From Ensifer sp. LC163 (GTDB taxonomy: Bacteria; Pseudomonadota; Alphaproteobacteria; Rhizobiales; Rhizobiaceae): 64,000 nucleotides of DNA. Shown piece after piece: positions 1 through 64,000 of this stretch. Numbering within the stretch: the stretch's first letter is position 1; each line of letters starts with the position of its first letter. A program made the translations under genes and the position numbers. The DNA lies in the NCBI RefSeq assembly GCF_001695855.1, contig NZ_MBSS01000068.1, positions 1 through 64,000 of the forward strand. Direction: 5' to 3'. The notes under the pieces are model-generated. The model was not told where the DNA came from, did not search any database, and saw only the letters and a program-made list of their open reading frames with translations.

Positions 1-450
1 GCTGCGGTCGAGACGATCGCGGCGGCCGCCAATCCGGGCCTGTCGAGCTTCGTTGCCGACGCGCTGTCGTCGTCGGACCGTCCGGAACTGACCTCGGCCA
101 AGATCATCATCTCCGGCGGCCGGGCGCTCGGCTCGTCGGAAAAATTCCAGGAGGTCATCCCGCCGGTTGCCGACAAGCTCGGCGCCGCCGTCGGGGCAAG
201 CCGTGCGGCGGTCGATGCCGGCTACGCGCCGAACGACTGGCAGGTCGGCCAGACCGGCAAGGTGGTCGCCCCCGATCTCTACATCGCCTGCGGCATCTCC
301 GGGGCGATCCAGCACCTGGCCGGCATGAAGGATTCGAAGGTCATCGTCGCCATCAACAAGGACGAGGAGGCACCGATCTTCCAGGTCGCCGACTACGGTC
401 TCGTCGCCGACCTGTTCGAGGCGCTGCCGGAATTCGAAAAGGCGCTGTGA
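1..450 (+). CDS. etfA: Electron transfer flavoprotein alpha subunit, C-terminal part
   Basis: The reading frame is open from base 1 and ends at 448-450, so only about 149 C-terminal residues are present. It contains the FAD-binding domain of EtfA/FixB: the stretch around [10 protein letters not shown], the [19 protein letters not shown] region that contacts FAD, and the [21 protein letters not shown] tail. EtfAB carries electrons from acyl-CoA and methylamine-type dehydrogenases to the membrane. The stop codon overlaps the GTG start of the ETF-quinone oxidoreductase gene, so the two are co-translated. An etfB gene is expected just left of the window. Family call is secure; the 5' end is missing. 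Confidence 0.95.
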
Positions 451-2123
451 GCAAGGACATGAGCGAGCGACAAGAGCTGCCCGAGCGCGAGAGCATGGAG
501 TTCGACGTGGTGATCGTCGGGGCGGGACCGGCCGGTCTGGCCGCGGCGATCCGGCTGAAGCAGATCAATCCCGAACTTTCCGTCGTGGTGCTGGAAAAGG
601 GGACCGAGGTCGGCGCGCATATCCTGTCGGGCGCCGTCGTCGACCCCATCGGCATCGACCGGCTGCTGCCGGGCTGGCGCGACGAGGCCGAGCATCCGTT
701 CAAGACCGAGGTCACCGACGACCAGTTCCTGCTGCTCGGCCCCGCCGGCTCGATCCGCCTGCCGAACTTCGCCATGCCGCCGCTGATGAACAATCATGGC
801 AACTACATCGTCTCGCTCGGCAATGTCTGTCGCTGGCTGGCCGGCCATGCCGAAGCGCTCGGCGTCGAGATCTATCCGGGCTTTGCCGCCACCGAAGTGC
901 TCTACAACGACGCCGGCGCCGTCATCGGTGTCGCCACCGGCGACATGGGCATCGAGCGCAATGGCGAGCCAGGCCCGAACTTCGCTCGCGGCATGGCGCT
1001 GCTCGGCAAATACACGCTGATCGGCGAGGGCGTGCGCGGCTCGCTCGCCAAGCAGCTGATTGCAAAATTCGATCTCTCGAAGGACCGCGACGTCCAGAAA
1101 TTCGGCATCGGCCTGAAGGAACTGTGGCAGGTCAAGCCGGAGAACCACAGGCCCGGTCTGGTGCAGCACTCGTTCGGGTGGCCGCTCGGCATGAAGACCG
1201 GCGGCGGTTCGTTCCTCTACCATCTCGAAGACAACCTGGTTGCCGTCGGCTTCGTCGTGCACCTCAACTACAAGAACCCCTATCTCTTCCCGTTCGAGGA
1301 GTTCCAGCGGTTCAAGACCCATCCGGCCATTCGCGGCACATTCGAAGGCGGCAAGCGGCTGTCCTACGGTGCCCGGGCGATCACCGAGGGCGGTTACCAG
1401 TCGGTGCCGAAGCTGTCGTTCCCCGGCGGCGCGCTGATCGGCTGTTCGGCCGGTTTCGTCAACGTGCCGCGCATCAAGGGCAGCCACAATGCGGTGCTGT
1501 CGGGCATGCTCGCCGCCGACAAGCTGGCGGAAGCGATCGCCTCGGGCCGCGCCAATGACGAGCCGGTCGAGATCGAGAACGAATGGCGCCAGACCGACAT
1601 CGGCAAGGATCTGAAGCGGGTGAGAAACGTCAAGCCGCTGTGGTCGAAGTTCGGCACCGCGCTCGGTGTGGCGCTCGGCGGTCTCGACATGTGGACCAAC
1701 CAGCTGTTCGGCTTCTCCTTCTTCGGCACGCTGAAGCACGGCAAGACCGACGCAGCGAGCCTCGAGCCGGCGGCAAAGCACCAGAAGATCGACTACCCCA
1801 AGCCCGACGGCGTCTTGACCTTCGATCGGCTGTCCTCGGTGTTCCTGTCGAACACCAACCACGAGGAAGACCAGCCGATCCACCTGCAGGTGAAGGACCC
1901 GGAGCTGCAGCGCAGCTCGGAACTCGACGTCTTTGCCGGCCCGTCGACGCGCTACTGTCCCGCCGGGGTCTATGAGTGGGTGGAGAAGGACGGCAAGCCG
2001 GTCTTCGTCATCAACGCCCAGAACTGCGTGCACTGCAAGACCTGCGACATCAAGGACCCGAACCAGAACATCAACTGGGTGCCGCCGCAAGGAGGCGAAG
2101 GCCCGGTCTATCCCAACATGTAA
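447..2123 (+). CDS. Electron transfer flavoprotein-ubiquinone oxidoreductase
   Basis: A 558-residue protein of normal ETF-QO length. It passes electrons from reduced ETF to ubiquinone at the inner membrane. An N-terminal FAD motif ([13 protein letters not shown], about residues 15-28) is followed by the ETF-QO middle domain. The C-terminus has a four-cysteine [4Fe-4S] site: the Cys of YCPAGVYEW, two Cys of CVHC and the Cys of TCDIKDP. I take the GTG at 447, which overlaps the etfA stop; an ATG at 459 in the same frame is an alternative. Position beside etfA is common in Alphaproteobacteria. Here it also lies about 4.7 kb upstream of a trimethylamine dehydrogenase-family enzyme, a family known to use ETF as acceptor. 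Confidence 0.95.
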
Positions 2124-2632
2124 TCCCACTCTTGCCTACTTATGCGCAGGCCATGCCACTTTGGCATCACAGGCCGACCGGCAGTCAGCTGACGCGGCAT
2201 GGGATATCGAATAGGCGGCTGCAGCGTTCGGCTCGGCACGAGCAGCGCGTCGCGCTGTTTTATCGTCATCGACGAACTCGACCTCCTCGAATTTGCGGCG
2301 CCTGAGGATTGTAATCGCCTGTCTGACGTGATTGCCGCCTGTAGCGGAGCTGTATTCCACACACGACCAATGAGCGGATCACCTGAAAGGTGCTCTCGGC
2401 GGTTACGACGGTACGGGTGGCGGCACGCCATCGCTCTCTTGATCGCATTTCCGAAGTTCACGCTGGGCCCGCGGTTTTTGGTAGTCGGGTAGCTCCCGTC
2501 ACGCGGCATTTAGCGACCGCCTAATCAGCGCTGAATCAAACTCTTATGTCGGGCAATTCCGCCCTCCTTTACACCAATCGGCAGGATCGGCCGCAGGGGC
2601 CGACCCTCCGTCGAAGCAAAAGAGGATGCGGC
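2124..2632. other. Intergenic stretch without a recognisable gene
   Basis: About 500 bases separate the ETF-QO stop from the flavin monooxygenase start. Open frames exist on both strands (for example 2199-2492 plus and 2108-2509 minus), but their translations show no domain, no convincing ribosome binding site and no family resemblance that I recognise. The only useful signal is an AAGAGGA Shine-Dalgarno-like sequence just before 2633. It may hold the promoter for the next gene and decayed sequence. Confidence 0.5.
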
Positions 2633-3889
2633 ATGTCAGTGGAAAAAGTGGATACGCTCGTCATCGGCGCCGGTCAGGCAGGCGTAGCGATGAGCGAACA
2701 TCTCGGCAAGCGCGGCGTGCCCCATCTGGTGCTCGAAAAGAACCGCATCGCTGAGAGCTGGCGCACCGCGCGCTGGGATTCCCTCGTCGCCAACGGCCCC
2801 GCCTGGCACGACCGCTTTCCCGGCATGACCTTCCCCGGCATCAACGACGACGCCTTCGTCCCGAAGGAACAGGTCGCCGATTACTTCGTCGCCTACGCGC
2901 AGAAGATCGAGGCGCCGATCCGTACCGGCGTCGAGGTCAAGAGTGTTCGCAAGGAGGGCGATGCTTTCCGCGTAGAGACAACGGCGGGTGTGATCGAGGC
3001 GAAGAACGTGGTTTCCGCCACCGGCGCCTTCCAGCGTCCCACCATGCCAGCCCTCGTGCCGGCAGAGGAAGGCCTTCTGCAAATTCATTCCAACGCCTAC
3101 CGCAATCCGGGTCAGTTGCCCGAGGGTTCGGCGCTGGTGGTGGGCGCCGGTTCCTCCGGCACACAGATCGCCGACGAGTTGCTGCGCGCGGGCAAACGCG
3201 TCTATCTCTCCATCGGCCCGCACGATCGGCCGCCGCGGCGCTATCGCGGCAAGGATTTCTGCTGGTGGCTGGGCGTACTCGGGATCTGGGACCTCAAGGT
3301 GCCGGCCCCCAATACGGAACATGTCACCATCGCCGTCAGCGGCGCCTATGGCGGGCAGACCGTCGACTTCCGCTGTCTCGGCGCACGTGGCATGGCACTG
3401 CTCGGCCGGGCCGATACCTTTGAAAACGGTGTGTTGCACATTGCGCCGGACCTCGCAACGAACATCGCGCTGGGCGATGCCAACTACCTCTCCCTGCTCG
3501 ATCGCGCCGACGACTATGCCGCGAAAAATAATCTCGATCTGCCCGAAGATCCCGAAGCCCGCCGGAAGGAGCCCGATCCGCTTTGCATGACCGATCCCAT
3601 CCTTTCGTTGAACCTGAAGGGGGCTGGTATCACGTCCATCATCTGGGCGACGGGCTATACGGTCGACTACAGCTGGGCGCGGCTTGATGCCTTCGACGAA
3701 AAGGGACGGCCGGTGCACGAGCGCGGCGTCTCCAGGGTGCCAGGCCTCTTCTTCGTCGGCCTTCCCTGGCTGTCGCGCCGCGCCTCGTCCTTCATCTGGG
3801 GCGTCTGGCACGATGCGGATTACCTCGCGGGCTACATCGCCGAGAACCGGAGCGGGCAGACGGCCGATACTGCAGCCGCGGCCTCCTGA
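2633..3889 (+). CDS. FAD/NAD(P)H-dependent flavin monooxygenase (FMO/CzcO-like)
   Basis: A 418-residue protein with two Rossmann motifs: GAGQAG for FAD at residues 13-18 and GAGSSG for NAD(P)H near residue 170. A late WATGYTVDYSW segment is typical of class B flavin monooxygenases and the CzcO family. Such enzymes add one oxygen atom to amines, sulfides or heterocycles in the cytoplasm. I chose ATG 2633 because AAGAGGA lies about 8 bases upstream and the FAD motif follows directly; an upstream in-frame ATG at 2546 would add residues without family character. Its neighbours are a LysR regulator, an amine-aldehyde dehydrogenase and a TMADH-family enzyme, so it could hydroxylate a heterocyclic acid such as imidazoleacetate. 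That substrate is inference. Confidence 0.85.
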   Translation: MSVEKVDTLVIGAGQAGVAMSEHLGKRGVPHLVLEKNRIAESWRTARWDSLVANGPAWHDRFPGMTFPGINDDAFVPKEQVADYFVAYAQKIEAPIRTGVEVKSVRKEGDAFRVETTAGVIEAKNVVSATGAFQRPTMPALVPAEEGLLQIHSNAYRNPGQLPEGSALVVGAGSSGTQIADELLRAGKRVYLSIGPHDRPPRRYRGKDFCWWLGVLGIWDLKVPAPNTEHVTIAVSGAYGGQTVDFRCLGARGMALLGRADTFENGVLHIAPDLATNIALGDANYLSLLDRADDYAAKNNLDLPEDPEARRKEPDPLCMTDPILSLNLKGAGITSIIWATGYTVDYSWARLDAFDEKGRPVHERGVSRVPGLFFVGLPWLSRRASSFIWGVWHDADYLAGYIAENRSGQTADTAAAAS

Positions 3890-4040
3890 GAGGCTGCGCC
3901 GGCGCCCGCACGGAGGAAGCGAGCATGCCATGATCCGAAACCCAAGCCCCGGCGGCAATGTCATCCACAGCCCTGATGACGATGCCCTTTTCGCGCGTTC
4001 GAATCTGTTCCTTAATTGGCGGACAAAAAAGGATACAGAT

Positions 4041-5000
4041 ATGGTTCTGCGCTTCACCCTTCGCCAATTGGAATATCTCGTCGCTGTCGGGGAATACGGC
4101 TCCGTCACGGAGGCGGCCGAACGGGTGAATGTGTCCGCACCCTCGGTTTCGGCGGCGGTCTCCCAACTCGAAAAGGAATTCGGCATCACCCTTTTCGTGC
4201 GCCGGCATGCGCACGGCCTTTCGCTGACGCAGGCCGGCCGCAGCTTCGTCGACCAGGCGCGGCAAATCCTTTCCGAGGCGGCCAAGCTCAATGCGCTTTC
4301 CAATGAGTTGACCGGGCAGGTGCGCGGACCGCTGCACGTCGCCTGCCTCGTCACCTTCGCGCAGGCCGTTATCCCGGCGCTGCGCCGTGCCTTTTCCGAC
4401 GCCTATCCGGACGTTGATTTCTTCCAGTACGAGCGCGACCAAGCCAGCATTCTCGAAGGGTTACGCATGGCGCGCTTCGACATCGCGCTCAGCTACGACC
4501 TCGACATTCCCGCCGACATAACGTTCCACCAGCTTGCCGTGCTGCCGCCCTATGCCGTGCTGCACGTGGATCACCCGCTTGCGGGCCGCCGCGAAGTGAC
4601 GGTGGAGGATCTCGCCTCCCACCCGATGATCCTGCTCGACCTGCCGCACAGCTCGGCCTACTTCCTCTCACTTTTCCGCGATGCGGGCCTGACGCCGCAC
4701 ATTGTCGAGCGCACGCGCGACATGTCCGTGATGCGCGCCATGGTCGCCAACCGGTTCGGCTATTCCATCGCCAACATAAGGCCGGTCTCCGCCTATGCGC
4801 CCGACGGCAACAAGCTGGCCTTCGTACCGCTCACCGGGAACCTCCGTCCCATGCGCATGGGCATACTCGCCATGGGCGGGGCGAGCCCGGCGCTCACCGT
4901 GCGGCGCTTCATCGATTTCTGCGGCGAAAAGATCGGCGACATGGTCATGGACCTGCCGGTTTCCGCCGACGTCCCCCGAGAACAGAAAGGCAGTTCATGA
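4041..5000 (+). CDS. LysR-family transcriptional regulator
   Basis: A 319-residue LysR protein. The N-terminal winged helix-turn-helix is plain (FTLRQLEYLVAVGEYGSVTEAAERV at about residues 5-29, then SAAVSQLEKEFG), followed by a periplasmic-binding-like effector domain. ATG 4041 is preceded by AAAAAAGGA. The gene reads in the same direction as its neighbours and overlaps the start of the aldehyde dehydrogenase gene by four bases (ATGA), so regulator and enzyme share a transcript. It is the best candidate to control the adjoining amine-catabolic genes. The effector cannot be read from the sequence; the amine or its acid product is likely. Confidence 0.93.
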   Translation: MVLRFTLRQLEYLVAVGEYGSVTEAAERVNVSAPSVSAAVSQLEKEFGITLFVRRHAHGLSLTQAGRSFVDQARQILSEAAKLNALSNELTGQVRGPLHVACLVTFAQAVIPALRRAFSDAYPDVDFFQYERDQASILEGLRMARFDIALSYDLDIPADITFHQLAVLPPYAVLHVDHPLAGRREVTVEDLASHPMILLDLPHSSAYFLSLFRDAGLTPHIVERTRDMSVMRAMVANRFGYSIANIRPVSAYAPDGNKLAFVPLTGNLRPMRMGILAMGGASPALTVRRFIDFCGEKIGDMVMDLPVSADVPREQKGSS

Positions 5001-6478
5001 CCACGACCACCGACTGGCGCGCCCGCGCCGCGAGCATGAAATTCCGCAACGGCCTCTATATCGACGGCGGTTTTCGCAAGGCGGCGAAGGGCGGGCGGTT
5101 CGAAACCGTGAACCCCGCCAACGCGCAGGTGCTGACGGACGTCGCCCGCGGCACCGCGGAAGACATCGACGCCGCCGTCACTTCGGCCCGCCGCGCCTTC
5201 AATGACGGCCGCTGGTCGGGCAAATCGCCGGCGGAGCGCAAGGCGGTGCTCCTGAGGCTTGCCGCCCTCATTCGCGAAAACGTGCCGGAACTCGCCCTGC
5301 TCGACACGCTCGATATCGGCAAGCCGATCAGCGACAGCTCCACCATCGACGCGCCCGGCTCGGCGCACTTCTTCGAATGGCATGCGGAGGCCATCGACAA
5401 GCTCTATGACGAGATCGCGCCCACCGGCCGCGGGGATCTCGCCATGATCCGCCGCGTGCCGCTCGGCGTCATCGGCGCCGTCGTGCCGTGGAACTTTCCG
5501 CTGGACATGGCAACCTGGAAACTCGCGCCCGCGCTCGCCACCGGCAATTCCGTCGTGCTGAAGCCGGCCGAACAGTCGCCGCTTTCCGCCCTCATGCTGG
5601 CGGAACTCGCTTCCGAGGCCGGCCTGCCGGACGGCGTGCTCAACGTGGTGCCCGGCTTCGGCGAAGATGCCGGCCGTGCCCTTGGCCTCCATCCGGATGT
5701 CGACGCGCTGGTCTTCACCGGCTCGACCAAGGTCGGCAAGCTCTTTATGACCTACGCCGGCGAAAGCAACATGAAGCAGGTGTGGCTGGAGACCGGCGGC
5801 AAATCGCCGAACCTCGTCTTCGCCGATGCCGATCTCGACAAGGCGGCCGAGATGGCGGCCTTCGGCATCCTGTTCAATTCCGGCGAGGTCTGCTCGGCCA
5901 ATTCGCGCCTGCTGGTGCACCGCTCCGTGCAGGAGGAATTCACCCAGAAGCTGATCGAGGCCGCCGCCGCCTGGCCGCTCGGCGATCCGCTCGACCCCGT
6001 CACCCGCATGGGGCCGATGGTCGAGAAGACCCATGCCGACCGCGTGGCAAGCTATATCGACATCGGCCGCTCGGAAGGCCGGCTGGCATATGGCGGCAAT
6101 CGCGAGACCCGCGACGGCTCGGACTGCTACATCCAGCCGACCATCTTCAACGAGGTGTCGCCGGATGCCCGCATCGCGCGGGAGGAGATTTTCGGCCCCG
6201 TGCTCGCGATTACGCCCTTCGATAACGACGAGGAGGCGCTGCGGGTTGCCAACGACAGCGAATACGGCCTGGCCGCCTCCGTCTGGACACGGGATCTGTC
6301 ACGGGCGCTCTCCGTTTCGGACCGCCTCCATGCGGGCACGGTCTCGGTCAACACCGTCGATGCGCTCTCCACCATGACGCCCTTCGGCGGCATGAAGCAG
6401 TCCGGTTTCGGCCGCGACCTCTCGCTTCACAGCTTCGACAAGTACTGCGCGCTGAAAACTGTTTGGGTGAAATACTAG
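4997..6478 (+). CDS. NAD-dependent aldehyde dehydrogenase, PuuC-like
   Basis: A 493-residue ALDH superfamily enzyme of normal length. It has the PWNFPLDMATWKLAPAL cofactor-site motif, LETGGKSPNLVF with the general-base Glu, and the catalytic Cys in FNSGEVCSANSR. The C-terminal PFGGMKQSGFGRDLS resembles gamma-glutamyl-gamma-aminobutyraldehyde dehydrogenases and other amine-derived aldehyde dehydrogenases. The start overlaps the LysR stop by four bases. The TMADH-family amine dehydrogenase just downstream would produce an aldehyde, and this enzyme would oxidise it to the acid (for histamine: imidazole acetaldehyde to imidazoleacetate). The general reaction is well supported; the substrate is inferred from context. 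Confidence 0.93.
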   Translation: MTTTTDWRARAASMKFRNGLYIDGGFRKAAKGGRFETVNPANAQVLTDVARGTAEDIDAAVTSARRAFNDGRWSGKSPAERKAVLLRLAALIRENVPELALLDTLDIGKPISDSSTIDAPGSAHFFEWHAEAIDKLYDEIAPTGRGDLAMIRRVPLGVIGAVVPWNFPLDMATWKLAPALATGNSVVLKPAEQSPLSALMLAELASEAGLPDGVLNVVPGFGEDAGRALGLHPDVDALVFTGSTKVGKLFMTYAGESNMKQVWLETGGKSPNLVFADADLDKAAEMAAFGILFNSGEVCSANSRLLVHRSVQEEFTQKLIEAAAAWPLGDPLDPVTRMGPMVEKTHADRVASYIDIGRSEGRLAYGGNRETRDGSDCYIQPTIFNEVSPDARIAREEIFGPVLAITPFDNDEEALRVANDSEYGLAASVWTRDLSRALSVSDRLHAGTVSVNTVDALSTMTPFGGMKQSGFGRDLSLHSFDKYCALKTVWVKY

Positions 6479-6733
6479 GCATCCGCCCGCTCTGGCTGCG
6501 GCGCGCCGCCGGGGATTTCAACCATCGAAGGCGCCGGTTACCGAATGCGTATTTGCTCGCGAACGGTGACTGGCGTCGGTCCCTCCACAAGCATCTGAAA
6601 ATAAACAGGAAATCCTCCAGATGCTCTGGTGCAGCTGCACTTTCGCGCGGAGATTGAATTTGCAATATCGCCACACGGCGGTCGCTGCTTAGCCTGAACC
6701 TAATCCATGTTTCCAGAACGTGTCATTTACGGA

Positions 6734-6766
6734 TTGCGGTTCGTCAAATCCAATAGTCGATATAAT
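6734..6766 (+). promoter_or_regulatory. Possible promoter of the amine dehydrogenase/transporter operon
   Basis: A perfect TATAAT lies at 6761-6766, 20 bases before the ATG at 6787, in a 308-base gap between the aldehyde dehydrogenase and the TMADH-family gene. The nearest good -35-like hexamer, TTGCGG at 6734-6739, is 21 bases upstream, which is wider than the usual 16-18, so the promoter may be activator dependent. The rest of the gap (6479-6733) shows no gene. Confidence 0.4.
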
Positions 6767-6786
6767 CCTCTACAGGAGCATTGAGA

Positions 6787-8877
6787 ATGCCCCATATGCG
6801 CGACAGCAAATACGACATTCTGTTCGAGCCCGTCCCAATCGGTCCCCACGTCGCGAAGAACCGGTTCTATCAGGTGCCGCATTGCAACGGCGGCGGTTAC
6901 CGCGACCCCTCCGCAGCCGCGGCCATGCGCGGCATCAAGTCCGAGGGCGGCTGGGGCGTCATCTTCACCGAGCAGACCGAGATGCACCACACCTCGGAGA
7001 TTACGCCCTTCATCGAGCTGCGGCTTTGGGAGGACAAGGACATTCCCGGCCTGCGCCGAATGTCCGACGCCATGAAAGTGCATGGCGCGCTCGCAGGCAT
7101 CCAGCTCGCCTATTCCGGTATCAACGGTCCGAATTTCTACACGAAGGAAGTGCCGCTCGCGCCCTCGGCCCTGCCGATCCGCACCTTCACCAACGATCCG
7201 GTGCAGGCCCGCGCGCTGGATCTCACGGACATCAAAAATCTGCGCCGCTGGTTCGTCAACGCCGCGAAGCGCTCGAAGATGGCCGGTTTCGACCTCATCT
7301 GTCTTTACGGCGCGCACGGCTTCGGCATTTTCCAGCACTTCCTGTCGCGCGCCACCAACCAGCGCACCGACGAATACGGCGGGAGTCTCGAAAACCGCTC
7401 GCGCTTTGCACGCGAGGTGGTGGCCGATATCCGCGAGGCCGTGGGCGATACGACGGCGATCACCATGCGCGTCAGCCTCGACGAGACGATTGGCGAGCTC
7501 GGCTTCTCCAATGCCGAGGTGCGCGAATTCGTCGAGATGAACGCCGACCTGCCTGACCTCTGGGACTTGGCGCACGGTGCCTGGGAAGACTGTTCCGGCC
7601 CCTCGCGCTTCAAGGAGGAGGGCGCGCAGGAGCTTCTCGTCAAGGGCATTCGCGAGCTCTCGTCGAAGCCGGTGGTCGGCGTCGGCCGCTTCACCTCGCC
7701 GGACGTGATGGCGCGCATGGTGCGTCAGGGCGTTCTCGATCTGATCGGCTGCGCCCGTCCGTCCATCGCCGATCCCTTCCTGCCGAAGAAGATCGAGGAA
7801 GGCCGGATCGAGGACATCCGTGAGTGCATCGGCTGCAATATGTGCATCACCGGCGACATGACCATGTCGATCAGCCGCTGCACACAGAACCCGACCTTCA
7901 TGGAGGAGTGGCGCAAGGGCTGGCACCCGGAACGCATGAACGCGAAAGGCGAGAGCCAGACGGTGCTCGTCGTCGGCGCCGGCCCGGCCGGACTGGAGGC
8001 TACCCGTGCCCTCTCGCTGCGCGGCTATGACGTGACGCTCGCCGAAGCCACCACGACACTGGGCGGCCGCGTGGCGCGCGAACGCCTTCTGCCCGGCCTT
8101 TCCGCCTGGGGCCGGGTGGTTGATTACCGCCAGTACCAGATCAGCCAGCGCACAAATGTCGAGACCTATTTCGACAGCCGGCTGACCGCCGAGGATGTGC
8201 TCGCCTTCGGCTTCGAGCATGTCGCGATCGCCACCGGCTCACACTGGCGCCGCGACGGCGTTGCCCGCCAGCATGTCGTGCCGATGCCAATCGATGGGGC
8301 AATGACGCTCTGGACGCCGGACGACATCATGGCGAACAAGCACCCGGAAAACCTCGCCGACAAGACGGTCGTCGTCTATGATGACGACCACTATTACATG
8401 GGCGGCGTGATGGCTGAGGTGATGGCGAAGGCCGGCGCCAAGGTCATCCTCGTCACGCCCTCGGCCTATGTCTCGGATTGGACGCGCAACACGCTGGAAC
8501 AGGGCGCGATCCACGTGCGCCTCGACGATCTCGGCGTCGATATTCGCCTCAACCGCGGCGTCACCGCTATCCGCGCTGGCGAGGTCGAGACCAACTGCAC
8601 CTATACCGGCCGCCGCAGCGCGGTCAGCTGCGACGCGGTCGTCCTGGTTGGCTCGCGCATGTCCGACGATGCGCTCTATAACGACCTTCTGGCCCGGCAG
8701 GACGACTGGGCCGATGCCGGCATCAAGAGCGTCAAAATCATCGGCGATGCGGCCGCGCCCGCGCCGATCGCCTGGGCGACCTATGCCGGCCACCGCTATG
8801 CGCGGGAACTGGATACGCCGGATATCGGAGATGCCCTGCCGTTCCGCCGCGAAGTCACCCAACTCGAGCCGATGTGA
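6787..8877 (+). CDS. Trimethylamine dehydrogenase-family FMN/[4Fe-4S] amine dehydrogenase; probable histamine dehydrogenase
   Basis: A 696-residue iron-sulfur flavoprotein in three parts: an N-terminal old-yellow-enzyme barrel, a [4Fe-4S] site (Cys347, Cys350, Cys353, Cys365, spacing CX2CX2CX11C) and a C-terminal nucleotide-binding region with GAGPAG. The covalent 6-S-cysteinyl-FMN cysteine of trimethylamine dehydrogenase is present (RFYQVPHC, Cys33), as is the active-site Tyr174/His177 pair (YGAH). Two substrate-bowl positions differ from TMADH: Tyr60 is Gln63 here and Trp355 is Asp357. Gln plus Asp is the pattern I remember for histamine dehydrogenase, an enzyme also described from a Rhizobium strain. 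The enzyme oxidatively deaminates an amine and passes electrons through the cluster, usually to ETF. ATG 6787 is chosen for AGGAG at proper spacing. It probably heads an operon with the importer downstream. Confidence 0.88.
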   Translation: MPHMRDSKYDILFEPVPIGPHVAKNRFYQVPHCNGGGYRDPSAAAAMRGIKSEGGWGVIFTEQTEMHHTSEITPFIELRLWEDKDIPGLRRMSDAMKVHGALAGIQLAYSGINGPNFYTKEVPLAPSALPIRTFTNDPVQARALDLTDIKNLRRWFVNAAKRSKMAGFDLICLYGAHGFGIFQHFLSRATNQRTDEYGGSLENRSRFAREVVADIREAVGDTTAITMRVSLDETIGELGFSNAEVREFVEMNADLPDLWDLAHGAWEDCSGPSRFKEEGAQELLVKGIRELSSKPVVGVGRFTSPDVMARMVRQGVLDLIGCARPSIADPFLPKKIEEGRIEDIRECIGCNMCITGDMTMSISRCTQNPTFMEEWRKGWHPERMNAKGESQTVLVVGAGPAGLEATRALSLRGYDVTLAEATTTLGGRVARERLLPGLSAWGRVVDYRQYQISQRTNVETYFDSRLTAEDVLAFGFEHVAIATGSHWRRDGVARQHVVPMPIDGAMTLWTPDDIMANKHPENLADKTVVVYDDDHYYMGGVMAEVMAKAGAKVILVTPSAYVSDWTRNTLEQGAIHVRLDDLGVDIRLNRGVTAIRAGEVETNCTYTGRRSAVSCDAVVLVGSRMSDDALYNDLLARQDDWADAGIKSVKIIGDAAAPAPIAWATYAGHRYARELDTPDIGDALPFRREVTQLEPM

Positions 8878-8887
8878 GGAAATGCGG

Positions 8888-9961
8888 ATGAACCAGTCCA
8901 AAGCCATCGAAGTAAAGTCGGTCTCGAAGTATTTCGGAGCCTATCAGGCGCTGAAGTCGGTCAGCTTCAACATCGGCAGCAACGAGTTCTTCACGATGCT
9001 CGGCCCCTCTGGTTGCGGCAAGACCACGCTGCTGCGGATGCTGGCCGGGTTCGAAAGCCCGAACAGCGGCTCCATCTTGCTGAACGGCAGCGAGGTGGTT
9101 GCCATCCCGCCGCACAAGCGCCGCGTCAACACGGTCTTCCAGAGCTATGCGCTCTTCCCGCACATGACGCTGGAGCAGAACGTCGCTTACGGGCTCGAAA
9201 ACCTCGGCTGGGACCGGGCGCGCATCCGCAATCGTGTCGGCGAGATGCTGGAACGGGTGCACATGAGCCAGATGGCAAAGCGCAAACCCGCCCAGCTTTC
9301 CGGCGGCCAGCGTCAGCGCATCGCGCTCGCCCGCGCTTTGGCACCCGAGCCGGAGGTTCTGCTGCTCGACGAGCCGCTTTCCGCGCTCGACCTGAAACTC
9401 CGGCAGGCAATGCGCGATGAGTTGCGCACCCTGCAACGCGACACCGGTATCACCTTCGTGTTCGTAACCCATGACCAGGAGGAGGCGCTCGATATGTCGG
9501 ACCGCATCGCTGTGCTCGGCGGCGGCGAGGTGCAGCAGATCGGCACCCCGACGGAGATCTACGAGGAGCCCGTCAACCGGTTCGTCGCCGATTTCGTCGG
9601 CGAGACGAATTTCCTTGATGTGGACGTGGTCGAAACCGCGGCCGGACAGGCGACCATCCGCACGCCCTTCGGCGTTGCGCTTACCGTTCCCGCGACCGGC
9701 CATGCCGCCAAGGGTCGCGCGACACTTTCGGTGCGTCCAGAGAAGATCAACCTCGGCGACCAGGCGCAAGGTGTCGTTTTCGAGGGCCGCATCACCAACA
9801 AGAACTACATGGGCGGCTATACCCACTACACGCTGGACGTTGCGGGAACCGAGCTGCGCGCCTCCCGTCGCAACGCCTCGCGTGAGGGGGACACCATCCC
9901 GCTTGGCGCGACCGTTCCGGTGGGCTTCGTCGCGGGTTCTGCGCGGGTGCTTGCGGCATGA
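8888..9961 (+). CDS. potA: ABC transporter ATP-binding protein, polyamine (PotA) type
   Basis: A 357-residue ATPase with Walker A GPSGCGKTT, signature LSGGQRQRIALARALA, Walker B VLLLDEP and switch His in FVTHDQEEAL. A C-terminal TOBE-like regulatory region follows, as in PotA/PotG. ATG 8888 has GAGGA seven bases upstream; ATG 8882 sits too close to it. The gene starts 10 bases after the amine dehydrogenase stop, and its stop overlaps the next permease start (ATGA). It energises import through the two permeases that follow. The amine dehydrogenase upstream suggests the cargo is the same amine. Confidence 0.94.
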   Translation: MNQSKAIEVKSVSKYFGAYQALKSVSFNIGSNEFFTMLGPSGCGKTTLLRMLAGFESPNSGSILLNGSEVVAIPPHKRRVNTVFQSYALFPHMTLEQNVAYGLENLGWDRARIRNRVGEMLERVHMSQMAKRKPAQLSGGQRQRIALARALAPEPEVLLLDEPLSALDLKLRQAMRDELRTLQRDTGITFVFVTHDQEEALDMSDRIAVLGGGEVQQIGTPTEIYEEPVNRFVADFVGETNFLDVDVVETAAGQATIRTPFGVALTVPATGHAAKGRATLSVRPEKINLGDQAQGVVFEGRITNKNYMGGYTHYTLDVAGTELRASRRNASREGDTIPLGATVPVGFVAGSARVLAA

Positions 9962-10887
9962 CCGACAGCGTCCTCCATGTCGCCGCCGAAGCGGACCGCG
10001 TGCCTCGCGTCCGTTTCTGGCATGATCTTTCCTTCTGGGGCCTGCTGCCGTCCCGGCTGCTGATGGGTTTTGCGCTGATCCTGCCCATCTTCATCATCGC
10101 CGCCGTTTCCGTCGCGACACGTGGCGCGCATGGCGGCTTCGCGTGGGATTTCAACCTCGCCGGCTACCGCCAGATCCTCTTCAACGAGGGCTGGACGGGC
10201 GAGCTGGAATTCACCCCGCAATACCTCTTGATCATTGTCCGCACCTTCCTGCTGGCCGGCGCGACGACACTGATCTGTCTGCTCTTCGCGGTGCCCGTTG
10301 CCTATTTCATCTCGCGTCAGCCGCCGGGCCGTAAGGCGGCGCTGGTCTATCTGGTGACTTTGCCCTTCTGGGCCTCGATGATCCTGCGGGTCTATGCCTG
10401 GATGATCATCCTCGGCAAGGACGGCACGCTGCCGCGCCTGCTCGAATATCTCGGCTTTCCCGCTGGCACGAGCTTCATGTTCAACGACGGGGCGACGTTG
10501 ACGGCAATGGTCTACACCGCCATGCCGTTGATGGTGCTGCCAGTCTTTGCCTCCATCGAGAAGCTCGACGGCACGCTGATCGAAGCCTCGCACGACCTTT
10601 ACGGCAGCCGCTGGGTGACGCTGCGCCGGGTGATCCTGCCGCTGACGGCTCCCGGCATCGTCGCCGGCGCCATCCTCGTCTTCGTGCCTTCGCTCGGCGC
10701 GGTGCTGGAGCCCTCGCTGATGGGGGGCGGCAAGCAGATGATGATGGGAACGCTGATCCAACTCCAGTTCGGAGGTGGCCGCAACTGGCCCTTCGGCGCA
10801 GCCATCGCCATGACGCTGATGGCACTCGTCATGATCGTTCTGATCTTTACAGCGCTACGCGCTGCCCGCCGGGAGGTCGCGCTATGA
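9958..10887 (+). CDS. potB: ABC transporter permease, PotB type
   Basis: A 309-residue inner-membrane permease with about six hydrophobic segments. The cytoplasmic EAA loop lies near the ASHDLYGSRWVTLRRVILPLTAPG stretch. It begins inside the stop of the ATPase gene and ends overlapping the start of the second permease, so all are translationally coupled. It forms a heterodimer with the next gene product and imports polyamine-like cations. The soluble N-terminal extension before the first membrane segment is usual for PotB. Confidence 0.92.
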   Translation: MTDSVLHVAAEADRVPRVRFWHDLSFWGLLPSRLLMGFALILPIFIIAAVSVATRGAHGGFAWDFNLAGYRQILFNEGWTGELEFTPQYLLIIVRTFLLAGATTLICLLFAVPVAYFISRQPPGRKAALVYLVTLPFWASMILRVYAWMIILGKDGTLPRLLEYLGFPAGTSFMFNDGATLTAMVYTAMPLMVLPVFASIEKLDGTLIEASHDLYGSRWVTLRRVILPLTAPGIVAGAILVFVPSLGAVLEPSLMGGGKQMMMGTLIQLQFGGGRNWPFGAAIAMTLMALVMIVLIFTALRAARREVAL

Positions 10888-11687
10888 GCACTCGCCACGA
10901 CGTTAAACGATATCCCGGCCTTGGTCCGCTGTCGGTGCTGTTCTTCATCTACCTTTATGCACCGCTGGCCGTCGTCGTGATCTACTCCTTCAACGCCAAC
11001 AACATCGCCGGCGTCTGGACGCATTTCTCGCTTCAGTGGTATTCCTCGGCGCTGAGAAACACGGCGCTGTTAAACGCGCTGAAAACCTCGCTGACGGTGG
11101 CCGCCATCGCAACCGTCGTCTGTACTCTTGTCGCGCTTTGTGCTGCGCTTGCCATCATCCGCGGCAAGAACGTCCGCTTCCGCAAGCTCTCGGAAACCAT
11201 CGTAAACCTGCCGCTGCTCCTGCCGGAAATCGTGCTGGCCGTCGCCACGCTGATCCTCTTCTCGCTGATCGACGTGCAGAATGGCGTGATCCGGCTGACC
11301 ATCGCCCACTCCGCCTTCTGCACGCCCTTCGCCTTCCTGCCGATCCGCGCGCGCCTGCAGGGCATGTCGCTGGATTTCGAAGAGGCGAGCGCCGATCTCT
11401 ATGCTGACCGCTGGACGACGTTCCGGCGCGTGACACTGCCCCTCATCCTTCCTGGCGTCTTTTCCGGAGCGATGCTCGCCTTCCTGATCTCGATGGACGA
11501 CTTCATCACCTCGAACCTGTTGTCGACGGGCGGCACGACGACGCTGCCAGTCTACATCTTTTCGCTCATTCGCAGCGGTACGTCGCCGGAACTGAATGCG
11601 ATCGCCACGCTCCTGATCCTTGCCTCGCTGGTCCTTGCTACCGTGGCCCTTCTGGTCGCGACGCGAGGCAGCCGCGACAATGCCTGA
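10884..11687 (+). CDS. potC: ABC transporter permease, PotC type
   Basis: A 267-residue membrane protein with six likely transmembrane segments. The EAA motif reads EEASADLYADRWTTFRRVTLP, typical of PotC/PotI. The start overlaps the potB-like stop by four bases. It completes the translocation pore of the polyamine-type importer. About 30 bases separate it from the binding-protein gene. Confidence 0.92.
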   Translation: MSTRHDVKRYPGLGPLSVLFFIYLYAPLAVVVIYSFNANNIAGVWTHFSLQWYSSALRNTALLNALKTSLTVAAIATVVCTLVALCAALAIIRGKNVRFRKLSETIVNLPLLLPEIVLAVATLILFSLIDVQNGVIRLTIAHSAFCTPFAFLPIRARLQGMSLDFEEASADLYADRWTTFRRVTLPLILPGVFSGAMLAFLISMDDFITSNLLSTGGTTTLPVYIFSLIRSGTSPELNAIATLLILASLVLATVALLVATRGSRDNA

Positions 11688-11716
11688 ACCAAAAACAACG
11701 AAGAGAGGAACAGCAC

Positions 11717-12733
11717 ATGAACAAATACCTGACCGCCACCACCCTCGCGCTTTGCTTCGCCACCGCTGCCCAGGCCGAGGGACAGCTCAATCTCTATGTC
11801 TGGGCTGATTCAATCTCACCCGTCGTGATCGAGAAATTCGCCAAGGAGTATGACGTCAAGGTCAATGTCGACGGCTACACCTCGAACGAAGACCTCCTGA
11901 CCAAGCTGCAGGCCGGCTCCTCCGGCTATGACATCGCCACGCCCTCCCAGCACTTCCTGCGCGTAATGATCGACGAGGGTTTGGTCGAGAACTACGGGGC
12001 CAACACGCTGAAGGCGTACGAGAACATCGAAGCGCGCTGGCGCAATCAGTGGTGGGACGAGAAGCAGGAGTACTCGATCCCGATCGCCTACGGCACCGCC
12101 GGCTTCGTCGTGAACACCGAGCAATACAAAGGCCCGACCGACAGCTTCAAACATTTCTTCGAGCCTGACGGCGAGCTGAAGGGCAAGATCGCCATGCTCT
12201 CCTATCCCGACGAGGTGATTGGCGCGGCCCAGCTCTATCTCGGCATACCCTTCTGCACCGAAGACCAGGCGGAGATGAAGAAGGTGCTGGACCTCCTGAT
12301 GGCACAGAAGCCGTCGGTGGCGGTCTATTCGTCCGACAACATTCCAAGCCGCCTCGCCTCGGGCGAAGTCGCTGCTCACTTCTGGTGGGACGGCGAGGAA
12401 CTGAAGGCTCGAACCAAGGGATCGCCCTTCGCCCTCGCCATGACCAAGGAGGGCATGGTCGGCTGGCTCGACAGCATGGTGATCCCGAAGGGCGCGCCAA
12501 ACCGCGACAATGCGATCAAGTTCATCGAGTTCATTTCCCAACCGGAAAACGCCACCGAACAAATGAACTTCTATGCTCATTCGTCGCCCATGAAACTGGT
12601 GCAGGAAAAGGTCGTCTACAAAAAGGAAAACGCGCCGGAGCTCTATCCGGAAGTACCAATCGTCTTCTCGCGCACCTGCTCGCCCGCCGCGCAGGATCTC
12701 GTTACCCGCGTGTGGACCCAGCTCCTCCAGTAA
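11717..12733 (+). CDS. potD: Periplasmic polyamine-type substrate-binding protein (PotD/PotF family)
   Basis: A 338-residue extracellular solute-binding protein with a cleavable Sec signal (MNKYLTATTLALCFATAAQA, cut before EG). The mature start LNLYVWADSISPVVIEKF and the ATPSQHFLRVMIDEGL and WWDEKQEYSIPIAYGTAG regions are characteristic of PotD-like binding proteins. It delivers a cationic amine to the permease. It is the last gene of the transporter and is followed by a strong GC hairpin. Ligand is not readable by eye; histamine, putrescine or a related amine would fit the dehydrogenase upstream. Confidence 0.92.
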   Translation: MNKYLTATTLALCFATAAQAEGQLNLYVWADSISPVVIEKFAKEYDVKVNVDGYTSNEDLLTKLQAGSSGYDIATPSQHFLRVMIDEGLVENYGANTLKAYENIEARWRNQWWDEKQEYSIPIAYGTAGFVVNTEQYKGPTDSFKHFFEPDGELKGKIAMLSYPDEVIGAAQLYLGIPFCTEDQAEMKKVLDLLMAQKPSVAVYSSDNIPSRLASGEVAAHFWWDGEELKARTKGSPFALAMTKEGMVGWLDSMVIPKGAPNRDNAIKFIEFISQPENATEQMNFYAHSSPMKLVQEKVVYKKENAPELYPEVPIVFSRTCSPAAQDLVTRVWTQLLQ

Positions 12734-12740
12734 AACCGTC

Positions 12741-12761
12741 GCGGGGGCTCTTTGCCCCCGC
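12741..12761 (+). terminator. GC-rich hairpin after the binding-protein gene
   Basis: A perfect 8-bp stem, GCGGGGGC and GCCCCCGC, encloses a five-base loop TCTTT, beginning eight bases after the binding-protein stop. Only a weak T-rich run follows, so it may terminate or attenuate transcription into the amidohydrolase gene, or protect the upstream mRNA. Confidence 0.6.
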
Positions 12762-12788
12762 TTCCTCTCATTTGGTAGGGAGCCGCCG

Positions 12789-14435
12789 ATGCCAGCCGAT
12801 CTCATCATCGTGAACGCCCGCGTGCGCGCGATTTTCGCGCCCGCGGGAACGACCGCCATCGCCGTTGCCGAGGGGAGGATCCTGGCACTCGGCACGGATG
12901 AGGCCATCCGCGCTCATGCCGGCACCACCACCCACGTGATCGATGCGGGTGGACGCGAATTGCTGCCGGGCTTCGTCGAAAGCCACCTGCACCTCTTCAT
13001 GGGCGGGGCGACGCTTACCATGCTCAACCTCGGGCCAACTTTCGGCTTCGAGGCGACCCGCGACGCCCTTCTCGGCTTCGCCGCCGCCAACCCCGGTGAC
13101 GACATCCTCTTCGGCTATGCCGTCAACTACGTGATTTTCGGCGAAAACCGCAGGCCCGACCGCCACCTTCTCGACGCGATCATCGCCGACCGCCCCCTCT
13201 GCCTCCTGTCGACGGACCTGCATTGCGCCTGGGCCAACACCCGCGCGCTGGAGCTGGCCGGCATCCTCCAGGGGGCGGATGTCGGACCGGGCGCGGAGGT
13301 GGTCATGGGCGACGACGGGTTTGCCAATGGCGAGCTGCGCGAATTTGCCGCCATGAACCGCGTGCAGATGCTTTCCCGTCTCAAGGGGCGCGACGGCCTC
13401 CACTACGAAGGCGGCAAGGTCTCGGAGGAAGATCGCACTCACGACAAGCGGCTGATCCGCAGAGCCGGCGACTATTGCGCCCAAAACGGCATTACCAGCG
13501 CCGTCAACATGGACGGCAATGCCTATCAGGCGGGCCTCCTGCGTGATCTGGCGCTCGCCGGCGAGATGCCGGTCCGCGTGAGCCTGCCGCTCCGGCTGGA
13601 GCAGCGCCACGGCCCCCAGGGCATCGCGCAGATCGACGACTTCGGTCCCGACGTACCGGGCTGGCTGCGTTTCGGCCGTATCAAGCTGTTCATGGATGGC
13701 GTCTACGACACCTGGACGGCACTGACTGTGAGCGACTATCCCGACCGACCCGGCTTCTGCTCCGAGCCGTTGATCGCACCCGACATCTTCAACGCCATGT
13801 GCATCGAAGCCGACCGCCGTGGCCTCCAGGTCGCGACCCATGCCGTCGGCGACGGTGCGGTGCGCGCGACCATCGACGGCTACGAGGCCGCCCGCACGGC
13901 GAATGGCGCTCGCGACGCCCGCCACCGCATCGAGCATATCGACACGATCGCGCCCGAAGACCTCGACCGACTGAAGCCGCTCGGCATCGTTGCCTCCATG
14001 CAGCCGGTGCATCCGCCGGGCTCTGCCGGCCTGCCGCTCGAACCCACGACCACGATCATGGGCCGCGACCGCTGGCCAACCGCCTTCCCCTGGCGGATGA
14101 TCCGCGACCGCGGCGTGCCGCTTGCCTTCGGCACGGACTGGCCGGTGTCGCCCCTCTCGCCGCTCTACGCGATCCATTGCGCCCTGACACGGAAACCCTG
14201 GGCCACCGACATACCCGACCAGCGCATCAGCCTCGACGAATGCCTGCTCGCCTACACCGCCGGCGGTGCCTATGCAGACTTCGCCGAAGACAGCCGCGGC
14301 CAGCTGAAACCCGGCTTTGACGCCGACCTGGTGCTGATCGACGGCGCGCTGGAGGGCCTTGCCGAGGCCGAGGACGCCGCCCGCGTGGCACTGACAGTCT
14401 GTGGCTGCAGAATCACCCATGACGGCAGGCCGTGA
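12789..14435 (+). CDS. Amidohydrolase, Amidohydro_3/YtcJ family
   Basis: A 548-residue metal-dependent hydrolase of the YtcJ/N-substituted formamide deformylase group. The metal-binding HXH occurs in VESHLHLF (about residues 58-65). Later ligands lie in ATHAVGDGA and HRIEHID, and the DWPVSPLSP segment is typical of the family. GGTAGGGAG precedes the ATG. These enzymes cleave C-N bonds in formamides, cyclic amides or imino compounds in the cytoplasm. In this locus it could open a ring product of the monooxygenase step or remove a formyl/formimino group; that is inference. Its stop overlaps the truncated GMC remnant, suggesting a recombination junction at its 3' end. Confidence 0.88.
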
Positions 14436-14632
14436 CGGCAAGGATGGGCCGCGACGCCGTGGCCGTCGTCGATCCCGTCTCGATGAAGGTGCTCGGGATT
14501 GAGGGCCTGCGCGTCGCAGACGCCCCGGTCATGCCGACGCTGATCGCCGGCAACACAAATGCGCCGTCGATGATGATTGGCGAGAAATGCGCCCGCGCGA
14601 TGCTGGGACCAGCGGCGCGCGCTGGTCTTTGA
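14432..14632 (+). pseudogene. Remnant of a GMC oxidoreductase C-terminus
   Basis: A 66-codon frame translates to a clear tail of the glucose-methanol-choline oxidoreductase family: [27 protein letters not shown] and [13 protein letters not shown] match the conserved C-terminal block (usually TCRMG, then GLRVADASVMP and SGNTNAP). The first 450 or more residues, including the FAD domain and the active-site His region, are absent, and the motif Cys is Ala. It abuts the amidohydrolase stop (GTGA overlap), so it is a leftover joined by deletion or recombination. Confidence 0.8.
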
Positions 14633-14749
14633 CCCCGCCCGGCGCGTAGCTTTTTCCAAAGCACGGGCTCGGCAAAAACGACTTTAACCGCCGGTCGGCG
14701 GCCCGCTAGTATCCGCGTCCGACCCCACCTTGCGCACCAGGAGACAGAC

Positions 14750-15172
14750 ATGCCCGTGCATACCCGCATCCGCCCCTTCAACACCAAGGACACCTATCCC
14801 GAGCAGAAGCTGAACAACGATCTCTGCCAGGCCGTGGTGGCGCGCGGCGCGACGGTTTTCGTGCGCGGGCAGATCTCGCAGGATCTCGACACGCGCGAGA
14901 GCCTGCATATCGGCGATGCGGCCGCGCAGGCTCGTAAGGCCATGGAAAACATCAAGATGCTGCTGGAAGAGGCGGGCTCGGACCTCAGCCACATCTGCCG
15001 CGTCGTCGTCTACCTCATCGACATCCGCTACCGCGAGGACGTCTATCAGGAGATGGGCAAGTATCTGAAGGGCGTGTTTCCGGTTTCGACGGGCCTCGTC
15101 GTCTCGGCGCTCGCCCGGCCGGAATGGCTGGTCGAGATCGAGGCGACCGCCGTCATCCCCGACCAAGCTTGA
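14750..15172 (+). CDS. RidA-family enamine/imine deaminase
   Basis: A 140-residue member of the RidA/YjgF/UK114 family. It carries the conserved C-terminal block SALARPEWLVEIEATAVIP, with the Arg that binds the substrate carboxylate in RidA. AGGAG precedes the ATG. RidA proteins form trimers and hydrolyse reactive 2-aminoacrylate or other imines; rhizobial paralogues often sit in amine or amino-acid catabolic operons. The gene is followed after 11 bases by DUF1028 and then an M20 deacylase, a grouping that recurs in such operons. Most likely it clears an imine made during amine oxidation here. Confidence 0.9.
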   Translation: MPVHTRIRPFNTKDTYPEQKLNNDLCQAVVARGATVFVRGQISQDLDTRESLHIGDAAAQARKAMENIKMLLEEAGSDLSHICRVVVYLIDIRYREDVYQEMGKYLKGVFPVSTGLVVSALARPEWLVEIEATAVIPDQA

Positions 15173-15183
15173 CGGAGGGCGTC

Positions 15184-15861
15184 ATGACCTTTTCCGTTTC
15201 CGGCCGCTGTGCCGACACCGGCATGTTCGGCATCGCCGTCTCCTCCTCCTCGCCGAGCGTTGCGGCGCGCTGCGCCCATGTGCGCGCAGGCGTCGGCGCC
15301 GTCTCGACGCAGAACGTCACCGATCCCCGCCTTGGCCCGCAGGGCCTCGAACTGATGGCGAGGGGCCTTTCCGCCGAAGCCGCGCTCGCACGTCTCGTCG
15401 CGGAAGCTCCGCATATAGAATACCGCCAGCTCGCCCTCATCGACGCCGCGGGTCGGACGGCGGCCTATTCGGGCGCCAAGACCCTCGGCTCCCATGCGGT
15501 CGGGCAGGGTGACAATGTCGTGGCCGCCGGCAACATGCTGACGACGACGGGCATCCCGCAAAAAATGGTCGAAGCTTTCGAAGCCACGAAGGGCAAGCAT
15601 CTCGGCGACCGGCTGATTGCCGCCATGCGGGCCGCAGTTGCGGCCGGCGGTGAGGAAGGCCCCGTCCACTCCATGGGACTTGTCATGGTGGATAAGGTCT
15701 CGTGGAACGTCGCGGATCTGCGCATCGATTGGACCGAAGGCGACCCCATCGAGGAATGCGCCACGCTCTGGGCGCGCTGGCGCTCGGAGATGGACGCTTA
15801 CGTCACGCGCGCGCTCGACCCCACGCAAGCGCCGAGCTACGGCGTGCCGGGCGATCTTTGA
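15184..15861 (+). CDS. DUF1028 family protein
   Basis: A 225-residue protein of the DUF1028 (Ntn-hydrolase-like) family. It is recognised from its N-terminal TFSVSGRCADTGMFGIAVSSSSPSV and the AYSGAKTLG and NMLTTTGIPQKMVEAF segments. GGAGG lies eight bases before the ATG. No enzymatic role is firmly established for the family, though it is commonly found next to RidA and amidohydrolase/peptidase genes, as here. It may hydrolyse an amide or ureide intermediate; that is a guess. Confidence 0.85.
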   Translation: MTFSVSGRCADTGMFGIAVSSSSPSVAARCAHVRAGVGAVSTQNVTDPRLGPQGLELMARGLSAEAALARLVAEAPHIEYRQLALIDAAGRTAAYSGAKTLGSHAVGQGDNVVAAGNMLTTTGIPQKMVEAFEATKGKHLGDRLIAAMRAAVAAGGEEGPVHSMGLVMVDKVSWNVADLRIDWTEGDPIEECATLWARWRSEMDAYVTRALDPTQAPSYGVPGDL

Positions 15862-15901
15862 GGAGCGGGACGATGCCGAACCTCGCACGACGGACTGGCG
15901 C

Positions 15902-17074
15902 ATGATCCCGTCGACACCGGACATCCTCGCTCGGCTCGTCGCCGAGCCGACGGTCTCGCGCGCCTCGAACCTCGCCCTGCTGGACTATGTCGAAAGCTTG
16001 CTTCGGCCGGCCGGCGCCCGCATAGAGCGTTTCACCCACCCGGACGGCAGCCCGGCCAATCTCTGGGCGACCATCGGGCCCGACGGGCCGGGCGGCGTGG
16101 TGCTCTCGGGTCATACGGACGTCGTGCCCGTCGAGGGGCAGGACTGGAGTGGCGACCCTTTCACGCTGACCGAGCGGGACGGACGGTTCTACGGGCGCGG
16201 TACGGCCGATATGAAAGGGTTCGTCGCAGCGGCGGTGCGCGCCGTCCTCGTTGCCTCCGACAAGCTCCTGAAGCGCCCGCTGCATCTGGCTCTCTCCTAT
16301 GACGAGGAAATCGGCTGCATCGGCGTGCGCGGCATGATCGACGAACTTGCGGCGCGGTCGGCGCGGCCGGCGCTCTGTATCGTCGGCGAGCCCACGGGCA
16401 TGCGGATCGCCACCGGCCACAAGGGCAAGCTGGCGCTGCGGGCTTGCTGTTACGGGCTGGAAGGGCATTCGGCGCTGGCCCCCAATGCGCTGAACGCGCT
16501 GCATCTTGGCGCCGCCTTCATCACCGCCCTAAAGACCCGTCAGGAGGGACTGGCCTTCCAGGGGGCCACAGACGCTGACTACGACATTCCCTATTCCACC
16601 ATCCATGCCGGCATGGTGCGCGGCGGCACGGCGCTCAACATCGTGCCCAACCGCTGCGAGATCGATTTCGAAATCCGCAACATCGCCGAGGACGATCCGC
16701 GCGACATCCTCGCCGCCATCCAATCCGATGCCCAGACCATCGCCGCGCCCTATCGCAACCGGTTTCCGATGGCCTGTATCGAGATCGAGCCCGTGTCCGG
16801 TTATCCCGGCCTCAATTCTGGCGCCGACGCGCCGGCGGTGCGTCTCTTGCGGCTGCTTCTCGGCGATGACGGACCCACGCTCAAGGTCGCCTTCGGCACT
16901 GAGGGTGGGCTCTTCAATCAGGCGTTCGGCATCTCCACCGCGATCTGCGGCCCTGGTTTCATGGATCAGGGACACAAGCCCGACGAATTCGTCAGCGTTG
17001 ATCAGCTCGCACGGTGCGACAGAATGCTGGCGCGGCTCATCGATGAACTGAGAACCGGCCTCTGGAACGTCTAA
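15902..17074 (+). CDS. M20-family deacylase, ArgE (acetylornithine deacetylase)-like
   Basis: A 390-residue dinuclear-zinc hydrolase. It shows SGHTDVVPVEGQDW with the first metal His/Asp, GRGTADMKGF with the bridging Asp, the EEIGCIGVRG catalytic Glu region, the GEPT motif and a C-terminal His in GPGFMDQGHKPDEF. Length and motifs match ArgE. It removes an N-acyl group from an amino acid. In a catabolic operon rather than an arginine operon, the substrate could be an N-acyl or N-formyl amino acid produced by the enzymes before it, such as N-formylaspartate; this is unproven. ATG 15902 is the only in-frame ATG near the N-terminal family boundary. Its ribosome site is weak, and it lies 40 bases after DUF1028. 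Confidence 0.88.
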   Translation: MIPSTPDILARLVAEPTVSRASNLALLDYVESLLRPAGARIERFTHPDGSPANLWATIGPDGPGGVVLSGHTDVVPVEGQDWSGDPFTLTERDGRFYGRGTADMKGFVAAAVRAVLVASDKLLKRPLHLALSYDEEIGCIGVRGMIDELAARSARPALCIVGEPTGMRIATGHKGKLALRACCYGLEGHSALAPNALNALHLGAAFITALKTRQEGLAFQGATDADYDIPYSTIHAGMVRGGTALNIVPNRCEIDFEIRNIAEDDPRDILAAIQSDAQTIAAPYRNRFPMACIEIEPVSGYPGLNSGADAPAVRLLRLLLGDDGPTLKVAFGTEGGLFNQAFGISTAICGPGFMDQGHKPDEFVSVDQLARCDRMLARLIDELRTGLWNV

Positions 17075-17160
17075 CGAGTGTCATGCACAGTTTGGCGTGA
17101 TTGTTTTCAGTTTCGGGCAAAGGGGGCCGTGACGCAGCCATACGCCGTCGTTTCCGCGGG

Positions 17161-17370
17161 CTTAATCGCCGGCGCATCGTAACCGGTACCGAGGCGATAC
17201 CAGCGCGCGATGGCACCTGGCGGGAAATCCCCGGTCTCGTCTTCGTTCCGCTAACGTCCTGGCTTGGCCAAGGGCGTGATGTTTTTTACCATCGAGGACG
17301 ATATCGGCATTGCCAATCTTGTCGTCTGGGCGAAAGGTCGTGCTCGGGGCGGGCACGATTGGCATGCTTC
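17161..17370 (+). pseudogene. Remnant of the C-terminal OB domain of error-prone DNA polymerase DnaE2
   Basis: Pieces of the DnaE2/ImuC C-terminus appear in order but in different frames: RRRIV and EIPGLVFV, then RPGLAKGVMFFTIED with IANLVVW, then RKVVLGAGTIGM. The intact protein would read roughly GLVLVRQRPGSAKGV. Here a one-base insertion after GLVFV and a TAA in place of the Gln codon (before RPG) break the frame, and another shift follows LVVW. No other part of dnaE2 is present. A 111-codon open frame covering the area (17101-17436) is an accident of this decay. Confidence 0.75.
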
Positions 17371-17527
17371 TCCGCGGGCCCTCGGCATCTACAGCGCAAA
17401 CAGATTGCTACGCCTCAAAACAAACAGCCCAAGTAGAGAAAATGTTCTCGTTTTGTGCTTCTAGCATCGCATAATGGATCGACTGGAATGGCACCATTGG
17501 TCCAAGGACCCGGCTGACCGAGCCATG

Positions 17528-17800
17528 TCAGCGGTTTGCCAATCGCACTCCAGGACCGCCGTCAGGCCCAGGACCGTTCTCGAAGAAGATGACCCCTCGA
17601 GCTTCGTAGACGCGTTTGATCGCTTCAACTGTGACAGGCTGAGGGCCCCTTGGGCCAGCCTCGTCCTGCTCAACCCGGCTGACTGTATTCGCGGTGACTT
17701 TAGCCAGTTCCGCGACCTCCCGTACGCCGAGCTTTAGAATGGCACGCGCAGCACGGGCTTGAGCAGGATTCACGGCGACCTCGTATTTATTTCGATACAT
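17528..17800 (-). CDS. Small XRE-family (HTH_3) transcriptional regulator
   Basis: A 90-residue protein with a lambda-repressor-like helix-turn-helix (ARAILKLGVREVAELAKVTANTVSRVEQ, about residues 19-46). The C-terminal VEAIKRVYEARGVIFFENG is typical of the many short XRE regulators of rhizobia. It has no effector domain. A tandem 21-bp repeat lies directly upstream, and no clear Shine-Dalgarno sequence precedes the ATG, so the message may be leaderless or the operator may overlap the translation start. It is divergent from a broken LysR gene. Autoregulation is likely; other targets are unknown. Confidence 0.85.
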   Translation of the reverse strand: MYRNKYEVAVNPAQARAARAILKLGVREVAELAKVTANTVSRVEQDEAGPRGPQPVTVEAIKRVYEARGVIFFENGPGPDGGPGVRLANR

Positions 17801-17805
17801 GGTAT

Positions 17806-17846
17806 TGATAAACGCCCAGACACTATGACAAACACCCAGACGCTAT
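17806..17846. promoter_or_regulatory. Tandem 21-bp direct repeat, candidate operator of the XRE regulator
   Basis: Two copies of TGAYAAACRCCCAGACRCTAT occupy 17806-17826 and 17826-17846, 18 of 21 positions identical, with a period of exactly 20 bases (about two helical turns). The first begins five bases upstream of the XRE start codon. The site also lies about 105 bases upstream of the divergent LysR pseudogene. Position and spacing suit binding by two repressor dimers on one face of the helix. Confidence 0.6.
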
Positions 17847-17951
17847 ATAGATACACTGCATCGATATCTCCTTCAACGATTCCGCGTTGTTCGCAGGGCG
17901 TATTCCGCCCTGCGCCCTGACACTTGCTCTTCCGAACATCGGAGCGTCGCC

Positions 17952-18827
17952 ATGGAACTGCGTCAGCTGTCCTACTTCGTTGCGGTGGCCGAGGAGCTGT
18001 ACTTCCATCGGGCAGCCGCGCGGATGTGCATTGCCCAGCCGGCGTTGAGTTCCCATATCCAGGCGCTGGAGAAGGAGCTGGGGGTGCGGCTGCTTGAGCG
18101 GTCGACGCGCCGGGTCGAGCTGACGCGGGCAGGGGAGGTGTTCTACGATCGGGCGGTCAGGATTATCGGTGATGTCGGACTGTCGGCGGAGGTGGCGCGC
18201 TCGGTTGCTGGGAAGGCGGCGTACACGATCAAGATCGGAACCGTTTATCCGGCGACCATAGGCGTGCTGCCAGCGTTTCTTTCCCGCATTGGCCGGAAGT
18301 TTCCGGATGTCGCATTGCATGTGATGAGCGGCTCGACCAGCAACATCATCCGCGGACTGGAAAACGGCCAGATCAATCTCGGCTTCATCCGCCCGGTCGA
18401 AAACATCGGCTCCTTGCGCTTCTTCTCGATTGCGCACGAGCGCTATCTGCTGGCGGTCGAAAAGACGAGCCCGCTGGCCGCCCATAGCGAGATCGACATC
18501 GAGGATCTGCGCTTGGAGAAAATCATCGCCTTTTCCCGACAGAACCTTTCCTAGCGCTATTTCTCAGAGATGTTCGAGACGCATGGCCTGACCAGCAACA
18601 TCGCCTACAGCTGCGACGACACCTTCTCGCTGGTCTCGGCGGGCCTCGGCATCGGCTTTGCGCCGGAATGGACGAAGGATCTGCCAAACCGCAACTTCGA
18701 GCTCAGGCCCGTGCGCGGTGTCGATCTCAAGATCGGGCTTGGTGTCGCCTGGAGCAAGGAAGACCCGACCGCGTTCAGAAACGACATCATCGACATTGCC
18801 CGCTCGCTGGCGCGATCGGCCAGATGA
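17952..18827 (+). pseudogene. LysR-family regulator interrupted by an in-frame amber codon
   Basis: The frame opens with a typical LysR helix-turn-helix (LRQLSYFVAVAEELYFHRAAARM, then SSHIQALEKELG) and effector domain. TAG at 18552-18554 interrupts it after 200 residues. The same frame continues without a shift (YFSEMFETHGLTSNIAYSCDDTFSLVSAGLGIGFAPEW) to a stop at 18825-18827, completing a normal LysR of about 291 residues. A single base change (for example from CAG or TCG) explains it. The truncated product would keep DNA binding and lack part of the effector domain, so loss of function is likely. The 290 bases after it (18828-19118) show no gene. Confidence 0.88.
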
Positions 18828-19118
18828 GCGGCTCTGCTCGTCGGTCCTAGCTTATCGCCGCGCTCGGCTGAATTCCTGCGCAGACGGCAACCAGTCCCGG
18901 CCGTTGTCGCGCCGACGCAATCCTCGTCAAGACGCTTCTTCTCGCAAACATCTCACAACGATGCCGAGCGCGTGAACTGTGGGTATGTCGTTCGCAACGA
19001 CAGGCATTCCTGCTTTCGTCCCTCCATGAAAAGCTTTCCTCCAGTTCAGATAGGCAGCCGCCAGTGCACTTACGGAGTTCATCTTCGAATGAGCGGCGAC
19101 GAAGGAGAGGGCGTATCA

Positions 19119-20375
19119 ATGGATGACATCAAATTCACGACTGGGCTGACGGCGGCCCAGGGAGCACGTGTTGCATTTCGCGGAACGCCTTTCGTCGAAC
19201 GGACGGCTCCCCTGAACCAGAATGCGCTTTGGATGCGCTGGGATCGGAACATGGTCGTCGATGCCTATTCCGATATGGTCGAGGAGCTTGCGGCAATTCG
19301 TACCGCGGTCGCGATGGGCGACATGTCGCCCCTGTCGAAATATGTGATCTCAGGTCCTGACGCCGAAGCGATGATGGACAAACTGATCCCGCGCGACATC
19401 AAGAAGCTCCAGGTCGGGCAGATCTACTACGCGCCCTGGTGTGACGAAAACGGCCATGTCGTTGGCGACGGCCTCATCTTCCGAATGGACGAGAACACGT
19501 TCCGCATCTCGGCCGACCCGGGCTTTGCCTGGTGGAAGCGGCATGCCGAGGGCCTCGACGTCCAGGTGACCGATATCACCGACACCTATGGAATTCTCAC
19601 CCTTCAGGGTCCCCGCTCGCGCGAAGTCCTCGAGGCGGCCACACAGTCGGGCTTTCAAGAACTACCCTTCTCGCGACTGGCAGTCGTGAGCATTGCGGGA
19701 AAGCACGTCGAAATCCTGCGTCAGGGCTTTACTGGCGAGCACGGTTACGAGCTCTGGGTTAAGGCAGACGACGCGCCGATGGTCTGGGACGCGGTCGAAG
19801 AGGCAGGTCGATCCTTCGGTATTCGTCCCGTGGGCGCCTGGGCGCTCGACGTCGCGCGGCTCGAGGCGGGCCTGCTGATCGTCGGCTACGACTACACCAG
19901 CGCCGGGCCGGACCATGGCGGTGCCGGCATTCAGGCCGCAGGCAGGTTCCGTGCCTCGCCATTTGACCTCGGTCTCGGCCGGCTGGTCGATTTCAAAAAG
20001 CCGGATTTTCTTGGCCGGGCTGCCTTGGAGCGCATGTCGAACGACGGCGAACACCGTCAGCTCGTGGGACTGGAAATCGATTGGAAGCAACTCTCCGGCA
20101 CTGGGCTGAAAACCGCGGAACCCGGCAACCTTCGGCGTGTGCGATGGTATCCGGTGCCCGTCTTTGATGGCTCGGTCGAGATCGGTCACGCCAGCAGCGT
20201 TGCCTGGTCGCCCACGCTCCGCAAGCTGATCGGTTTCGGCCACCTGCGACAGGCATTCGGGGAGGTGGGGACGCAGGTGAGCCTACGCTGGGACGATGGC
20301 GTAACGGCGATCGACGTTGCCGCCCGGGTCGTTGCCCTGCCATTCCTCTCCTTGCGCCGTTCCGCCGGCAACTGA
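19119..20375 (+). CDS. GcvT-like tetrahydrofolate-dependent methyl/aminomethyltransferase
   Basis: A 418-residue protein of the GcvT/DmdA/LigM superfamily. It is recognised from SPLSKYVISGPDA, the RDIKKLQVGQIYY block, the DTYGILTLQGPRSREVLE segment, GFTGEHGYELW and the conserved ALDVARLEAGLLIVGYDY region. Members take a one-carbon unit from an amine, methyl ether or sulfonium compound onto tetrahydrofolate. ATG 19119 follows GAAGGAGAGG. The next five genes process C1-folates, so it probably acts as a demethylase feeding them rather than as the glycine cleavage T protein: there is no gcvH or gcvP here. Substrate unknown. Confidence 0.85.
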   Translation: MDDIKFTTGLTAAQGARVAFRGTPFVERTAPLNQNALWMRWDRNMVVDAYSDMVEELAAIRTAVAMGDMSPLSKYVISGPDAEAMMDKLIPRDIKKLQVGQIYYAPWCDENGHVVGDGLIFRMDENTFRISADPGFAWWKRHAEGLDVQVTDITDTYGILTLQGPRSREVLEAATQSGFQELPFSRLAVVSIAGKHVEILRQGFTGEHGYELWVKADDAPMVWDAVEEAGRSFGIRPVGAWALDVARLEAGLLIVGYDYTSAGPDHGGAGIQAAGRFRASPFDLGLGRLVDFKKPDFLGRAALERMSNDGEHRQLVGLEIDWKQLSGTGLKTAEPGNLRRVRWYPVPVFDGSVEIGHASSVAWSPTLRKLIGFGHLRQAFGEVGTQVSLRWDDGVTAIDVAARVVALPFLSLRRSAGN

Positions 20376-20494
20376 GTATCCAGATGCCCGACTGCTGAAG
20401 CGGTCGGGCGCTCCCTCCAATGGTAGTCCGCAGATCATGGTCGCCGTCTTCGCTGCGCCCAACGGATCTGCCTGTTTGAAATCCGGGGAAGGCG

Positions 20495-21388
20495 ATGACC
20501 AATTCAAGTGAGGCTTGCACTGAAACAAGGATTGATCCCTCAAGCGGCGGCGAGGCGACGACATCGATCGAACTCGCCCCGGAGCAGGTCCGCAGCTTCG
20601 CGCCGCAGGCCGATATGCTTCCCTTGGGCTCAAGGGTGTTTCTGACGCATCTTGCAGGTAAGCCGGAAGCCCTGCAAGTCGAGGCGGCGGCCCGCATTAC
20701 GGAAATGGGCTATGTCGCTGTGCCGCACCTGGCCGCCCGCAATTTCAAAACGGAAAGGGACTTTGTCGCTCTGGTTCATGCGCATAGTCGCAATGGCATC
20801 GACGAGGTACTGTTCCTTGGTGGCAATCCGGCACTTTTCCCCGGTCCGCTCGGTGAATCCGCCGAACTGCTTGCTCATCCGGTCTTGGCCGATAGTGCGA
20901 TACGGACGGCCTTTGTCGCAGGCTATCCGGAGGGGCATCCGAACATTCCGGCGGATCGGCTGAAGGATGCGCTTAAGCGCAAGCTTGAGATCTGCGCGCG
21001 TCGGTCGCTCGAGCCTCGGATCGTGTCGCAGTTCGCCTTCGACGGCGGGATGATCGGCGCCTGGGCAAAGCAACTGCACCGCAACTACCCGGAGGTTCCC
21101 GTTCATGTGGGGCTCGCCGGCGTCACCAGTTTGACGAAACTGATCCGCTTCGCCGCCATGTGCGGGGTGGGCCCCTCTATAGCCGCTCTCAGGCGCTCGG
21201 CGAGCGGGCTTCTCAACATTATCGCAGACCGTAATCCGGGCGACGTGCTGGAGGCGATTGCGTCGACCTATCCCACTCCGCTCACGCCATTGCACCTTCA
21301 TTTCTTTCCGTTCGGCGGGTGGGAGAAGACGCTTACCTGGCTCGGTGACTATCAGGAGGCCCGCATGATGCGGGCGGGCGCACGATGA
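20495..21388 (+). CDS. MetF-like methylenetetrahydrofolate reductase family protein
   Basis: A 297-residue TIM-barrel flavoprotein of the MTHFR family. Conserved landmarks are VPHLAARN, GIDEVLFLGGN, AGYPEGHPN, VSQFAFDGG and the terminal LHFFPFGGWEKTLTWL. Compared with E. coli MetF as I remember it, the ALRGD Asp is Asn in this protein and the N-terminus is divergent, so it is a specialised paralogue. In this operon it would most naturally oxidise 5-methyl-THF, made by the GcvT-like enzyme, to methylene-THF. The stop overlaps purU by four bases. Confidence 0.85.
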   Translation: MTNSSEACTETRIDPSSGGEATTSIELAPEQVRSFAPQADMLPLGSRVFLTHLAGKPEALQVEAAARITEMGYVAVPHLAARNFKTERDFVALVHAHSRNGIDEVLFLGGNPALFPGPLGESAELLAHPVLADSAIRTAFVAGYPEGHPNIPADRLKDALKRKLEICARRSLEPRIVSQFAFDGGMIGAWAKQLHRNYPEVPVHVGLAGVTSLTKLIRFAAMCGVGPSIAALRRSASGLLNIIADRNPGDVLEAIASTYPTPLTPLHLHFFPFGGWEKTLTWLGDYQEARMMRAGAR

Positions 21389-22245
21389 CCCGCCAAATAC
21401 GGCCCGTCGTCCTCACGCTTACCTGTGACGACCGGGCAGGGATCGTGGCTGCAGTGACCTCGCAACTTCTCGATCTCGGCACCAACATCGTTGAGAGCAA
21501 TCAGTATTGGGACTGCGAAACCAACCGCTTCTTCATGCGGCTCGCGTTTACCGCATCGGGCGAGGCATCGGCTGAGCTGATCGAAACCAGATTGGCGCCG
21601 ATCCTCGAGCAATTTGGAATGCAGGACCGGCTGCTCGACTGTCGCCAGCGACCAAAGACGGTAATCTTGGTCTCCAGGTTCGACCACGCATTTCTGCATC
21701 TGCTTTACCAGATCCGTGTCGGCTGGCTCGACACCGAGGTTGTGGCGGTGATTTCCAATCACGACGACAGCCGTGAAACGGCCGCTTGGGCGGGTATTCC
21801 CTACCATTTTCTGCCAATCACAAGGGAAAACAGAAAGCAGCAAGAGGACCGCATCTTCGCGATCGTTCAAAATAGCGGAGCCGACCTGGTCGTGCTGGCA
21901 CGCTATATGCAGATCTTTTCCGACGATCTCGCCGGTCGGTTGTTCGGCAAGGTCATCAACATCCACCATTCATTCCTGCCCAGCTTCAAGGGGGCGCGAC
22001 CCTACCATCAGGCCCACGAGCACGGCGTCAAGCTGATCGGCGCGACGGCACACTATGTCACCGCCGACCTCGATGAGGGACCGATCATTGAGCAGGAAAC
22101 CGAGCGCGTCTCACATGCCATGAGTGTCGAGGATTTCGTTGCGGCCGGCCGAGATATCGAAAGCCGTGTTCTGGCGCGTGCCGTCAAGCGGCATCTGGAG
22201 GCACGCGTGATGCTCAACGGGCGCAAGACAGTCGTCTTCGCTTAG
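21385..22245 (+). CDS. purU: Formyltetrahydrofolate deformylase
   Basis: A 286-residue protein with an N-terminal ACT domain (LTLTCDDRAGIVAAVTSQLLDLG) and a formyltransferase-fold catalytic domain. The latter contains the NIHHSFLPSFKGARPY motif and the DEGPIIEQE segment. It hydrolyses 10-formyl-THF to formate and THF. In catabolic C1 clusters it drains excess formyl-folate and regenerates THF for the demethylase. The start overlaps the MetF-like stop (ATGA). Confidence 0.95.
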   Translation: MTRQIRPVVLTLTCDDRAGIVAAVTSQLLDLGTNIVESNQYWDCETNRFFMRLAFTASGEASAELIETRLAPILEQFGMQDRLLDCRQRPKTVILVSRFDHAFLHLLYQIRVGWLDTEVVAVISNHDDSRETAAWAGIPYHFLPITRENRKQQEDRIFAIVQNSGADLVVLARYMQIFSDDLAGRLFGKVINIHHSFLPSFKGARPYHQAHEHGVKLIGATAHYVTADLDEGPIIEQETERVSHAMSVEDFVAAGRDIESRVLARAVKRHLEARVMLNGRKTVVFA

Positions 22246-22342
22246 GGCCGCGGCCGGATGCCGGCTTTGCAATTTGATTGAACAGAGCGTCGCGCGTTGC
22301 GACCACAGGCCACCGTGCGTCAAATCAAGGGAGGACCACGTA

Positions 22343-23548
22343 ATGCGAAATGGAACATCACATCTTTTCGTGCCCGGACCGACAAATATTCCGGATGCCG
22401 TGCGCCGGGCCATGAACGTGCCGATGCAGGATATGCGGGCACCGGATTTTCCCGACCTGGTTCTTCCGCTGGTCGCCGATCTCAAGCGGATATTCCGGAC
22501 CGCCGACGCCTCCATCTTCCTGTTCCCGGGTTCAGGAACCGGTGCGTGGGAAGCGGCGATCTCGAACACCCTGAACCGTGGAGATCGTGTACTGATGTCG
22601 CGCTTCGGTCAGTTCTCCCATCTTTGGGTCGACATGGCTCAGCGCCTTGGGCTCGATGTCGAGTGCATCGACGTTGCATGGGGCGAGGGCGTGCCGGTCG
22701 AGGAATATCAGCGGCGATTGAGCGACGACAAGAACCGGCTGATCAAGGCAGTTTTCGTAACCCACAACGAGACGGCAACCGGCGTAACCTCTGACGTCGC
22801 GGCCGTTCGTGCCGCCCTTGACGACACCGGCCATGAAGCGTTGCTGTTCGTCGATGGTGTGAGTTCGATTGCATCCATTGATTTTCGAATGGACGAATGG
22901 GGTGTCGACCTCGCCGTTACCGGCTCGCAGAAAGGGTTGATGCTTCCGGCCGGTCTCGGCATTCTCGCCGTCAGTGCAAAGGCGTTGGCCGCGCACGAGT
23001 ACTCAACGATCGAACGCTGCTATTTCAGCTTCGAGGACATGAAGGCACCGTCCGTAACCGGCTATTTTCCTTACACCCCGCCGACACAGCTTCTGCTTGG
23101 CATGAGGGTCTCGCTCGACCTGATTTTTGCGGAAGGGCTGGACAGGGTCATTGCCCGGCACCACCGGCTTGCAGAAGGTGTTCGCCGCGCTGTCCATGCC
23201 TGGGGCCTGCGGCTTTGCGCCACGGAAAAGAAGTGGTGGTCGGATACGGTCTCGGCGATCGTCGTCCCCGACGATGTCGATGCCAGACAGGTCATCGCGA
23301 ACGGCTACACAAAGTATCGTACGTCCTTCGGTGCCGGGCTTAGCAAGGTGGCCGGCCGGGTATTCAGGATCGGTCATCTCGGCGACTTGAACGAGGTCAT
23401 GTGTCTTTCGGCGCTTGCGGCTGCCGAGATGTCCTTGCGCGATGCGGGTGCCAAGATCGAAGCGGGCTCGGGCGTTGCCGCCGCACAGGAGTGGTACCGT
23501 TCCGAGATCCGGCTGATTGACCAGGGCCAAAAGGATTGCGCTGCATGA
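22343..23548 (+). CDS. sgaA: Serine-glyoxylate aminotransferase family protein
   Basis: A 401-residue class V PLP aminotransferase. It begins HLFVPGPTNIP, has the FPGSGTGAWEAA cofactor motif and the Schiff-base Lys in VTGSQKGLMLP. The sequence matches serine-glyoxylate/alanine-glyoxylate aminotransferases of the methylotroph serine cycle. It converts serine plus glyoxylate to hydroxypyruvate plus glycine. GGGAGG lies upstream of ATG 22343. With SHMT and the 2-hydroxyacid dehydrogenase next door, it would turn C1-derived serine into glycerate. Confidence 0.92.
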   Translation: MRNGTSHLFVPGPTNIPDAVRRAMNVPMQDMRAPDFPDLVLPLVADLKRIFRTADASIFLFPGSGTGAWEAAISNTLNRGDRVLMSRFGQFSHLWVDMAQRLGLDVECIDVAWGEGVPVEEYQRRLSDDKNRLIKAVFVTHNETATGVTSDVAAVRAALDDTGHEALLFVDGVSSIASIDFRMDEWGVDLAVTGSQKGLMLPAGLGILAVSAKALAAHEYSTIERCYFSFEDMKAPSVTGYFPYTPPTQLLLGMRVSLDLIFAEGLDRVIARHHRLAEGVRRAVHAWGLRLCATEKKWWSDTVSAIVVPDDVDARQVIANGYTKYRTSFGAGLSKVAGRVFRIGHLGDLNEVMCLSALAAAEMSLRDAGAKIEAGSGVAAAQEWYRSEIRLIDQGQKDCAA

Positions 23549-23562
23549 GGAGGGCCAGGATC

Positions 23563-24519
23563 ATGAAACCGAAAGTCGTTGTAACGCGTCGGTGGCCGAC
23601 GGAGGTCGAAGACCGGCTGAATGCAGAATTCGACGTATCGCTCAACCGCACCGACCAGCCTTTCGACGGACGTGAGTTGCGCGCAGCCCTCGAAGGCGCC
23701 GATGCGGTGCTGCCGACGGTAACCGACAGGATCGGCGCCGACCTGTTCGAGGGAGGCGTTCGCGCAAGGATCCTCGGCAATTTCGGCGTCGGCTTCAATC
23801 ATATCGATGTCGCGGCAGCAAAGGCCGCCGGGCTGGTCGTCACGAATACACCGGGCGTGCTGACGGATGCGACCGCCGATCTGGCGATGACCCTCCTGTT
23901 GATGTGCGCCAGGCGTGCCGGAGAGGGGGAGCGGGAACTGCGGTCCGGCAAGTGGACCGGTTGGCGTCCCACGCATCTTTGCGGAACGCACGTCACCGGC
24001 AAGACCATCGGCATCATCGGTATGGGGCGTATAGGGCAGGCAATGGCACGGCGCTGCCACTTTGGTTTCGGCATGGACGTCGTCTTCTTTGACAGCAATC
24101 CAATTGCGGGTCTCGACGTGCCCGCACGCCAGTTGCCGACCGTCGAGGACGTGCTGGGGACCGCCGATTTCGTATCGCTCCATTGTCCTGGAGGCGGGGA
24201 AAACTACCACCTGATCGACGATCGTCGGCTCGCATGTATGAAATGGTCGGCTTTCCTTATCAACACGGCCAGGGGCGATGTCGTGGACGAGCACGCCCTG
24301 GTCCGCGCGCTGGAGAACCGAAGGATCGCGGGCGCGGGCCTCGACGTCTTCGAAGGCGAGCCGCGTGTGCCTGGTCGTCTGGCCGAGCGGCAGGACGTGG
24401 TTTTGTTGCCACATCTGGGGAGCGCGACGAAGGAGACCCGCATCGCCATGGGGATGCGCATCATTGAGAATCTGAAGGCTTTTTTCAGCGGCCGCGCTCC
24501 GCCGGATGCGGTCAGCTGA
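23563..24519 (+). CDS. D-2-hydroxyacid dehydrogenase, probable hydroxypyruvate/glyoxylate reductase
   Basis: A 318-residue NAD(P)-dependent D-isomer 2-hydroxyacid dehydrogenase. The nucleotide motif is GIIGMGRIGQAMARR. The catalytic Arg lies in NTARGDVVDE, the Glu in the GLDVFEGEP region and the His in LLPHLGSAT. Start 23563 is chosen for AGGAGGG upstream; an in-frame ATG at 23536 would overlap the aminotransferase. It likely reduces hydroxypyruvate to D-glycerate, matching the flanking sgaA and glyA. Confidence 0.9.
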   Translation: MKPKVVVTRRWPTEVEDRLNAEFDVSLNRTDQPFDGRELRAALEGADAVLPTVTDRIGADLFEGGVRARILGNFGVGFNHIDVAAAKAAGLVVTNTPGVLTDATADLAMTLLLMCARRAGEGERELRSGKWTGWRPTHLCGTHVTGKTIGIIGMGRIGQAMARRCHFGFGMDVVFFDSNPIAGLDVPARQLPTVEDVLGTADFVSLHCPGGGENYHLIDDRRLACMKWSAFLINTARGDVVDEHALVRALENRRIAGAGLDVFEGEPRVPGRLAERQDVVLLPHLGSATKETRIAMGMRIIENLKAFFSGRAPPDAVS

Positions 24520-24594
24520 TCCTATACTTCCCATTGCAGTTCAATTGGCAGGCAGACGATACGGTCGCCGTGTCGTCGCCTCAGGAGAAAACCG

Positions 24595-25863
24595 ATGTCG
24601 GGTTTATTCGAAAGACAACTCAAGCATGATTCCGTCATTGCCGGCGCGATCGCGCGCGAAATGGGGCGGCAACGCTCCGAGATCGAGCTGATCGCTTCGG
24701 AGAATATCGTGTCGCCGGCCGTGCTTGCTGCGCAAGGCTCCGTCATGACCAACAAGTACGCCGAGGGCTATCCGGGGCACCGCTACTACGGCGGCTGCCA
24801 GTATGTCGATCTCGTCGAAGCCGCTGCGATCGAACGGGCGGGGATGCTGTTTGACGCATCGTTCGTCAATGTGCAGCCGCATTCCGGCGCGCAAGCCAAT
24901 GGCGCGGTCATGCTGGCGCTGTTGAAGCCGGGCGATACATTCATAGGCCTGTCGCTTGCCGCTGGTGGTCATCTAACCCACGGCGCGCGACCGACCATGT
25001 CGGGCAAATGGTTCAACGCCGTCCAATATGGCGTTCGCGAGAGCGATTGCCTGATCGACTATGACGAACTTGAGGACAAGGCCATCGCGACACGGCCGAA
25101 GTTGATCATCGCGGGCGGATCGGCCTATCCACGCCTGATCGACTTCAAACGAATTCGGGCAATCGCCGATGCGGTCGGGGCGGCGATGATGGTCGATATG
25201 GCGCATTTTGCCGGTCTGGTCGCTGGAGGTGTGCATCCGAACCCGGTCGAAATCGCCGATATCGTCACCACGACGACGCACAAGACCCTCCGCGGACCCC
25301 GCGGCGGCATGATCCTCACCAACAATCAGGACGTCGCGAAAAAGGTGAATTCGGCGGTGTTCCCGGGGCTGCAGGGCGGTCCGCTGATGCACGTCATCGC
25401 TGCAAAGGCGGTGGCACTTGGCGAAGCGCTTGAAGACAACTTCAGGCAATACGCGCGCCAGATGGTGGCCAACGCCCGGGCACTAGCTTCGGCGTTGACC
25501 GAACGCGGCTACGATATCGTTTCGGGGGGAACCGATACACATCTGATCCTGGTCGACCTGCGCAGCAAGGGGGTCTCCGGCAAGGATGCGGAGGAGGCCC
25601 TGGGGCGTGCCGGTCTGACCTGCAACAAGAACGGCATTCCATTCGATCCCGCGCCCCCGGCGATAACCTCCGGCATCCGACTGGGAACGCCGGCTGCCAC
25701 CAGCCGGGGCTTCCGCGAAGCGGAGTTCAATGAAGTTGGCACGTTGATCGCCGACGTCCTCGACGCCCTTGGCACCGATCAGGGCACCGAACAGGAGCGA
25801 CGCGCGAGGAAATCGGTCCACGATCTCTGCGCGGCCTTTCCCATCTACTCAGCGGCGCATTGA
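24595..25863 (+). CDS. glyA: Serine hydroxymethyltransferase
   Basis: A 422-residue PLP enzyme of normal SHMT length. It contains [30 protein letters not shown] and the active-site Lys in [15 protein letters not shown]. It interconverts serine/THF with glycine/methylene-THF. AGGAG precedes the ATG. A housekeeping glyA should exist elsewhere in the genome; this copy, last in the C1 operon, is probably dedicated to putting methylene-THF carbon from demethylation into serine. The C-terminal region diverges from typical housekeeping GlyA. Confidence 0.96.
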
Positions 25864-26001
25864 AACCAGGCGTGGTTCGATCGGGAATTGAAAGTCGTTG
25901 ACGTTCGATGCTTGATCGAGCGGGCGTTAACCAGGAGTATCAATGGTGCTCGCCGGGCCAATGTTGGCGAACACTGCCGTCAGGTGCTTTGAAAGGCTTC
26001 G

Positions 26002-26793
26002 ATGCGACTGCCGCCCATAGATCTTAGTCGGGAAAACACATTCGGGGAGATCTCCTACGAAAGTGGAGGGGAATATGGCCCTATTCGGGGGGACTATATT
26101 GCCTTCATCATCGTGCATCTTGGATCGCTCAAGATCGAGGCGGATGAGACCACCGTGGAGTTGGAAGCGGGCCAGTGTGCCCTGTCGCTGACACATGACC
26201 GCTATCTGACAACGATCAATCCCGACGCTCTGACACATATAAGCTGGTGTGATGGACGACCGCAGAATGCTGCTTGGCTTTTCAAGGAGCGCCACAAGTA
26301 TGCGCCCTTCATCACCGCCTCGGCGCAGGTTCAGACGCTGATGCAACTGGGTGTCGATCTCGGCATCGGGGATCGCGATGGTCGCGGCGGCCTTCGCGAG
26401 GCTCTGACGAACACCCTCCTCAACGCCTATATCTATGAGGCGGAAGTCGTCGCCGAGGAAAGGCCGATCCCGCAGACGATTCTTCAGGCCCGTCGCTTTC
26501 TCGATGAAAACTTCGCTGCAGACGTCTCTATTGAGCGCGTTGCACAACAGGTTCGCGTCAGCCCGCAGTATCTTGTGTCTGCCTTCAAGAAACACTTGGG
26601 CATGACGCCGGCGCGGTATCTCTGGCGGTGTCGGCTGGACTATGGCGCGCATCTTCTGCAGCGCAGCGGCTTGTCCGTGAGCGAGATTGCCTACCAGGTC
26701 GGCTACAAAAATCCCTACCACTTTTCCCGTCAGATCAAGCTCGCCTTTGATTGCTCCCCGACAGAGTTGCGTGAGAAAATGCTGAACGGCTGA
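26002..26793 (+). CDS. AraC-family transcriptional regulator
   Basis: A 263-residue AraC protein with an N-terminal cupin-like sensor (about residues 1-100) and a C-terminal double helix-turn-helix. The latter shows ARRFLDENFAADVSIERVAQQV and the second signature SVSEIAYQVGYKNPYHFSRQIK. It stands between the C1-folate operon and the first demethylase subunit gene, in the same direction as both, and is the obvious local regulator of the demethylase island. The upstream gap of about 140 bases and the downstream gap of 175 bases hold no gene. Confidence 0.93.
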   Translation: MRLPPIDLSRENTFGEISYESGGEYGPIRGDYIAFIIVHLGSLKIEADETTVELEAGQCALSLTHDRYLTTINPDALTHISWCDGRPQNAAWLFKERHKYAPFITASAQVQTLMQLGVDLGIGDRDGRGGLREALTNTLLNAYIYEAEVVAEERPIPQTILQARRFLDENFAADVSIERVAQQVRVSPQYLVSAFKKHLGMTPARYLWRCRLDYGAHLLQRSGLSVSEIAYQVGYKNPYHFSRQIKLAFDCSPTELREKMLNG

Positions 26794-26968
26794 GTTTTCC
26801 AGCGCTTTCAATGCCCGACGCTCCGCAGCTAGGACAGGCGAATTGGCGATATTGAAACGCCAAGCGTAGGCATGGTCGTCCTCCTCCGCTTCATACACCT
26901 TTCCAAGGCGCCTCCATCTCCAGGTGCGGGCGCACGGTGCGCACAGCAAACATCCATGGGACTGCGAT

Positions 26969-27865
26969 ATGGAAAACCTCTCTCTCATCGACCCGATTGC
27001 ACGCGACGAATGGCATGTCATTGCCTCGCTCGAGGAGCTCCCATCGAGCGGTATGTTCGCAACCGTTCTTCTCGGCGAAAGGTTGCTGATCGGCCGGCAG
27101 GGCGACCGGCTGGGGGTCTGGCGCGAGCCGCAAGACGGCATAGAGCCGATCGATGCCCAGACGCTCGCCGCCGAGCTTCCGACCATTCAGCGGTTCGGCT
27201 ATCTCTGGACCACCTTGGGCAGCCCAACGCGCGATCTGTTCGAAATACCGGAATTTGACGAGCCGGATCGCAGCCGCATCGTTCAGGGCGTGACCCGGGT
27301 TGGCGTATCGGCGCCGCGCGCGGTCGAGAACTTTCTGGATATGGGCCATTTTCCATTCGTTCACACAGGGATCCTGGGGGAAGAACCCCACACTGAGGTC
27401 AAACCCTACAAGGTCGCTGTCTACTCCGACCCGCCAGAAATCCTGGTCACCGATTGCGAGTTTTACCAACCACAAGCCAATGCCGGATCGGAGACCGGTG
27501 CTGATACCGAGTACGTGTACCGAATACCCCATCCGTTTTGCGCTGTCCTTTACAAAACCGGGTCAACACGCCCGGACAGACGCGACGTGATCGCGCTTTT
27601 CGGGCAACCCGTCGATGAGGACCGGGTGCTCGTGCATATCGTTATCTGTCTGATTGATGAAGTCACGGATCTGGCGGCCATGCGCAGCTTTCACCAGACC
27701 ATCCTTGGGCAAGACAAGCCCATACTGGAAAATCAGGTGCCCAAGCGCTTGCCGCTCGACTCGCGCTCGGAAGTTCCGATCCGTGCAGACGCCGCCTCCG
27801 CAGCTTATCGCCGCTGGCTTCGCGAAAGAGGTCTTCGCTACGGCGTCGTCGCGGGCAGCCGCTGA
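26969..27865 (+). CDS. Rieske-less non-heme iron N-demethylase subunit (NdmC-like), copy 1
   Basis: A 298-residue protein of the ring-hydroxylating oxygenase alpha-subunit family (VanA/NdmA-C branch). The N-terminal 110 residues follow the Rieske fold (WHVIASLEELPS, then FGYLWTTLG) but hold no Cys at all and no CXH/CX2H pairs, so no [2Fe-2S] cluster can form. The catalytic domain is intact: Asn121, bridging Asp124, His127 and His132 in ENFLDMGHFPFVH, with an acidic candidate third ligand in GQDKPILENQ. It would need its electrons from the Rieske centre of another protein, the NdmD-like reductase at 34954. It is probably an oxidative N-demethylase releasing formaldehyde. It sits apart from the other two copies, just before the transporter. 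Confidence 0.85.
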   Translation: MENLSLIDPIARDEWHVIASLEELPSSGMFATVLLGERLLIGRQGDRLGVWREPQDGIEPIDAQTLAAELPTIQRFGYLWTTLGSPTRDLFEIPEFDEPDRSRIVQGVTRVGVSAPRAVENFLDMGHFPFVHTGILGEEPHTEVKPYKVAVYSDPPEILVTDCEFYQPQANAGSETGADTEYVYRIPHPFCAVLYKTGSTRPDRRDVIALFGQPVDEDRVLVHIVICLIDEVTDLAAMRSFHQTILGQDKPILENQVPKRLPLDSRSEVPIRADAASAAYRRWLRERGLRYGVVAGSR

Positions 27866-28124
27866 TGACGGGTGCCAACAACAATCTGGGCAAGCTTAAC
27901 TGGAGATATGCGGGGCCAAAATAGCAGTCATTGTTGCCCAGGCTGTTTCATGAAAGCCTGGTACAGCAATGTGAAAGAACCAACGTCGACGGCGACAAAA
28001 AACCAAAAGGGGAAGCCGTTGGCCCGGACAGTTTCGCATCGATGCCCGCAACCGAGTGCGGAAAGGCGCATCGCCTGCGAGCGACCGAACAAGGTCCAAG
28101 GTTGAAACAGGGAGGAATTTTCAT

Positions 28125-29144
28125 ATGCCTATCAATATCACGCGGCGCACCGCGATCCTGGGTTCGATGGGAGCGTTGCTGGTATCCGCGCTCGATCAGT
28201 CTTTCGCAGCTGAACCCAGTGCACTCAGGATCGCGCTCATTCTCGAAAGCCGGACCGATGTCGGCTGGACCCGCACGTTGCTGGATTCGTTGGAACAGGT
28301 GAAGCAGGCACGCCCCGACGGGCTCGACATATCGTGGGATTACACGGACCCGCTGTGGAACGATGATGCCGAGAACGCCATGCGCTTCTACGCCGAAGGC
28401 GGAGAATACGACATTATCTGGGCCCACGGCCGATACTCTGACCAGGTAAAGAAGCTTAGCGCCGAATTCCCCGACATCATGTTCGTCGTAACCGGGTCGG
28501 GCAACCTGCCGCTCGGAACCAACCAATATTGGCTCTACAAGCGACTTCACGAACCCTCCTACCTGCTCGGCATGCTGGCCGGTCGCACGACCAGATCGGG
28601 CGTCATCGGATTGGTCGGGACGTTTGCCGCAGACGATGTCAACGACCAGATCAATGCGTTCCTCGACGGCGCGAGAGCCGTCAGGCCTGACGTGAAGCAC
28701 CGCGTGTCGTTCATCGGATCGTGGTCCGACAACGCGCTGGCGGCAGAACACGCAAACGTGCAGATCGCCTCAGGTGCGGATGTCGTGTTCATGCTCACGG
28801 ACAACTTCAAGCCCTGTCAGGAGCACAAGATCATGTGCTTTGCCAACATCATCGACCAAAGTAAGCTTGCGCCAGACGCGATCGCCTCCAGTGCGATCAT
28901 CAACTGGCAGCCGGATATCAAATGGATCGTTTCCGAATGGCTCAAGCACAAGCCGCGAGGCCAGTACAACGGAAACACCGAGCCGAAATGGTTCTCCATG
29001 GGGCAGGGCGGCGTCGATATCGCGCCCTATCACGACTTTGATGCAAAGCTACCGGCGACCGTCAAGGAAGAGCTTGCGGCGACGAGACAGAAGATCATGT
29101 CCGGCGAGTTTGTCGTTCCTCTCAACACCGCGGAGGTGAAGTAG
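28125..29144 (+). CDS. BMP-family substrate-binding protein of an ABC importer
   Basis: A 339-residue protein of the basic membrane protein/PnrA-like family, which commonly binds purine nucleosides. Markers include the early ALILESRTDVGWT, the EYDIIWAHG segment, VTGSGN, and SYLLGMLAGRTTRSGVIGLVG. The N-terminus NITRRTAILGSMGALLVSALDQSFAA has a twin-arginine-like pair and an AXA cleavage site and no lipobox Cys, so it is a soluble periplasmic protein, possibly Tat-exported. GGAGGA lies eight bases upstream. It is followed directly by the cognate ATPase and two permeases. Placement among N-demethylase genes points to a methylated purine or similar heterocycle as ligand. Confidence 0.88.
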   Translation: MPINITRRTAILGSMGALLVSALDQSFAAEPSALRIALILESRTDVGWTRTLLDSLEQVKQARPDGLDISWDYTDPLWNDDAENAMRFYAEGGEYDIIWAHGRYSDQVKKLSAEFPDIMFVVTGSGNLPLGTNQYWLYKRLHEPSYLLGMLAGRTTRSGVIGLVGTFAADDVNDQINAFLDGARAVRPDVKHRVSFIGSWSDNALAAEHANVQIASGADVVFMLTDNFKPCQEHKIMCFANIIDQSKLAPDAIASSAIINWQPDIKWIVSEWLKHKPRGQYNGNTEPKWFSMGQGGVDIAPYHDFDAKLPATVKEELAATRQKIMSGEFVVPLNTAEVK

Positions 29145-29176
29145 GACCGACGACAGAACAGGGTTGGTGTCACTCA

Positions 29177-30727
29177 ATGGAAAACCTTCTCAGCGTACAG
29201 AACCTGACCAAGCGGTTTGGAGCCGTTACCGCAAACGACAACGTCGACCTCGACGTTCGCAAGGGCGAAATTCACTGCCTCTTCGGTGAGAATGGTGCGG
29301 GCAAGTCGACGCTGTCGGCCTGCCTGTACGGATACTATCGCGCAGATAGTGGTGTCATTCGTTTCAAGGGTGAGATTGCCGAGCTGAACTCGCCGGCCGA
29401 TGCGCTTCGGCTTGGCATTGGCATGGTGCACCAGCACTTCGTCCTCGTTACCAATTTCACCGTCCTTGAGAACATTATCGTGGGAAGCCCCGAAGTCGGG
29501 ATGTTCCTGTCAAAATCAGCGGCGCGACGAAAGGTCGAGGATCTCTGTCGCCGTTGCGGCATCCAGATCGATCTCGATCGGGAAATCTGGGAGCTCTCGG
29601 TGGGCGAACAGCAATGGGTCGAAATCCTCAAGGCATTGTATTTCGGGGCGGAACTGCTGATCCTCGACGAGCCGACGGCTGTTCTGACCCCACAACAGTC
29701 CGATCAGCTATTCGCAATTCTCGACGGAATGCGTCGCCAGGGCCTGTCCATCATACTGATCAGCCATAAGCTGCGTGAGGTGATGCAGTCCGATCGGGTC
29801 ACGATCCTGCGCAAAGGCAGGGTCGTCGCCACCGTCGAGACATCCGGCACGACGGCAGAAGCCATTACTGCACTCATGGTTGGCCACAAGGTCACCAAGC
29901 ATGTTAGCGACAGGTCTATCGAACCGGGTCGTGATGTCCTTGTCGTCGATCGCGCCTGTGCGCTCGGCGAGTGGGGCGAGGACGTGCTTCGTGATGTCAC
30001 CTTCAGCATCGCCAGCAACGAGATCCTCGGCCTGGCGGGTGTTGCAGGCAACGGCCAGAAGGAGTTGTTCGAAGTCTTGATGGGCGTGAGGACGTTGAGC
30101 TCGGGTGGTTTTCTTCTCGACGGAGATGCTGTCGCTGTGCCGACCTCGCGCGAAATGCTCGACAGGGGCGTTGGGCTCGTGCCTGACGATCGCTTTCGCG
30201 AGGGGTTGATTCCGGAGTTCGGAACGGCCGAGAACCTGGTGCTCGGATGGCAGCGCAAGCCGGAGTATCGGCGCGGACCGTTTCTCGATCGCCGCAAGCT
30301 CAACGCTTTGGCCGAGCGCAAGATCGAGGAGTTCAGGATCGTCGCTGCATCCGCGGACCTGCCCGTCGAGCGCTTGTCCGGCGGCAATGCCCAGCGCGTC
30401 ATTCTTGCGCGCGAATTCCTTCACGCCGGGAGCCTGCTGCTTGCCAATCAGCCGACGCGTGGGCTCGATGTGGCGGCATCCGAATTTGTCTACGAGAAGA
30501 TCCTCGAAAAGCGCGCCGAGGGCTTTGCCATCCTTCTGGCCTCCGAGGAACTCGACGACCTTCTGCGTCTGTGTGACCGCATAGCCGTTATCTTCAAAGG
30601 CAGGATCGTGGGCATTGTGCGGCCCGAGGAAACAACACTCCTCGAGCTTGGAATGATGATGGCGGGTGACGCCAGCAACCTTGATGGACACCTCAATGAT
30701 CTTAGTTCAAAGGCGCTCAGGCAATAG
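29177..30727 (+). CDS. ABC transporter ATPase with two nucleotide-binding domains (nucleoside/sugar type)
   Basis: A 516-residue double ATPase of the YufO/NupA/RbsA type. The first domain is complete: Walker A GENGAGKST, signature LSVGEQQWVEI, Walker B LLILDEPTAVLTP. The second has a degenerate Walker A (GVAGNGQKE), signature LSGGNAQRVILAR and a Walker B region LLLANQPTRGLD. Asn replaces the usual Asp in the Walker B position of the second domain, as is common in this family. It powers the two following permeases. Spacing to the binding-protein gene is 32 bases. Confidence 0.93.
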   Translation: MENLLSVQNLTKRFGAVTANDNVDLDVRKGEIHCLFGENGAGKSTLSACLYGYYRADSGVIRFKGEIAELNSPADALRLGIGMVHQHFVLVTNFTVLENIIVGSPEVGMFLSKSAARRKVEDLCRRCGIQIDLDREIWELSVGEQQWVEILKALYFGAELLILDEPTAVLTPQQSDQLFAILDGMRRQGLSIILISHKLREVMQSDRVTILRKGRVVATVETSGTTAEAITALMVGHKVTKHVSDRSIEPGRDVLVVDRACALGEWGEDVLRDVTFSIASNEILGLAGVAGNGQKELFEVLMGVRTLSSGGFLLDGDAVAVPTSREMLDRGVGLVPDDRFREGLIPEFGTAENLVLGWQRKPEYRRGPFLDRRKLNALAERKIEEFRIVAASADLPVERLSGGNAQRVILAREFLHAGSLLLANQPTRGLDVAASEFVYEKILEKRAEGFAILLASEELDDLLRLCDRIAVIFKGRIVGIVRPEETTLLELGMMMAGDASNLDGHLNDLSSKALRQ

Positions 30728-31775
30728 CATGGGCTGGAACGTTGCCTGCTATTCGGCGGCAATGCTGTGTGCTCTTTTTTCCACCGCCGCCTTACTCCAT
30801 TTGTCCGGAGGTGACGTGGCAAAGGCCTTCTCGTCGCTCGTTATCGGGGCCTTCGGCAGCCAAAAGGCGTTACTCGGTTCGCTTGCCAAGGCGACTCCCC
30901 TGCTGCTTGTGGGCCTTGGAACGGTGATCGCTTTCAGGGCGAAGATCTGGAATATCGGACAGGAAGGGCAGGTTCTGGCCGGCGCCATGTGCGCCTATTG
31001 GGCCAGCCTGTGGATCGGCCCGCTGCCTTATTGGATGGCGTTCGCCGTCCTTGTCCTTGCGGGCCTGGCAGGAGGCGGCGCCTTGGGTCTCTTGGCCGGA
31101 ATTCTCAAGACTCGCTTTGGCACTAGCGAGATCATCTCGACAGTCATGTTGAACTACATCGTGATCTTCCTGCTCGCCTATCTGCTTGATGGTGGACCGT
31201 GGATGGAGTCCGGCGTGACCGTCGCCTATCATCAGTCTCCCCCGGTCAATACAATGTTGGAGTGGCCGACGCTGTTCGGCCAGGGCTCCGCCAAGCTGCA
31301 TGTCGGTTTCTTGCTTGCGCTCGGTGCCACGGCGTTATCGGCCGTCTTGCTGGAGCGAACGCCGCTCGGCTACGAAATCCGCGCTTTCGGCTCCAACCCG
31401 ACTGCGCTTCGGTTCCGCGGAACTGATATCAGCCGCCTCCTGCTGGTCGTGATGCTGGTATCCGGCGCCCTTGCGGGTCTCGCTGGCGCTGGCGAACTTT
31501 TCGGCACGTCCCATCGTCTTCGCGCCGAAACACTGCTCGGTATCGGCAGTTCCGGCATCGTCGTTGCGATGGTCGGAGGGTTGCGGCCAAGCGGCGCCAT
31601 GCTTGCGGCCCTCTTCTTCGGTGCGCTGAAAAGCGGAGCCATTTACATGCGATTGCAGAGTGGAACCCCGGCCGGGCTGGTCTCGGCCATGGAAGGGCTC
31701 GTCCTGCTCTTCTTCCTGTGTGCAGCCGTGGCCACCAGGATCCAGGTTACTGTCAGGAGTGAAGTGCATGCTTGA
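30696..31775 (+). CDS. ABC transporter permease 1 (BMP/nucleoside family)
   Basis: A membrane protein of about 359 residues with eight or more hydrophobic segments. The family motifs AKIWNIGQEGQVLAGAM and GYEIRAFGSNPTALRFRGTDI are those of BPD_transp_2 permeases such as YufP/NupB. The start is uncertain: ATG 30696 gives MILVQRRSGNS before the first membrane helix and overlaps the ATPase gene by 32 bases. ATG 30684, GTG 30666 and ATG 30729 are alternatives without better ribosome sites. It pairs with the next gene product. Confidence 0.9.
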   Translation: MILVQRRSGNSMGWNVACYSAAMLCALFSTAALLHLSGGDVAKAFSSLVIGAFGSQKALLGSLAKATPLLLVGLGTVIAFRAKIWNIGQEGQVLAGAMCAYWASLWIGPLPYWMAFAVLVLAGLAGGGALGLLAGILKTRFGTSEIISTVMLNYIVIFLLAYLLDGGPWMESGVTVAYHQSPPVNTMLEWPTLFGQGSAKLHVGFLLALGATALSAVLLERTPLGYEIRAFGSNPTALRFRGTDISRLLLVVMLVSGALAGLAGAGELFGTSHRLRAETLLGIGSSGIVVAMVGGLRPSGAMLAALFFGALKSGAIYMRLQSGTPAGLVSAMEGLVLLFFLCAAVATRIQVTVRSEVHA

Positions 31776-32700
31776 GCTTTTTCAGGGTCCACTGTTCATC
31801 AGTATTCTGGCCGCAATGGTTCGGATCGCCACGCCGCTGTTGTTCTCTGCCATGGGCGAACTCGTCACCCAGCGTTCCGGTATCTGGAACATTTCCGTCG
31901 AGGGGACGATGTTGCTTGGCGCGGTCGTCGCCTATGTAATCGCGTCAACGACGGGCTCGCCGTGGCTTGCCCTGCTCGTCGCGGTACTGGCTTGCGCGGC
32001 ATTGAGCCTGATCCTCTCGTTCGTCACGATCGTTCTCAAATCAGAGCAATTCATCGCCGGCCTTGCCCTCAACTTGGTTGCCTCGGGTCTCACCCTGTTC
32101 TGGTTCCAGACCTACATCATCGGTCGCGATCCGCCCAAATTCGCGGGTTTTGAAGCTGTCGAGATACCGTATCTGTCGGATATTCCGATCCTTGGAACGG
32201 TGCTGTTTTCCCAGCGCCTTCTGACCTATGTCAGCTTCCTGCTTCCGATCGCGGTCTGGTTTTTTCTCTACCGCACCCGGTATGGGCTCGAAATTCGCTG
32301 CGTCGGGGAAAATCCGAAAGCACTCGACGTCAAAGGGCTGAACGTTGGTCGCCGCCAATGCCTGGCAATCATGTTCGGCAGCCTGATGTCGGGCTTCGGT
32401 GGCGCATTCCTGATGCTCGGCTATTCCGACCGGTTTGTGCCGGACCTTATCGCCGGTCGCGGTTGGCTCGTCGTTGTTGCCATTATCGCCGGCAACTGGA
32501 TGCCTTTCCGTGTGGTTGCAGCGATCTTCATATTCGCATTGCTCGAAGCCATCGGAATTCACGCCCAGGTCGTCGGGGTTTCAATTCCGCATCACGTCTT
32601 CCTGGTGTTGCCATATGTGGCCTCACTCGTGCTTCTGGCTGGCCTGAGGTCGCGAACGCATCAGCCGGTCGCACTTGGAATTCCCTATCGCCGGGAATGA
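31768..32700 (+). CDS. ABC transporter permease 2 (BMP/nucleoside family)
   Basis: A 310-residue permease of the YufQ/NupC type with about eight transmembrane segments and the motif SGIWNISVEGTMLLGA. The second landmark is YGLEIRCVGENPKALDVKGLNV. ATG 31768 follows CAGGAG and overlaps the previous stop by eight bases. Together with permease 1 it forms the asymmetric pore typical of this importer class. A 10-bp inverted repeat about 40 bases downstream probably ends the transporter operon. Confidence 0.93.
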   Translation: MLELFQGPLFISILAAMVRIATPLLFSAMGELVTQRSGIWNISVEGTMLLGAVVAYVIASTTGSPWLALLVAVLACAALSLILSFVTIVLKSEQFIAGLALNLVASGLTLFWFQTYIIGRDPPKFAGFEAVEIPYLSDIPILGTVLFSQRLLTYVSFLLPIAVWFFLYRTRYGLEIRCVGENPKALDVKGLNVGRRQCLAIMFGSLMSGFGGAFLMLGYSDRFVPDLIAGRGWLVVVAIIAGNWMPFRVVAAIFIFALLEAIGIHAQVVGVSIPHHVFLVLPYVASLVLLAGLRSRTHQPVALGIPYRRE

Positions 32701-32740
32701 GGGATAGATGAACTGACGACATCCGACTTTTGCTTCAGCG

Positions 32741-32768
32741 CCCAGCCGTGTGAATTCTCACGGCTGGG
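32741..32768 (+). terminator. Perfect 10-bp inverted repeat after the importer operon
   Basis: CCCAGCCGTG and CACGGCTGGG pair perfectly around an eight-base loop (TGAATTCT), 40 bases after the last permease stop. There is no T-run, so it may be a rho-assisted end or a stabilising hairpin. The remaining 338 bases up to 33106 contain no gene that I can support, only the GGAGG of the next gene. Confidence 0.6.
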
Positions 32769-33106
32769 CTCGGCGCGTCATCCTGCCTAGGCGATGAGGC
32801 GAAAAGTGACCGGCCAAGAAGGTAACAGGGCCAAATTAAGCTATTGATTAAATGCAGCTCTAATCCGACCGCCGGACGGTTCCTTGCGGAGAGCGGCAAA
32901 CATAGGGCAGGAATGACTGCCCTGTTGATGTGTGGGATTTCCGACGGGGACGTTGCCGACCGGTATCTCGAAAAACGTTAATTGAAGGTATGCGCGGGGC
33001 AACGGAAGACATTCCGTCGCGGTCCCGAAAATGAAACTCTGCGGGCAGTTAACAGGCATCGCTACGGTTTTTCCGCAGTGATGCATGACCGCACCGGAGG
33101 TGGCCA

Positions 33107-33970
33107 ATGGGAGAGTTTCGCTGCGCCGATCGTACGCTTCTCAACGACTGGCACGTTGTCGCGGAGCGGGCTGCCCTGCCGTCGAATTCGGCCTTCGCCA
33201 CCAAGCTGATGGGACATGATCTTCAGGTCACACTCGATGGCCGCTACAGCCAGAGAGTGGTCCTGTCGGGGACAGGTGAAGAAGTCTGTTCGGACGCTCG
33301 ATACGGATTCATCTGGGCGTGCCTCGGTAGGCCGGAACGAGACATCATATACCTGCCGGAATCGAACGAGGCCGACCGCCACTTGTTGAGCGGCGGCTCC
33401 ATCGCAGTCAAGGCATCGGGTCTACGAGCCGTCGAGAATTTTCTCGATATGGGGCACTTTCCCTTCGTGCACACCGGCTGGCTGGGCGATGAGCCGCACA
33501 CCGAAGTGCTGCCCTACAATGTGACGATTACCGCGGCAGACGAAGTGCTGGCAACCGATTGCAAGTTCCACCAGCCGCTTGCCTCTCCTACGGCACAGAC
33601 GGCGATGCTGGTCGATTATGTCTACAAGGTCTTCCGGCCCTATACGGTCGCACTCTACAAGAGCAATCCTCTTGATCCCAACCGAAAGGATCTGATCGTG
33701 CTGTTCATCCAGCCGGTCGATGAGGAGAACTGCGTCGTTCACTCCTATCTCTGCTACCTCAAGCAGGGCTTGGAGGCGGCGGCAGTGCGCAGTTTCATGC
33801 AACTGATATTCGCGCAGGACAAACCGATCCTCGAAAACCAGCGCCCACGACGCCTGCCGCTCGATCCGAGGGCGGAAACCCCGATCAGAGCCGATGCCGT
33901 CTCCGTCCACTATCGGCGGTGGCTTCGTGATCGCTCGGTCACCTATGGCGCGATCACGTACCCTGTCTGA
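33107..33970 (+). CDS. Rieske-less non-heme iron N-demethylase subunit (NdmC-like), copy 2
   Basis: A 287-residue paralogue of the proteins at 26969 and 34003. The N-terminal part keeps the Rieske-domain outline (WHVVAERAALPS, then YGFIWACLGRPE). Its few Cys (residue 6 and two near residue 65) are not in CXH/CX2H arrangement, so the cluster is lost. The mononuclear iron motif is complete: Asn111, Asp114, His117, His122. The shared C-terminal block QDKPILENQRPRRLPLDPRAE is also present. GGAGG lies six bases upstream of the ATG. It begins the four-gene run catalytic subunit, catalytic subunit, reductase, GST-like protein. Expected activity is oxidative N-demethylation with electrons from the neighbouring reductase. 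Confidence 0.86.
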   Translation: MGEFRCADRTLLNDWHVVAERAALPSNSAFATKLMGHDLQVTLDGRYSQRVVLSGTGEEVCSDARYGFIWACLGRPERDIIYLPESNEADRHLLSGGSIAVKASGLRAVENFLDMGHFPFVHTGWLGDEPHTEVLPYNVTITAADEVLATDCKFHQPLASPTAQTAMLVDYVYKVFRPYTVALYKSNPLDPNRKDLIVLFIQPVDEENCVVHSYLCYLKQGLEAAAVRSFMQLIFAQDKPILENQRPRRLPLDPRAETPIRADAVSVHYRRWLRDRSVTYGAITYPV

Positions 33971-34002
33971 TCGGCGACGGTCCACCTTGAAGGGAATTTC
34001 TT

Positions 34003-34911
34003 ATGGCGATGACAACTAGATGTTCGGATTCCGTCGTCCTGAACCTATGGCACCCGCTGGGCGCGCTGGCGGAGCTCCCCGTCGATACGGTTGTCGATAC
34101 CGTTCTCCTGGAGGAGCGGCTCAGTCTCGCCGTCGGGCCAGACGGTACGGTTGCCGTTTGGCGGTCTTGCGCCGAGTTTGCCGCCGGCGACAAAATCGAC
34201 GCGGCATCCGTGTGCAATTCGCTGCCGGCAAAGGTCGCCTATGGTTATCTCTGGGCCTCCCTCGGTTGCCCTCCCGACGAGCTCTTCCCCATCCCGGAGT
34301 ATGACGAAACCGATCGGCGCCGCCTGAATGCAGCGACCTTCGGGGTCAATGTGTCAGCGCCGCGCGCGATCGAGAATTTCCTCGACATGGGTCATTTTCC
34401 CTATGTCCACACCGACATCCTGGGCGTTGAACCGCACACCGAGGTCAAGGAATACGATGTCGACATCTCGGTCGAGAGGGACGAAATCCTGGCAACCCGC
34501 TGCCGTTTCTTTCAGCCTTTGGCGTCGAGCGCTTCCCAAACCGGCGCCGAGGTCGAGTACATCTACCGCGTGCCTCACCCCTATTGCTCCGTACTCTATA
34601 AATCGAGCCCGGTCGACGGCGCCCGGTACGATGTCATCGCCGTGTTCATGCAGCCTCTCAGCCAGGAGACTGTCCGTGCGCACATGATGCTTTGCATCCT
34701 CGACGAGGACAATGAAGACAAGGTGATCAAGCGGTTTCAGCAGACGATTTTCGGCCAGGACAAGCCGATTCTGGAAAACCAGTTTCCCAAACGTCTGCCG
34801 CTCGATCCGAGAGCCGAGACCCCGATCCGAGCAGATAAATCCGCCATCGCCTATCGCCGCTGGCTGAACCGGAAGGGTGTCAAATACGGGGTCATTCCGG
34901 CTCCGAATTGA
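34003..34911 (+). CDS. Rieske-less non-heme iron N-demethylase subunit (NdmC-like), copy 3
   Basis: A 302-residue paralogue. Four or so Cys lie in the N-terminal 110 residues, none next to a His in Rieske spacing, so no [2Fe-2S] cluster is expected. Catalytic residues are Asn125, Asp128, His131 and His136 in ENFLDMGHFPYVH, with the C-terminal QDKPILENQFPKRLPLDPRAE block. It is 32 bases downstream of copy 2 and 42 bases upstream of the reductase start. Three paralogues sharing one reductase suggests division of labour between methyl positions or substrates; that is inference. Confidence 0.86.
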   Translation: MAMTTRCSDSVVLNLWHPLGALAELPVDTVVDTVLLEERLSLAVGPDGTVAVWRSCAEFAAGDKIDAASVCNSLPAKVAYGYLWASLGCPPDELFPIPEYDETDRRRLNAATFGVNVSAPRAIENFLDMGHFPYVHTDILGVEPHTEVKEYDVDISVERDEILATRCRFFQPLASSASQTGAEVEYIYRVPHPYCSVLYKSSPVDGARYDVIAVFMQPLSQETVRAHMMLCILDEDNEDKVIKRFQQTIFGQDKPILENQFPKRLPLDPRAETPIRADKSAIAYRRWLNRKGVKYGVIPAPN

Positions 34912-34953
34912 ACCCAGCCAACACGAAACACTGACGACGAATTGGAGACGACG

Positions 34954-36720
34954 ATGCTTGAAGAAGCGAGGACCCGGTGGCATCCGATCGCAGCAACCGA
35001 TGACCTGCCGCTACGCCATGTCTTCCACGGCCAACTGCTTGGCCGGGAGTTTGCTGTGTGGCGCGCAGACGATGGATACGTCAATATCTGGGAAAACCGC
35101 TGTCTGCATCGCGGTGTCAGGCTATCGATTGGCATCAACGACGGCCGAGAGCTGAAATGTCAATATCACGGCTGGCGCTATTCGAACCGCACGGCCGGAT
35201 GCACCTATATTCCGGCCCACCCCGCCGACGCACCTGCCCGGACCATTACCAACCGGTCGTTCCCCGCTGTCGAACGCTACGGTTTGGTGTGGTCGTCCGA
35301 AGGGCCGTACGGCGATCTTCCCGTGTTCGAGGGGCTTAGTGGAGACGACCTGCTCGTGCTGCGCGCCATACCTGTCAATGCATCGGCAGAACTGGTTGTT
35401 AAGACGTTGCGATCCTATCGCTTCCAACCGAATGATGAGATCGATGGGACGGACGCCAGCGTTGAACTGGCGGTAGTGACGGAAGCGGTCGTGGCTCTGA
35501 GGAGCCGCCACGGCATGGCTGAAACGCTTGGTGTCTTTTTCGTTCAGCCGGTGGATTCCGGCCGTTCGATAATCCGAGGCGTTCTTAATGGCAGGCCGGA
35601 TACTGTCCACGCGATGACGGTGTTGCGTCATCACAACGAGGCGCTCTCGGCATTGCGTATACACATTGAGAAGGAAGCCGCCTCACTGCCGATACCTGCG
35701 CCGATCGAACCGATCTTCGAGCGGGTCTCCGAAGAGCTTGCCAGTCTGCCTGAGCTGGACAGCCGTGGACGCAAAGCGGCGATCCGTGTTCAAGTTGCGC
35801 GAAAGTGGCAGACTGCCGATGCCATCATGGCCTTCGAACTCCGACCCATCAAAGGTCTTCTGCCGACGTTCCAGCCCGGTGCTCATATCGATGTACATCT
35901 TCCGAACGGTCTTATCCGTCAATATTCGATTACCAATGGACCTGGTGAAACGGACTGCTTCACCATCGGAGTGAAGCTCGATCCGGCATCGAGGGGTGGA
36001 TCCCAGTGCCTTCACGACAGCGTCCGTGAAGGAGATGTGCTGGCGATCTCCGAGCCAAGGAACAATTTTCCGCTGCGACGCGACGCCCTGAAGACCATCT
36101 TCGTTGCCGGCGGCATTGGCGTGACGCCGTTGCTGGCGATGGCAAAGGCGCTGAACAACCAGAGCCTCGCCTACGAACTGCACTACTTTGCTCAGAACGA
36201 ACAGCAACTCGCATTCGTCGAGAGCAGGCAGGCGCTCGGTGATGCCGTGAAGCCCCATCTCGGGCTATCACCTGACGACACTGCCAGCGAATTGCGCCGA
36301 CTTCTGTCGCCCTATCGCCCGGACACGCAGCTTTATGTTTGTGGCCCCGGACCGATGCTGGAAGTGACGCGCGCCCTGGCGGCCGAGGTTGGTTGGCCCG
36401 AGACTGCGGTGCATTTCGAGTACTTCAAGAACACCAACGTGATCGACGACAGTTCGAGCTTCGAAGTTGCTCTGGCCCGGTCGTGTTTGACCATCAAGGT
36501 GCCGGCCGGGCAGTCCATCCTCGAAGCGATGCGCGAAGCGGGTGTCGATTTGCCGTCATCTTGCGAGCAGGGCGCCTGCGGGACCTGTCTTGCGACCGTC
36601 ATTGAAGGCGAACCGGATCACCAGGACGTCTATCTCAGCCCATCCGAGCGAGAATCCGGCACGAAGATCATGACCTGCGTTTCCCGCAGCAAGTCAGCCC
36701 GTCTCGTCCTCGACGTGTAA
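34954..36720 (+). CDS. Rieske-ferredoxin reductase fusion (NdmD-like), electron donor of the demethylase
   Basis: A 588-residue multidomain oxidoreductase. Residues 9-110 form a true Rieske domain with ligands Cys50, His52, Cys69 and His72 (CXHX16CX2H). Residues about 110-270 resemble a decayed oxygenase catalytic domain without the N-D-H-H iron motif. Then come a VanB-type flavin domain (RQYSITN), an NADH domain (GGIGVTPLL and CGPGPML) and a C-terminal plant-type [2Fe-2S] ferredoxin with CX4CX2C (CEQGACGTC) and a later Cys in MTCVS. This order matches NdmD of the Pseudomonas putida caffeine pathway, whose extra Rieske centre serves the Rieske-less NdmC. ATG 34954 is chosen for GGAG upstream; an in-frame TTG at 34942 is possible. 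It moves electrons from NADH to the three subunits nearby. Confidence 0.9.
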   Translation: MLEEARTRWHPIAATDDLPLRHVFHGQLLGREFAVWRADDGYVNIWENRCLHRGVRLSIGINDGRELKCQYHGWRYSNRTAGCTYIPAHPADAPARTITNRSFPAVERYGLVWSSEGPYGDLPVFEGLSGDDLLVLRAIPVNASAELVVKTLRSYRFQPNDEIDGTDASVELAVVTEAVVALRSRHGMAETLGVFFVQPVDSGRSIIRGVLNGRPDTVHAMTVLRHHNEALSALRIHIEKEAASLPIPAPIEPIFERVSEELASLPELDSRGRKAAIRVQVARKWQTADAIMAFELRPIKGLLPTFQPGAHIDVHLPNGLIRQYSITNGPGETDCFTIGVKLDPASRGGSQCLHDSVREGDVLAISEPRNNFPLRRDALKTIFVAGGIGVTPLLAMAKALNNQSLAYELHYFAQNEQQLAFVESRQALGDAVKPHLGLSPDDTASELRRLLSPYRPDTQLYVCGPGPMLEVTRALAAEVGWPETAVHFEYFKNTNVIDDSSSFEVALARSCLTIKVPAGQSILEAMREAGVDLPSSCEQGACGTCLATVIEGEPDHQDVYLSPSERESGTKIMTCVSRSKSARLVLDV

Positions 36721-36732
36721 GGAAATCAAAAC

Positions 36733-37380
36733 ATGATCAAGCTTTACGATTATGAATTATCGGGCAATTGCTACAAGCTCCGGCTGCTGATGAGCATCCT
36801 GGGGGTCGAATACAGCACCGTTCCCGTCGACTTCTATCCGGGCCGCGAACACAAGGCCGGCTGGTTCCTGAAACTCAATCCGCTCGGTCAACTGCCCGTC
36901 ATCGATGATGACGGTTTGGTGCTGCGCGACGCTCAGGCGATCCTCGTCTACCTCGCCGCCAAATACGACACTGCCGGAACCTGGTACCCGCGCGACAATC
37001 CTGAACTCCTGGGCGAGATCACCCAATGGCTTGCATTTGCGGATGGCATTACGGGCACCGCCTCGGCTGCCCGTCTGCACGATGCCTTGTTCTACGACTT
37101 CGACATCAACGCTGCGCGCGCCGGCGCCCATCGGCTGTTCCGGATCCTCGATGAACATCTTTGGTTCGGTGAGCGGCAAGGGCGCGAATGGATCTGTTCC
37201 ACAAGCCAACCAACGATCGCCGACATCGCGTGCTTCCCCTACATCATGCTTTCGGAGGAGGGGGGCATTTCCAGGCAGGACTATCCGGCGATCCGTCGCT
37301 GGTGCGACCGGGTCAAGCGGCTCAAGGGGTTCATTGTCATGTCGGGCGTGTTTCCCGCCGGCCCCGCTAAGGCGGCATAG
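36733..37380 (+). CDS. Glutathione S-transferase-like protein (NdmE-like)
   Basis: A 215-residue GST-fold protein. The N-terminal thioredoxin-like domain starts IKLYDYELSGNCYKLRLLMSILG, with NPLGQLPVIDDDGLVLRDAQAILVYLA at the glutathione site and a helical C-domain containing PTIADIACFPY. It starts 12 bases after the reductase gene. In the P. putida NdmCDE complex a GST-like protein is needed for assembly rather than catalysis. The same gene order here suggests a scaffold between the Rieske-less subunits and the reductase. A true glutathione transferase activity, for example in formaldehyde handling, cannot be excluded. Confidence 0.88.
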   Translation: MIKLYDYELSGNCYKLRLLMSILGVEYSTVPVDFYPGREHKAGWFLKLNPLGQLPVIDDDGLVLRDAQAILVYLAAKYDTAGTWYPRDNPELLGEITQWLAFADGITGTASAARLHDALFYDFDINAARAGAHRLFRILDEHLWFGERQGREWICSTSQPTIADIACFPYIMLSEEGGISRQDYPAIRRWCDRVKRLKGFIVMSGVFPAGPAKAA

Positions 37381-37445
37381 GCATTGGGATTGGAGACGGT
37401 CCAACTCGCGTTCTGCCAACGAAACAATATGCAGGGAGAAAATAG

Positions 37446-38573
<1,128 letters not shown>

Positions 38574-38746
38574 ACACGAGGACGAGGCCTCGGGGCGCGA
38601 TAGGAGGTCCAATCGCTACTAGCATGTCTTGGACGCGCCGGGATACGGTTCCTCCAGCCACCGGCGCCAGTGGCGGCGCAATTGCTTCTCCAAACACCGA
38701 TTGCGCCGCCGCGACTTCCCTGATCCGCTGAGAGAAGGATAACAGC

Positions 38747-39583
38747 GTGAAGATCGTTTCTACCGCGAGATCCCATGGAGGTGTCCAGGGCGTGTATTCA
38801 CATGCCTCAACCACCTGTGCCTGCGAAATGACCTTCGCCGTATTTGTTCCCCCGCAGGCCGAGCATTCGCCGCGGCCGGTTCTCTGGTATCTATCGGGGC
38901 TGACATGCACCCCGGCAAATGTCGTCGAGAAGGGGGAGTACCGGCGGCTCGCAGCCAAATTCGGGCTGATCATAGTCTGCCCGGACACCAGCCCGCGCGG
39001 AGAGGGTGTCCCGGATGAGCCGGACAATTGGCAGTTTGGTTGTGGTGCTGGCTTTTACCTCGACGCAACACAACCCCCTTTCGCCAAGCACTATCGGATG
39101 TACAGCTACTTGACGGACGAGCTTCCGGCAGTTGTCGGCGCAAATTTTAACGCCGATATGGAGCGTCAAGGGATATTTGGTCACTCGATGGGCGGCCACG
39201 GGGCGCTGGTCATGGCGTTGCGGCAGCCCGACCGGTTCAGGAGCTGCTCAGCCCTTGCGCCGATCGTTCGCCCTACCGAAGCCGAGTGGTCAAAACCAGC
39301 ACTGCGGAAATACCTAGGAGCCGACGAGGCAACTTGGCGCGGTTACGATGCCGTTTCTCTTATCGAGGATGGCCATCGGTTCAAGGAGTTACTGGTCGAT
39401 CAGGGAAAGAATGACCCATTCCTGACGGACGGACTTCGGCCCTGGTGCCTCGAGGAGGTCTGCAGAAAAGCGAACATGGCGCTCACAATGCGCCATCAAG
39501 CTGGGTATGATCACTCCTATTATTTCATCTCGACATTCATGGAGGATCATCTGCGGTGGCACGCGGAGCGGCTTACCGGATAG
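38747..39583 (+). CDS. fghA: S-formylglutathione hydrolase
   Basis: A 278-residue esterase-D family enzyme. The catalytic Ser is in GHSMGGHGALV, the Asp lies in the KNDPFL segment and the His in GYDHSYYFI. LSGLTCTPANV near the N-terminus is also typical. It hydrolyses S-formylglutathione to formate and glutathione, completing the pathway begun by frmA. The start is GTG 38747 with AGAAGGA upstream. The 173 bases separating it from frmA hold no gene. Confidence 0.96.
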   Translation: MKIVSTARSHGGVQGVYSHASTTCACEMTFAVFVPPQAEHSPRPVLWYLSGLTCTPANVVEKGEYRRLAAKFGLIIVCPDTSPRGEGVPDEPDNWQFGCGAGFYLDATQPPFAKHYRMYSYLTDELPAVVGANFNADMERQGIFGHSMGGHGALVMALRQPDRFRSCSALAPIVRPTEAEWSKPALRKYLGADEATWRGYDAVSLIEDGHRFKELLVDQGKNDPFLTDGLRPWCLEEVCRKANMALTMRHQAGYDHSYYFISTFMEDHLRWHAERLTG

Positions 39584-40019
39584 CCACCCGGCGCCATGCT
39601 AAGTTCCGTGCCGAGCTGTAGTGGCTGCGCGAAAGTCCGCAATTTAGCAATCACCTTAACTCCCGCGACAAGCGTTCCATGGCGCCGCGATCAGATGGCG
39701 AGTTTCGCCCCCTTGAGCGCTTTTGGGATGCAGTGAAAGCCGATATAGCCTCGTCGTCGCGATCTCCTGACCGATGTTCCCGTTCCGAGCTCGAAAAATC
39801 GCATAATGTATCGTTGGGAACTGACCGATCATCTGGGATTGCGTCCCCCCGACAGACTCGATGGCGTTTTTCGTCGGCTCCTCGGCTCGACGAACAGCTC
39901 GAAAACACTGCACACCAGACCTATAGCTCACGCCGAGATATCCGCTTGAGCCCACATAGTCAGCGCGTAAGTAAGACAGACGTACATATGTCTCCGAGCG
40001 CGTCGCGGTGATATGCCAC
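39584..40019. other. Intergenic stretch between convergent genes
   Basis: This gap lies between fghA (plus) and a GATase1-AraC regulator (minus), so both flanking genes end here. Open frames on either strand (39679-40011 plus, 39656-39955 minus) translate to low-complexity, Arg/Ser-rich sequence without motifs or ribosome sites. I see no RNA gene or repeat. It marks the boundary between the demethylase island and the quaternary-amine region. Confidence 0.5.
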
Positions 40020-41042
40020 TTATCCTGACATCACGGCGCTAGACGCCATTCGGTCTTTCGAGCGTTGGGGCTTTCTGGTTTGTATGGGCGACTCGCCCTC
40101 ACTTGTGCGGTACACCTTCGCAAAGTGGGAACCCGAAGTGAAACCGCAAGCGATAGCGACTTCTACAACAGGCATCGCTGTTTGTTCCAACAGTGCTCTG
40201 GCGCGTTCAACCCGCAGCTTCACGTAGAAGCGACTTGGACTGCAGCCGGTGCTTGTCTGGAACTGGCGTTCCAGTTGCCGACGCGAAATGCCGACCTTTT
40301 TTGCGAGGAACGCTAGCGGAAGCGTTTGTGCTACGTTCTCTGCCATCAGTTCAATTGCGGCCTGAAGCGTGCGGTGCTTAATATCTTGAGAGAGCGAAAA
40401 CGGAAGCCGCTGGCGTTCCGACCGATGCCTGACAGTTCCGACGATAGCCTGTTGGCAGATTTTCCGCGCTGCCTCAGAGCCGTGATGTTCGGAAACGATG
40501 TGCAACATCATGTCGAGTGAAGAAGTGCCGCCGGCGCATGTGTAGATGCCGTCGTCGACTTCATACAACTGTGGCCGCGCCTGGGAGTCGGAGAAGGCTT
40601 CCGCGAAAGACGGATAGTTTTCCCAATGGATCGTGCAGCGCTTATCTACGAGCAACCCAGCTTTCGCGAGCAAATGGGCACCAGTGCAGATGGCCCCTAA
40701 CGGGATTCGTTGCGAGCGGCATTCGCGAAGCCATTGGTCGAGCGACCTGTCGAGATGTTTCTGGACATTCCGACCTGCGCAGACGATCGCCATGCCGAGC
40801 TTTACGCCGCTCGCCCTTAGCTTTCGTGCCTCGACCAGGGCAAGGTCCGGGGTTATCGAGAGACCACAGCTTGCCCGGACAGCCTTGCCGTCGCTTGTGA
40901 CAATGCGCCATTCATAGACCTCGTCCCCGATCACTTGGTTCGCCAACCTCAAAGTTTCGAGAGCAGAGGTAAAGGCGAGTAGAGTGAATTCCGGCGCAAG
41001 GTAAAAAAGGAACAGTCTTCTCGTGTCCGATGTCGTTGTCAT
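40020..41042 (-). CDS. GlxA/GATase1-AraC family transcriptional regulator
   Basis: A 340-residue regulator with an N-terminal DJ-1/class I glutamine amidotransferase-like domain (FYLAPEFTLLAFTSALETLRLAN, then AICTGAHLLAKAGLL with its nucleophile-position Cys). The AraC DNA-binding region is C-terminal (LAFLAKKVGISRRQLERQF, MPVVEVAIACGFTSGSHFAKVYR). GGAGG precedes the ATG. It is the last gene of the importer operon, 41 bases after the permease. Relatives such as GbdR, CdhR and SouR control catabolism of betaine, carnitine and sarcosine, so a quaternary or methylated amine is the likely effector. Confidence 0.92.
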   Translation of the reverse strand: MTTTSDTRRLFLFYLAPEFTLLAFTSALETLRLANQVIGDEVYEWRIVTSDGKAVRASCGLSITPDLALVEARKLRASGVKLGMAIVCAGRNVQKHLDRSLDQWLRECRSQRIPLGAICTGAHLLAKAGLLVDKRCTIHWENYPSFAEAFSDSQARPQLYEVDDGIYTCAGGTSSLDMMLHIVSEHHGSEAARKICQQAIVGTVRHRSERQRLPFSLSQDIKHRTLQAAIELMAENVAQTLPLAFLAKKVGISRRQLERQFQTSTGCSPSRFYVKLRVERARALLEQTAMPVVEVAIACGFTSGSHFAKVYRTSEGESPIQTRKPQRSKDRMASSAVMSG

Positions 41043-41083
41043 CGGTGCCTCCAAGTCCAAGATAGCTGGTTTGAAACTAATCT

Positions 41084-43117
41084 CTAAAGCCCAAGCGCCT
41101 GGCGTTGCTTCATGGCAAAGGCTTGAACCAAACGGTCCGCAACTAGAGCCAGAATTGCCATCGCCGCTCCGGCCGCCACGCCGAGGCCGACATCGCCCTG
41201 GCCTAGAGCGAGATATATCTGCTGGCCGAGGTCGGTCGTTCCGATCAGTGCGGCGATCACAAGCATCGAAAAGGCATACAGAACCGTCTGGTTCAGCCCG
41301 AGGAGAATGGTGGGCAGCGAGTAGGGAATACGCACCTCCCGCATTACCTGCCAGTCGCTCGCGCCGGACGCGACTGCCGCCTCGAGGAGTTCTTCCGGGG
41401 TCGATGTCAGGCCATGATACGTGTAGCGAACCATTGGCACGATCGCGTAGGCGCATATCGCCAGGAACGCGGAGAACTCACCGATCTGGAAGAACATCAG
41501 GACGGGAATAAGGAAGACAAAGAGCGGAATGGTCTGGAAGAAGTCGCAGACAGGCCGTACGACGCTCCAGGTCGCCGGACTGACGGATGACACCAGCCCA
41601 ATCAGACCGCCAAGCACCACGCACACCGATACCGCCGCCGTGCACAGGTACAATGACAGGAGCGCGGGCTCCCACAATCCCATCAACAGGATCGCCATTA
41701 TCATGGTGACGGCGAACGCAGCGAGTTTGGGTCCGCCGGCAACCCAGCCCAGCGCGCCGAGAGAAACCAGCATGAACGGCCATGGTAGGTTCGCGATGCC
41801 GACAATCATGACGCCAGAAACGATGAGAAGCGACAGGCCGAGGACCGCACTGCCACGAAGTGCCATTACGACTGCGACGACGCCGAAGACTGCATAGACG
41901 GCGGCACTCATCCATTTCGTCCACATGAAGCCCCAGGTGAACGGGAGCACTGCCTGGCCGAGACCGATCTTCAAGGGCAGCAGGACAAAGAACATTGCGC
42001 CGTTCTTGACCGCGTCCAACACGAGGCCGTTGGCAGCCGTGAAAGCGTTGAGATAACTGTCGGCCGCGGCGGCAAGACCTTTGAAGGCGGAATAGGAGTC
42101 GGGCCCAGGTAGGAGGCTGCGCTCCACCGTCGCCAAGGCAACCGAAACCAGGACCACGGCGAGCGCGATTCTCCACGAGTACCGCACCTCCGATTGCGCC
42201 AACGCGCCGCTCATTCGGTCCGCCAGGATCGCGAAAATGACGATGACGAGGCCCGCAACCAAGCTCTGCCCGAAAGCCGCCTTACGCATGGTCAGCAGGA
42301 CTTCCCAACCGATGTCGTTGAATCCGCCGATCACCGCTGCGATGATGACCATGGACAGAGCCGCCATGATGGTCTGGTTGACGCCGACCATGATCTGCCT
42401 GACGGCCGACGGCACCTCGATCAGGAACAGTTGCTGGACGCGGGTCGCGCCGTTCATGATCGCCGCTTCCTTGATCTCTGGCTCGACCCGTTGAAGCCCA
42501 AGCATAACATTTCGGGCCATCGGAGGGGCGGCATAGATAATCGAGGCTATGAGGCCGACTACCGGGCCGAAGCCGAAGAGGAGCAGGAGCGGCGTGAGAT
42601 ATGCGAACGTCGGTACTGTCTGCATCACGTCGAGAGTGGTTTCGACGACGCGGTTAATCGATTTGAATTCGTTCGCTAGCAGGCCAACGGCGAATCCGAC
42701 CAGGAGGGCGAAGGGCACCGAGACGAACACGAGTGCCAAGGTGTTCATGCTGGCGATCCAGTAGCCGCTGAAGAGGACGAAGCCCAGGCCGGAAACGACC
42801 AGAAGCGTCAGGCGGATGCCCCCGAGGTACCAACCAAGTGCAGTAAGAATCCCGATGGTGAGGGAGTACGGCGAGTTCACCAGCACCGTGTTTGCAAACA
42901 TCATCGGATACGAAAGCAGTGTCGAAATCGTGCGTGCGAGAGGCTTGAGCAATTCGAATGCGGCCGTAAGGCCGGTTCCGATCCATGACGTGACGGGAAG
43001 GGTCGCCCCTGCCGGCCAGGAAGTGACCCAGTGGAAATAGGGCGACAACGTGATGCAGGCAGCTCCGACAAGGACAGCAGTCAGCGCCGCCCAAACCGCT
43101 GGGGTGGGGCGTTTCAT
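41084..43117 (-). CDS. Double-length ProW-type ABC permease
   Basis: A 677-residue inner-membrane protein in which two ProW-like permease domains are fused head to tail. Each half has its own inner-membrane helices and EAA-type loop: EPEIKEAAIMNGATRVQQLFLIEVPSA in the first, and LLEAAVASGASDWQVMREVRIPYSLP in the second. Each ends with a G-hydrophobic-I-P/G region such as MAALSMVIIAAVIGG and YAFSMLVIAALIG. One polypeptide thus supplies the whole pore, whereas ProW-type permeases usually dimerise. CCGGAGAAATC precedes ATG 43117. It works with the ProV-like ATPase and binding protein upstream. Confidence 0.9.
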   Translation of the reverse strand: MKRPTPAVWAALTAVLVGAACITLSPYFHWVTSWPAGATLPVTSWIGTGLTAAFELLKPLARTISTLLSYPMMFANTVLVNSPYSLTIGILTALGWYLGGIRLTLLVVSGLGFVLFSGYWIASMNTLALVFVSVPFALLVGFAVGLLANEFKSINRVVETTLDVMQTVPTFAYLTPLLLLFGFGPVVGLIASIIYAAPPMARNVMLGLQRVEPEIKEAAIMNGATRVQQLFLIEVPSAVRQIMVGVNQTIMAALSMVIIAAVIGGFNDIGWEVLLTMRKAAFGQSLVAGLVIVIFAILADRMSGALAQSEVRYSWRIALAVVLVSVALATVERSLLPGPDSYSAFKGLAAAADSYLNAFTAANGLVLDAVKNGAMFFVLLPLKIGLGQAVLPFTWGFMWTKWMSAAVYAVFGVVAVVMALRGSAVLGLSLLIVSGVMIVGIANLPWPFMLVSLGALGWVAGGPKLAAFAVTMIMAILLMGLWEPALLSLYLCTAAVSVCVVLGGLIGLVSSVSPATWSVVRPVCDFFQTIPLFVFLIPVLMFFQIGEFSAFLAICAYAIVPMVRYTYHGLTSTPEELLEAAVASGASDWQVMREVRIPYSLPTILLGLNQTVLYAFSMLVIAALIGTTDLGQQIYLALGQGDVGLGVAAGAAMAILALVADRLVQAFAMKQRQALGL

Positions 43118-43190
43118 GGAGATTTCTCCGGTTCCCGATTTATTGTTCAGGACGGTCCGCTGGGGCGGACCGTTCATAATGCAGTCGGTT

Positions 43191-44252
43191 TCACGCAGGT
43201 CGCTCGGATTGGAGCGCACTCGCCAATTGGCTCGGATGGACTATCCCCGCCATCTTCCCGTCGGCTCCCCATACGGGAACAGGCTGGTAGAGAGCCATGC
43301 ACGAGGCCAAGGCGTCATCGACTGTCATCTCCGCGCCGATCTTGGGATCGTCCGGCATATTCGGGAGGCGATCCGGCAGGCTCATCATCGAGCTGACATG
43401 TGAATACCTGCCCTTGGGGACGTCCCGACTGAACTCCCGCACATAGTCATCGACTGGATTGACGATGATCTCGTCCGGGGTTCCGATCTGTACGATTTTG
43501 CCGTCGCGCATGATCGCGATCCGGTCGGCCAGTTTAAGCGCCTCCGTGATATCATGGGTGATGAACACGGAGGTCTTCTGCAGGCCCGCCTGAATCCTCA
43601 GAAATTCATCCTGGAGCTGGCGACGGATCAGCGGATCGAGGGCCGAATAGGGCTCGTCGAGGAACCAGAGGTCCGGATTGACGGCCAGAGCGCGGGCGAT
43701 TCCGACGCGCTGCCGTTGTCCGCCTGACAACTCACGGGGATAGGCGTCCTCTCGGCCGGAAAGCCCTACAAGTTCCAGCACTTCGAGGGCGCGTTTCCGA
43801 CGTGAGGTTTTGTCCGCCCCCTGCATTTTCAGCGGGAACCCGACGTTTTCGCAGACGGTCATGTGGGGAAAGAGCCCGAAATGCTGGAACACCATGCCCA
43901 GCTTGTTTCGGCGCAACTCGATCAGCCGCTGCTTGCTCGCGGTGAGGATGTCCTCGCCGCTGATCAGGATAGATCCAGCAGTCCCTTGTACGAGGCGGGA
44001 GATCGTCCTGATGAGGGTTGATTTCCCTGAACCCGAAAGTCCCATGATGACGAAGACTTCGCCTTCGAGAACATCGAAGGTTACATCCTGTACCGCTGGA
44101 ACCAGCCCCCGTTGACGAAGCAGCCGCGCCGCCTCGTCTGCGCTTCCGCCCGCATCCGACAGAGCTTGTTTAAGTCCTTGCTCTGGGTTTGCCCCGTAGA
44201 CCTGCCAAACACCTTTGCATGAAATCGCCGGAGGCGGGAGTTGTTGCAACAT
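43191..44252 (-). CDS. Quaternary-amine ABC transporter ATPase (ProV/OpuAA type)
   Basis: A 353-residue ATPase with Walker A GLSGSGKST, signature LSGGQRQRVGIARALA, Walker B LWFLDEP and switch His in FITHDITEAL. The N-terminal extension (residues about 15-60) and a C-terminal CBS-like tail (VDDALASCMALYQPVPVW) are typical of glycine betaine/carnitine importers. I chose ATG 44252; a GTG at 44267 overlapping the binding-protein stop (GTGA) is a real alternative. It energises the double permease. Confidence 0.92.
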   Translation of the reverse strand: MLQQLPPPAISCKGVWQVYGANPEQGLKQALSDAGGSADEAARLLRQRGLVPAVQDVTFDVLEGEVFVIMGLSGSGKSTLIRTISRLVQGTAGSILISGEDILTASKQRLIELRRNKLGMVFQHFGLFPHMTVCENVGFPLKMQGADKTSRRKRALEVLELVGLSGREDAYPRELSGGQRQRVGIARALAVNPDLWFLDEPYSALDPLIRRQLQDEFLRIQAGLQKTSVFITHDITEALKLADRIAIMRDGKIVQIGTPDEIIVNPVDDYVREFSRDVPKGRYSHVSSMMSLPDRLPNMPDDPKIGAEMTVDDALASCMALYQPVPVWGADGKMAGIVHPSQLASALQSERPA

Positions 44253-44263
44253 CGGCCCTGACC

Positions 44264-45226
44264 TCACTTGGTCGCCGCCTCAACGACGGGCTTCCAGGCC
44301 GCCGAATTCGCTTCGATCCAAGTTTGCGTGACGTCTTCGGCGGATTTTCCATCAACGTCGACGGCACCCATGAGAGGCTGCTGCTCCTCCGTGGACAGCT
44401 TCAATCCCTTGAGGATTTCATATGCGGCCGGCCACTTTTCCTTGAGACCCGGCCATGCCGCCTTGAAGACACGCGTCGGGATAAAGTCGCAGTCACCGGT
44501 CGCGTCCTTGTTCGGACCGTAAGCCGGATCATCGAAGCATTCTTGCTTGCCTTCGGGGAGTTCGACGAACTTCAGATCGTATGCCGCGATCGCCCAGTGC
44601 GGCTGCCAGAAAACGGCAACCAGCGGCTTCTTGCGTTCGACGGACGCCTTGAACTCGGCGGCGAGCGCTCCCTCGGAACCGGCGGGGATTGCCTTGAAGG
44701 GAAGGCCGAGGGCTTTGATACGGTCCGCTCCTGGCGTGCCCCATTCACCCGGGTAGTCGACAAGACGACCCTCAGGAAGCGTCTCGGCCGTCGCAAAGAC
44801 GCTGGCGCAGTCCTTCAGAGCTTCCCACTTGGGGAGGCCAGGACACAGCTCTGCAACATGGGCTGGGTAAGCGAAACCTTCACGCGCCACCAGCCCCAGT
44901 TCACCGAGGTCCTCGACCTTACCCTCCTTGTTTAGCTGTTTGTACTGTTCGGTGACGTTGGAACCCCAAACTTCGAGGGCCGCGTCAATCTGGCCCTCGG
45001 AAACGGCCTGCCACATATTCTGGTAGCCCGCGGTTACGTATTCGACCTTGTATCCGGCAGCTTGCAGCATTTGCCCGGCGATGCGGGTGGTGATCTGCTG
45101 ACCTGTCCATTCGTTGATGGCAAGCTTGATCGGCTCGTCGACAGCGCCCAGTTCTGCGGCATAAGCGGCTCCGGAAAGCAGCGTCAGGACAGCGCACGTC
45201 GAGACAAGTTTTGAAACCTTGTTCAT
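44264..45226 (-). CDS. Periplasmic glycine betaine/carnitine-type binding protein (OpuAC family)
   Basis: A 320-residue binding protein with a Sec signal (MNKVSKLVSTCAVLTLLSGAAYA, cut before AE). The OpuAC fold is recognised from IKLAINEWTGQQITTRIAGQMLQ, the NMWQAVSEGQIDAALEVWGSN segment and PLVAVFWQPHWAIAAYDL. It delivers a quaternary ammonium compound. GGGAG lies upstream of the ATG. The 98 bases between it and the divergent GATase1-AraC gene at 45325 must contain both promoters. Carnitine is the favoured ligand given the carnitine dehydrogenase operon downstream; betaine is possible. Confidence 0.9.
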   Translation of the reverse strand: MNKVSKLVSTCAVLTLLSGAAYAAELGAVDEPIKLAINEWTGQQITTRIAGQMLQAAGYKVEYVTAGYQNMWQAVSEGQIDAALEVWGSNVTEQYKQLNKEGKVEDLGELGLVAREGFAYPAHVAELCPGLPKWEALKDCASVFATAETLPEGRLVDYPGEWGTPGADRIKALGLPFKAIPAGSEGALAAEFKASVERKKPLVAVFWQPHWAIAAYDLKFVELPEGKQECFDDPAYGPNKDATGDCDFIPTRVFKAAWPGLKEKWPAAYEILKGLKLSTEEQQPLMGAVDVDGKSAEDVTQTWIEANSAAWKPVVEAATK

Positions 45227-45324
45227 TATTGATCTCCCAGTTTGTATTTGTTCCCTTCCAAAATTGTTGCATAAAGCGGGGGTGTGTTTTAACATTTCAC
45301 GACACTGGTTTTACATTTTCGGCC

Positions 45325-46347
45325 ATGTCAGAGAAATACAACTCTACCGTCCAGATACTCGTCCTCGTCACGCCGAACTTTAATGTCGCGGCTACGGCTG
45401 CCTTCATCGACCCTTTTCGCGCGGCCAACTATCTCGAGGGGGATACCCGGTTTCGATGGCAACTGGTGTCCGTAAAGGGTGGGCCATGCATGGCAAGCAA
45501 CGGCTTCGCCGTTGACACTCAGCGCCTGAGTGACATCCAGAACGATCAGTTCGACATCGTCGTCATGTCCGCGAGCTGGACACCGGAAGCTGCTGCCACA
45601 CCGCAACTGCTGGCCACCTTACGAAAGTGGGCGAGGGCGGGAAGCATTATGGGCGGTCTCGACACCGGGGCCTTCATTCTCGCCGATGCCGGTCTTCTCA
45701 GCGGCAAGCGCGCGACCGTCCATTATGAGCATATCGACGCGCTCAAGGAACTGCATGAAGACATCGAGGTTTCGGAAGACATCTTTGTCCGTGACGAAAA
45801 ACAGTTCACATGTTCGGGCGGGATCGCGTCGGCTGACATCGCGCTTCACGTCATCCAGGCTATCTCGGGTGACGCGCTGGCCAACGCCGCAGCCCGGTAC
45901 ATTTTCCATCCCCTGTTGAGGCCAGCGGGAACCCCGCAGAACCCCGCCAACGTCGAGCCCCTGGGAAGCCACGTTCCAGCCTCGATCAGGCAGGCAATTG
46001 TTGTCATGGAGCAGCACCTCGAGGACGCGCTCGCTATACCCGACATTGCCGACCGGGTCCGGATTTCCCATCGTCAGCTCAACCGACTTTTCTTGAAATA
46101 TGTCGGCAAGTCCCCTGCGATCTATTACCGCGACATCCGTCTGGACCGCGCTCGCGGACTCGTAACGCAGACCGACATGCCCATGTCGGAAATTGCCATC
46201 GCCTCAGGGTTCGCCAGCCAGGTGCACTTCAGTAGAGCCTACCGGGAGCGATTCGGGCTATCCCCGCGAACCGACAGAATCGACGGGCGAATACCGTTTG
46301 AGTTCCGAGCATGGCCGATGCACAGAAAGCAGTCGGGGGCGGTCTGA
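45325..46347 (+). CDS. GATase1-AraC family regulator (GbdR/CdhR-like)
   Basis: A 340-residue regulator. The N-terminal amidotransferase-like domain has Asp rather than Cys at the nucleophile position (GGLDTGAFILADAGLLSGKRATVHYEH), as I remember for GbdR-type proteins. The AraC region reads IADRVRISHRQLNRLFLKYVG and MSEIAIASGFASQVHFSRAYRERFG. It is divergent from the binding-protein gene and reads toward the carnitine operon, so it probably activates one or both in response to a quaternary amine. Confidence 0.93.
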   Translation: MSEKYNSTVQILVLVTPNFNVAATAAFIDPFRAANYLEGDTRFRWQLVSVKGGPCMASNGFAVDTQRLSDIQNDQFDIVVMSASWTPEAAATPQLLATLRKWARAGSIMGGLDTGAFILADAGLLSGKRATVHYEHIDALKELHEDIEVSEDIFVRDEKQFTCSGGIASADIALHVIQAISGDALANAAARYIFHPLLRPAGTPQNPANVEPLGSHVPASIRQAIVVMEQHLEDALAIPDIADRVRISHRQLNRLFLKYVGKSPAIYYRDIRLDRARGLVTQTDMPMSEIAIASGFASQVHFSRAYRERFGLSPRTDRIDGRIPFEFRAWPMHRKQSGAV

Positions 46348-46524
46348 TGACTGGGGCGGCCGGCGGGATCAAGCCAGGTTATCTGGTACCGTTTTCGGCC
46401 CGGTCATCGAGGGTTATTTGCGAAGACAGATCGTCGACTCGGCGAACTTAGGTGGCGGGATGCTTGTTTGCTCCCTGTCAGCCGCTTAGTGTTGCGCTGG
46501 TGAATGAGCAGGTGAGGACTCCCA

Positions 46525-47658
46525 ATGAATAACGAAAAAATTCAGCAGCTGCGGAGCGATATCCCGTACATTCACGACAAAATCTATGTTGATAACGCTT
46601 CTGTTACCCCAATACCCATTCGGGTTCAGTTGGCGAGCGAGCAATACAACAAGATTTTCTCAGAAAACCTTCGGGAGTACCGTGCCGCTTCTCTGCCGTA
46701 TTTCGACAAAGGTCGCGCTCTTGCGGCAAAACTTGTTGGATCAACTCCGCAGAGCATCGCTTACGTTCAGAATACGGCGCACGGCCTGTCTCTCGTTGCC
46801 CTGGGCGTCGATTGGCGACCGGGTGATAACATCGTAGTTTGCGCCGATGAGTTCCCGTCCAACTATCTGTGCTGGGTTCAATTGACCGACATGGGCGTCG
46901 AGGTTCGGCAGGTAACTTCGACGGGAGGTAGGATCGAGCCCAGCCAAGTCCGTGCGGTTACCGATAGCCGTACCCGAGTTGTCGCTGTAAGCCACGTCCA
47001 GTTCTATAGCGGTTTCCGCGTTGACGTTGCTGCTTTTGGGGAAATCTGTACCGCAGCCGGTGCTCTCCTCGTGGTGGATGGCACTCAGTCCACCGGGGCC
47101 ATAAAACTTGATGTAGGAGCGTCCGGTGTTGATGTTCTCGTTGCCAGCGCTCATAAATGGATGATGGGACCTCGCGGGATCGGCTTCGCCAGCTTCTCCG
47201 ACCGGGCTTTGAACTCGATAACACCACGGATTGTCGGCTGGCTCAGCGTGAACGATCCCTTTGCCTTCAACCGAAAACTCGACTTTCTGCCGGATGCGCG
47301 TCGGTTTGAGCCGGGTACGGCCAATGGGTCGGGCATCCTTGGTCTGGCTGAGAGACTTGCCCAGATCGATGAACTGGGGATCGACTGGATTGAGGAGAGG
47401 ATTTTGTCGTTGAGCGATTTGCTTCGCGAGCAAGCCCTGAGCAAGGGCCTTCAGCCGGTCTATCAGTTCGACGACAAATTCCGATCAGGCATCAACATCC
47501 TCAAAAAGCCTGGGGTGCCCACCTCGGAGTTGCACTCGACGCTAACGGCCAACGGAATCTACGCTAGCGTTCGCAATGAAGCAGTTCGGGTGTCGCCACA
47601 CTACTACAATACCTCCGACGAAATTGAGCAGATCATCGCCGTGATGTCCGGTTCGTGA
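46525..47658 (+). CDS. Class V aminotransferase-fold PLP enzyme (NifS/kynureninase-like)
   Basis: A 377-residue PLP enzyme. The Schiff-base Lys is in SAHKWMMGPRGIGF, the PLP Asp in VVDGTQSTGAIKLD, and the early YVDNASVTPIP and AYVQNTAHGLSLVA segments are typical of fold-type I, class V. The Cys-containing catalytic loop of cysteine desulfurases is not present, so a desulfurase role is unlikely; an amino-acid lyase, epimerase or aminotransferase is possible. Base use is visibly more A/T-rich than its neighbours, and it is isolated by 177 and 488 bases on either side, suggesting separate acquisition. Function unknown. Confidence 0.8.
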   Translation: MNNEKIQQLRSDIPYIHDKIYVDNASVTPIPIRVQLASEQYNKIFSENLREYRAASLPYFDKGRALAAKLVGSTPQSIAYVQNTAHGLSLVALGVDWRPGDNIVVCADEFPSNYLCWVQLTDMGVEVRQVTSTGGRIEPSQVRAVTDSRTRVVAVSHVQFYSGFRVDVAAFGEICTAAGALLVVDGTQSTGAIKLDVGASGVDVLVASAHKWMMGPRGIGFASFSDRALNSITPRIVGWLSVNDPFAFNRKLDFLPDARRFEPGTANGSGILGLAERLAQIDELGIDWIEERILSLSDLLREQALSKGLQPVYQFDDKFRSGINILKKPGVPTSELHSTLTANGIYASVRNEAVRVSPHYYNTSDEIEQIIAVMSGS

Positions 47659-48146
47659 CGAGAGATGTCTAGCGTGCGGCTGTTATTTGACCATTTTAGA
47701 CTTCCGTGCATTTCCGATGCCGGACGTAACTACTACCTCGACCAAATCGTGGTTTGAATCCACGGCCGACTTCACACGCCAAGAGCCGAAATTTCTATTG
47801 GCCTAATTTCGAGCCGCGTCCGGCATCGGCATAGCACCGATCCGGAGCTGGATGACTTGTATTCACCCTACGACAAGGCATCGGCCATATCGTCCTGCTT
47901 TCTCTCATTAGCCGCCGCACTTAGCTGCTTCAGCCACACCGCACGATGAAGATCACGTCCGATCCCGCGGCCCGTATGCCGTTTCGATAGATTGCGGCAA
48001 CGATCCTAGTTCGCCGAACACGGCGGCGAAAAATATCAAATTCATGGCGGTTCGCGCACAGACGGTGGAGGAGGTCAGCGCGAAGCTTGGGCATCAAAAC
48101 AGACATTCCGCGCCAAGCGAATGCGGGAAACGAGAGAGGAGCAGCC
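47659..48146. other. Intergenic stretch with a 13-bp perfect inverted repeat
   Basis: No supported gene lies here. CCGATGCCGGACG at 47714-47726 and its exact reverse complement at 47817-47829 flank 90 bases. Inside them is a short hairpin CGTGG/CCACG around TTTGAAT. The element could be a transcription-attenuating structure, a mobile-element trace or chance. The end of the gap holds the GAGAGAGGA ribosome site and presumably the promoter of the carnitine/betaine operon. Confidence 0.5.
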
Positions 48147-49286
48147 ATGACCGTCCTGCCATCAAAGGAAGAATTCGCCGCCATCCAAAAGGGCTATTCG
48201 CCGAACGCGTCCCGTTCCCTTTCGTTGCACAAGGACGCCTATGTTGATCCGCGTTGGCACGCCGTCGATCTCAAGGAGATCATCGCCAAGACGTGGCAGT
48301 GGGTCTGTCATGTCCAGAAAGTTCGTACTCCGGGGTCTTACGTCACCGTCGAAATTGCCGGGCAGCCAATCGCGGTCGTACGCGACCGTGAAGGCGTGCT
48401 GCGAGCGTTTTACAACGTCTGCAAACACCGTGCCCATGAGCTGTTGAGCGGCGAGGGCAACACGAGCCGAATTATGTGTCCCTATCACGCTTGGACATAC
48501 AAGCTCGATGGACAGCTCGTCCGTGCGCCTCATACCGAAACACTCGAGGACTTTGATACTAAGGATATCTGCCTCGACCAGGTTCAGGTGGAGGAATTCT
48601 GCGGCTTTATCTACGTCAATCTCGACCCCAACGCTGCTTCGCTGCGTTCGCAGACGGGCGACCTCGAAACAGAGATCAAGCACTGGGCTCCCGACATCGA
48701 TAAGCTGACGTTCGCCAAGCGCCTGACCTATGACATCAAGTCGAACTGGAAGAACGTCGTCGACAACTTCCTCGAGTGCTATCATTGCCCGACGGCCCAC
48801 AAGGACTTCTGCACCTTGGTCGATATGGACACCTACAAGGTGACGACGCACGGCATCTACTCCAGCCATATGGCCGATGCCGGCAAGAACGCGAACAGCG
48901 CCTACGACGTCTCGAACGCCACGGTGACGACGCACGCCGTGTGGTGGCTGTGGCCGAACACCTGCGTCATGCGGTATCCGGGTCGCTCTTCGATGATCAT
49001 TCTGAACATCATCCCGGCCGGCCCCGACCGGACGCTGGAGACCTACGACTTCTTCTTGGAGGACACCAACCCGAACGAGATGGAACTCCAGACGATCAAG
49101 TACCTCGACGAGGTTCTGCAGGTCGAAGACATCAAGATCGTGGAGAGCGTCCAGAAGGGCATGAACACGCCGGCCTTCAGCCAGGGCCGCATCGTCAACG
49201 ACCCTGACGGCTCCGGCCAGTCCGAGCATGCCGTGCATCATTTCCACGGGCTCGTTCTCGAAGCGTACGCGAAGAGTGCTCCGTAA
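48147..49286 (+). CDS. Quaternary-amine Rieske oxygenase alpha subunit (GbcA/CntA/Stc2 family)
   Basis: A 379-residue Rieske non-heme iron oxygenase. Cluster ligands are Cys92, His94, Cys111 and His114 (CXHX16CX2H). The catalytic site is DNFLECYHC plus TAH, with Glu210 in the bridging position (Asp in most Rieske oxygenases), then His213 and His218. A bridging Glu is the hallmark I know from carnitine monooxygenase CntA and its betaine relatives. It likely oxidises glycine betaine to dimethylglycine plus formaldehyde, or another quaternary amine. A ferredoxin reductase and a [2Fe-2S] ferredoxin for electron supply are in the same operon. GAGAGAGGA precedes ATG 48147. Confidence 0.9.
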   Translation: MTVLPSKEEFAAIQKGYSPNASRSLSLHKDAYVDPRWHAVDLKEIIAKTWQWVCHVQKVRTPGSYVTVEIAGQPIAVVRDREGVLRAFYNVCKHRAHELLSGEGNTSRIMCPYHAWTYKLDGQLVRAPHTETLEDFDTKDICLDQVQVEEFCGFIYVNLDPNAASLRSQTGDLETEIKHWAPDIDKLTFAKRLTYDIKSNWKNVVDNFLECYHCPTAHKDFCTLVDMDTYKVTTHGIYSSHMADAGKNANSAYDVSNATVTTHAVWWLWPNTCVMRYPGRSSMIILNIIPAGPDRTLETYDFFLEDTNPNEMELQTIKYLDEVLQVEDIKIVESVQKGMNTPAFSQGRIVNDPDGSGQSEHAVHHFHGLVLEAYAKSAP

Positions 49287-49407
49287 GGACCCGGCTCGCC
49301 TCCCGATGGCCAAATCCAATTGGCCATCGGGAGGTTGTCCGAAACACATCGGTGATGTGCGAGACCGCCCACCGATGCGCTCCACGCCAAAAGAAAAGAA
49401 GCCGTCG

Positions 49408-50208
49408 ATGACCGGAAAACTCGAAGGAAAGGTGGCGCTCGTCACCGGGGGACGTGGCGGTATCGGCCGCGCGATCTGCGATAGATTCATCAAGGAAGGG
49501 GCGGTCGTTTATGCCGCTGACATTTCGGACGCCGGCAGCATGACTTCGGTCGCTGATGATCGCGCTAAATTCATAAAGCTCGACGTCACCTCGGAAGAGA
49601 ACGCGCTCTCGGTCATGGCTACGGTCATGAAAGAGGCCGGCAAGCTAGACGTCCTCGTCAATGCCGCTGGCATCGAGATCGAGAAGACGATCGAGCATAC
49701 GACGTTGGAGGAATGGAACCGGAGCTTTGCAGTCAACGTGACCGGAACGTTCCTCGCTTCGAAGCACGCGCTGCCGCTTCTCAGGAATGCCACGACGGGC
49801 GGCGTTACCGCGTCCGTAATCAACTTCGGCAGCTACGACGGTTTCATTGCCGATCCAGGTCTAGCCGCCTACTGCGCGACGAAGGGCGCGGTTCACGCGC
49901 TGACCCGTGCGATGGCCTGCGATCACGGCCCGGAAGGCATACGCGTCAATGCGATCTGCCCCGGCTACATCGACACACCGATGCTCCAGAGCTTTTTCGC
50001 CGGGGCAGGCTCGGGCGGGAAGGGTGGCACGATCGACACCCTCAAGGAAGCCGTCCGCAACGTCCACCCGATCCGGAACTACGGCGCGCCGGAAGATATC
50101 GCAAACCTGGTGAACTGGCTGGCGAGCGACGAGGCCAGATACGCCAGCGGACAACTGTGGGTGCTCGACGGTGGTCTGTCGGCGCAAGTTCAGCAAATGA
50201 GGCTCTAA
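49408..50208 (+). CDS. Short-chain dehydrogenase/reductase 1
   Basis: A 266-residue classical SDR with TGGRGGIGRA for NAD(P), NAAG, the catalytic Ser in NFGSYDG and YCATKGAVHALTRAM carrying the catalytic Tyr and Lys. The tail GQLWVLDGGLSAQ is also typical. ATG 49408 is assumed; an in-frame ATG at 49375 would add 11 residues. It follows the Rieske gene by 121 bases and precedes the BKACE gene by two. It probably oxidises a hydroxyl group on a carnitine-related substrate; the exact substrate cannot be read. Confidence 0.9.
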   Translation: MTGKLEGKVALVTGGRGGIGRAICDRFIKEGAVVYAADISDAGSMTSVADDRAKFIKLDVTSEENALSVMATVMKEAGKLDVLVNAAGIEIEKTIEHTTLEEWNRSFAVNVTGTFLASKHALPLLRNATTGGVTASVINFGSYDGFIADPGLAAYCATKGAVHALTRAMACDHGPEGIRVNAICPGYIDTPMLQSFFAGAGSGGKGGTIDTLKEAVRNVHPIRNYGAPEDIANLVNWLASDEARYASGQLWVLDGGLSAQVQQMRL

Positions 50209-50210
50209 AT

Positions 50211-51140
50211 ATGTCTAAGTCAGTAATCATTACGTGCGCGCCGACGGGCGGTATCCACACGCCGACCATGTCCGAGTACTTGCCGATCACGCCGTCTCAA
50301 ATCGCTGAGGCGAGTATCGAGGCAGCGGAAGCGGGCGCCGCGATCATACACCTCCACGCGCGCAATCCCGAAAACGGAAAGCCCGATCCAAATCCGGACC
50401 TCTTCATGGAGTTCCTGCCGCGCATCAAGCAGGCTTCTAACGCGGTGCTCAACGTTTCCACCGGCGGCGGGCTCGGCATGACTCGCGAAGAACGCCTGCG
50501 CGCCGCCACCCGGACGAGCCCGGAAATGGCATCGCTCAACGTCGGTTCGATGAACTTCGGCATTTTCCCGATGATGCAGAAGTACAAGGACTGGAAGCAT
50601 TCGTGGGAACCCACCTTCCTCGAATCCACCAGGGACTTCATCTTCCGGAACACCTTTGCGGACATCGAATACACGATCAAGGAACTGGGCGAGGGCCACG
50701 GCACCAAGTTCGAGTTCGAGTGCTACGATCTCGGTCACCTCTACAATCTCGCCTGGATCATCGATCAGGGTTGGATAAAACCTCCGTTCTTCGTCCAGAT
50801 GGTTTTCGGCATTCTCGGCGGCGTCGGTCCCGATCTCGACAACCTCGTGCACATGCACACGATCGCCAACAAGCTCTTTGGTGACGACTACGAGTGGTCG
50901 GTGCTGGCCGCGGGCAGGCATCAGATTCCGTTTACGACGCAGGCTGCCCTCCTCGGTGGGAACCTGCGGGTCGGCATGGAGGACAGCCTCTACATCGGAC
51001 CTGGCCAGAAGGCGAAATCCAGCGCCGAACAGGTGCGCAAGATCAGGTCCATCGTCGAGAACCTTGGAAGAACGGTCGCGACGCCGGAAGAGGCGCGTCA
51101 GCGACTGGGACTCAAGGGTGGCGATCAGGTGGCGTTCTGA
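50211..51140 (+). CDS. BKACE (DUF849) beta-keto acid cleavage enzyme, probable 3-dehydrocarnitine:acetyl-CoA trimethylamine transferase
   Basis: A 309-residue beta-keto acid cleavage enzyme. It starts VIITCAPTGG, has the zinc-binding HLHAR pair, NVSTGGGLGMT, and the late LRVGMEDSLYIGPG block. BKACE enzymes swap a beta-keto acid with acetyl-CoA. In carnitine operons the family converts 3-dehydrocarnitine plus acetyl-CoA to betainyl-CoA plus acetoacetate. L-carnitine dehydrogenase and a thioesterase are in this operon, which makes that reaction the best assignment. It is tightly packed between the SDR and the aldehyde dehydrogenase. Confidence 0.92.
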   Translation: MSKSVIITCAPTGGIHTPTMSEYLPITPSQIAEASIEAAEAGAAIIHLHARNPENGKPDPNPDLFMEFLPRIKQASNAVLNVSTGGGLGMTREERLRAATRTSPEMASLNVGSMNFGIFPMMQKYKDWKHSWEPTFLESTRDFIFRNTFADIEYTIKELGEGHGTKFEFECYDLGHLYNLAWIIDQGWIKPPFFVQMVFGILGGVGPDLDNLVHMHTIANKLFGDDYEWSVLAAGRHQIPFTTQAALLGGNLRVGMEDSLYIGPGQKAKSSAEQVRKIRSIVENLGRTVATPEEARQRLGLKGGDQVAF

Positions 51141-51142
51141 CC

Positions 51143-52564
51143 ATGCAAACCAAACTCCTCATAAACGGCGAACTCGTTCGAGGCAGTGGCGAAGCACTGT
51201 CGATTGTCGACCCGGCCACGGCCGGGGAGATTGCAAGCGTCCAGGAGGCCAGCCCAGAGCAGGTCGACACGGCCGTCGACGCCGCAGCCAAGGCCTTTGA
51301 CAAGTTTTCGCGGACGACGCCGAAGGAACGCGCAAACCTCCTGCTGAAGATCGCAGACGTCATCGAGTCCAACAGCACCGAGTTGGCGGAGCTTGAAAGT
51401 CTCGACGTCGGCAAGCCCTTGCCATCAGCACACGACGATGAGATGCCTCTGACGATCGACACCTTCCGCTTCTTCGCCGGCGGTGCCCGTACGATGACAG
51501 GACCTGCCGCTGGTGAGTACGTCGCCGGACACACTAGCATGATCCGACGCGAAGCCGTCGGTCCGGTGGCGGCGATCACCCCTTGGAACTATCCGTTGAT
51601 GATGCTGTCGTGGAAACTCGCAGCCGCCGTTGCCGCCGGGTGCACCACCGTCCTCAAACCTTCGGAAATCACGCCTCTTTCGACGCTCAAGCTAGGCGAG
51701 CTACTCGCCGACGTCCTCCCGAAGGGCGTCTTCAACATCGTCCACGGTCGTGGGGCGACGATCGGCGACAGACTAATCAATGCGCCGCAAGTCGAAGCAA
51801 TCGCCGTTACAGGTTCGCCTGCGACGGGCATGGCGGCGATGAGGGCCGCCTCGCATCAGATCAGGCACGTTCATCTCGAACTCGGAGGCAAAGCACCGGT
51901 AATCGTCTTTGACGACGCTGATATCGATGCCGTTGTCCAGGTCATCCGATACGGCAGCTTCTTCAACGCGGGCCAGGACTGCGCCCAGCCATGCAGATTG
52001 TTCGTCCAGGACGGCATTTACGACAAACTGGTGGCAGCGGCCGCGACGGAAGTCTCCGAGATCAAGATTGGACCCCAGAAGGCCGAAGGCACGCAGATGG
52101 GGCCGGTCGTCTCCGCCATGCAGTTGGAACGCGTTGAAGGCTTCGTCGAGCGGGCTCGCTCCAGTTGCGACATCGTGACAGGTGGCAAACGAGGCGAGGG
52201 GAAGGGCTTCTTCTATCAGCCGACCGTAATCGCAAACGTCGATCACAACGCCGAGGTTGCCTGCTCCGAAATCTTCGGGCCGGTGGTGACGATCTCCCGT
52301 TTCTCAGACGCGGAGGAGGCGGTCTCAATCGCTAACGCCGGACGATACGGACTAGCGTCGTCCGTGTGGACTCGGAACGTCGGCCGGGCGATGGATGTGT
52401 CCAGCCGTCTTCGATACGGCTTCACCTGGGTCAATACCCACGGCGTGGCGACCCCCGAGATGCCTTGGGCGGCCATGAAAGGATCGGGAACGGGATCGGA
52501 CATGTCGATCCACGCGCTCGACGCCTATACCTCGGTCCGTCACGTGATGGTGTCCCATGGATAA
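51143..52564 (+). CDS. Aldehyde dehydrogenase, PatD/aminobutyraldehyde type
   Basis: A 473-residue ALDH close to E. coli PatD (YdcW) in its landmarks: GHTSMIRREAVGPVAAITPWNYPLMM, VLKPSEITPLSTLKL, LELGGKAPVIVFDDADIDAVV and the catalytic Cys in FFNAGQDCAQPCRL. Such enzymes oxidise 4-aminobutyraldehyde and its trimethylated form. In a carnitine/betaine operon, 4-trimethylaminobutyraldehyde or betaine aldehyde are the natural candidates. It starts two bases after the BKACE stop, and its end overlaps the next SDR by eight bases. Confidence 0.92.
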   Translation: MQTKLLINGELVRGSGEALSIVDPATAGEIASVQEASPEQVDTAVDAAAKAFDKFSRTTPKERANLLLKIADVIESNSTELAELESLDVGKPLPSAHDDEMPLTIDTFRFFAGGARTMTGPAAGEYVAGHTSMIRREAVGPVAAITPWNYPLMMLSWKLAAAVAAGCTTVLKPSEITPLSTLKLGELLADVLPKGVFNIVHGRGATIGDRLINAPQVEAIAVTGSPATGMAAMRAASHQIRHVHLELGGKAPVIVFDDADIDAVVQVIRYGSFFNAGQDCAQPCRLFVQDGIYDKLVAAAATEVSEIKIGPQKAEGTQMGPVVSAMQLERVEGFVERARSSCDIVTGGKRGEGKGFFYQPTVIANVDHNAEVACSEIFGPVVTISRFSDAEEAVSIANAGRYGLASSVWTRNVGRAMDVSSRLRYGFTWVNTHGVATPEMPWAAMKGSGTGSDMSIHALDAYTSVRHVMVSHG

Positions 52565-53312
52565 CGATTTCCAGAAGGTTGCGATTGTTACTGGCGGCGG
52601 GCGCGGAATTGGCGCGGCCATCGTCCGTCGACTGCGGGAGGACGGTGCCTTGGTGGTCGCGTGCGGGCGCAGCGCGAGACCGGAAGGGTTGGACGATGAC
52701 GTCGTTTGGGTTCGCGCCGACGTCTCCTGGAGCGGCGATGCAAACAGGGTCATCGAAACTGCCAGCAAATACGGACCCGTATCCATCCTGGTAAACAATG
52801 CCGGGGTGCAGGTCGAAAAGACCGTGCGCGACACGACCGACGAAGACTGGTCGAACGTTATCGACATCAACTGCCGGGGCGTCTTCAATATGTCCCGCGC
52901 CGTGTTGCCAATAATGGAGAAATCCGGCGGGTCTATCGTAAACCTCGGCTCGATTTCCGGACACGTGGCCGATCCGTCCATGGCGATCTACAACGCCTCG
53001 AAAGGCTTCGTTCACAGTCTCACGCGCTCGATCGCCGTCGATCACGGCCCGGCTGTACGCTGCAATGCTGTTTGTCCGGGCTGGATCATGACTGCCATGG
53101 CCGAAAGCGGCTTTGCTTTGGCTGAGGACCCCGAGAAAGCGAAAGCGGACGCGATTGCCCGCCATCCCGCTCGCAGGTTTGGAACGCCGTCCGATATCGC
53201 AAACACCGTAGCCTGGCTCGTCTCCGATCAGGCATTATTCGTAACCGGCCAATTGTTCACCATCGACGGTGGACTGACAGCCGCCTCTCCACTCCAACCT
53301 GGGTTACTCTGA
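52557..53312 (+). CDS. Short-chain dehydrogenase/reductase 2
   Basis: A 251-residue classical SDR: TGGGRGIGAA, NNAG, the catalytic Ser in LGSISGH, and YNASKGFVHSLTRS with Tyr and Lys. It shares the operon with SDR 1 but is only moderately similar to it. The start overlaps the aldehyde dehydrogenase by eight bases and the stop overlaps the carnitine dehydrogenase start by one base, so it is firmly part of the pathway. A role on the second carnitine enantiomer or a related hydroxy-betaine would explain two SDRs; this is speculation. Confidence 0.9.
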   Translation: MDNDFQKVAIVTGGGRGIGAAIVRRLREDGALVVACGRSARPEGLDDDVVWVRADVSWSGDANRVIETASKYGPVSILVNNAGVQVEKTVRDTTDEDWSNVIDINCRGVFNMSRAVLPIMEKSGGSIVNLGSISGHVADPSMAIYNASKGFVHSLTRSIAVDHGPAVRCNAVCPGWIMTAMAESGFALAEDPEKAKADAIARHPARRFGTPSDIANTVAWLVSDQALFVTGQLFTIDGGLTAASPLQPGLL

Positions 53313-54247
53313 TGACTGAATTCAAAAATACTGCCGTGCTCGGCGCTGGGGTAATTGGTGCCAGCTGGACCGCTTTGTTTCTCGCCTCCGGCCGGGACGT
53401 CGCGGTTCACGATATCTCCCCGAACACGGAAAAGAGCGTTCGTGATTACGTCGAGCGCGCGTGGCCAACCCTTGAGCAGATTGGTCTGGTCAAGGGAGGT
53501 AGTCCCGACCGAGTTCGCTTCTGCAAATCTGCCGTCGAAGCGGTTGAAGGCGCGACTTTCGTGCAGGAGAACGTTCCGGAGCGGCTCGCTATCAAGCATG
53601 CTCTCTACGGTGAAATCGAAAAACATCTCGCGGCCGACGCTGTCGTCGCCACGTCGGCCTCGGGCCTGACGCTTTCCGAAATGCAGGGCGGTTGGCGTGA
53701 TCCGTCGCGCTTCGTCCTTGGCCATCCGTTCAATCCGCCCCACCTGATTCCGCTCGTCGAGGTCATGGGCAATGAACAGACCGCCGATGGCGTTGTGGAA
53801 GCCGCGGAAGGCTTCTACGCAGCGGTCGGCAAGGTGACGATCCGCGTCAACCGCGAAGTCCCGGGCCACGTCGCCAATCGACTGCAGGCTGCCGTCTGGC
53901 GCGAGGCCATTCATCTCGTCAAAACGGGCGTGGCCTCCGTCGAGGACGTCGACAAGGCTATGTGGGCCGGTCCGGGTCTGCGCTGGGCCGCAATGGGGCC
54001 GACGATGCTCTTCCACCTCGGTGCCGGCGAGGGCGGTCTTGCGGCCTTCTGCGAACGCTACACCGATAGCTTCAATCGCTGGTGGGATGACCTTGGTGTG
54101 CTGCACCTAGACCCCACGTTGGCGGAGACTCTCGTCTCTGGCGTCAAGCAGGAGGCCAACGGGCAGTCGCCAGCCGATCTCTCCGAGCAGCGCGACGCTC
54201 TCATCGCCAGCATCCAGAAGGCAATGGCTCCGCTCCGAGCCAACTAA
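53312..54247 (+). CDS. L-carnitine dehydrogenase (3-hydroxyacyl-CoA dehydrogenase family)
   Basis: A 311-residue NAD-dependent dehydrogenase. It has AVLGAGVIGASWTALFLASG for NAD, the QENVPERLAIKHALYGEIE segment, the catalytic-His region GHPFNPPHLIPLVEV and a helical C-domain. The motif context and length match L-carnitine dehydrogenase. In Pseudomonas the thioesterase can be fused to this protein; here the C-terminus ends after the dehydrogenase and a separate thioesterase gene lies at 55865. It converts L-carnitine to 3-dehydrocarnitine for the BKACE enzyme. Confidence 0.9.
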   Translation: MTEFKNTAVLGAGVIGASWTALFLASGRDVAVHDISPNTEKSVRDYVERAWPTLEQIGLVKGGSPDRVRFCKSAVEAVEGATFVQENVPERLAIKHALYGEIEKHLAADAVVATSASGLTLSEMQGGWRDPSRFVLGHPFNPPHLIPLVEVMGNEQTADGVVEAAEGFYAAVGKVTIRVNREVPGHVANRLQAAVWREAIHLVKTGVASVEDVDKAMWAGPGLRWAAMGPTMLFHLGAGEGGLAAFCERYTDSFNRWWDDLGVLHLDPTLAETLVSGVKQEANGQSPADLSEQRDALIASIQKAMAPLRAN

Positions 54248-54266
54248 ACATTAGAAGGACGGCAAC

Positions 54267-55499
54267 ATGGAAGACGGTCGGGTTGATCAGACCTCCCGGA
54301 TTGTGGTGATCGGTGCAGGTCAGGCGGGATTTTCCGCATGTGCCAAACTCCGCGCGCTCGGACATATGGGGTCGATCACCTTGATCGGCGACGAAAACCA
54401 TGCGCCTTACCAAAGGCCGCCGCTCTCGAAGGGGTTCCTCCTCGGCGAAACGACCGAGGAAAGACTCTATTTCAGGCCCCTGAGCTTTTACGAGGAAAAG
54501 GGCATCGAGTTGAGGCTGTCATCGACGGTCGAGGCCATAGACAGGTCCACGCAAAAGGTGGCGATGGCGGACGGATCAGAAGTCGCCTACGACCGTCTGC
54601 TTCTGGCGACAGGTGCACGCCCGAGGCTGCTGCCTGCCGAGATCGGCGGGGACTTGGGCGACGTCTTCTACGTCCGAAATCTCGCCGACATCAACTCGAT
54701 GGCGCACTGTTTCCGCGAGGGGCAGCGTGTCCTGATCATCGGCGGCGGCTACATCGGCCTGGAAGCGGCAGCCGTTTCGTCCAAGCTTGGACTCCAGGTC
54801 ACTCTCATCGAGGCTTCAGACCGCATCCTGCAGCGCGTTGCTAGCCCTGAGACTTCACGGTTCTTCAGAGAGCTGCATGCGTCTCACGATGTCACCGTGC
54901 TCGAGGGAACGGGGATCAGGCGCCTTACCGGCGAAGACGGTCATGTTCGGGCGGCCGAACTCTCCGATGGCTCTGTTCTCCCGGTTGACTTCGTCATTGT
55001 CGGGATCGGAGTTCATCCCAATGTCGAGCTTGCGCGCGACGCAGGCATCGACGTCGACAATGGCATCGTGGTGGACGCGAACTGCCGGACCTCGGACCCG
55101 CACGTCTTCGCGGCGGGGGACTGCGCTTCATTTCCGTGGAGGGCAGGCCGAATCCGCCTGGAAAGCGTAGGCAATGCAATCGATCAGGGAGAAGCAGCAG
55201 CCAAGGCGATGCTCGGGGATTCCGCCGGATACCTGGCGAAGCCCTGGTTCTGGTCAGACCAGTTTGACGTCAAACTGCAGATCGCTGGCCTCTCCACGGG
55301 ATACGACAGGGTGGCGACCCGCCATGGAGCCGGCAATGCAGTCTCCTATTGGTACTACCGCGGTGACGAGCTTCTGGCCGTCGACGCCATGAACGACCCG
55401 AGGGTCTACATGGCCGCCAAGCGGATGATCGAAGCGGGCAAGTCACCGGCACCGGTCGTGGTCGCCGATACGACGGTCGATCTCAAGTCATTGCTATAG
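54267..55499 (+). CDS. NADH-ferredoxin reductase (FAD, rubredoxin/putidaredoxin-reductase type)
   Basis: A 410-residue FAD protein. It has IVVIGAGQAGFSACAKLRALG, YQRPPLSKGFLLGE, the NAD motif VLIIGGGYIGLEAAAV and FAAGDCASFPW. This is the class that reduces small [2Fe-2S] ferredoxins. It is followed after 12 bases by such a ferredoxin. The pair most likely supplies electrons to the Rieske oxygenase at the head of the operon, replacing the fused GbcB/CntB reductase found in other bacteria. Confidence 0.93.
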   Translation: MEDGRVDQTSRIVVIGAGQAGFSACAKLRALGHMGSITLIGDENHAPYQRPPLSKGFLLGETTEERLYFRPLSFYEEKGIELRLSSTVEAIDRSTQKVAMADGSEVAYDRLLLATGARPRLLPAEIGGDLGDVFYVRNLADINSMAHCFREGQRVLIIGGGYIGLEAAAVSSKLGLQVTLIEASDRILQRVASPETSRFFRELHASHDVTVLEGTGIRRLTGEDGHVRAAELSDGSVLPVDFVIVGIGVHPNVELARDAGIDVDNGIVVDANCRTSDPHVFAAGDCASFPWRAGRIRLESVGNAIDQGEAAAKAMLGDSAGYLAKPWFWSDQFDVKLQIAGLSTGYDRVATRHGAGNAVSYWYYRGDELLAVDAMNDPRVYMAAKRMIEAGKSPAPVVVADTTVDLKSLL

Positions 55500-55511
55500 G
55501 GGGACCGTACA

Positions 55512-55832
55512 ATGGTGAAGTTGTCCATATCCACCTTCGACGGAACGCCATTCGAATTAGATGCGGCCACCGGAACGACACTGATGGAGAATGCGGTTCG
55601 GAATTCTGTCCCCGGCATAGAGGCGGAATGTGGTGGCGCGTGTGCCTGCGCCACCTGCCATGTCTACGTGGACGAGGAATGGAGAGAGCGGGTCGGGCCG
55701 CCCAACAATATCGAAAAGGATATGCTCGATTTCGCACACGACGTTCGCGAGAGCTCGCGCTTGTCGTGTCAAATCAGGCTGTCGGAGGCAATCGACGGAC
55801 TGAGCGTAAGAATCCCAGAACGACAGTCGTAA
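55512..55832 (+). CDS. Adrenodoxin/putidaredoxin-type [2Fe-2S] ferredoxin
   Basis: A 106-residue ferredoxin with the vertebrate-type ligand pattern CX5CX2C in ECGGACACATC and a fourth Cys in RLSCQIRLSEAIDG. It is the partner of the reductase directly upstream. Together with the Rieske oxygenase they form a three-component monooxygenase. GGGGGACC lies ahead of the ATG. Confidence 0.95.
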   Translation: MVKLSISTFDGTPFELDAATGTTLMENAVRNSVPGIEAECGGACACATCHVYVDEEWRERVGPPNNIEKDMLDFAHDVRESSRLSCQIRLSEAIDGLSVRIPERQS

Positions 55833-55864
55833 GCTCGCGTTGTCGCAGATTAGCGCACGATCAA

Positions 55865-56350
55865 ATGGAATCGAACGTAATGACCCCAGCGGCTATGTAT
55901 CTTTGGGAGGGTTCCGTCCTTCCCGAGTGGCTCGACTACAACGGGCACATGACGGAGCACAGATACCTTCACATCTTCAGCGATAGCTCGGATGCCCTTT
56001 ATGCGAAGCTCGGGGTGGTCTTCGAAAAAGCTGCCGAAGGGTCTTATTATACAATGGAGACTCATCTGAGGCATTTGGCAGAGACACATGTCGGAGGCAG
56101 TCTCTGGACCGAGACCGAAATTCTCGGATACGATGAAAAGCGCCTACATCTATTTCATCGCCTCTTTGAATCCGGAGGGAAACTGCTAGCGACAGCGGAG
56201 CATCTGGCATTGCATGTCGCCCATTCCAAAAGCTGTGCGGCAAGCGGTGACATGCTCACTAAAGTGGCATCCATTTTCGCTAATCAGAACGAACTGCCAG
56301 TAGCGGAACGGGTAGGCAGTGTCCTTCGCCAGCCTTCGCGACATACATGA
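55865..56350 (+). CDS. 4HBT-fold thioesterase, probable betainyl-CoA thioesterase
   Basis: A 161-residue hot-dog-fold thioesterase with the active-site motif DYNGHMTEHRYLHIFSD (about residues 23-39), typical of 4-hydroxybenzoyl-CoA thioesterase-like enzymes. In carnitine degradation this class hydrolyses betainyl-CoA to glycine betaine and CoA. As last gene of an operon holding carnitine dehydrogenase and BKACE, that role is likely. ATG 55865 or ATG 55880 may be the start. The following 177 bases up to the convergent regulator show no gene. Confidence 0.85.
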   Translation: MESNVMTPAAMYLWEGSVLPEWLDYNGHMTEHRYLHIFSDSSDALYAKLGVVFEKAAEGSYYTMETHLRHLAETHVGGSLWTETEILGYDEKRLHLFHRLFESGGKLLATAEHLALHVAHSKSCAASGDMLTKVASIFANQNELPVAERVGSVLRQPSRHT

Positions 56351-56527
56351 CTGCGATGATTTATCCGCACCCCCTTGGCGAGCTTCAATGAAACAGAGTG
56401 GGCCCACAGCCACCGAACCGGCTATCATTGCTTGCGGACCTTTTTCCTGGATTGACCACGGAGGAATGTCGGTGGGGTCCCCTTACCAAAAGCCCGTTTC
56501 CGCGCAACCCGCAAGCAGCGTGAAGGC

Positions 56528-57526
56528 TCACTTCGACAGCGTCGCTCGCAACTCGCGCGGCGACTGGCCGAAGGTCTTGGCGAACATCCTGGAGAAATGC
56601 CCAGCGCTTTCGAAGCCGACGTCGAGGGCGATTTCAATGAGTGAAGCATCGGTCTGGGTGAGAAGGCGCTTGGCGCGTTCCAGCCGGAATTTTCTGTAGA
56701 CGTGCGCCGGCGACATCTTCGCCTTTTCCATGAACAGGCGCTCGAGCTGACGCCGTGACAGGCCGACGGAGGCCGCTAGTTCAGGGATCGAGATCGTGTT
56801 CTCGGTATTCTGCTCCATGATGATAAGGGCAGCGTTCAGGCGGGGGTCGTTGCTCTCGATCGCGAGCGGCTTTCTTGGCTGGACATGAAGATGCGAACGG
56901 GCCCTGTCGATCTGCAGGACCTCGAGCGCATTGCGTTCCGCCTCCCTGCTGATATGGAGGCGAACGATATGGGCTGCCATGTCGGCCGCACTGCTGCCGC
57001 CGGCGCAGGACCCACGGGTGCGGTCGAGGTTGAAGAGGCGATCCGAGCGCACCTTCAGATCCGGGAAGCGCTCGCGGAATGCCTGATAGTGGAGCCAGCT
57101 GACACAGACGACGTGCCCCGCCATGAGCCCCGCCTCCGCCAGGATGAAGGTCCCGGTGCACAGGCCGATCAAAGGCACTTTCTTGGCGGCTGCCTTTTTC
57201 AGGAAGGCGACCGTCTCATCATCGATCGGGTGCTCGTTCTTGAGAAGGCCGCCGACTATGACGATGTAGTCGAACTGCCCGGGATCGACGAGGCCGGACG
57301 TTGGCGCCACCTGAACCCCGCAGCTGGATGCGATCAGGTGGCGTGTGTTGCCGAGGACCTGCCAATCGGCACGCACACGGCCCGATTTATCGAGCTCGTC
57401 GCTTGCCAGCCTAAGCGTATCGATGAAGAGGGCGAAGGCCGAGAGTGTGAAGGAACGTGCGAGCACGAAGCCGATCTTGAGGCGGACCGTCGCGGCAGGG
57501 GTTATGGGTTTCAGGTTCGTCGTCAT
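56528..57526 (-). CDS. GATase1-AraC family transcriptional regulator
   Basis: A 332-residue regulator with an amidotransferase-like N-domain (Cys in LIGLCTGTFILAEAGLMAGH) and a C-terminal AraC double HTH (ELAASVGLSRRQLERLFMEKAKMSP, LIEIALDVGFESAGHFSRMFAKTFG). It reads in the same direction as the racemase and transporter genes upstream, 133 bases after the racemase. It is a natural regulator of that operon. It is the third regulator of this class in 17 kb. Confidence 0.93.
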   Translation of the reverse strand: MTTNLKPITPAATVRLKIGFVLARSFTLSAFALFIDTLRLASDELDKSGRVRADWQVLGNTRHLIASSCGVQVAPTSGLVDPGQFDYIVIVGGLLKNEHPIDDETVAFLKKAAAKKVPLIGLCTGTFILAEAGLMAGHVVCVSWLHYQAFRERFPDLKVRSDRLFNLDRTRGSCAGGSSAADMAAHIVRLHISREAERNALEVLQIDRARSHLHVQPRKPLAIESNDPRLNAALIIMEQNTENTISIPELAASVGLSRRQLERLFMEKAKMSPAHVYRKFRLERAKRLLTQTDASLIEIALDVGFESAGHFSRMFAKTFGQSPRELRATLSK

Positions 57527-57659
57527 CGAGGAGTTTCCTAACTAGCGAACTGGTTGGCTCGCGCGCCACTTGCCGAGGTCGAAACGTATGAAATCGTGGC
57601 TCAGGTCTTAGGTCTTGCGATGCTCGATCAGTCATGATCCGAGGCCCGAAGCCGACCGG

Positions 57660-58658
57660 CTATTTTATCTGAAATCCGTGTGCCAGGGGATCTCGATCAT
57701 CCACGAAGATGGTGTTGTGACCGATGATCCGGGCCCACCCACCCACGCTTGGCCTGATGCCCCTGAAGTCACCGACGTTCTGTTCGGCCTCGACGCGCCC
57801 TTCGAAAACCGTGCCGATCAGGCTTTCCTGGCGGAATGTTTCGCCGACCTTGAGACGCCCCTTTCCGTGGAGCTGAGCCATCCGTGCGGATGTCCCGGTA
57901 CCGCCCGGCGACCGGTCGATCGCCTTGTTGCCATAGAACACGGCGCCGCGGCCATCAGCCTCTTTGGAAGTCGGTCCGTCGCACCACAGCGCGTGATGCA
58001 CGCCGCCTATCCGATCGTCCTCCGGGTGGATCGGGTCGCAGACAGGTGCAAGGGCGTCGCGAAGACTTCGGCTGACCTCCACGATATCGCTTGCCGACAT
58101 ACCGTCGAGGCCAGGCCAGTTTTTCTGCGGTTCGACGACGGCATAATAGTTGCCGCCATAGGATACGTCGACGACAAGCGGACCGAGGCCTGGAACATCT
58201 ACGCTGACGTCGGCTTCATGCAGATAGCTCGCGACGTTGAACATGCGGACTGATTCCACGAACTCGCCGGGCTTGGAGTATTCGACGTCGACCCTGCCAG
58301 CGGGCGTCTCGATCGACACCTTCCCCGGCTTGCGCGGTGTCACAAGGCCCTCTTCGAGCGCTGCGGTAACAAGCCCCATCGTGCCGGCGCCACACATCGG
58401 CAGGCAGCCGCTTACCTCGATGAAAATGACCGCGAAATCACAATCTTCTCGGTACGCGGGGTAGATGATCGCGCCAGACATGACGTCGTGCCCACGTGGT
58501 TCGAACATCAACGACTGGCGAACCCAGTCATGGTCGCGAACGAAGATTTCGCGACGCTCGACGATCGGTAGATGGGGGAGCAATGGGGCTCCCGCCGCCA
58601 CGAGCCGAACGGGGTTTCCGCAGGTGTGAGAATCGATGCAGAAGAAGCTGCGGCGCAT
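57660..58658 (-). CDS. Proline racemase/4-hydroxyproline epimerase superfamily protein with altered active site
   Basis: A 332-residue protein that is otherwise very like 4-hydroxyproline 2-epimerase (SFFCIDSHTCGNPVRLV, MFEPRGHDVMSGAIIYP, SGCLPMCG, GWARIIGHNTIFVDDRDP). The first catalytic Cys is present (Cys89), but the usual His two residues later is Ala91 (MCGAG rather than MCGHG). The second catalytic position, Cys in epimerases and Thr in 3-hydroxyproline dehydratases, is Gly252 (DRSPGGTGTSAR; codon GGC at 57905-57903). A two-base Cys/Cys epimerisation is therefore not expected. It is the last enzyme gene in an operon with a quaternary-amine importer, a FAD amine oxidase and an aldehyde dehydrogenase, so an N-methylated hydroxyproline-like substrate is possible. 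Confidence 0.87.
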   Translation of the reverse strand: MRRSFFCIDSHTCGNPVRLVAAGAPLLPHLPIVERREIFVRDHDWVRQSLMFEPRGHDVMSGAIIYPAYREDCDFAVIFIEVSGCLPMCGAGTMGLVTAALEEGLVTPRKPGKVSIETPAGRVDVEYSKPGEFVESVRMFNVASYLHEADVSVDVPGLGPLVVDVSYGGNYYAVVEPQKNWPGLDGMSASDIVEVSRSLRDALAPVCDPIHPEDDRIGGVHHALWCDGPTSKEADGRGAVFYGNKAIDRSPGGTGTSARMAQLHGKGRLKVGETFRQESLIGTVFEGRVEAEQNVGDFRGIRPSVGGWARIIGHNTIFVDDRDPLAHGFQIK

Positions 58659-58670
58659 GGTCTGATATCC

Positions 58671-59531
58671 CTAGTGTGTCGCCCTTGTCGGACCGCGGCC
58701 GCGGCCCTGCAGGGCACCCTTGGACAAACGGTCGAGGAGGATTGCGATGGCGACGATTGCCAGTCCGGCCCGAAGACCGAGCCCCATTTCCATGCGCGTC
58801 AGCCCTCGTGTGACTTCGGCACCCAGTCCGCCGGCGCCGACCAGACCGGCGAGCACCACCATCGCGAGCGAGAGCAGAATGCACTGGTTGAGGCCGACAA
58901 GAAGCGTGGGCGTGGCAGACGGAATTTCGATCTTGAGGAGAATCGCGCGGGGTGGTGCGCCCGTCGCCTGGCCAAGTTCCAGAAGATCCTTCGGGACCTG
59001 GTTGAAGGCGAGCGTCGTCAGACGCAGCATGGGCGGTATGCCGTAGACGATCGTTGCGATAATTGCTGGAACGCGGCCCAGGCTGAAAATCATGACCGCA
59101 GGGATCAGATAGACCCATGGCGGTACGGTTTGCATGATGTCGAGCACGGGCCGAAGGCCGGCCTCGAGGCTCTTGTAGCGCGATGCTAGAATGCCGAGAG
59201 GAAACGCGATCGACACTGAAATGAAGACGGCGACGGTCACGAGCGCGAATGTCTGCATCGACGCCGTCCAAAGACCTGCTAAGAGACAAAAGGCAAGGCT
59301 GACCGCCGTGATCACGGCAACCCTGAAATTGATGAGGAACGCGGCAAGCAGCACCGCCACCAGGATCACCACATAGGGCGACGGGTACAGCAAGACGGCT
59401 TCGATGCCGCCCAGTACCGCCTCGATCAGCTTGGTGACCGCGTCAAAGAACGGGTGGAAGTTCGCGTTCAGCCAATCCACCGCCGGGGCGAGATAGACAC
59501 CCGGCGAAAAACGAATGAGGTCGGCATTCAT
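58671..59531 (-). CDS. ABC permease 2 of the second quaternary-amine importer (ProW type)
   Basis: A 286-residue permease with about six membrane helices. The EAA loop reads LLELGQATGAPPRAILLKIEIPSATP. The start ATG overlaps the stop of the preceding permease gene (ATGA). The end lies 12 bases before the racemase start. It works with the permease at 59528, so this importer uses two separate ProW proteins, unlike the fused one at 41084. Confidence 0.9.
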   Translation of the reverse strand: MNADLIRFSPGVYLAPAVDWLNANFHPFFDAVTKLIEAVLGGIEAVLLYPSPYVVILVAVLLAAFLINFRVAVITAVSLAFCLLAGLWTASMQTFALVTVAVFISVSIAFPLGILASRYKSLEAGLRPVLDIMQTVPPWVYLIPAVMIFSLGRVPAIIATIVYGIPPMLRLTTLAFNQVPKDLLELGQATGAPPRAILLKIEIPSATPTLLVGLNQCILLSLAMVVLAGLVGAGGLGAEVTRGLTRMEMGLGLRAGLAIVAIAILLDRLSKGALQGRGRGPTRATH

Positions 59532-60376
59532 CTTGCACCTGCCTTTGCGCGATGGGCAGCACTTTGTGTCAATCTGTCGAGCACCATGGTCAGGATGACG
59601 ATCGCGATTGCCGCATTGATGGAAGTTGCGATGTCGAGCGTGCGAACCGCACCGTAGATCGTCTCGCCTAGCCCGCCGGAACCGACGATGCCGGCGATGA
59701 CAACCATCCCGAACGCCATCATCAAGCTTTGGTTTATCCCGGCCATCACGCTCGGGATCGCGAATGGAAGCCTGATTTTGGTGAACATCTGCCACGGCGT
59801 CAGGCCGCTCGCCTGCCCCAGTTCGATAAACTCTCGCGGCGTCATCCGAATGCCGAGCGACGTCAGGCGGATGGCCGGCGGCATCGCGACGATGAAGGTG
59901 GCGATGAGCGCGGTCGCAGGCCCATAACCGAGCAGCGCAATTGCCGGGAGAAGGTAGATGTAGGGTGGCAGTGTTTGGATGAGATCAAGCACGGGCTCGA
60001 GAGCACGATCGAAGGATCTGACAAAACCGGCGAGGATCCCGATCGGAATGCCGACGACGAGTGCAAGGATCGTTGCCGTTGCGACCAGGGCCAACGTGCT
60101 CATCGTTTCGGCCCAAAGACCCATGGCTGTGCAGAAGGTCAGTGCGACGCCTGTCAGTAGCCCGGCTGCAAGATTGATCAGCCGCCATCCGAGCAAGGCC
60201 GCAAGAGCAGCAATGACATAGAACGGCGAGATCTGGAGCACCCAGAGGATGCCGTCATATGTCCCCTCCAGAACCATCCTGATGAAGTCGAACAACCACT
60301 CGCCGTTGTCGCTGATCCAGCCAAGCGCGTCGTCGGTAAAGGTGTCGAAATTATCCGTAATGACCGAGGTGTCCAT
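59528..60376 (-). CDS. ABC permease 1 of the second quaternary-amine importer (ProW type)
   Basis: A 282-residue permease with a hydrophilic N-terminus (about 30 residues) and six likely helices. The EAA loop is FIELGQASGLTPWQMFTKIRLPFAIP. GGAGG lies nine bases before the ATG. It is paired with the next permease by a four-base overlap and preceded by its ATPase gene after 14 bases. Confidence 0.9.
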   Translation of the reverse strand: MDTSVITDNFDTFTDDALGWISDNGEWLFDFIRMVLEGTYDGILWVLQISPFYVIAALAALLGWRLINLAAGLLTGVALTFCTAMGLWAETMSTLALVATATILALVVGIPIGILAGFVRSFDRALEPVLDLIQTLPPYIYLLPAIALLGYGPATALIATFIVAMPPAIRLTSLGIRMTPREFIELGQASGLTPWQMFTKIRLPFAIPSVMAGINQSLMMAFGMVVIAGIVGSGGLGETIYGAVRTLDIATSINAAIAIVILTMVLDRLTQSAAHRAKAGAR

Positions 60377-60390
60377 TGCATTACCTCCAA

Positions 60391-61479
60391 CTAGGCTGCG
60401 ACGAGCTCTCTGGCGGGGGTCCCGGCCACGCCGCAGAGCAATCCGCGGGTCGTCACGATACCGACCATGGCACCATTCTCGACAACTGCAACGGCGTCGC
60501 GGTTCGAGCGCATGGTGAGATCTATGAGTTCCCCGATGTCGGCTTCCGGCGAGGTCTTCAGAAGCGCCTCGACGTCGCAGTGGGGCTGCAGGGTCTGGAA
60601 CTCCGCAACCGGGAGCATCACTGAATGTGCCTTGACGAGATGGATTCTCGAAATGCCGGCGACAAATTCGGAGACGTAGTCATCGGCCGGCTGTGTCACG
60701 ATTTCTTCCGCGGTCCCCACCTGCACGATCACGCCATCCTTCATGATCGCAATCCGATCACCGATCCGAATGGCCTCTTCGAGGTCGTGGGTAATGAAGA
60801 CAGACGACTTACCAAGTGATTTCGTCAGCTGCCGGAACTCATCCTGCAACTGCCTGCGGATGAGCGGGTCGAGCGCGCTGAACGGTTCGTCCATCAGGAT
60901 AATTTCCGGGTCTGCAGCCAGCGCCCGGGCAAGGCCCACGCGTTGCTGCATGCCGCCCGAAAGTTCGGAAGGGTAGCGCGCCATCCAGTCGGCGAGTCCC
61001 ACTTTTTCTAGGGCGGCGCGGGCAATCTTGTACCTCTCGTCCCGAGGCACTCCACGGACCTCTAGTCCGAATGCGGCGTTTTCGAGCACGGTCCTTCCCG
61101 GAAGAAGGGCTACGCTCTGAAATACCATACCGATGTTCCGGGCGCGCATGTCGCGCAGCTCTGCGGCGTTCAGCTTGGCAATGTCCTTGCCCTTGATCGT
61201 GATCTGACCAAGGCTCGGTTCGATCAGCCGATTGAGCAAGCGCACGAGGGTCGACTTGCCGCTACCGGAAAGCCCCATGATACAGAAGATCTCGCCGCGA
61301 CGGACCTGAAGATTGGCGTTGGCAACGCCAACAACGCAGTCGAATTCTTCCAGGATTTGCTTCTTCGATAGCCCACGCTCTTCGACGGCCCTTATCGCAG
61401 TCGGGGCACGTGCGCCGAATATTTTCCAGACGTTCTGGCAGTCCACCAGCACTTCGTTCGCATTGTTGATCGTGTTCAT
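60391..61479 (-). CDS. ABC ATPase of the second quaternary-amine importer (ProV type, CBS tail)
   Basis: A 362-residue ATPase: Walker A GLSGSGKST, signature LSGGMQQRVGLARALA, Walker B IILMDEP, switch His in FITHDLEEAI. The ProV-type N-extension (VEERGLSKKQILEEF) and a C-terminal CBS-like domain (AVAVVENGAMVGIVTTRGLL) mark the glycine betaine/proline betaine class. It lies between the binding protein and the permeases. Confidence 0.93.
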   Translation of the reverse strand: MNTINNANEVLVDCQNVWKIFGARAPTAIRAVEERGLSKKQILEEFDCVVGVANANLQVRRGEIFCIMGLSGSGKSTLVRLLNRLIEPSLGQITIKGKDIAKLNAAELRDMRARNIGMVFQSVALLPGRTVLENAAFGLEVRGVPRDERYKIARAALEKVGLADWMARYPSELSGGMQQRVGLARALAADPEIILMDEPFSALDPLIRRQLQDEFRQLTKSLGKSSVFITHDLEEAIRIGDRIAIMKDGVIVQVGTAEEIVTQPADDYVSEFVAGISRIHLVKAHSVMLPVAEFQTLQPHCDVEALLKTSPEADIGELIDLTMRSNRDAVAVVENGAMVGIVTTRGLLCGVAGTPARELVAA

Positions 61480-61563
61480 CTCGTTCCCCGCAATTCAGCC
61501 CGTAGCTGTTTGCTTATGGTCGATTGCGGGCGGCACCATCCCGAGCCGCCCGCGTATTCACGC

Positions 61564-62415
61564 TCATTCGCTCTTGATATTGCCCCAGCGCTTCAGCAGG
61601 TCGGCGTGGTTATCGGTCCAGTCCTTGACCGCCTCATCCATAGACTTGCCGTCGCTGACAGCGCCGTTTATCGCAGTGATGTCGGCAAGCGGCACGTAAA
61701 CGCTGGCAACAACCTCACGAGCGTGCGGGTAGTCAGCGGAGAAACCCTTCTGACCGATCCAGTAGTAGCTCTGCGGCGGCGGGAATATGCCCTTTGGATC
61801 CTTCAGGAACTTCAAGGGGTATTTCTGCATCATCCAGGACGGCTCCCAGATAGTGACGGCCACCCATTCGTTGCGGTCGATGGCGGACTTGAGTGCAGCG
61901 GTCATTGCGGCGGTGCTGCCTTCGACAAGCTGCAGCTTGAGGTCGTAGTCCTTCACGACGGTGGCGGCGTCACGCATCAAACCTGAACCAGGCTCGATGC
62001 CGACAATCTTGCCGCCGAACTTGTCGGCGTTTTCGTTGAGTTGTTCGACGGAGTCGACGGTGACGTATTGCGGCACTGCAATGGCCTGATAGAGGCCGTG
62101 CGAAACAGGCGAAATCTTCTCGAGGCGCTTCTTGTTCTTATCCCAGTAGTCCTGTGCGACATAATCTGTCTGCGAGGCGAGGAGCTGAACGTCGCCCTTG
62201 GTGAGAGCAGCGTAGGCGATGCCCCACTCGGAAAACGGCACGACCTTGACGGTGTATCCGGCGTCCTCGAGCACTTTCTTGGTGATTCCGGTGATGGGGG
62301 TGAGGTCCTCCCAAGACATGGTGCCCAGTGTGATGGTTTTTTCTTCGGCCCGCGCGGACACCATGGTCATTCCGACCATCGCAGCAGCACAGAGCGCTTT
62401 CCACAAAGTCTTCAT
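61564..62415 (-). CDS. Periplasmic binding protein of the second quaternary-amine importer (OpuAC family)
   Basis: A 283-residue OpuAC-type protein with a Sec signal (MKTLWKALCAAAMVGMTMVSARA, cut before EE). Aromatic-rich segments suited to a quaternary-amine cage are visible (EWVAVTIWEPSWMMQKYPL, SYYWIGQKGFSADY). It is followed by its ATPase. The genes around it (racemase homologue, FAD oxidase, aldehyde dehydrogenase) suggest a ligand such as a proline or hydroxyproline betaine. Confidence 0.88.
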   Translation of the reverse strand: MKTLWKALCAAAMVGMTMVSARAEEKTITLGTMSWEDLTPITGITKKVLEDAGYTVKVVPFSEWGIAYAALTKGDVQLLASQTDYVAQDYWDKNKKRLEKISPVSHGLYQAIAVPQYVTVDSVEQLNENADKFGGKIVGIEPGSGLMRDAATVVKDYDLKLQLVEGSTAAMTAALKSAIDRNEWVAVTIWEPSWMMQKYPLKFLKDPKGIFPPPQSYYWIGQKGFSADYPHAREVVASVYVPLADITAINGAVSDGKSMDEAVKDWTDNHADLLKRWGNIKSE

Positions 62416-62493
62416 TATTGTTCTCCTAGTTTTCGTTCCCATTCTCTTTGAAGACCGGCAGTCGCCTCAGCCCTCACATTGCGCGGCGAAGGG

Positions 62494-63840
62494 TCAGCCC
62501 TCGCGGCCTGCGCGCAATTCCTGCAGGCGGATCACCGAGTTGATGCCGAGCCACGCAAATGGCTCAGGCGGCAGGCGGGTTGGCCCTGGGTGATCCATAT
62601 ATTCTTCGAGTTCCCTGGAGATGGTCCCGGTCGCCAATTCGGCGGCCATCATCCCGGCCAGCGTGCTCTTCACGGTGCCAAGACCATTCTCGCAGCAGGC
62701 GGAAAAGAGCCCCTCTTCAACTTCGCCGAAGGCGGGCACGTGGTTGAGGCTGAGGCAAAGACGGCCCGCCCAGCTGTGCTCGAACGCTATCCCCTTGAGG
62801 CCAGGGAACCTCGCATCCAGTGAGTTCCGGTGTGCCTCAGCCATTTTCGACAGGCGGCGTTCCGACAAAGTGACCGTCGTGTCGTACGTGTATTTGGTCC
62901 GGATCGCGATCCGCGATTGTCCGCCGGACGTGATCTTGCGTACGGTGGCACCCATCGCATCGGCCGGAAGCAGGGCCCAGCGATCGCGGCCCGAAACCTT
63001 GTGCCCAAAGTCATCGGCTGGAAAGGGCGCCGTCATTGAGGCATAGGCGAAAATGTGCATCAGGCGCCTGCCGAAATGGCCAAAGTCTTCGATATGGCCA
63101 TTGACGCCGAGAATGACCTTTGGGGCGCTAACCCTGCCGCGCGCGGTCGATGCCGTCCAGGATCCGTTTTCGCGCCGCAGTGACATCACCGGAGACCGCT
63201 CGAAGAGATCGATCCTTTGTGACAGCCCGGCGGCGAACTGGCGCATATAGTCGGCCGGCTGGATCAGGACCGCCCCGGGGGTGTAAAGCCCGCCAAGATA
63301 ATAGCTAGACCCCGTGATCTCGCGCATTTCGGCGGCGTCGAGCAAGGAGTGTTTCTCGCCAGCGCTCTTCAGAGACTGGCCGAAACTCGCGTTGAGCTTC
63401 ATGCCGCGCGCGGTCGCGGCGGCATTGATCTTGCCCGCTGGATCGAACGTCTCGCGAGACATGCCGTAGTCTTCAGCCGCGCGGGTGGCGAATGCGATGG
63501 CCGATCGGTTCTGGGCCATCTCCAGGCGGGTCGCATCAGCGGTGCCGCTTGAATACTCGCTGGAGGTGAGGTTGTGCGGCACGTCGATCATGTAGCCGGA
63601 GTTCCGCCCCGACGTGCCCTTGCCAACCTCACTGGCCTCGAGAACGACGATCTTGTCGTCAGGCCTAAGCTCGAGCAGACGGCGCGCCGACGAAAGTCCG
63701 GCGAACCCGGCGCCGATGATGAGCCAGTCCGCCTCCACGTTGCCGTCGAGGCACCGGACGGGAAACGAACGTCGACTGATCGCCTCCCAGCCCGAGATGC
63801 CATTTTCGACCGGCAAGCGTTTGACGGACCGCGTGTTCAT
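62494..63840 (-). CDS. FAD-dependent amine/D-amino acid oxidoreductase (DadA/PuuB-like)
   Basis: A 448-residue DAO-family flavoprotein. The FAD motif WLIIGAGFAGLSSARRL begins near residue 39, after an N-terminal extension that also occurs in gamma-glutamylputrescine oxidase-like proteins. KGTSGRNSGYMID and the C-terminal CCENGLGTVKSTLAGMMAAEL complete the family pattern. It oxidises a C-N bond of an amine or D-amino acid. The start overlaps the aldehyde dehydrogenase stop (ATGA), so aldehyde dehydrogenase and oxidase are coupled: the oxidase may generate the aldehyde. Substrate is not settled by sequence. Confidence 0.88.
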   Translation of the reverse strand: MNTRSVKRLPVENGISGWEAISRRSFPVRCLDGNVEADWLIIGAGFAGLSSARRLLELRPDDKIVVLEASEVGKGTSGRNSGYMIDVPHNLTSSEYSSGTADATRLEMAQNRSAIAFATRAAEDYGMSRETFDPAGKINAAATARGMKLNASFGQSLKSAGEKHSLLDAAEMREITGSSYYLGGLYTPGAVLIQPADYMRQFAAGLSQRIDLFERSPVMSLRRENGSWTASTARGRVSAPKVILGVNGHIEDFGHFGRRLMHIFAYASMTAPFPADDFGHKVSGRDRWALLPADAMGATVRKITSGGQSRIAIRTKYTYDTTVTLSERRLSKMAEAHRNSLDARFPGLKGIAFEHSWAGRLCLSLNHVPAFGEVEEGLFSACCENGLGTVKSTLAGMMAAELATGTISRELEEYMDHPGPTRLPPEPFAWLGINSVIRLQELRAGREG

Positions 63841-64000
63841 CGGATCGTCTCGTCGACGGAGCGTTCCGAAACGTCGATCCAGATCGTCTTCAGTTCGCAA
63901 TAATTGTCGTGGGCGAAGATCGATTTGTCACGGCCGCCAAAGCCGGACTCCTTGTATCCACCGAACGGGGTTGTGGCGTCACCTTCGCCGAAGCAGTTGA
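63837..64000 (-). CDS. Aldehyde dehydrogenase, C-terminal end
   Basis: The last 53 codons of an ALDH are present; the gene continues beyond the right edge. The segment NCFGEGDATTPFGGYKESG, then GFGGRDKS and the YCELKTIWID ending, is typical of PuuC-like aldehyde dehydrogenases and resembles the enzyme at 4997. Its stop overlaps the FAD oxidase start by four bases. It probably oxidises the aldehyde formed by that oxidase. Confidence 0.9.
   Translation of the reverse strand, partial: NCFGEGDATTPFGGYKESGFGGRDKSIFAHDNYCELKTIWIDVSERSVDETIR

What the first reader, a model, noticed from the sequence alone, without database searches (positions are those of the whole stretch)
26969..37380. N-demethylase island in which every oxygenase subunit lacks a Rieske cluster and one reductase carries the only one
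Three oxygenase paralogues keep the mononuclear-iron motif but none has the CXH/CX2H ligands. Beside them is a reductase with a genuine Rieske domain plus flavin, NADH and plant-type ferredoxin domains, then a GST-like protein. Established knowledge: in the P. putida CBB5 caffeine pathway only NdmC is Rieske-less and uses the extra Rieske domain of NdmD, with GST-like NdmE as assembly partner, while NdmA and NdmB have their own clusters. Here the NdmC/D/E arrangement is the whole system, in an apparent alphaproteobacterium, with three catalytic subunits and no NdmA/NdmB type. I infer a shared-reductase, multi-specificity N-demethylase with an unknown, probably N-methyl heterocyclic, substrate.
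Basis: partly seen in the sequence, partly recalled or inferred. Interest (0 to 1): 0.92.

Follow-up and report, generated by a model that had tools for sequence, protein, structure and literature searches.

The report
Split Rieske N-demethylase, probably for methylpurines
A soil bacterium of the Sinorhizobium kind carries three related enzymes that probably strip methyl groups from methylated purines; each lacks its own electron-relay cluster and seems to borrow it from one shared helper protein.

Summary
Confirmed: three oxygenases with an iron site but no Rieske ligands, one reductase with the island's only Rieske domain, and a GST-like protein. They are NdmC/NdmD/NdmE homologues: 42-46%, 38% and 67% identical to a set beside a caffeine-type ndmA. 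In a 51-row tree all 33 Rieske-less rows, NdmC included, form one clade. Such homologues in Sinorhizobium and Mesorhizobium are already in print, function unknown. New here: (1) the paralogues carry three conserved residue pairs (HL, MF, QF) at the two positions changed in the NdmA double-mutant crystal entries. (2) Some relatives sit beside purine genes: a same-type island in Rhizobium setariae adjoins xanthine dehydrogenase and urate-pathway genes; others adjoin guanine deaminase or a xanthine permease. N-methylated purines are the likeliest substrates. (3) The reductase segment between Rieske and flavin domains resembles a decayed oxygenase catalytic domain, suggesting one oxygenase split by reciprocal loss. 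Against: only 5 of 80 loci show guanine deaminase or xanthine dehydrogenase, and nothing was assayed or modelled. New variant of a known kind.

The parts
18972..20375 (+). GcvT/DMSP-demethylase-like aminomethyltransferase (C1 handling; linked to the island in S. meliloti)
   Evidence: PF01571 3.7e-57; 87% homologue in the same order in L086. Role inferred.
21385..22245 (+). PurU, formyltetrahydrofolate deformylase
   Evidence: TIGR00655 320 bits, cut-off 286
22340..23548 (+). BhcA-like aspartate-glyoxylate aminotransferase
   Evidence: NF045640 601 bits, under its cut-off of 650
23536..24519 (+). glyoxylate/hydroxypyruvate reductase-like dehydrogenase
   Evidence: best NCBIfam model 294 bits, under its cut-off of 455
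24595..25863 (+). GlyA, serine hydroxymethyltransferase
   Evidence: NF000586 619 bits, cut-off 335
26002..26793 (+). AraC-family regulator
   Evidence: PF12833 3.5e-21
26969..27865 (+). Rieske-less oxygenase A (signature HL)
28056..29144 (+). BMP/PnrA-type solute-binding protein
   Evidence: PF02608 7.2e-25
29177..30727 (+). ABC transporter ATPase, two ABC domains
   Evidence: PF00005 1.5e-42, two stretches
30666..31775 (+). ABC permease 1
   Evidence: PF02653 9.7e-39
31660..32700 (+). ABC permease 2 (start probably near 31768)
   Evidence: PF02653 1.3e-33
33107..33970 (+). Rieske-less oxygenase B (signature MF)
34003..34911 (+). Rieske-less oxygenase C (signature QF, as in NdmC)
34942..36720 (+). 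NdmD-like reductase: Rieske (about residues 9-118), decayed oxygenase-like segment (about 119-286, inferred), flavin/NADH region (about 280-495), plant-type ferredoxin (about 516-582)
36733..37380 (+). NdmE-like GST homologue, 67% identical to NdmE
37446..38573 (+). S-(hydroxymethyl)glutathione dehydrogenase (FrmA)
   Evidence: TIGR02818 580 bits, cut-off 544
38747..39583 (+). S-formylglutathione hydrolase (FrmB); not found in the pSymA island
   Evidence: TIGR02821 438 bits, cut-off 282

Best explanation
An NdmCDE-type split Rieske N-demethylase system with three catalytic subunits sharing one reductase and one GST-like assembly partner. Electrons are inferred to run NADH -> flavin -> plant-type [2Fe-2S] -> Rieske cluster of the reductase -> mononuclear iron of oxygenase A, B or C, which hydroxylates an N-methyl group; the product falls apart to formaldehyde and the demethylated ring. 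FrmA/FrmB oxidise the formaldehyde. The BMP-type transporter imports the substrate. The most likely substrates are N-methylated purines (methylguanine or methylxanthine types) whose demethylated rings enter xanthine/urate catabolism; glyoxylate from that pathway could be taken up by the BhcA-like aminotransferase, glyoxylate reductase and GlyA encoded upstream. The three subunits differ at the specificity positions, so they probably act on different ring positions or different methylpurines. C carries NdmC's pair, a hint of N7 action, but that pair is widespread in the clade and in Rieske-bearing relatives and may simply be ancestral. Historically, one Rieske oxygenase lineage divided into two complementary proteins: one kept the iron and lost the cluster, the other kept the cluster and apparently lost the iron site. 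Shown: gene content, missing and kept ligands, family membership, signature conservation, neighbourhoods. Inferred: electron path, complex, substrates, division of labour, reciprocal loss.
For: Identity to NdmC 43.6, 41.6 and 45.9% (A, B, C) against 23-27% to NdmA/NdmB; reductase to NdmD 38% over 606 columns; GST to NdmE 67%. The reference set is the cluster on P. putida pTmex-577K, whose NdmA is 92% identical to PDB NdmA over 208 residues. Tree: 33 of 33 Rieske-less rows in one clade, one change of state. Signatures over L086 and the 80 loci: rows nearest C QF 81 of 81; nearest B MF 44 of 45, the odd one (L022) having a broken frame; A orthologues HL 6 of 6, window included. D253 of oxygenase C is invariant in 56 chosen rows, as are D128, H131 and H136, but the last three were part of the search pattern that chose the rows. 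Formaldehyde genes adjoin. Purine neighbours over curated cut-offs: L015 ureidoglycolate lyase, PuuE-OHCU decarboxylase, hydroxyisourate hydrolase, XdhA, XdhB; guanine deaminase in L024, L046, L050 and L053; 8-oxoguanine deaminase in L106; xanthine permease in L053 and L088. Reductase segment 119-286 against oxygenase catalytic domains: hhalign 39.0, 0 of 40 column permutations as high (maximum 18.0); a profile search of 11,730 ORFs lists oxygenases directly after reductases and two reductase fragments.
Against: Guanine deaminase, xanthine dehydrogenase or xanthine permease was found in only 5 of the 80 loci (L015, L024, L046, L050, L053); two more (L017, L036) have an adenosine-deaminase-like gene and L058 a low-identity XDH-like one. 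Of the 3 window-type islands with sequence past frmA (window, L015, L086) only L015 has the urate genes beside it. The window's own downstream flank is rich in betaine/choline-type genes. QF also occurs in 10 of 11 R. leguminosarum-type rows and in Rieske-bearing rows, 3 of 3 nearest C and 4 of 8 nearest NdmA, so it is not diagnostic of N7. The decayed-domain match covers 27-41 columns with hhalign probability 78-79%, and is not significant against NdmA/NdmB-type profiles (2 of 40 and 4 of 40 permutations as high); the best single-sequence E-value is 0.0013.
Confidence: 0.7

Rival explanations
1. Same split-demethylase machinery, but the substrate is a quaternary or tertiary amine (betaine, stachydrine, methylated amino acid) rather than a purine.
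For: The window carries GbdR-like regulators, a choline/betaine-type ABC transporter with an OpuAC binding protein and a GbcA-like oxygenase about 0.4-10 kb downstream of frmB, and GcvT-, PurU- and GlyA-type C1 genes upstream.
Against: The oxygenases belong with NdmC and match no NCBIfam model, GbcA included, at 1e-3. The downstream betaine-type genes are not linked to the island elsewhere: four of them searched against S. meliloti pSymA L086 (about 11 kb past frmA held) and the 80 loci gave only a 38% GbdR-like match in L074 and L084. Some relatives adjoin purine enzymes.
Confidence: 0.15
2. A caffeine/methylxanthine pathway proper, for plant purine alkaloids.
For: Closest characterised family is the caffeine N7-demethylase; FrmA/FrmB and an NdmE-like GST are shared.
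Against: No NdmA/NdmB found; neither xanthine-permease query matched the window at 1e-15; BMP transporter and AraC regulator instead. Several relatives adjoin guanine deaminase, which a methylxanthine route does not need.
Confidence: 0.12
3. Only one or two of the three oxygenases are active; the others are structural or decaying copies.
For: Relatives with only C (34 of 80 have the C pattern and a reductase) or B and C with reductase and GST (40 of 80) evidently persist.
Against: The iron motif is intact in all three and signatures are conserved within each group.
Confidence: 0.15

Closest known systems
NdmCDE, N7-demethylase of Pseudomonas putida CBB5 (Summers 2013; known here only through passages of PMC4408171 and PMC8055839)
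   Same: Rieske-less oxygenase, reductase with an extra Rieske domain, GST-like partner, formaldehyde genes beside it; 42-46, 38 and 67% identity to a homologous P. putida cluster.
   Different: Three oxygenases instead of one, no NdmA/NdmB, BMP ABC transporter and AraC regulator where the P. putida cluster has an NCS2 permease and GntR; linked to C1/glyoxylate genes.
ndmCDE homologues of Sinorhizobium/Mesorhizobium noted as function unknown (PMC4408171, passages)
   Same: Probably the same genes: S. meliloti 1021 pSymA carries the island, except frmB, at 82-96% identity per gene.
   Different: The passages seen mention homologous clusters only, not the three-oxygenase form, signatures, purine linkage or decayed domain. 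Summers 2013 itself was not seen.
NdmA/NdmB
   Same: VanA_C catalytic fold, N-demethylation, NdmD-type reductase.
   Different: They keep their own Rieske cluster and lie outside the Rieske-less clade.
SxtT / GxtA (the latter listed in the PDB as SxtDIOX)
   Same: Best PDB sequence matches to all three oxygenases (E 8e-24 to 1.1e-30).
   Different: Own Rieske cluster; hydroxylases of saxitoxin-type alkaloids, not demethylases (recalled).

Membership tests
NdmCDE | oxygenase lacks Rieske C-x-H/C-x2-H ligands | tested here: met
   3 of 3 window oxygenases
NdmCDE | mononuclear-iron ligands and bridging Asp present | tested here: met
   DMGHFP(F/Y)VH in 3 of 3; D253 invariant in 56 chosen rows incl. 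the three and NdmC; roles of the residues recalled from the RO family
NdmCDE | reductase with N-terminal Rieske plus flavin, NADH and plant-type ferredoxin domains | tested here: met
NdmCDE | GST-like protein encoded beside it, NdmE-related | tested here: met
   67% identity to NdmE
NdmCDE | oxygenase groups with NdmC, apart from NdmA/NdmB | tested here: met
   SH-aLRT 98 clade (quick method, no bootstrap; long-branch warnings elsewhere in the tree)
NdmCDE | physical C-D-E complex | not testable with these tools
   structure prediction switched off
NdmCDE | N7-demethylation of 7-methylxanthine | not testable with these tools
   the shared QF pair of oxygenase C is only a weak hint
NdmA/NdmB | own Rieske cluster in the oxygenase | tested here: not met
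NdmA/NdmB | position in the NdmA/NdmB clade | tested here: not met
glycine-betaine monooxygenase (GbcAB) | GbcA model match | tested here: not met
   No NCBIfam model matched any of the three oxygenases at 1e-3

The most novel reading that the evidence does not exclude
NdmC-type enzymes are the iron-keeping half, and the NdmD N-terminus the cluster-keeping half, of one ancestral Rieske oxygenase that split by reciprocal loss. The halves were then wired to the flavin reductase in at least three ways (Rieske fused to it, Rieske free, oxygenase fused to it). The original job of the family is salvage of methylated nucleobases from RNA or nucleotide turnover, with caffeine demethylation a late specialisation; the three-subunit island is a multi-position methylpurine scavenger.
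Probability: 0.35. Interest if true: 0.8.

Novelty: new variant of a known kind. Interest (0 to 1): 0.62.

Why it matters
It gives a testable substrate class for ndmCDE homologues described in print as of unknown function, and a tractable host: nearly the same island is on S. meliloti 1021 pSymA. If the reciprocal-loss reading holds, it is a natural experiment on inter-subunit electron transfer in Rieske oxygenases, with cluster and iron site encoded on separate, re-wirable proteins. It would also help explain how bacteria dispose of methylated nucleobases.

Tried and rejected
Rejected: that the missing Rieske ligands are a start-codon or frame artefact (gap is interior). Rejected: many independent losses of the cluster (one change on the tree). 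Tried without yield: literature by locus tags SMa2103-SMa2113 (three papers, one mention each, not opened; the tags were my guess); papers on the NdmA double mutant (none); a phrase search for Rieske-lacking demethylases (none); split-Rieske wording (none). GST glutathione-site decay as evidence for a structural role: inconclusive; the usual Ser is Ala in 59 of the 86 rows whose site could be read, out of 96. Clustering of neighbours by longest ORF was spoiled by antisense ORFs and redone with a codon-position filter. Devosia neighbours (SDR dehydrogenase, Ldh_2 and others) gave no substrate clue. The XDH-like protein near the S. meliloti RCAM1750 cluster is far below every xanthine dehydrogenase cut-off.

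Weak spots. In one search one query (guanine deaminase of L053) was translated out of frame and found nothing; one search repeated it in frame. One search read signatures by regular expression and misread three rows (L054, L060, L075); one search recounted B and C by alignment. Rows dropped: the tree has 14 window/reference rows plus 37 of the 194 hits, after removing near-copies, short catalytic segments and reductases caught by the search; it carries long-branch warnings for rows outside the main clades and for KnO2 and L091. The tree has 52 rows, similarly thinned; of 31 rows labelled reductase or free Rieske, 29 form the clade, while L050 and L089 fall among full oxygenases and look mislabelled (a full oxygenase and a fragment). 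The 56 rows are a selection from 62 non-redundant of 156, L022 and L091 among those left out. In one search the first two 'non-reductase' hits (L034, L057) are reductase fragments. In one search only the four best candidates per genome were scored. No control count of purine genes beside random loci was made; 20 of the 80 loci are shorter than 17 kb.
Full report
WHAT IS THERE. On the + strand lie oxygenase A (26969-27865), a BMP-type ABC transporter (28056-32700), oxygenase B (33107-33970), oxygenase C (34003-34911), a 592-residue reductase (34942-36720) and a GST-like protein (36733-37380). The three oxygenases match VanA_C and have the DMGHFP(F/Y)VH iron motif but no C-x-H/C-x2-H pair; among these proteins only the reductase has such a pair. 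Formaldehyde genes frmA and frmB follow, both over curated cut-offs; PurU and GlyA (over cut-offs), a BhcA-like aminotransferase and a glyoxylate-reductase-like enzyme (both under) precede.

FAMILY. The PDB search returned no NdmC; nearest solved relatives are SxtT/SxtDIOX, then NdmA and NdmB. I therefore fetched a complete ndm cluster from a P. putida plasmid, recognised by a protein 92% identical to NdmA over 208 residues; the labels NdmB to NdmE in it are mine, from the gene set described in PMC4408171 and domain content. The window oxygenases are 43.6, 41.6 and 45.9% identical to its NdmC over nearly the full length and 23-27% to NdmA/NdmB; the reductase is 38% identical to NdmD over 606 columns; the GST is 67% identical to NdmE. 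A maximum-likelihood tree of 51 catalytic domains (quick method) puts all 33 Rieske-less rows, NdmC and A, B, C included, on one branch (SH-aLRT 98), needing one change of state; the neighbouring group of six rows (L109, L111-L115) is Rieske-bearing, and NdmA/NdmB lie apart. The placement of A beside the C group is weaker (87).

DISTRIBUTION. Of 80 relatives fetched from genome contigs (370 found, the best 80 kept), 4 have A+B+C, 40 B+C and 33 only C together with reductase and GST. Two others (L056, L081) show neither reductase nor GST and stop at a contig end; Pseudonocardia L051 has a reductase and no recognisable GST. The window island, except frmB, is on S. meliloti 1021 pSymA at 82-96% identity per gene (L086). 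In a sample of 398 Pseudomonadota genomes 24 match oxygenase C at E 1e-20 or better, the window's own and Rieske-bearing relatives included. In 297 genomes of the family 24, the window's own among them, have the reductase at E 1e-150; the four other same-genus genomes listed do not, though only four candidates per genome were scored. The system looks patchy and accessory.

SPECIFICITY. Two residues distinguish the NdmA crystal entries 6icp/6icq from wild type in the aligned part (N to Q and F to L; alignments). PMC8055839 (passages) states that two active-site mutations can turn NdmA from N1- to N3-demethylation, citing Kim 2019, which I did not see; that these are the same two residues is my inference. 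In one search NdmA has N,F; NdmB Q,L; NdmC Q,F. Over L086 and the 80 loci, rows nearest C have Q,F in 81 of 81 and rows nearest B M,F in 44 of 45, the exception (L022) having a broken frame. A orthologues (80-100% identity, window included) have H,L in 6 of 6. Three subunits thus carry three conserved signatures. That supports a division of labour but does not show it. Q,F itself is not diagnostic: it is also found in 10 of 11 R. leguminosarum-type rows and in Rieske-bearing rows (3 of 3 nearest C, 4 of 8 nearest NdmA), so the match of C to NdmC may be ancestral.

SUBSTRATE. Neighbours of some relatives point to purines. In Rhizobium setariae (L015), an island of the window's type is followed, about 180 bases after frmA, by ureidoglycolate lyase, a PuuE-OHCU decarboxylase fusion, hydroxyisourate hydrolase and XdhA, all over curated cut-offs, and XdhB over cut-off (matched to L015 by its coordinates and): much of the route from xanthine to glyoxylate. 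Guanine deaminase over a curated cut-off lies in L024, L046, L050 and L053. Nocardioides L053 also has a xanthine permease/OHCU decarboxylase and XdhB over cut-off, and XdhA slightly under its own. L106 has an 8-oxoguanine deaminase over cut-off on one side and a guanine-deaminase-like protein just under cut-off on the other. R. leguminosarum-type cluster L090 carries an 8-oxoguanine-deaminase-like amidohydrolase under cut-off. Klebsiella plasmid L088 has a xanthine permease. All seven Rieske-bearing relatives L109-L115 have an adenosine-deaminase-like gene and a BMP binding protein in the roughly 3.7 kb held; the one deaminase scanned (L112) is over cut-off. In fairness, among the 80 loci only L015, L024, L046, L050 and L053 gave guanine deaminase, xanthine dehydrogenase or xanthine permease; L017 and L036 gave an adenosine-deaminase-like gene and L058 a low-identity XDH-like one; the others gave none with these queries. 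The window's downstream flank holds betaine/choline-type genes, but four of them have no counterpart in L086 or the 80 loci beyond a 38% GbdR-like match in L074 and L084, so they do not travel with the island. The window genome has two xanthine dehydrogenase large subunits over cut-off, on other contigs. Guanine deaminase would fit methylguanine as well as methylxanthine substrates. That the glyoxylate-handling genes upstream serve purine breakdown is inference.

MECHANISM. In Rieske oxygenases the cluster of one subunit serves the iron of its neighbour (PMC12445004, passages). [quoted passage not shown] The NdmCDE complex was still unsolved according to a paper of May 2026 (PMC13237722, passages). 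In oxygenase C, D128, H131, H136 and D253 are invariant in the 56 rows; the first three belong to the pattern by which rows were chosen, D253 does not. D128 matches the aspartate that in this enzyme class links cluster and iron (recalled), so the electron entry point seems kept while the cluster has gone. Profile alignment of reductase against oxygenases pairs the stretch before the reductase's Rieske ligands and the stretch after them with the oxygenases' N-terminal part and leaves a gap where the ligand loops were.

RECIPROCAL LOSS. Reductase residues 119-286, between Rieske and flavin domains, match no Pfam family. Their profile aligns with the oxygenases' catalytic domain around FFVQPVD..RSVIRG / FVQPVDEE.C.AH with hhalign scores 39.0 and 38.4 (two alignments; probability about 79%); 0 of 40 column permutations reached either (maxima 18.0 and 16.6), and reversed controls scored 9.1 and 9.5. 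A search of 11,730 stop-to-stop ORFs with this profile lists, after reductases and two reductase fragments, oxygenases mostly of B type (best E 0.0013). Against Rieske-bearing NdmA/NdmB-type profiles the match is not significant (2 and 4 of 40). Of 31 rows labelled reductase or free Rieske in a tree of Rieske domains, 29 form one clade (SH-aLRT 97, short alignment); the two outside look mislabelled. Three wirings occur: Rieske plus reductase (window, NdmD); free Rieske with a separate reductase (L126) or none seen in the stretch (L090, L092); and oxygenase fused to reductase with a free Rieske (Variovorax L091). I read this as one oxygenase that divided into an iron half and a cluster half. 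Without a structure it remains a hypothesis.

VERDICT. A real, well-delimited system: a three-oxygenase variant of NdmCDE, probably for methylated purines. Homologues in these genera were already noted in print as of unknown function. In the listings and the passages seen I met no statement of the purine linkage, the three signatures or the decayed domain; that library is open-access only, and Summers 2013 and Kim 2019 were not seen. On checking, the N7 hint for oxygenase C was weakened because the QF pair is widespread; the overall odds did not hang on it and are unchanged.

Noticed in passing
L126:17167-22657: Komagataeibacter kombucha plasmid has two Rieske-less oxygenase sets (each with a Rieske-like protein and a GST) around one reductase; the second Rieske-like protein has lost its second cysteine (GVYHGW).
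   Followed up: partly
L091:11196-13689: Variovorax plasmid: a Rieske-less oxygenase fused to the flavin/ferredoxin reductase, with a separate Rieske protein.
   Followed up: partly
L051:10001-12700: Pseudonocardia dioxanivorans has oxygenase C and reductase but no recognisable GST, unlike Nocardioides L053, which has one.
   Followed up: partly
L017:13475-20888; L035:15266-20888: A neighbouring operon type: AraC, full Rieske oxygenase, VanB-like reductase and BMP protein, with adenosine deaminase (L017) or a GcvT-like protein (L035); its BMP protein is 54-56% identical to the window's.
   Followed up: partly
20495-21388: 297-residue protein with no Pfam (1e-5) or NCBIfam (1e-20) match, conserved at 82% in the S. 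meliloti island between gcvT-like and purU.
   Followed up: no
40020-55499: Two GbdR-like regulators, choline/betaine-type ABC transporter, a GbcA-like Rieske oxygenase (48087-49286), aldehyde dehydrogenase and ferredoxin reductase: a second oxygenase system, probably for a betaine-like compound.
   Followed up: partly
L050:12135-14250: Metagenome genome with oxygenases B and C, reductase, GST, frmA and guanine deaminase beside an NdmB-like full Rieske oxygenase (38% to NdmB).
   Followed up: partly
L022, L057, L089: Apparently broken or interrupted oxygenase or reductase reading frames in three relatives; left as they are.
   Followed up: no
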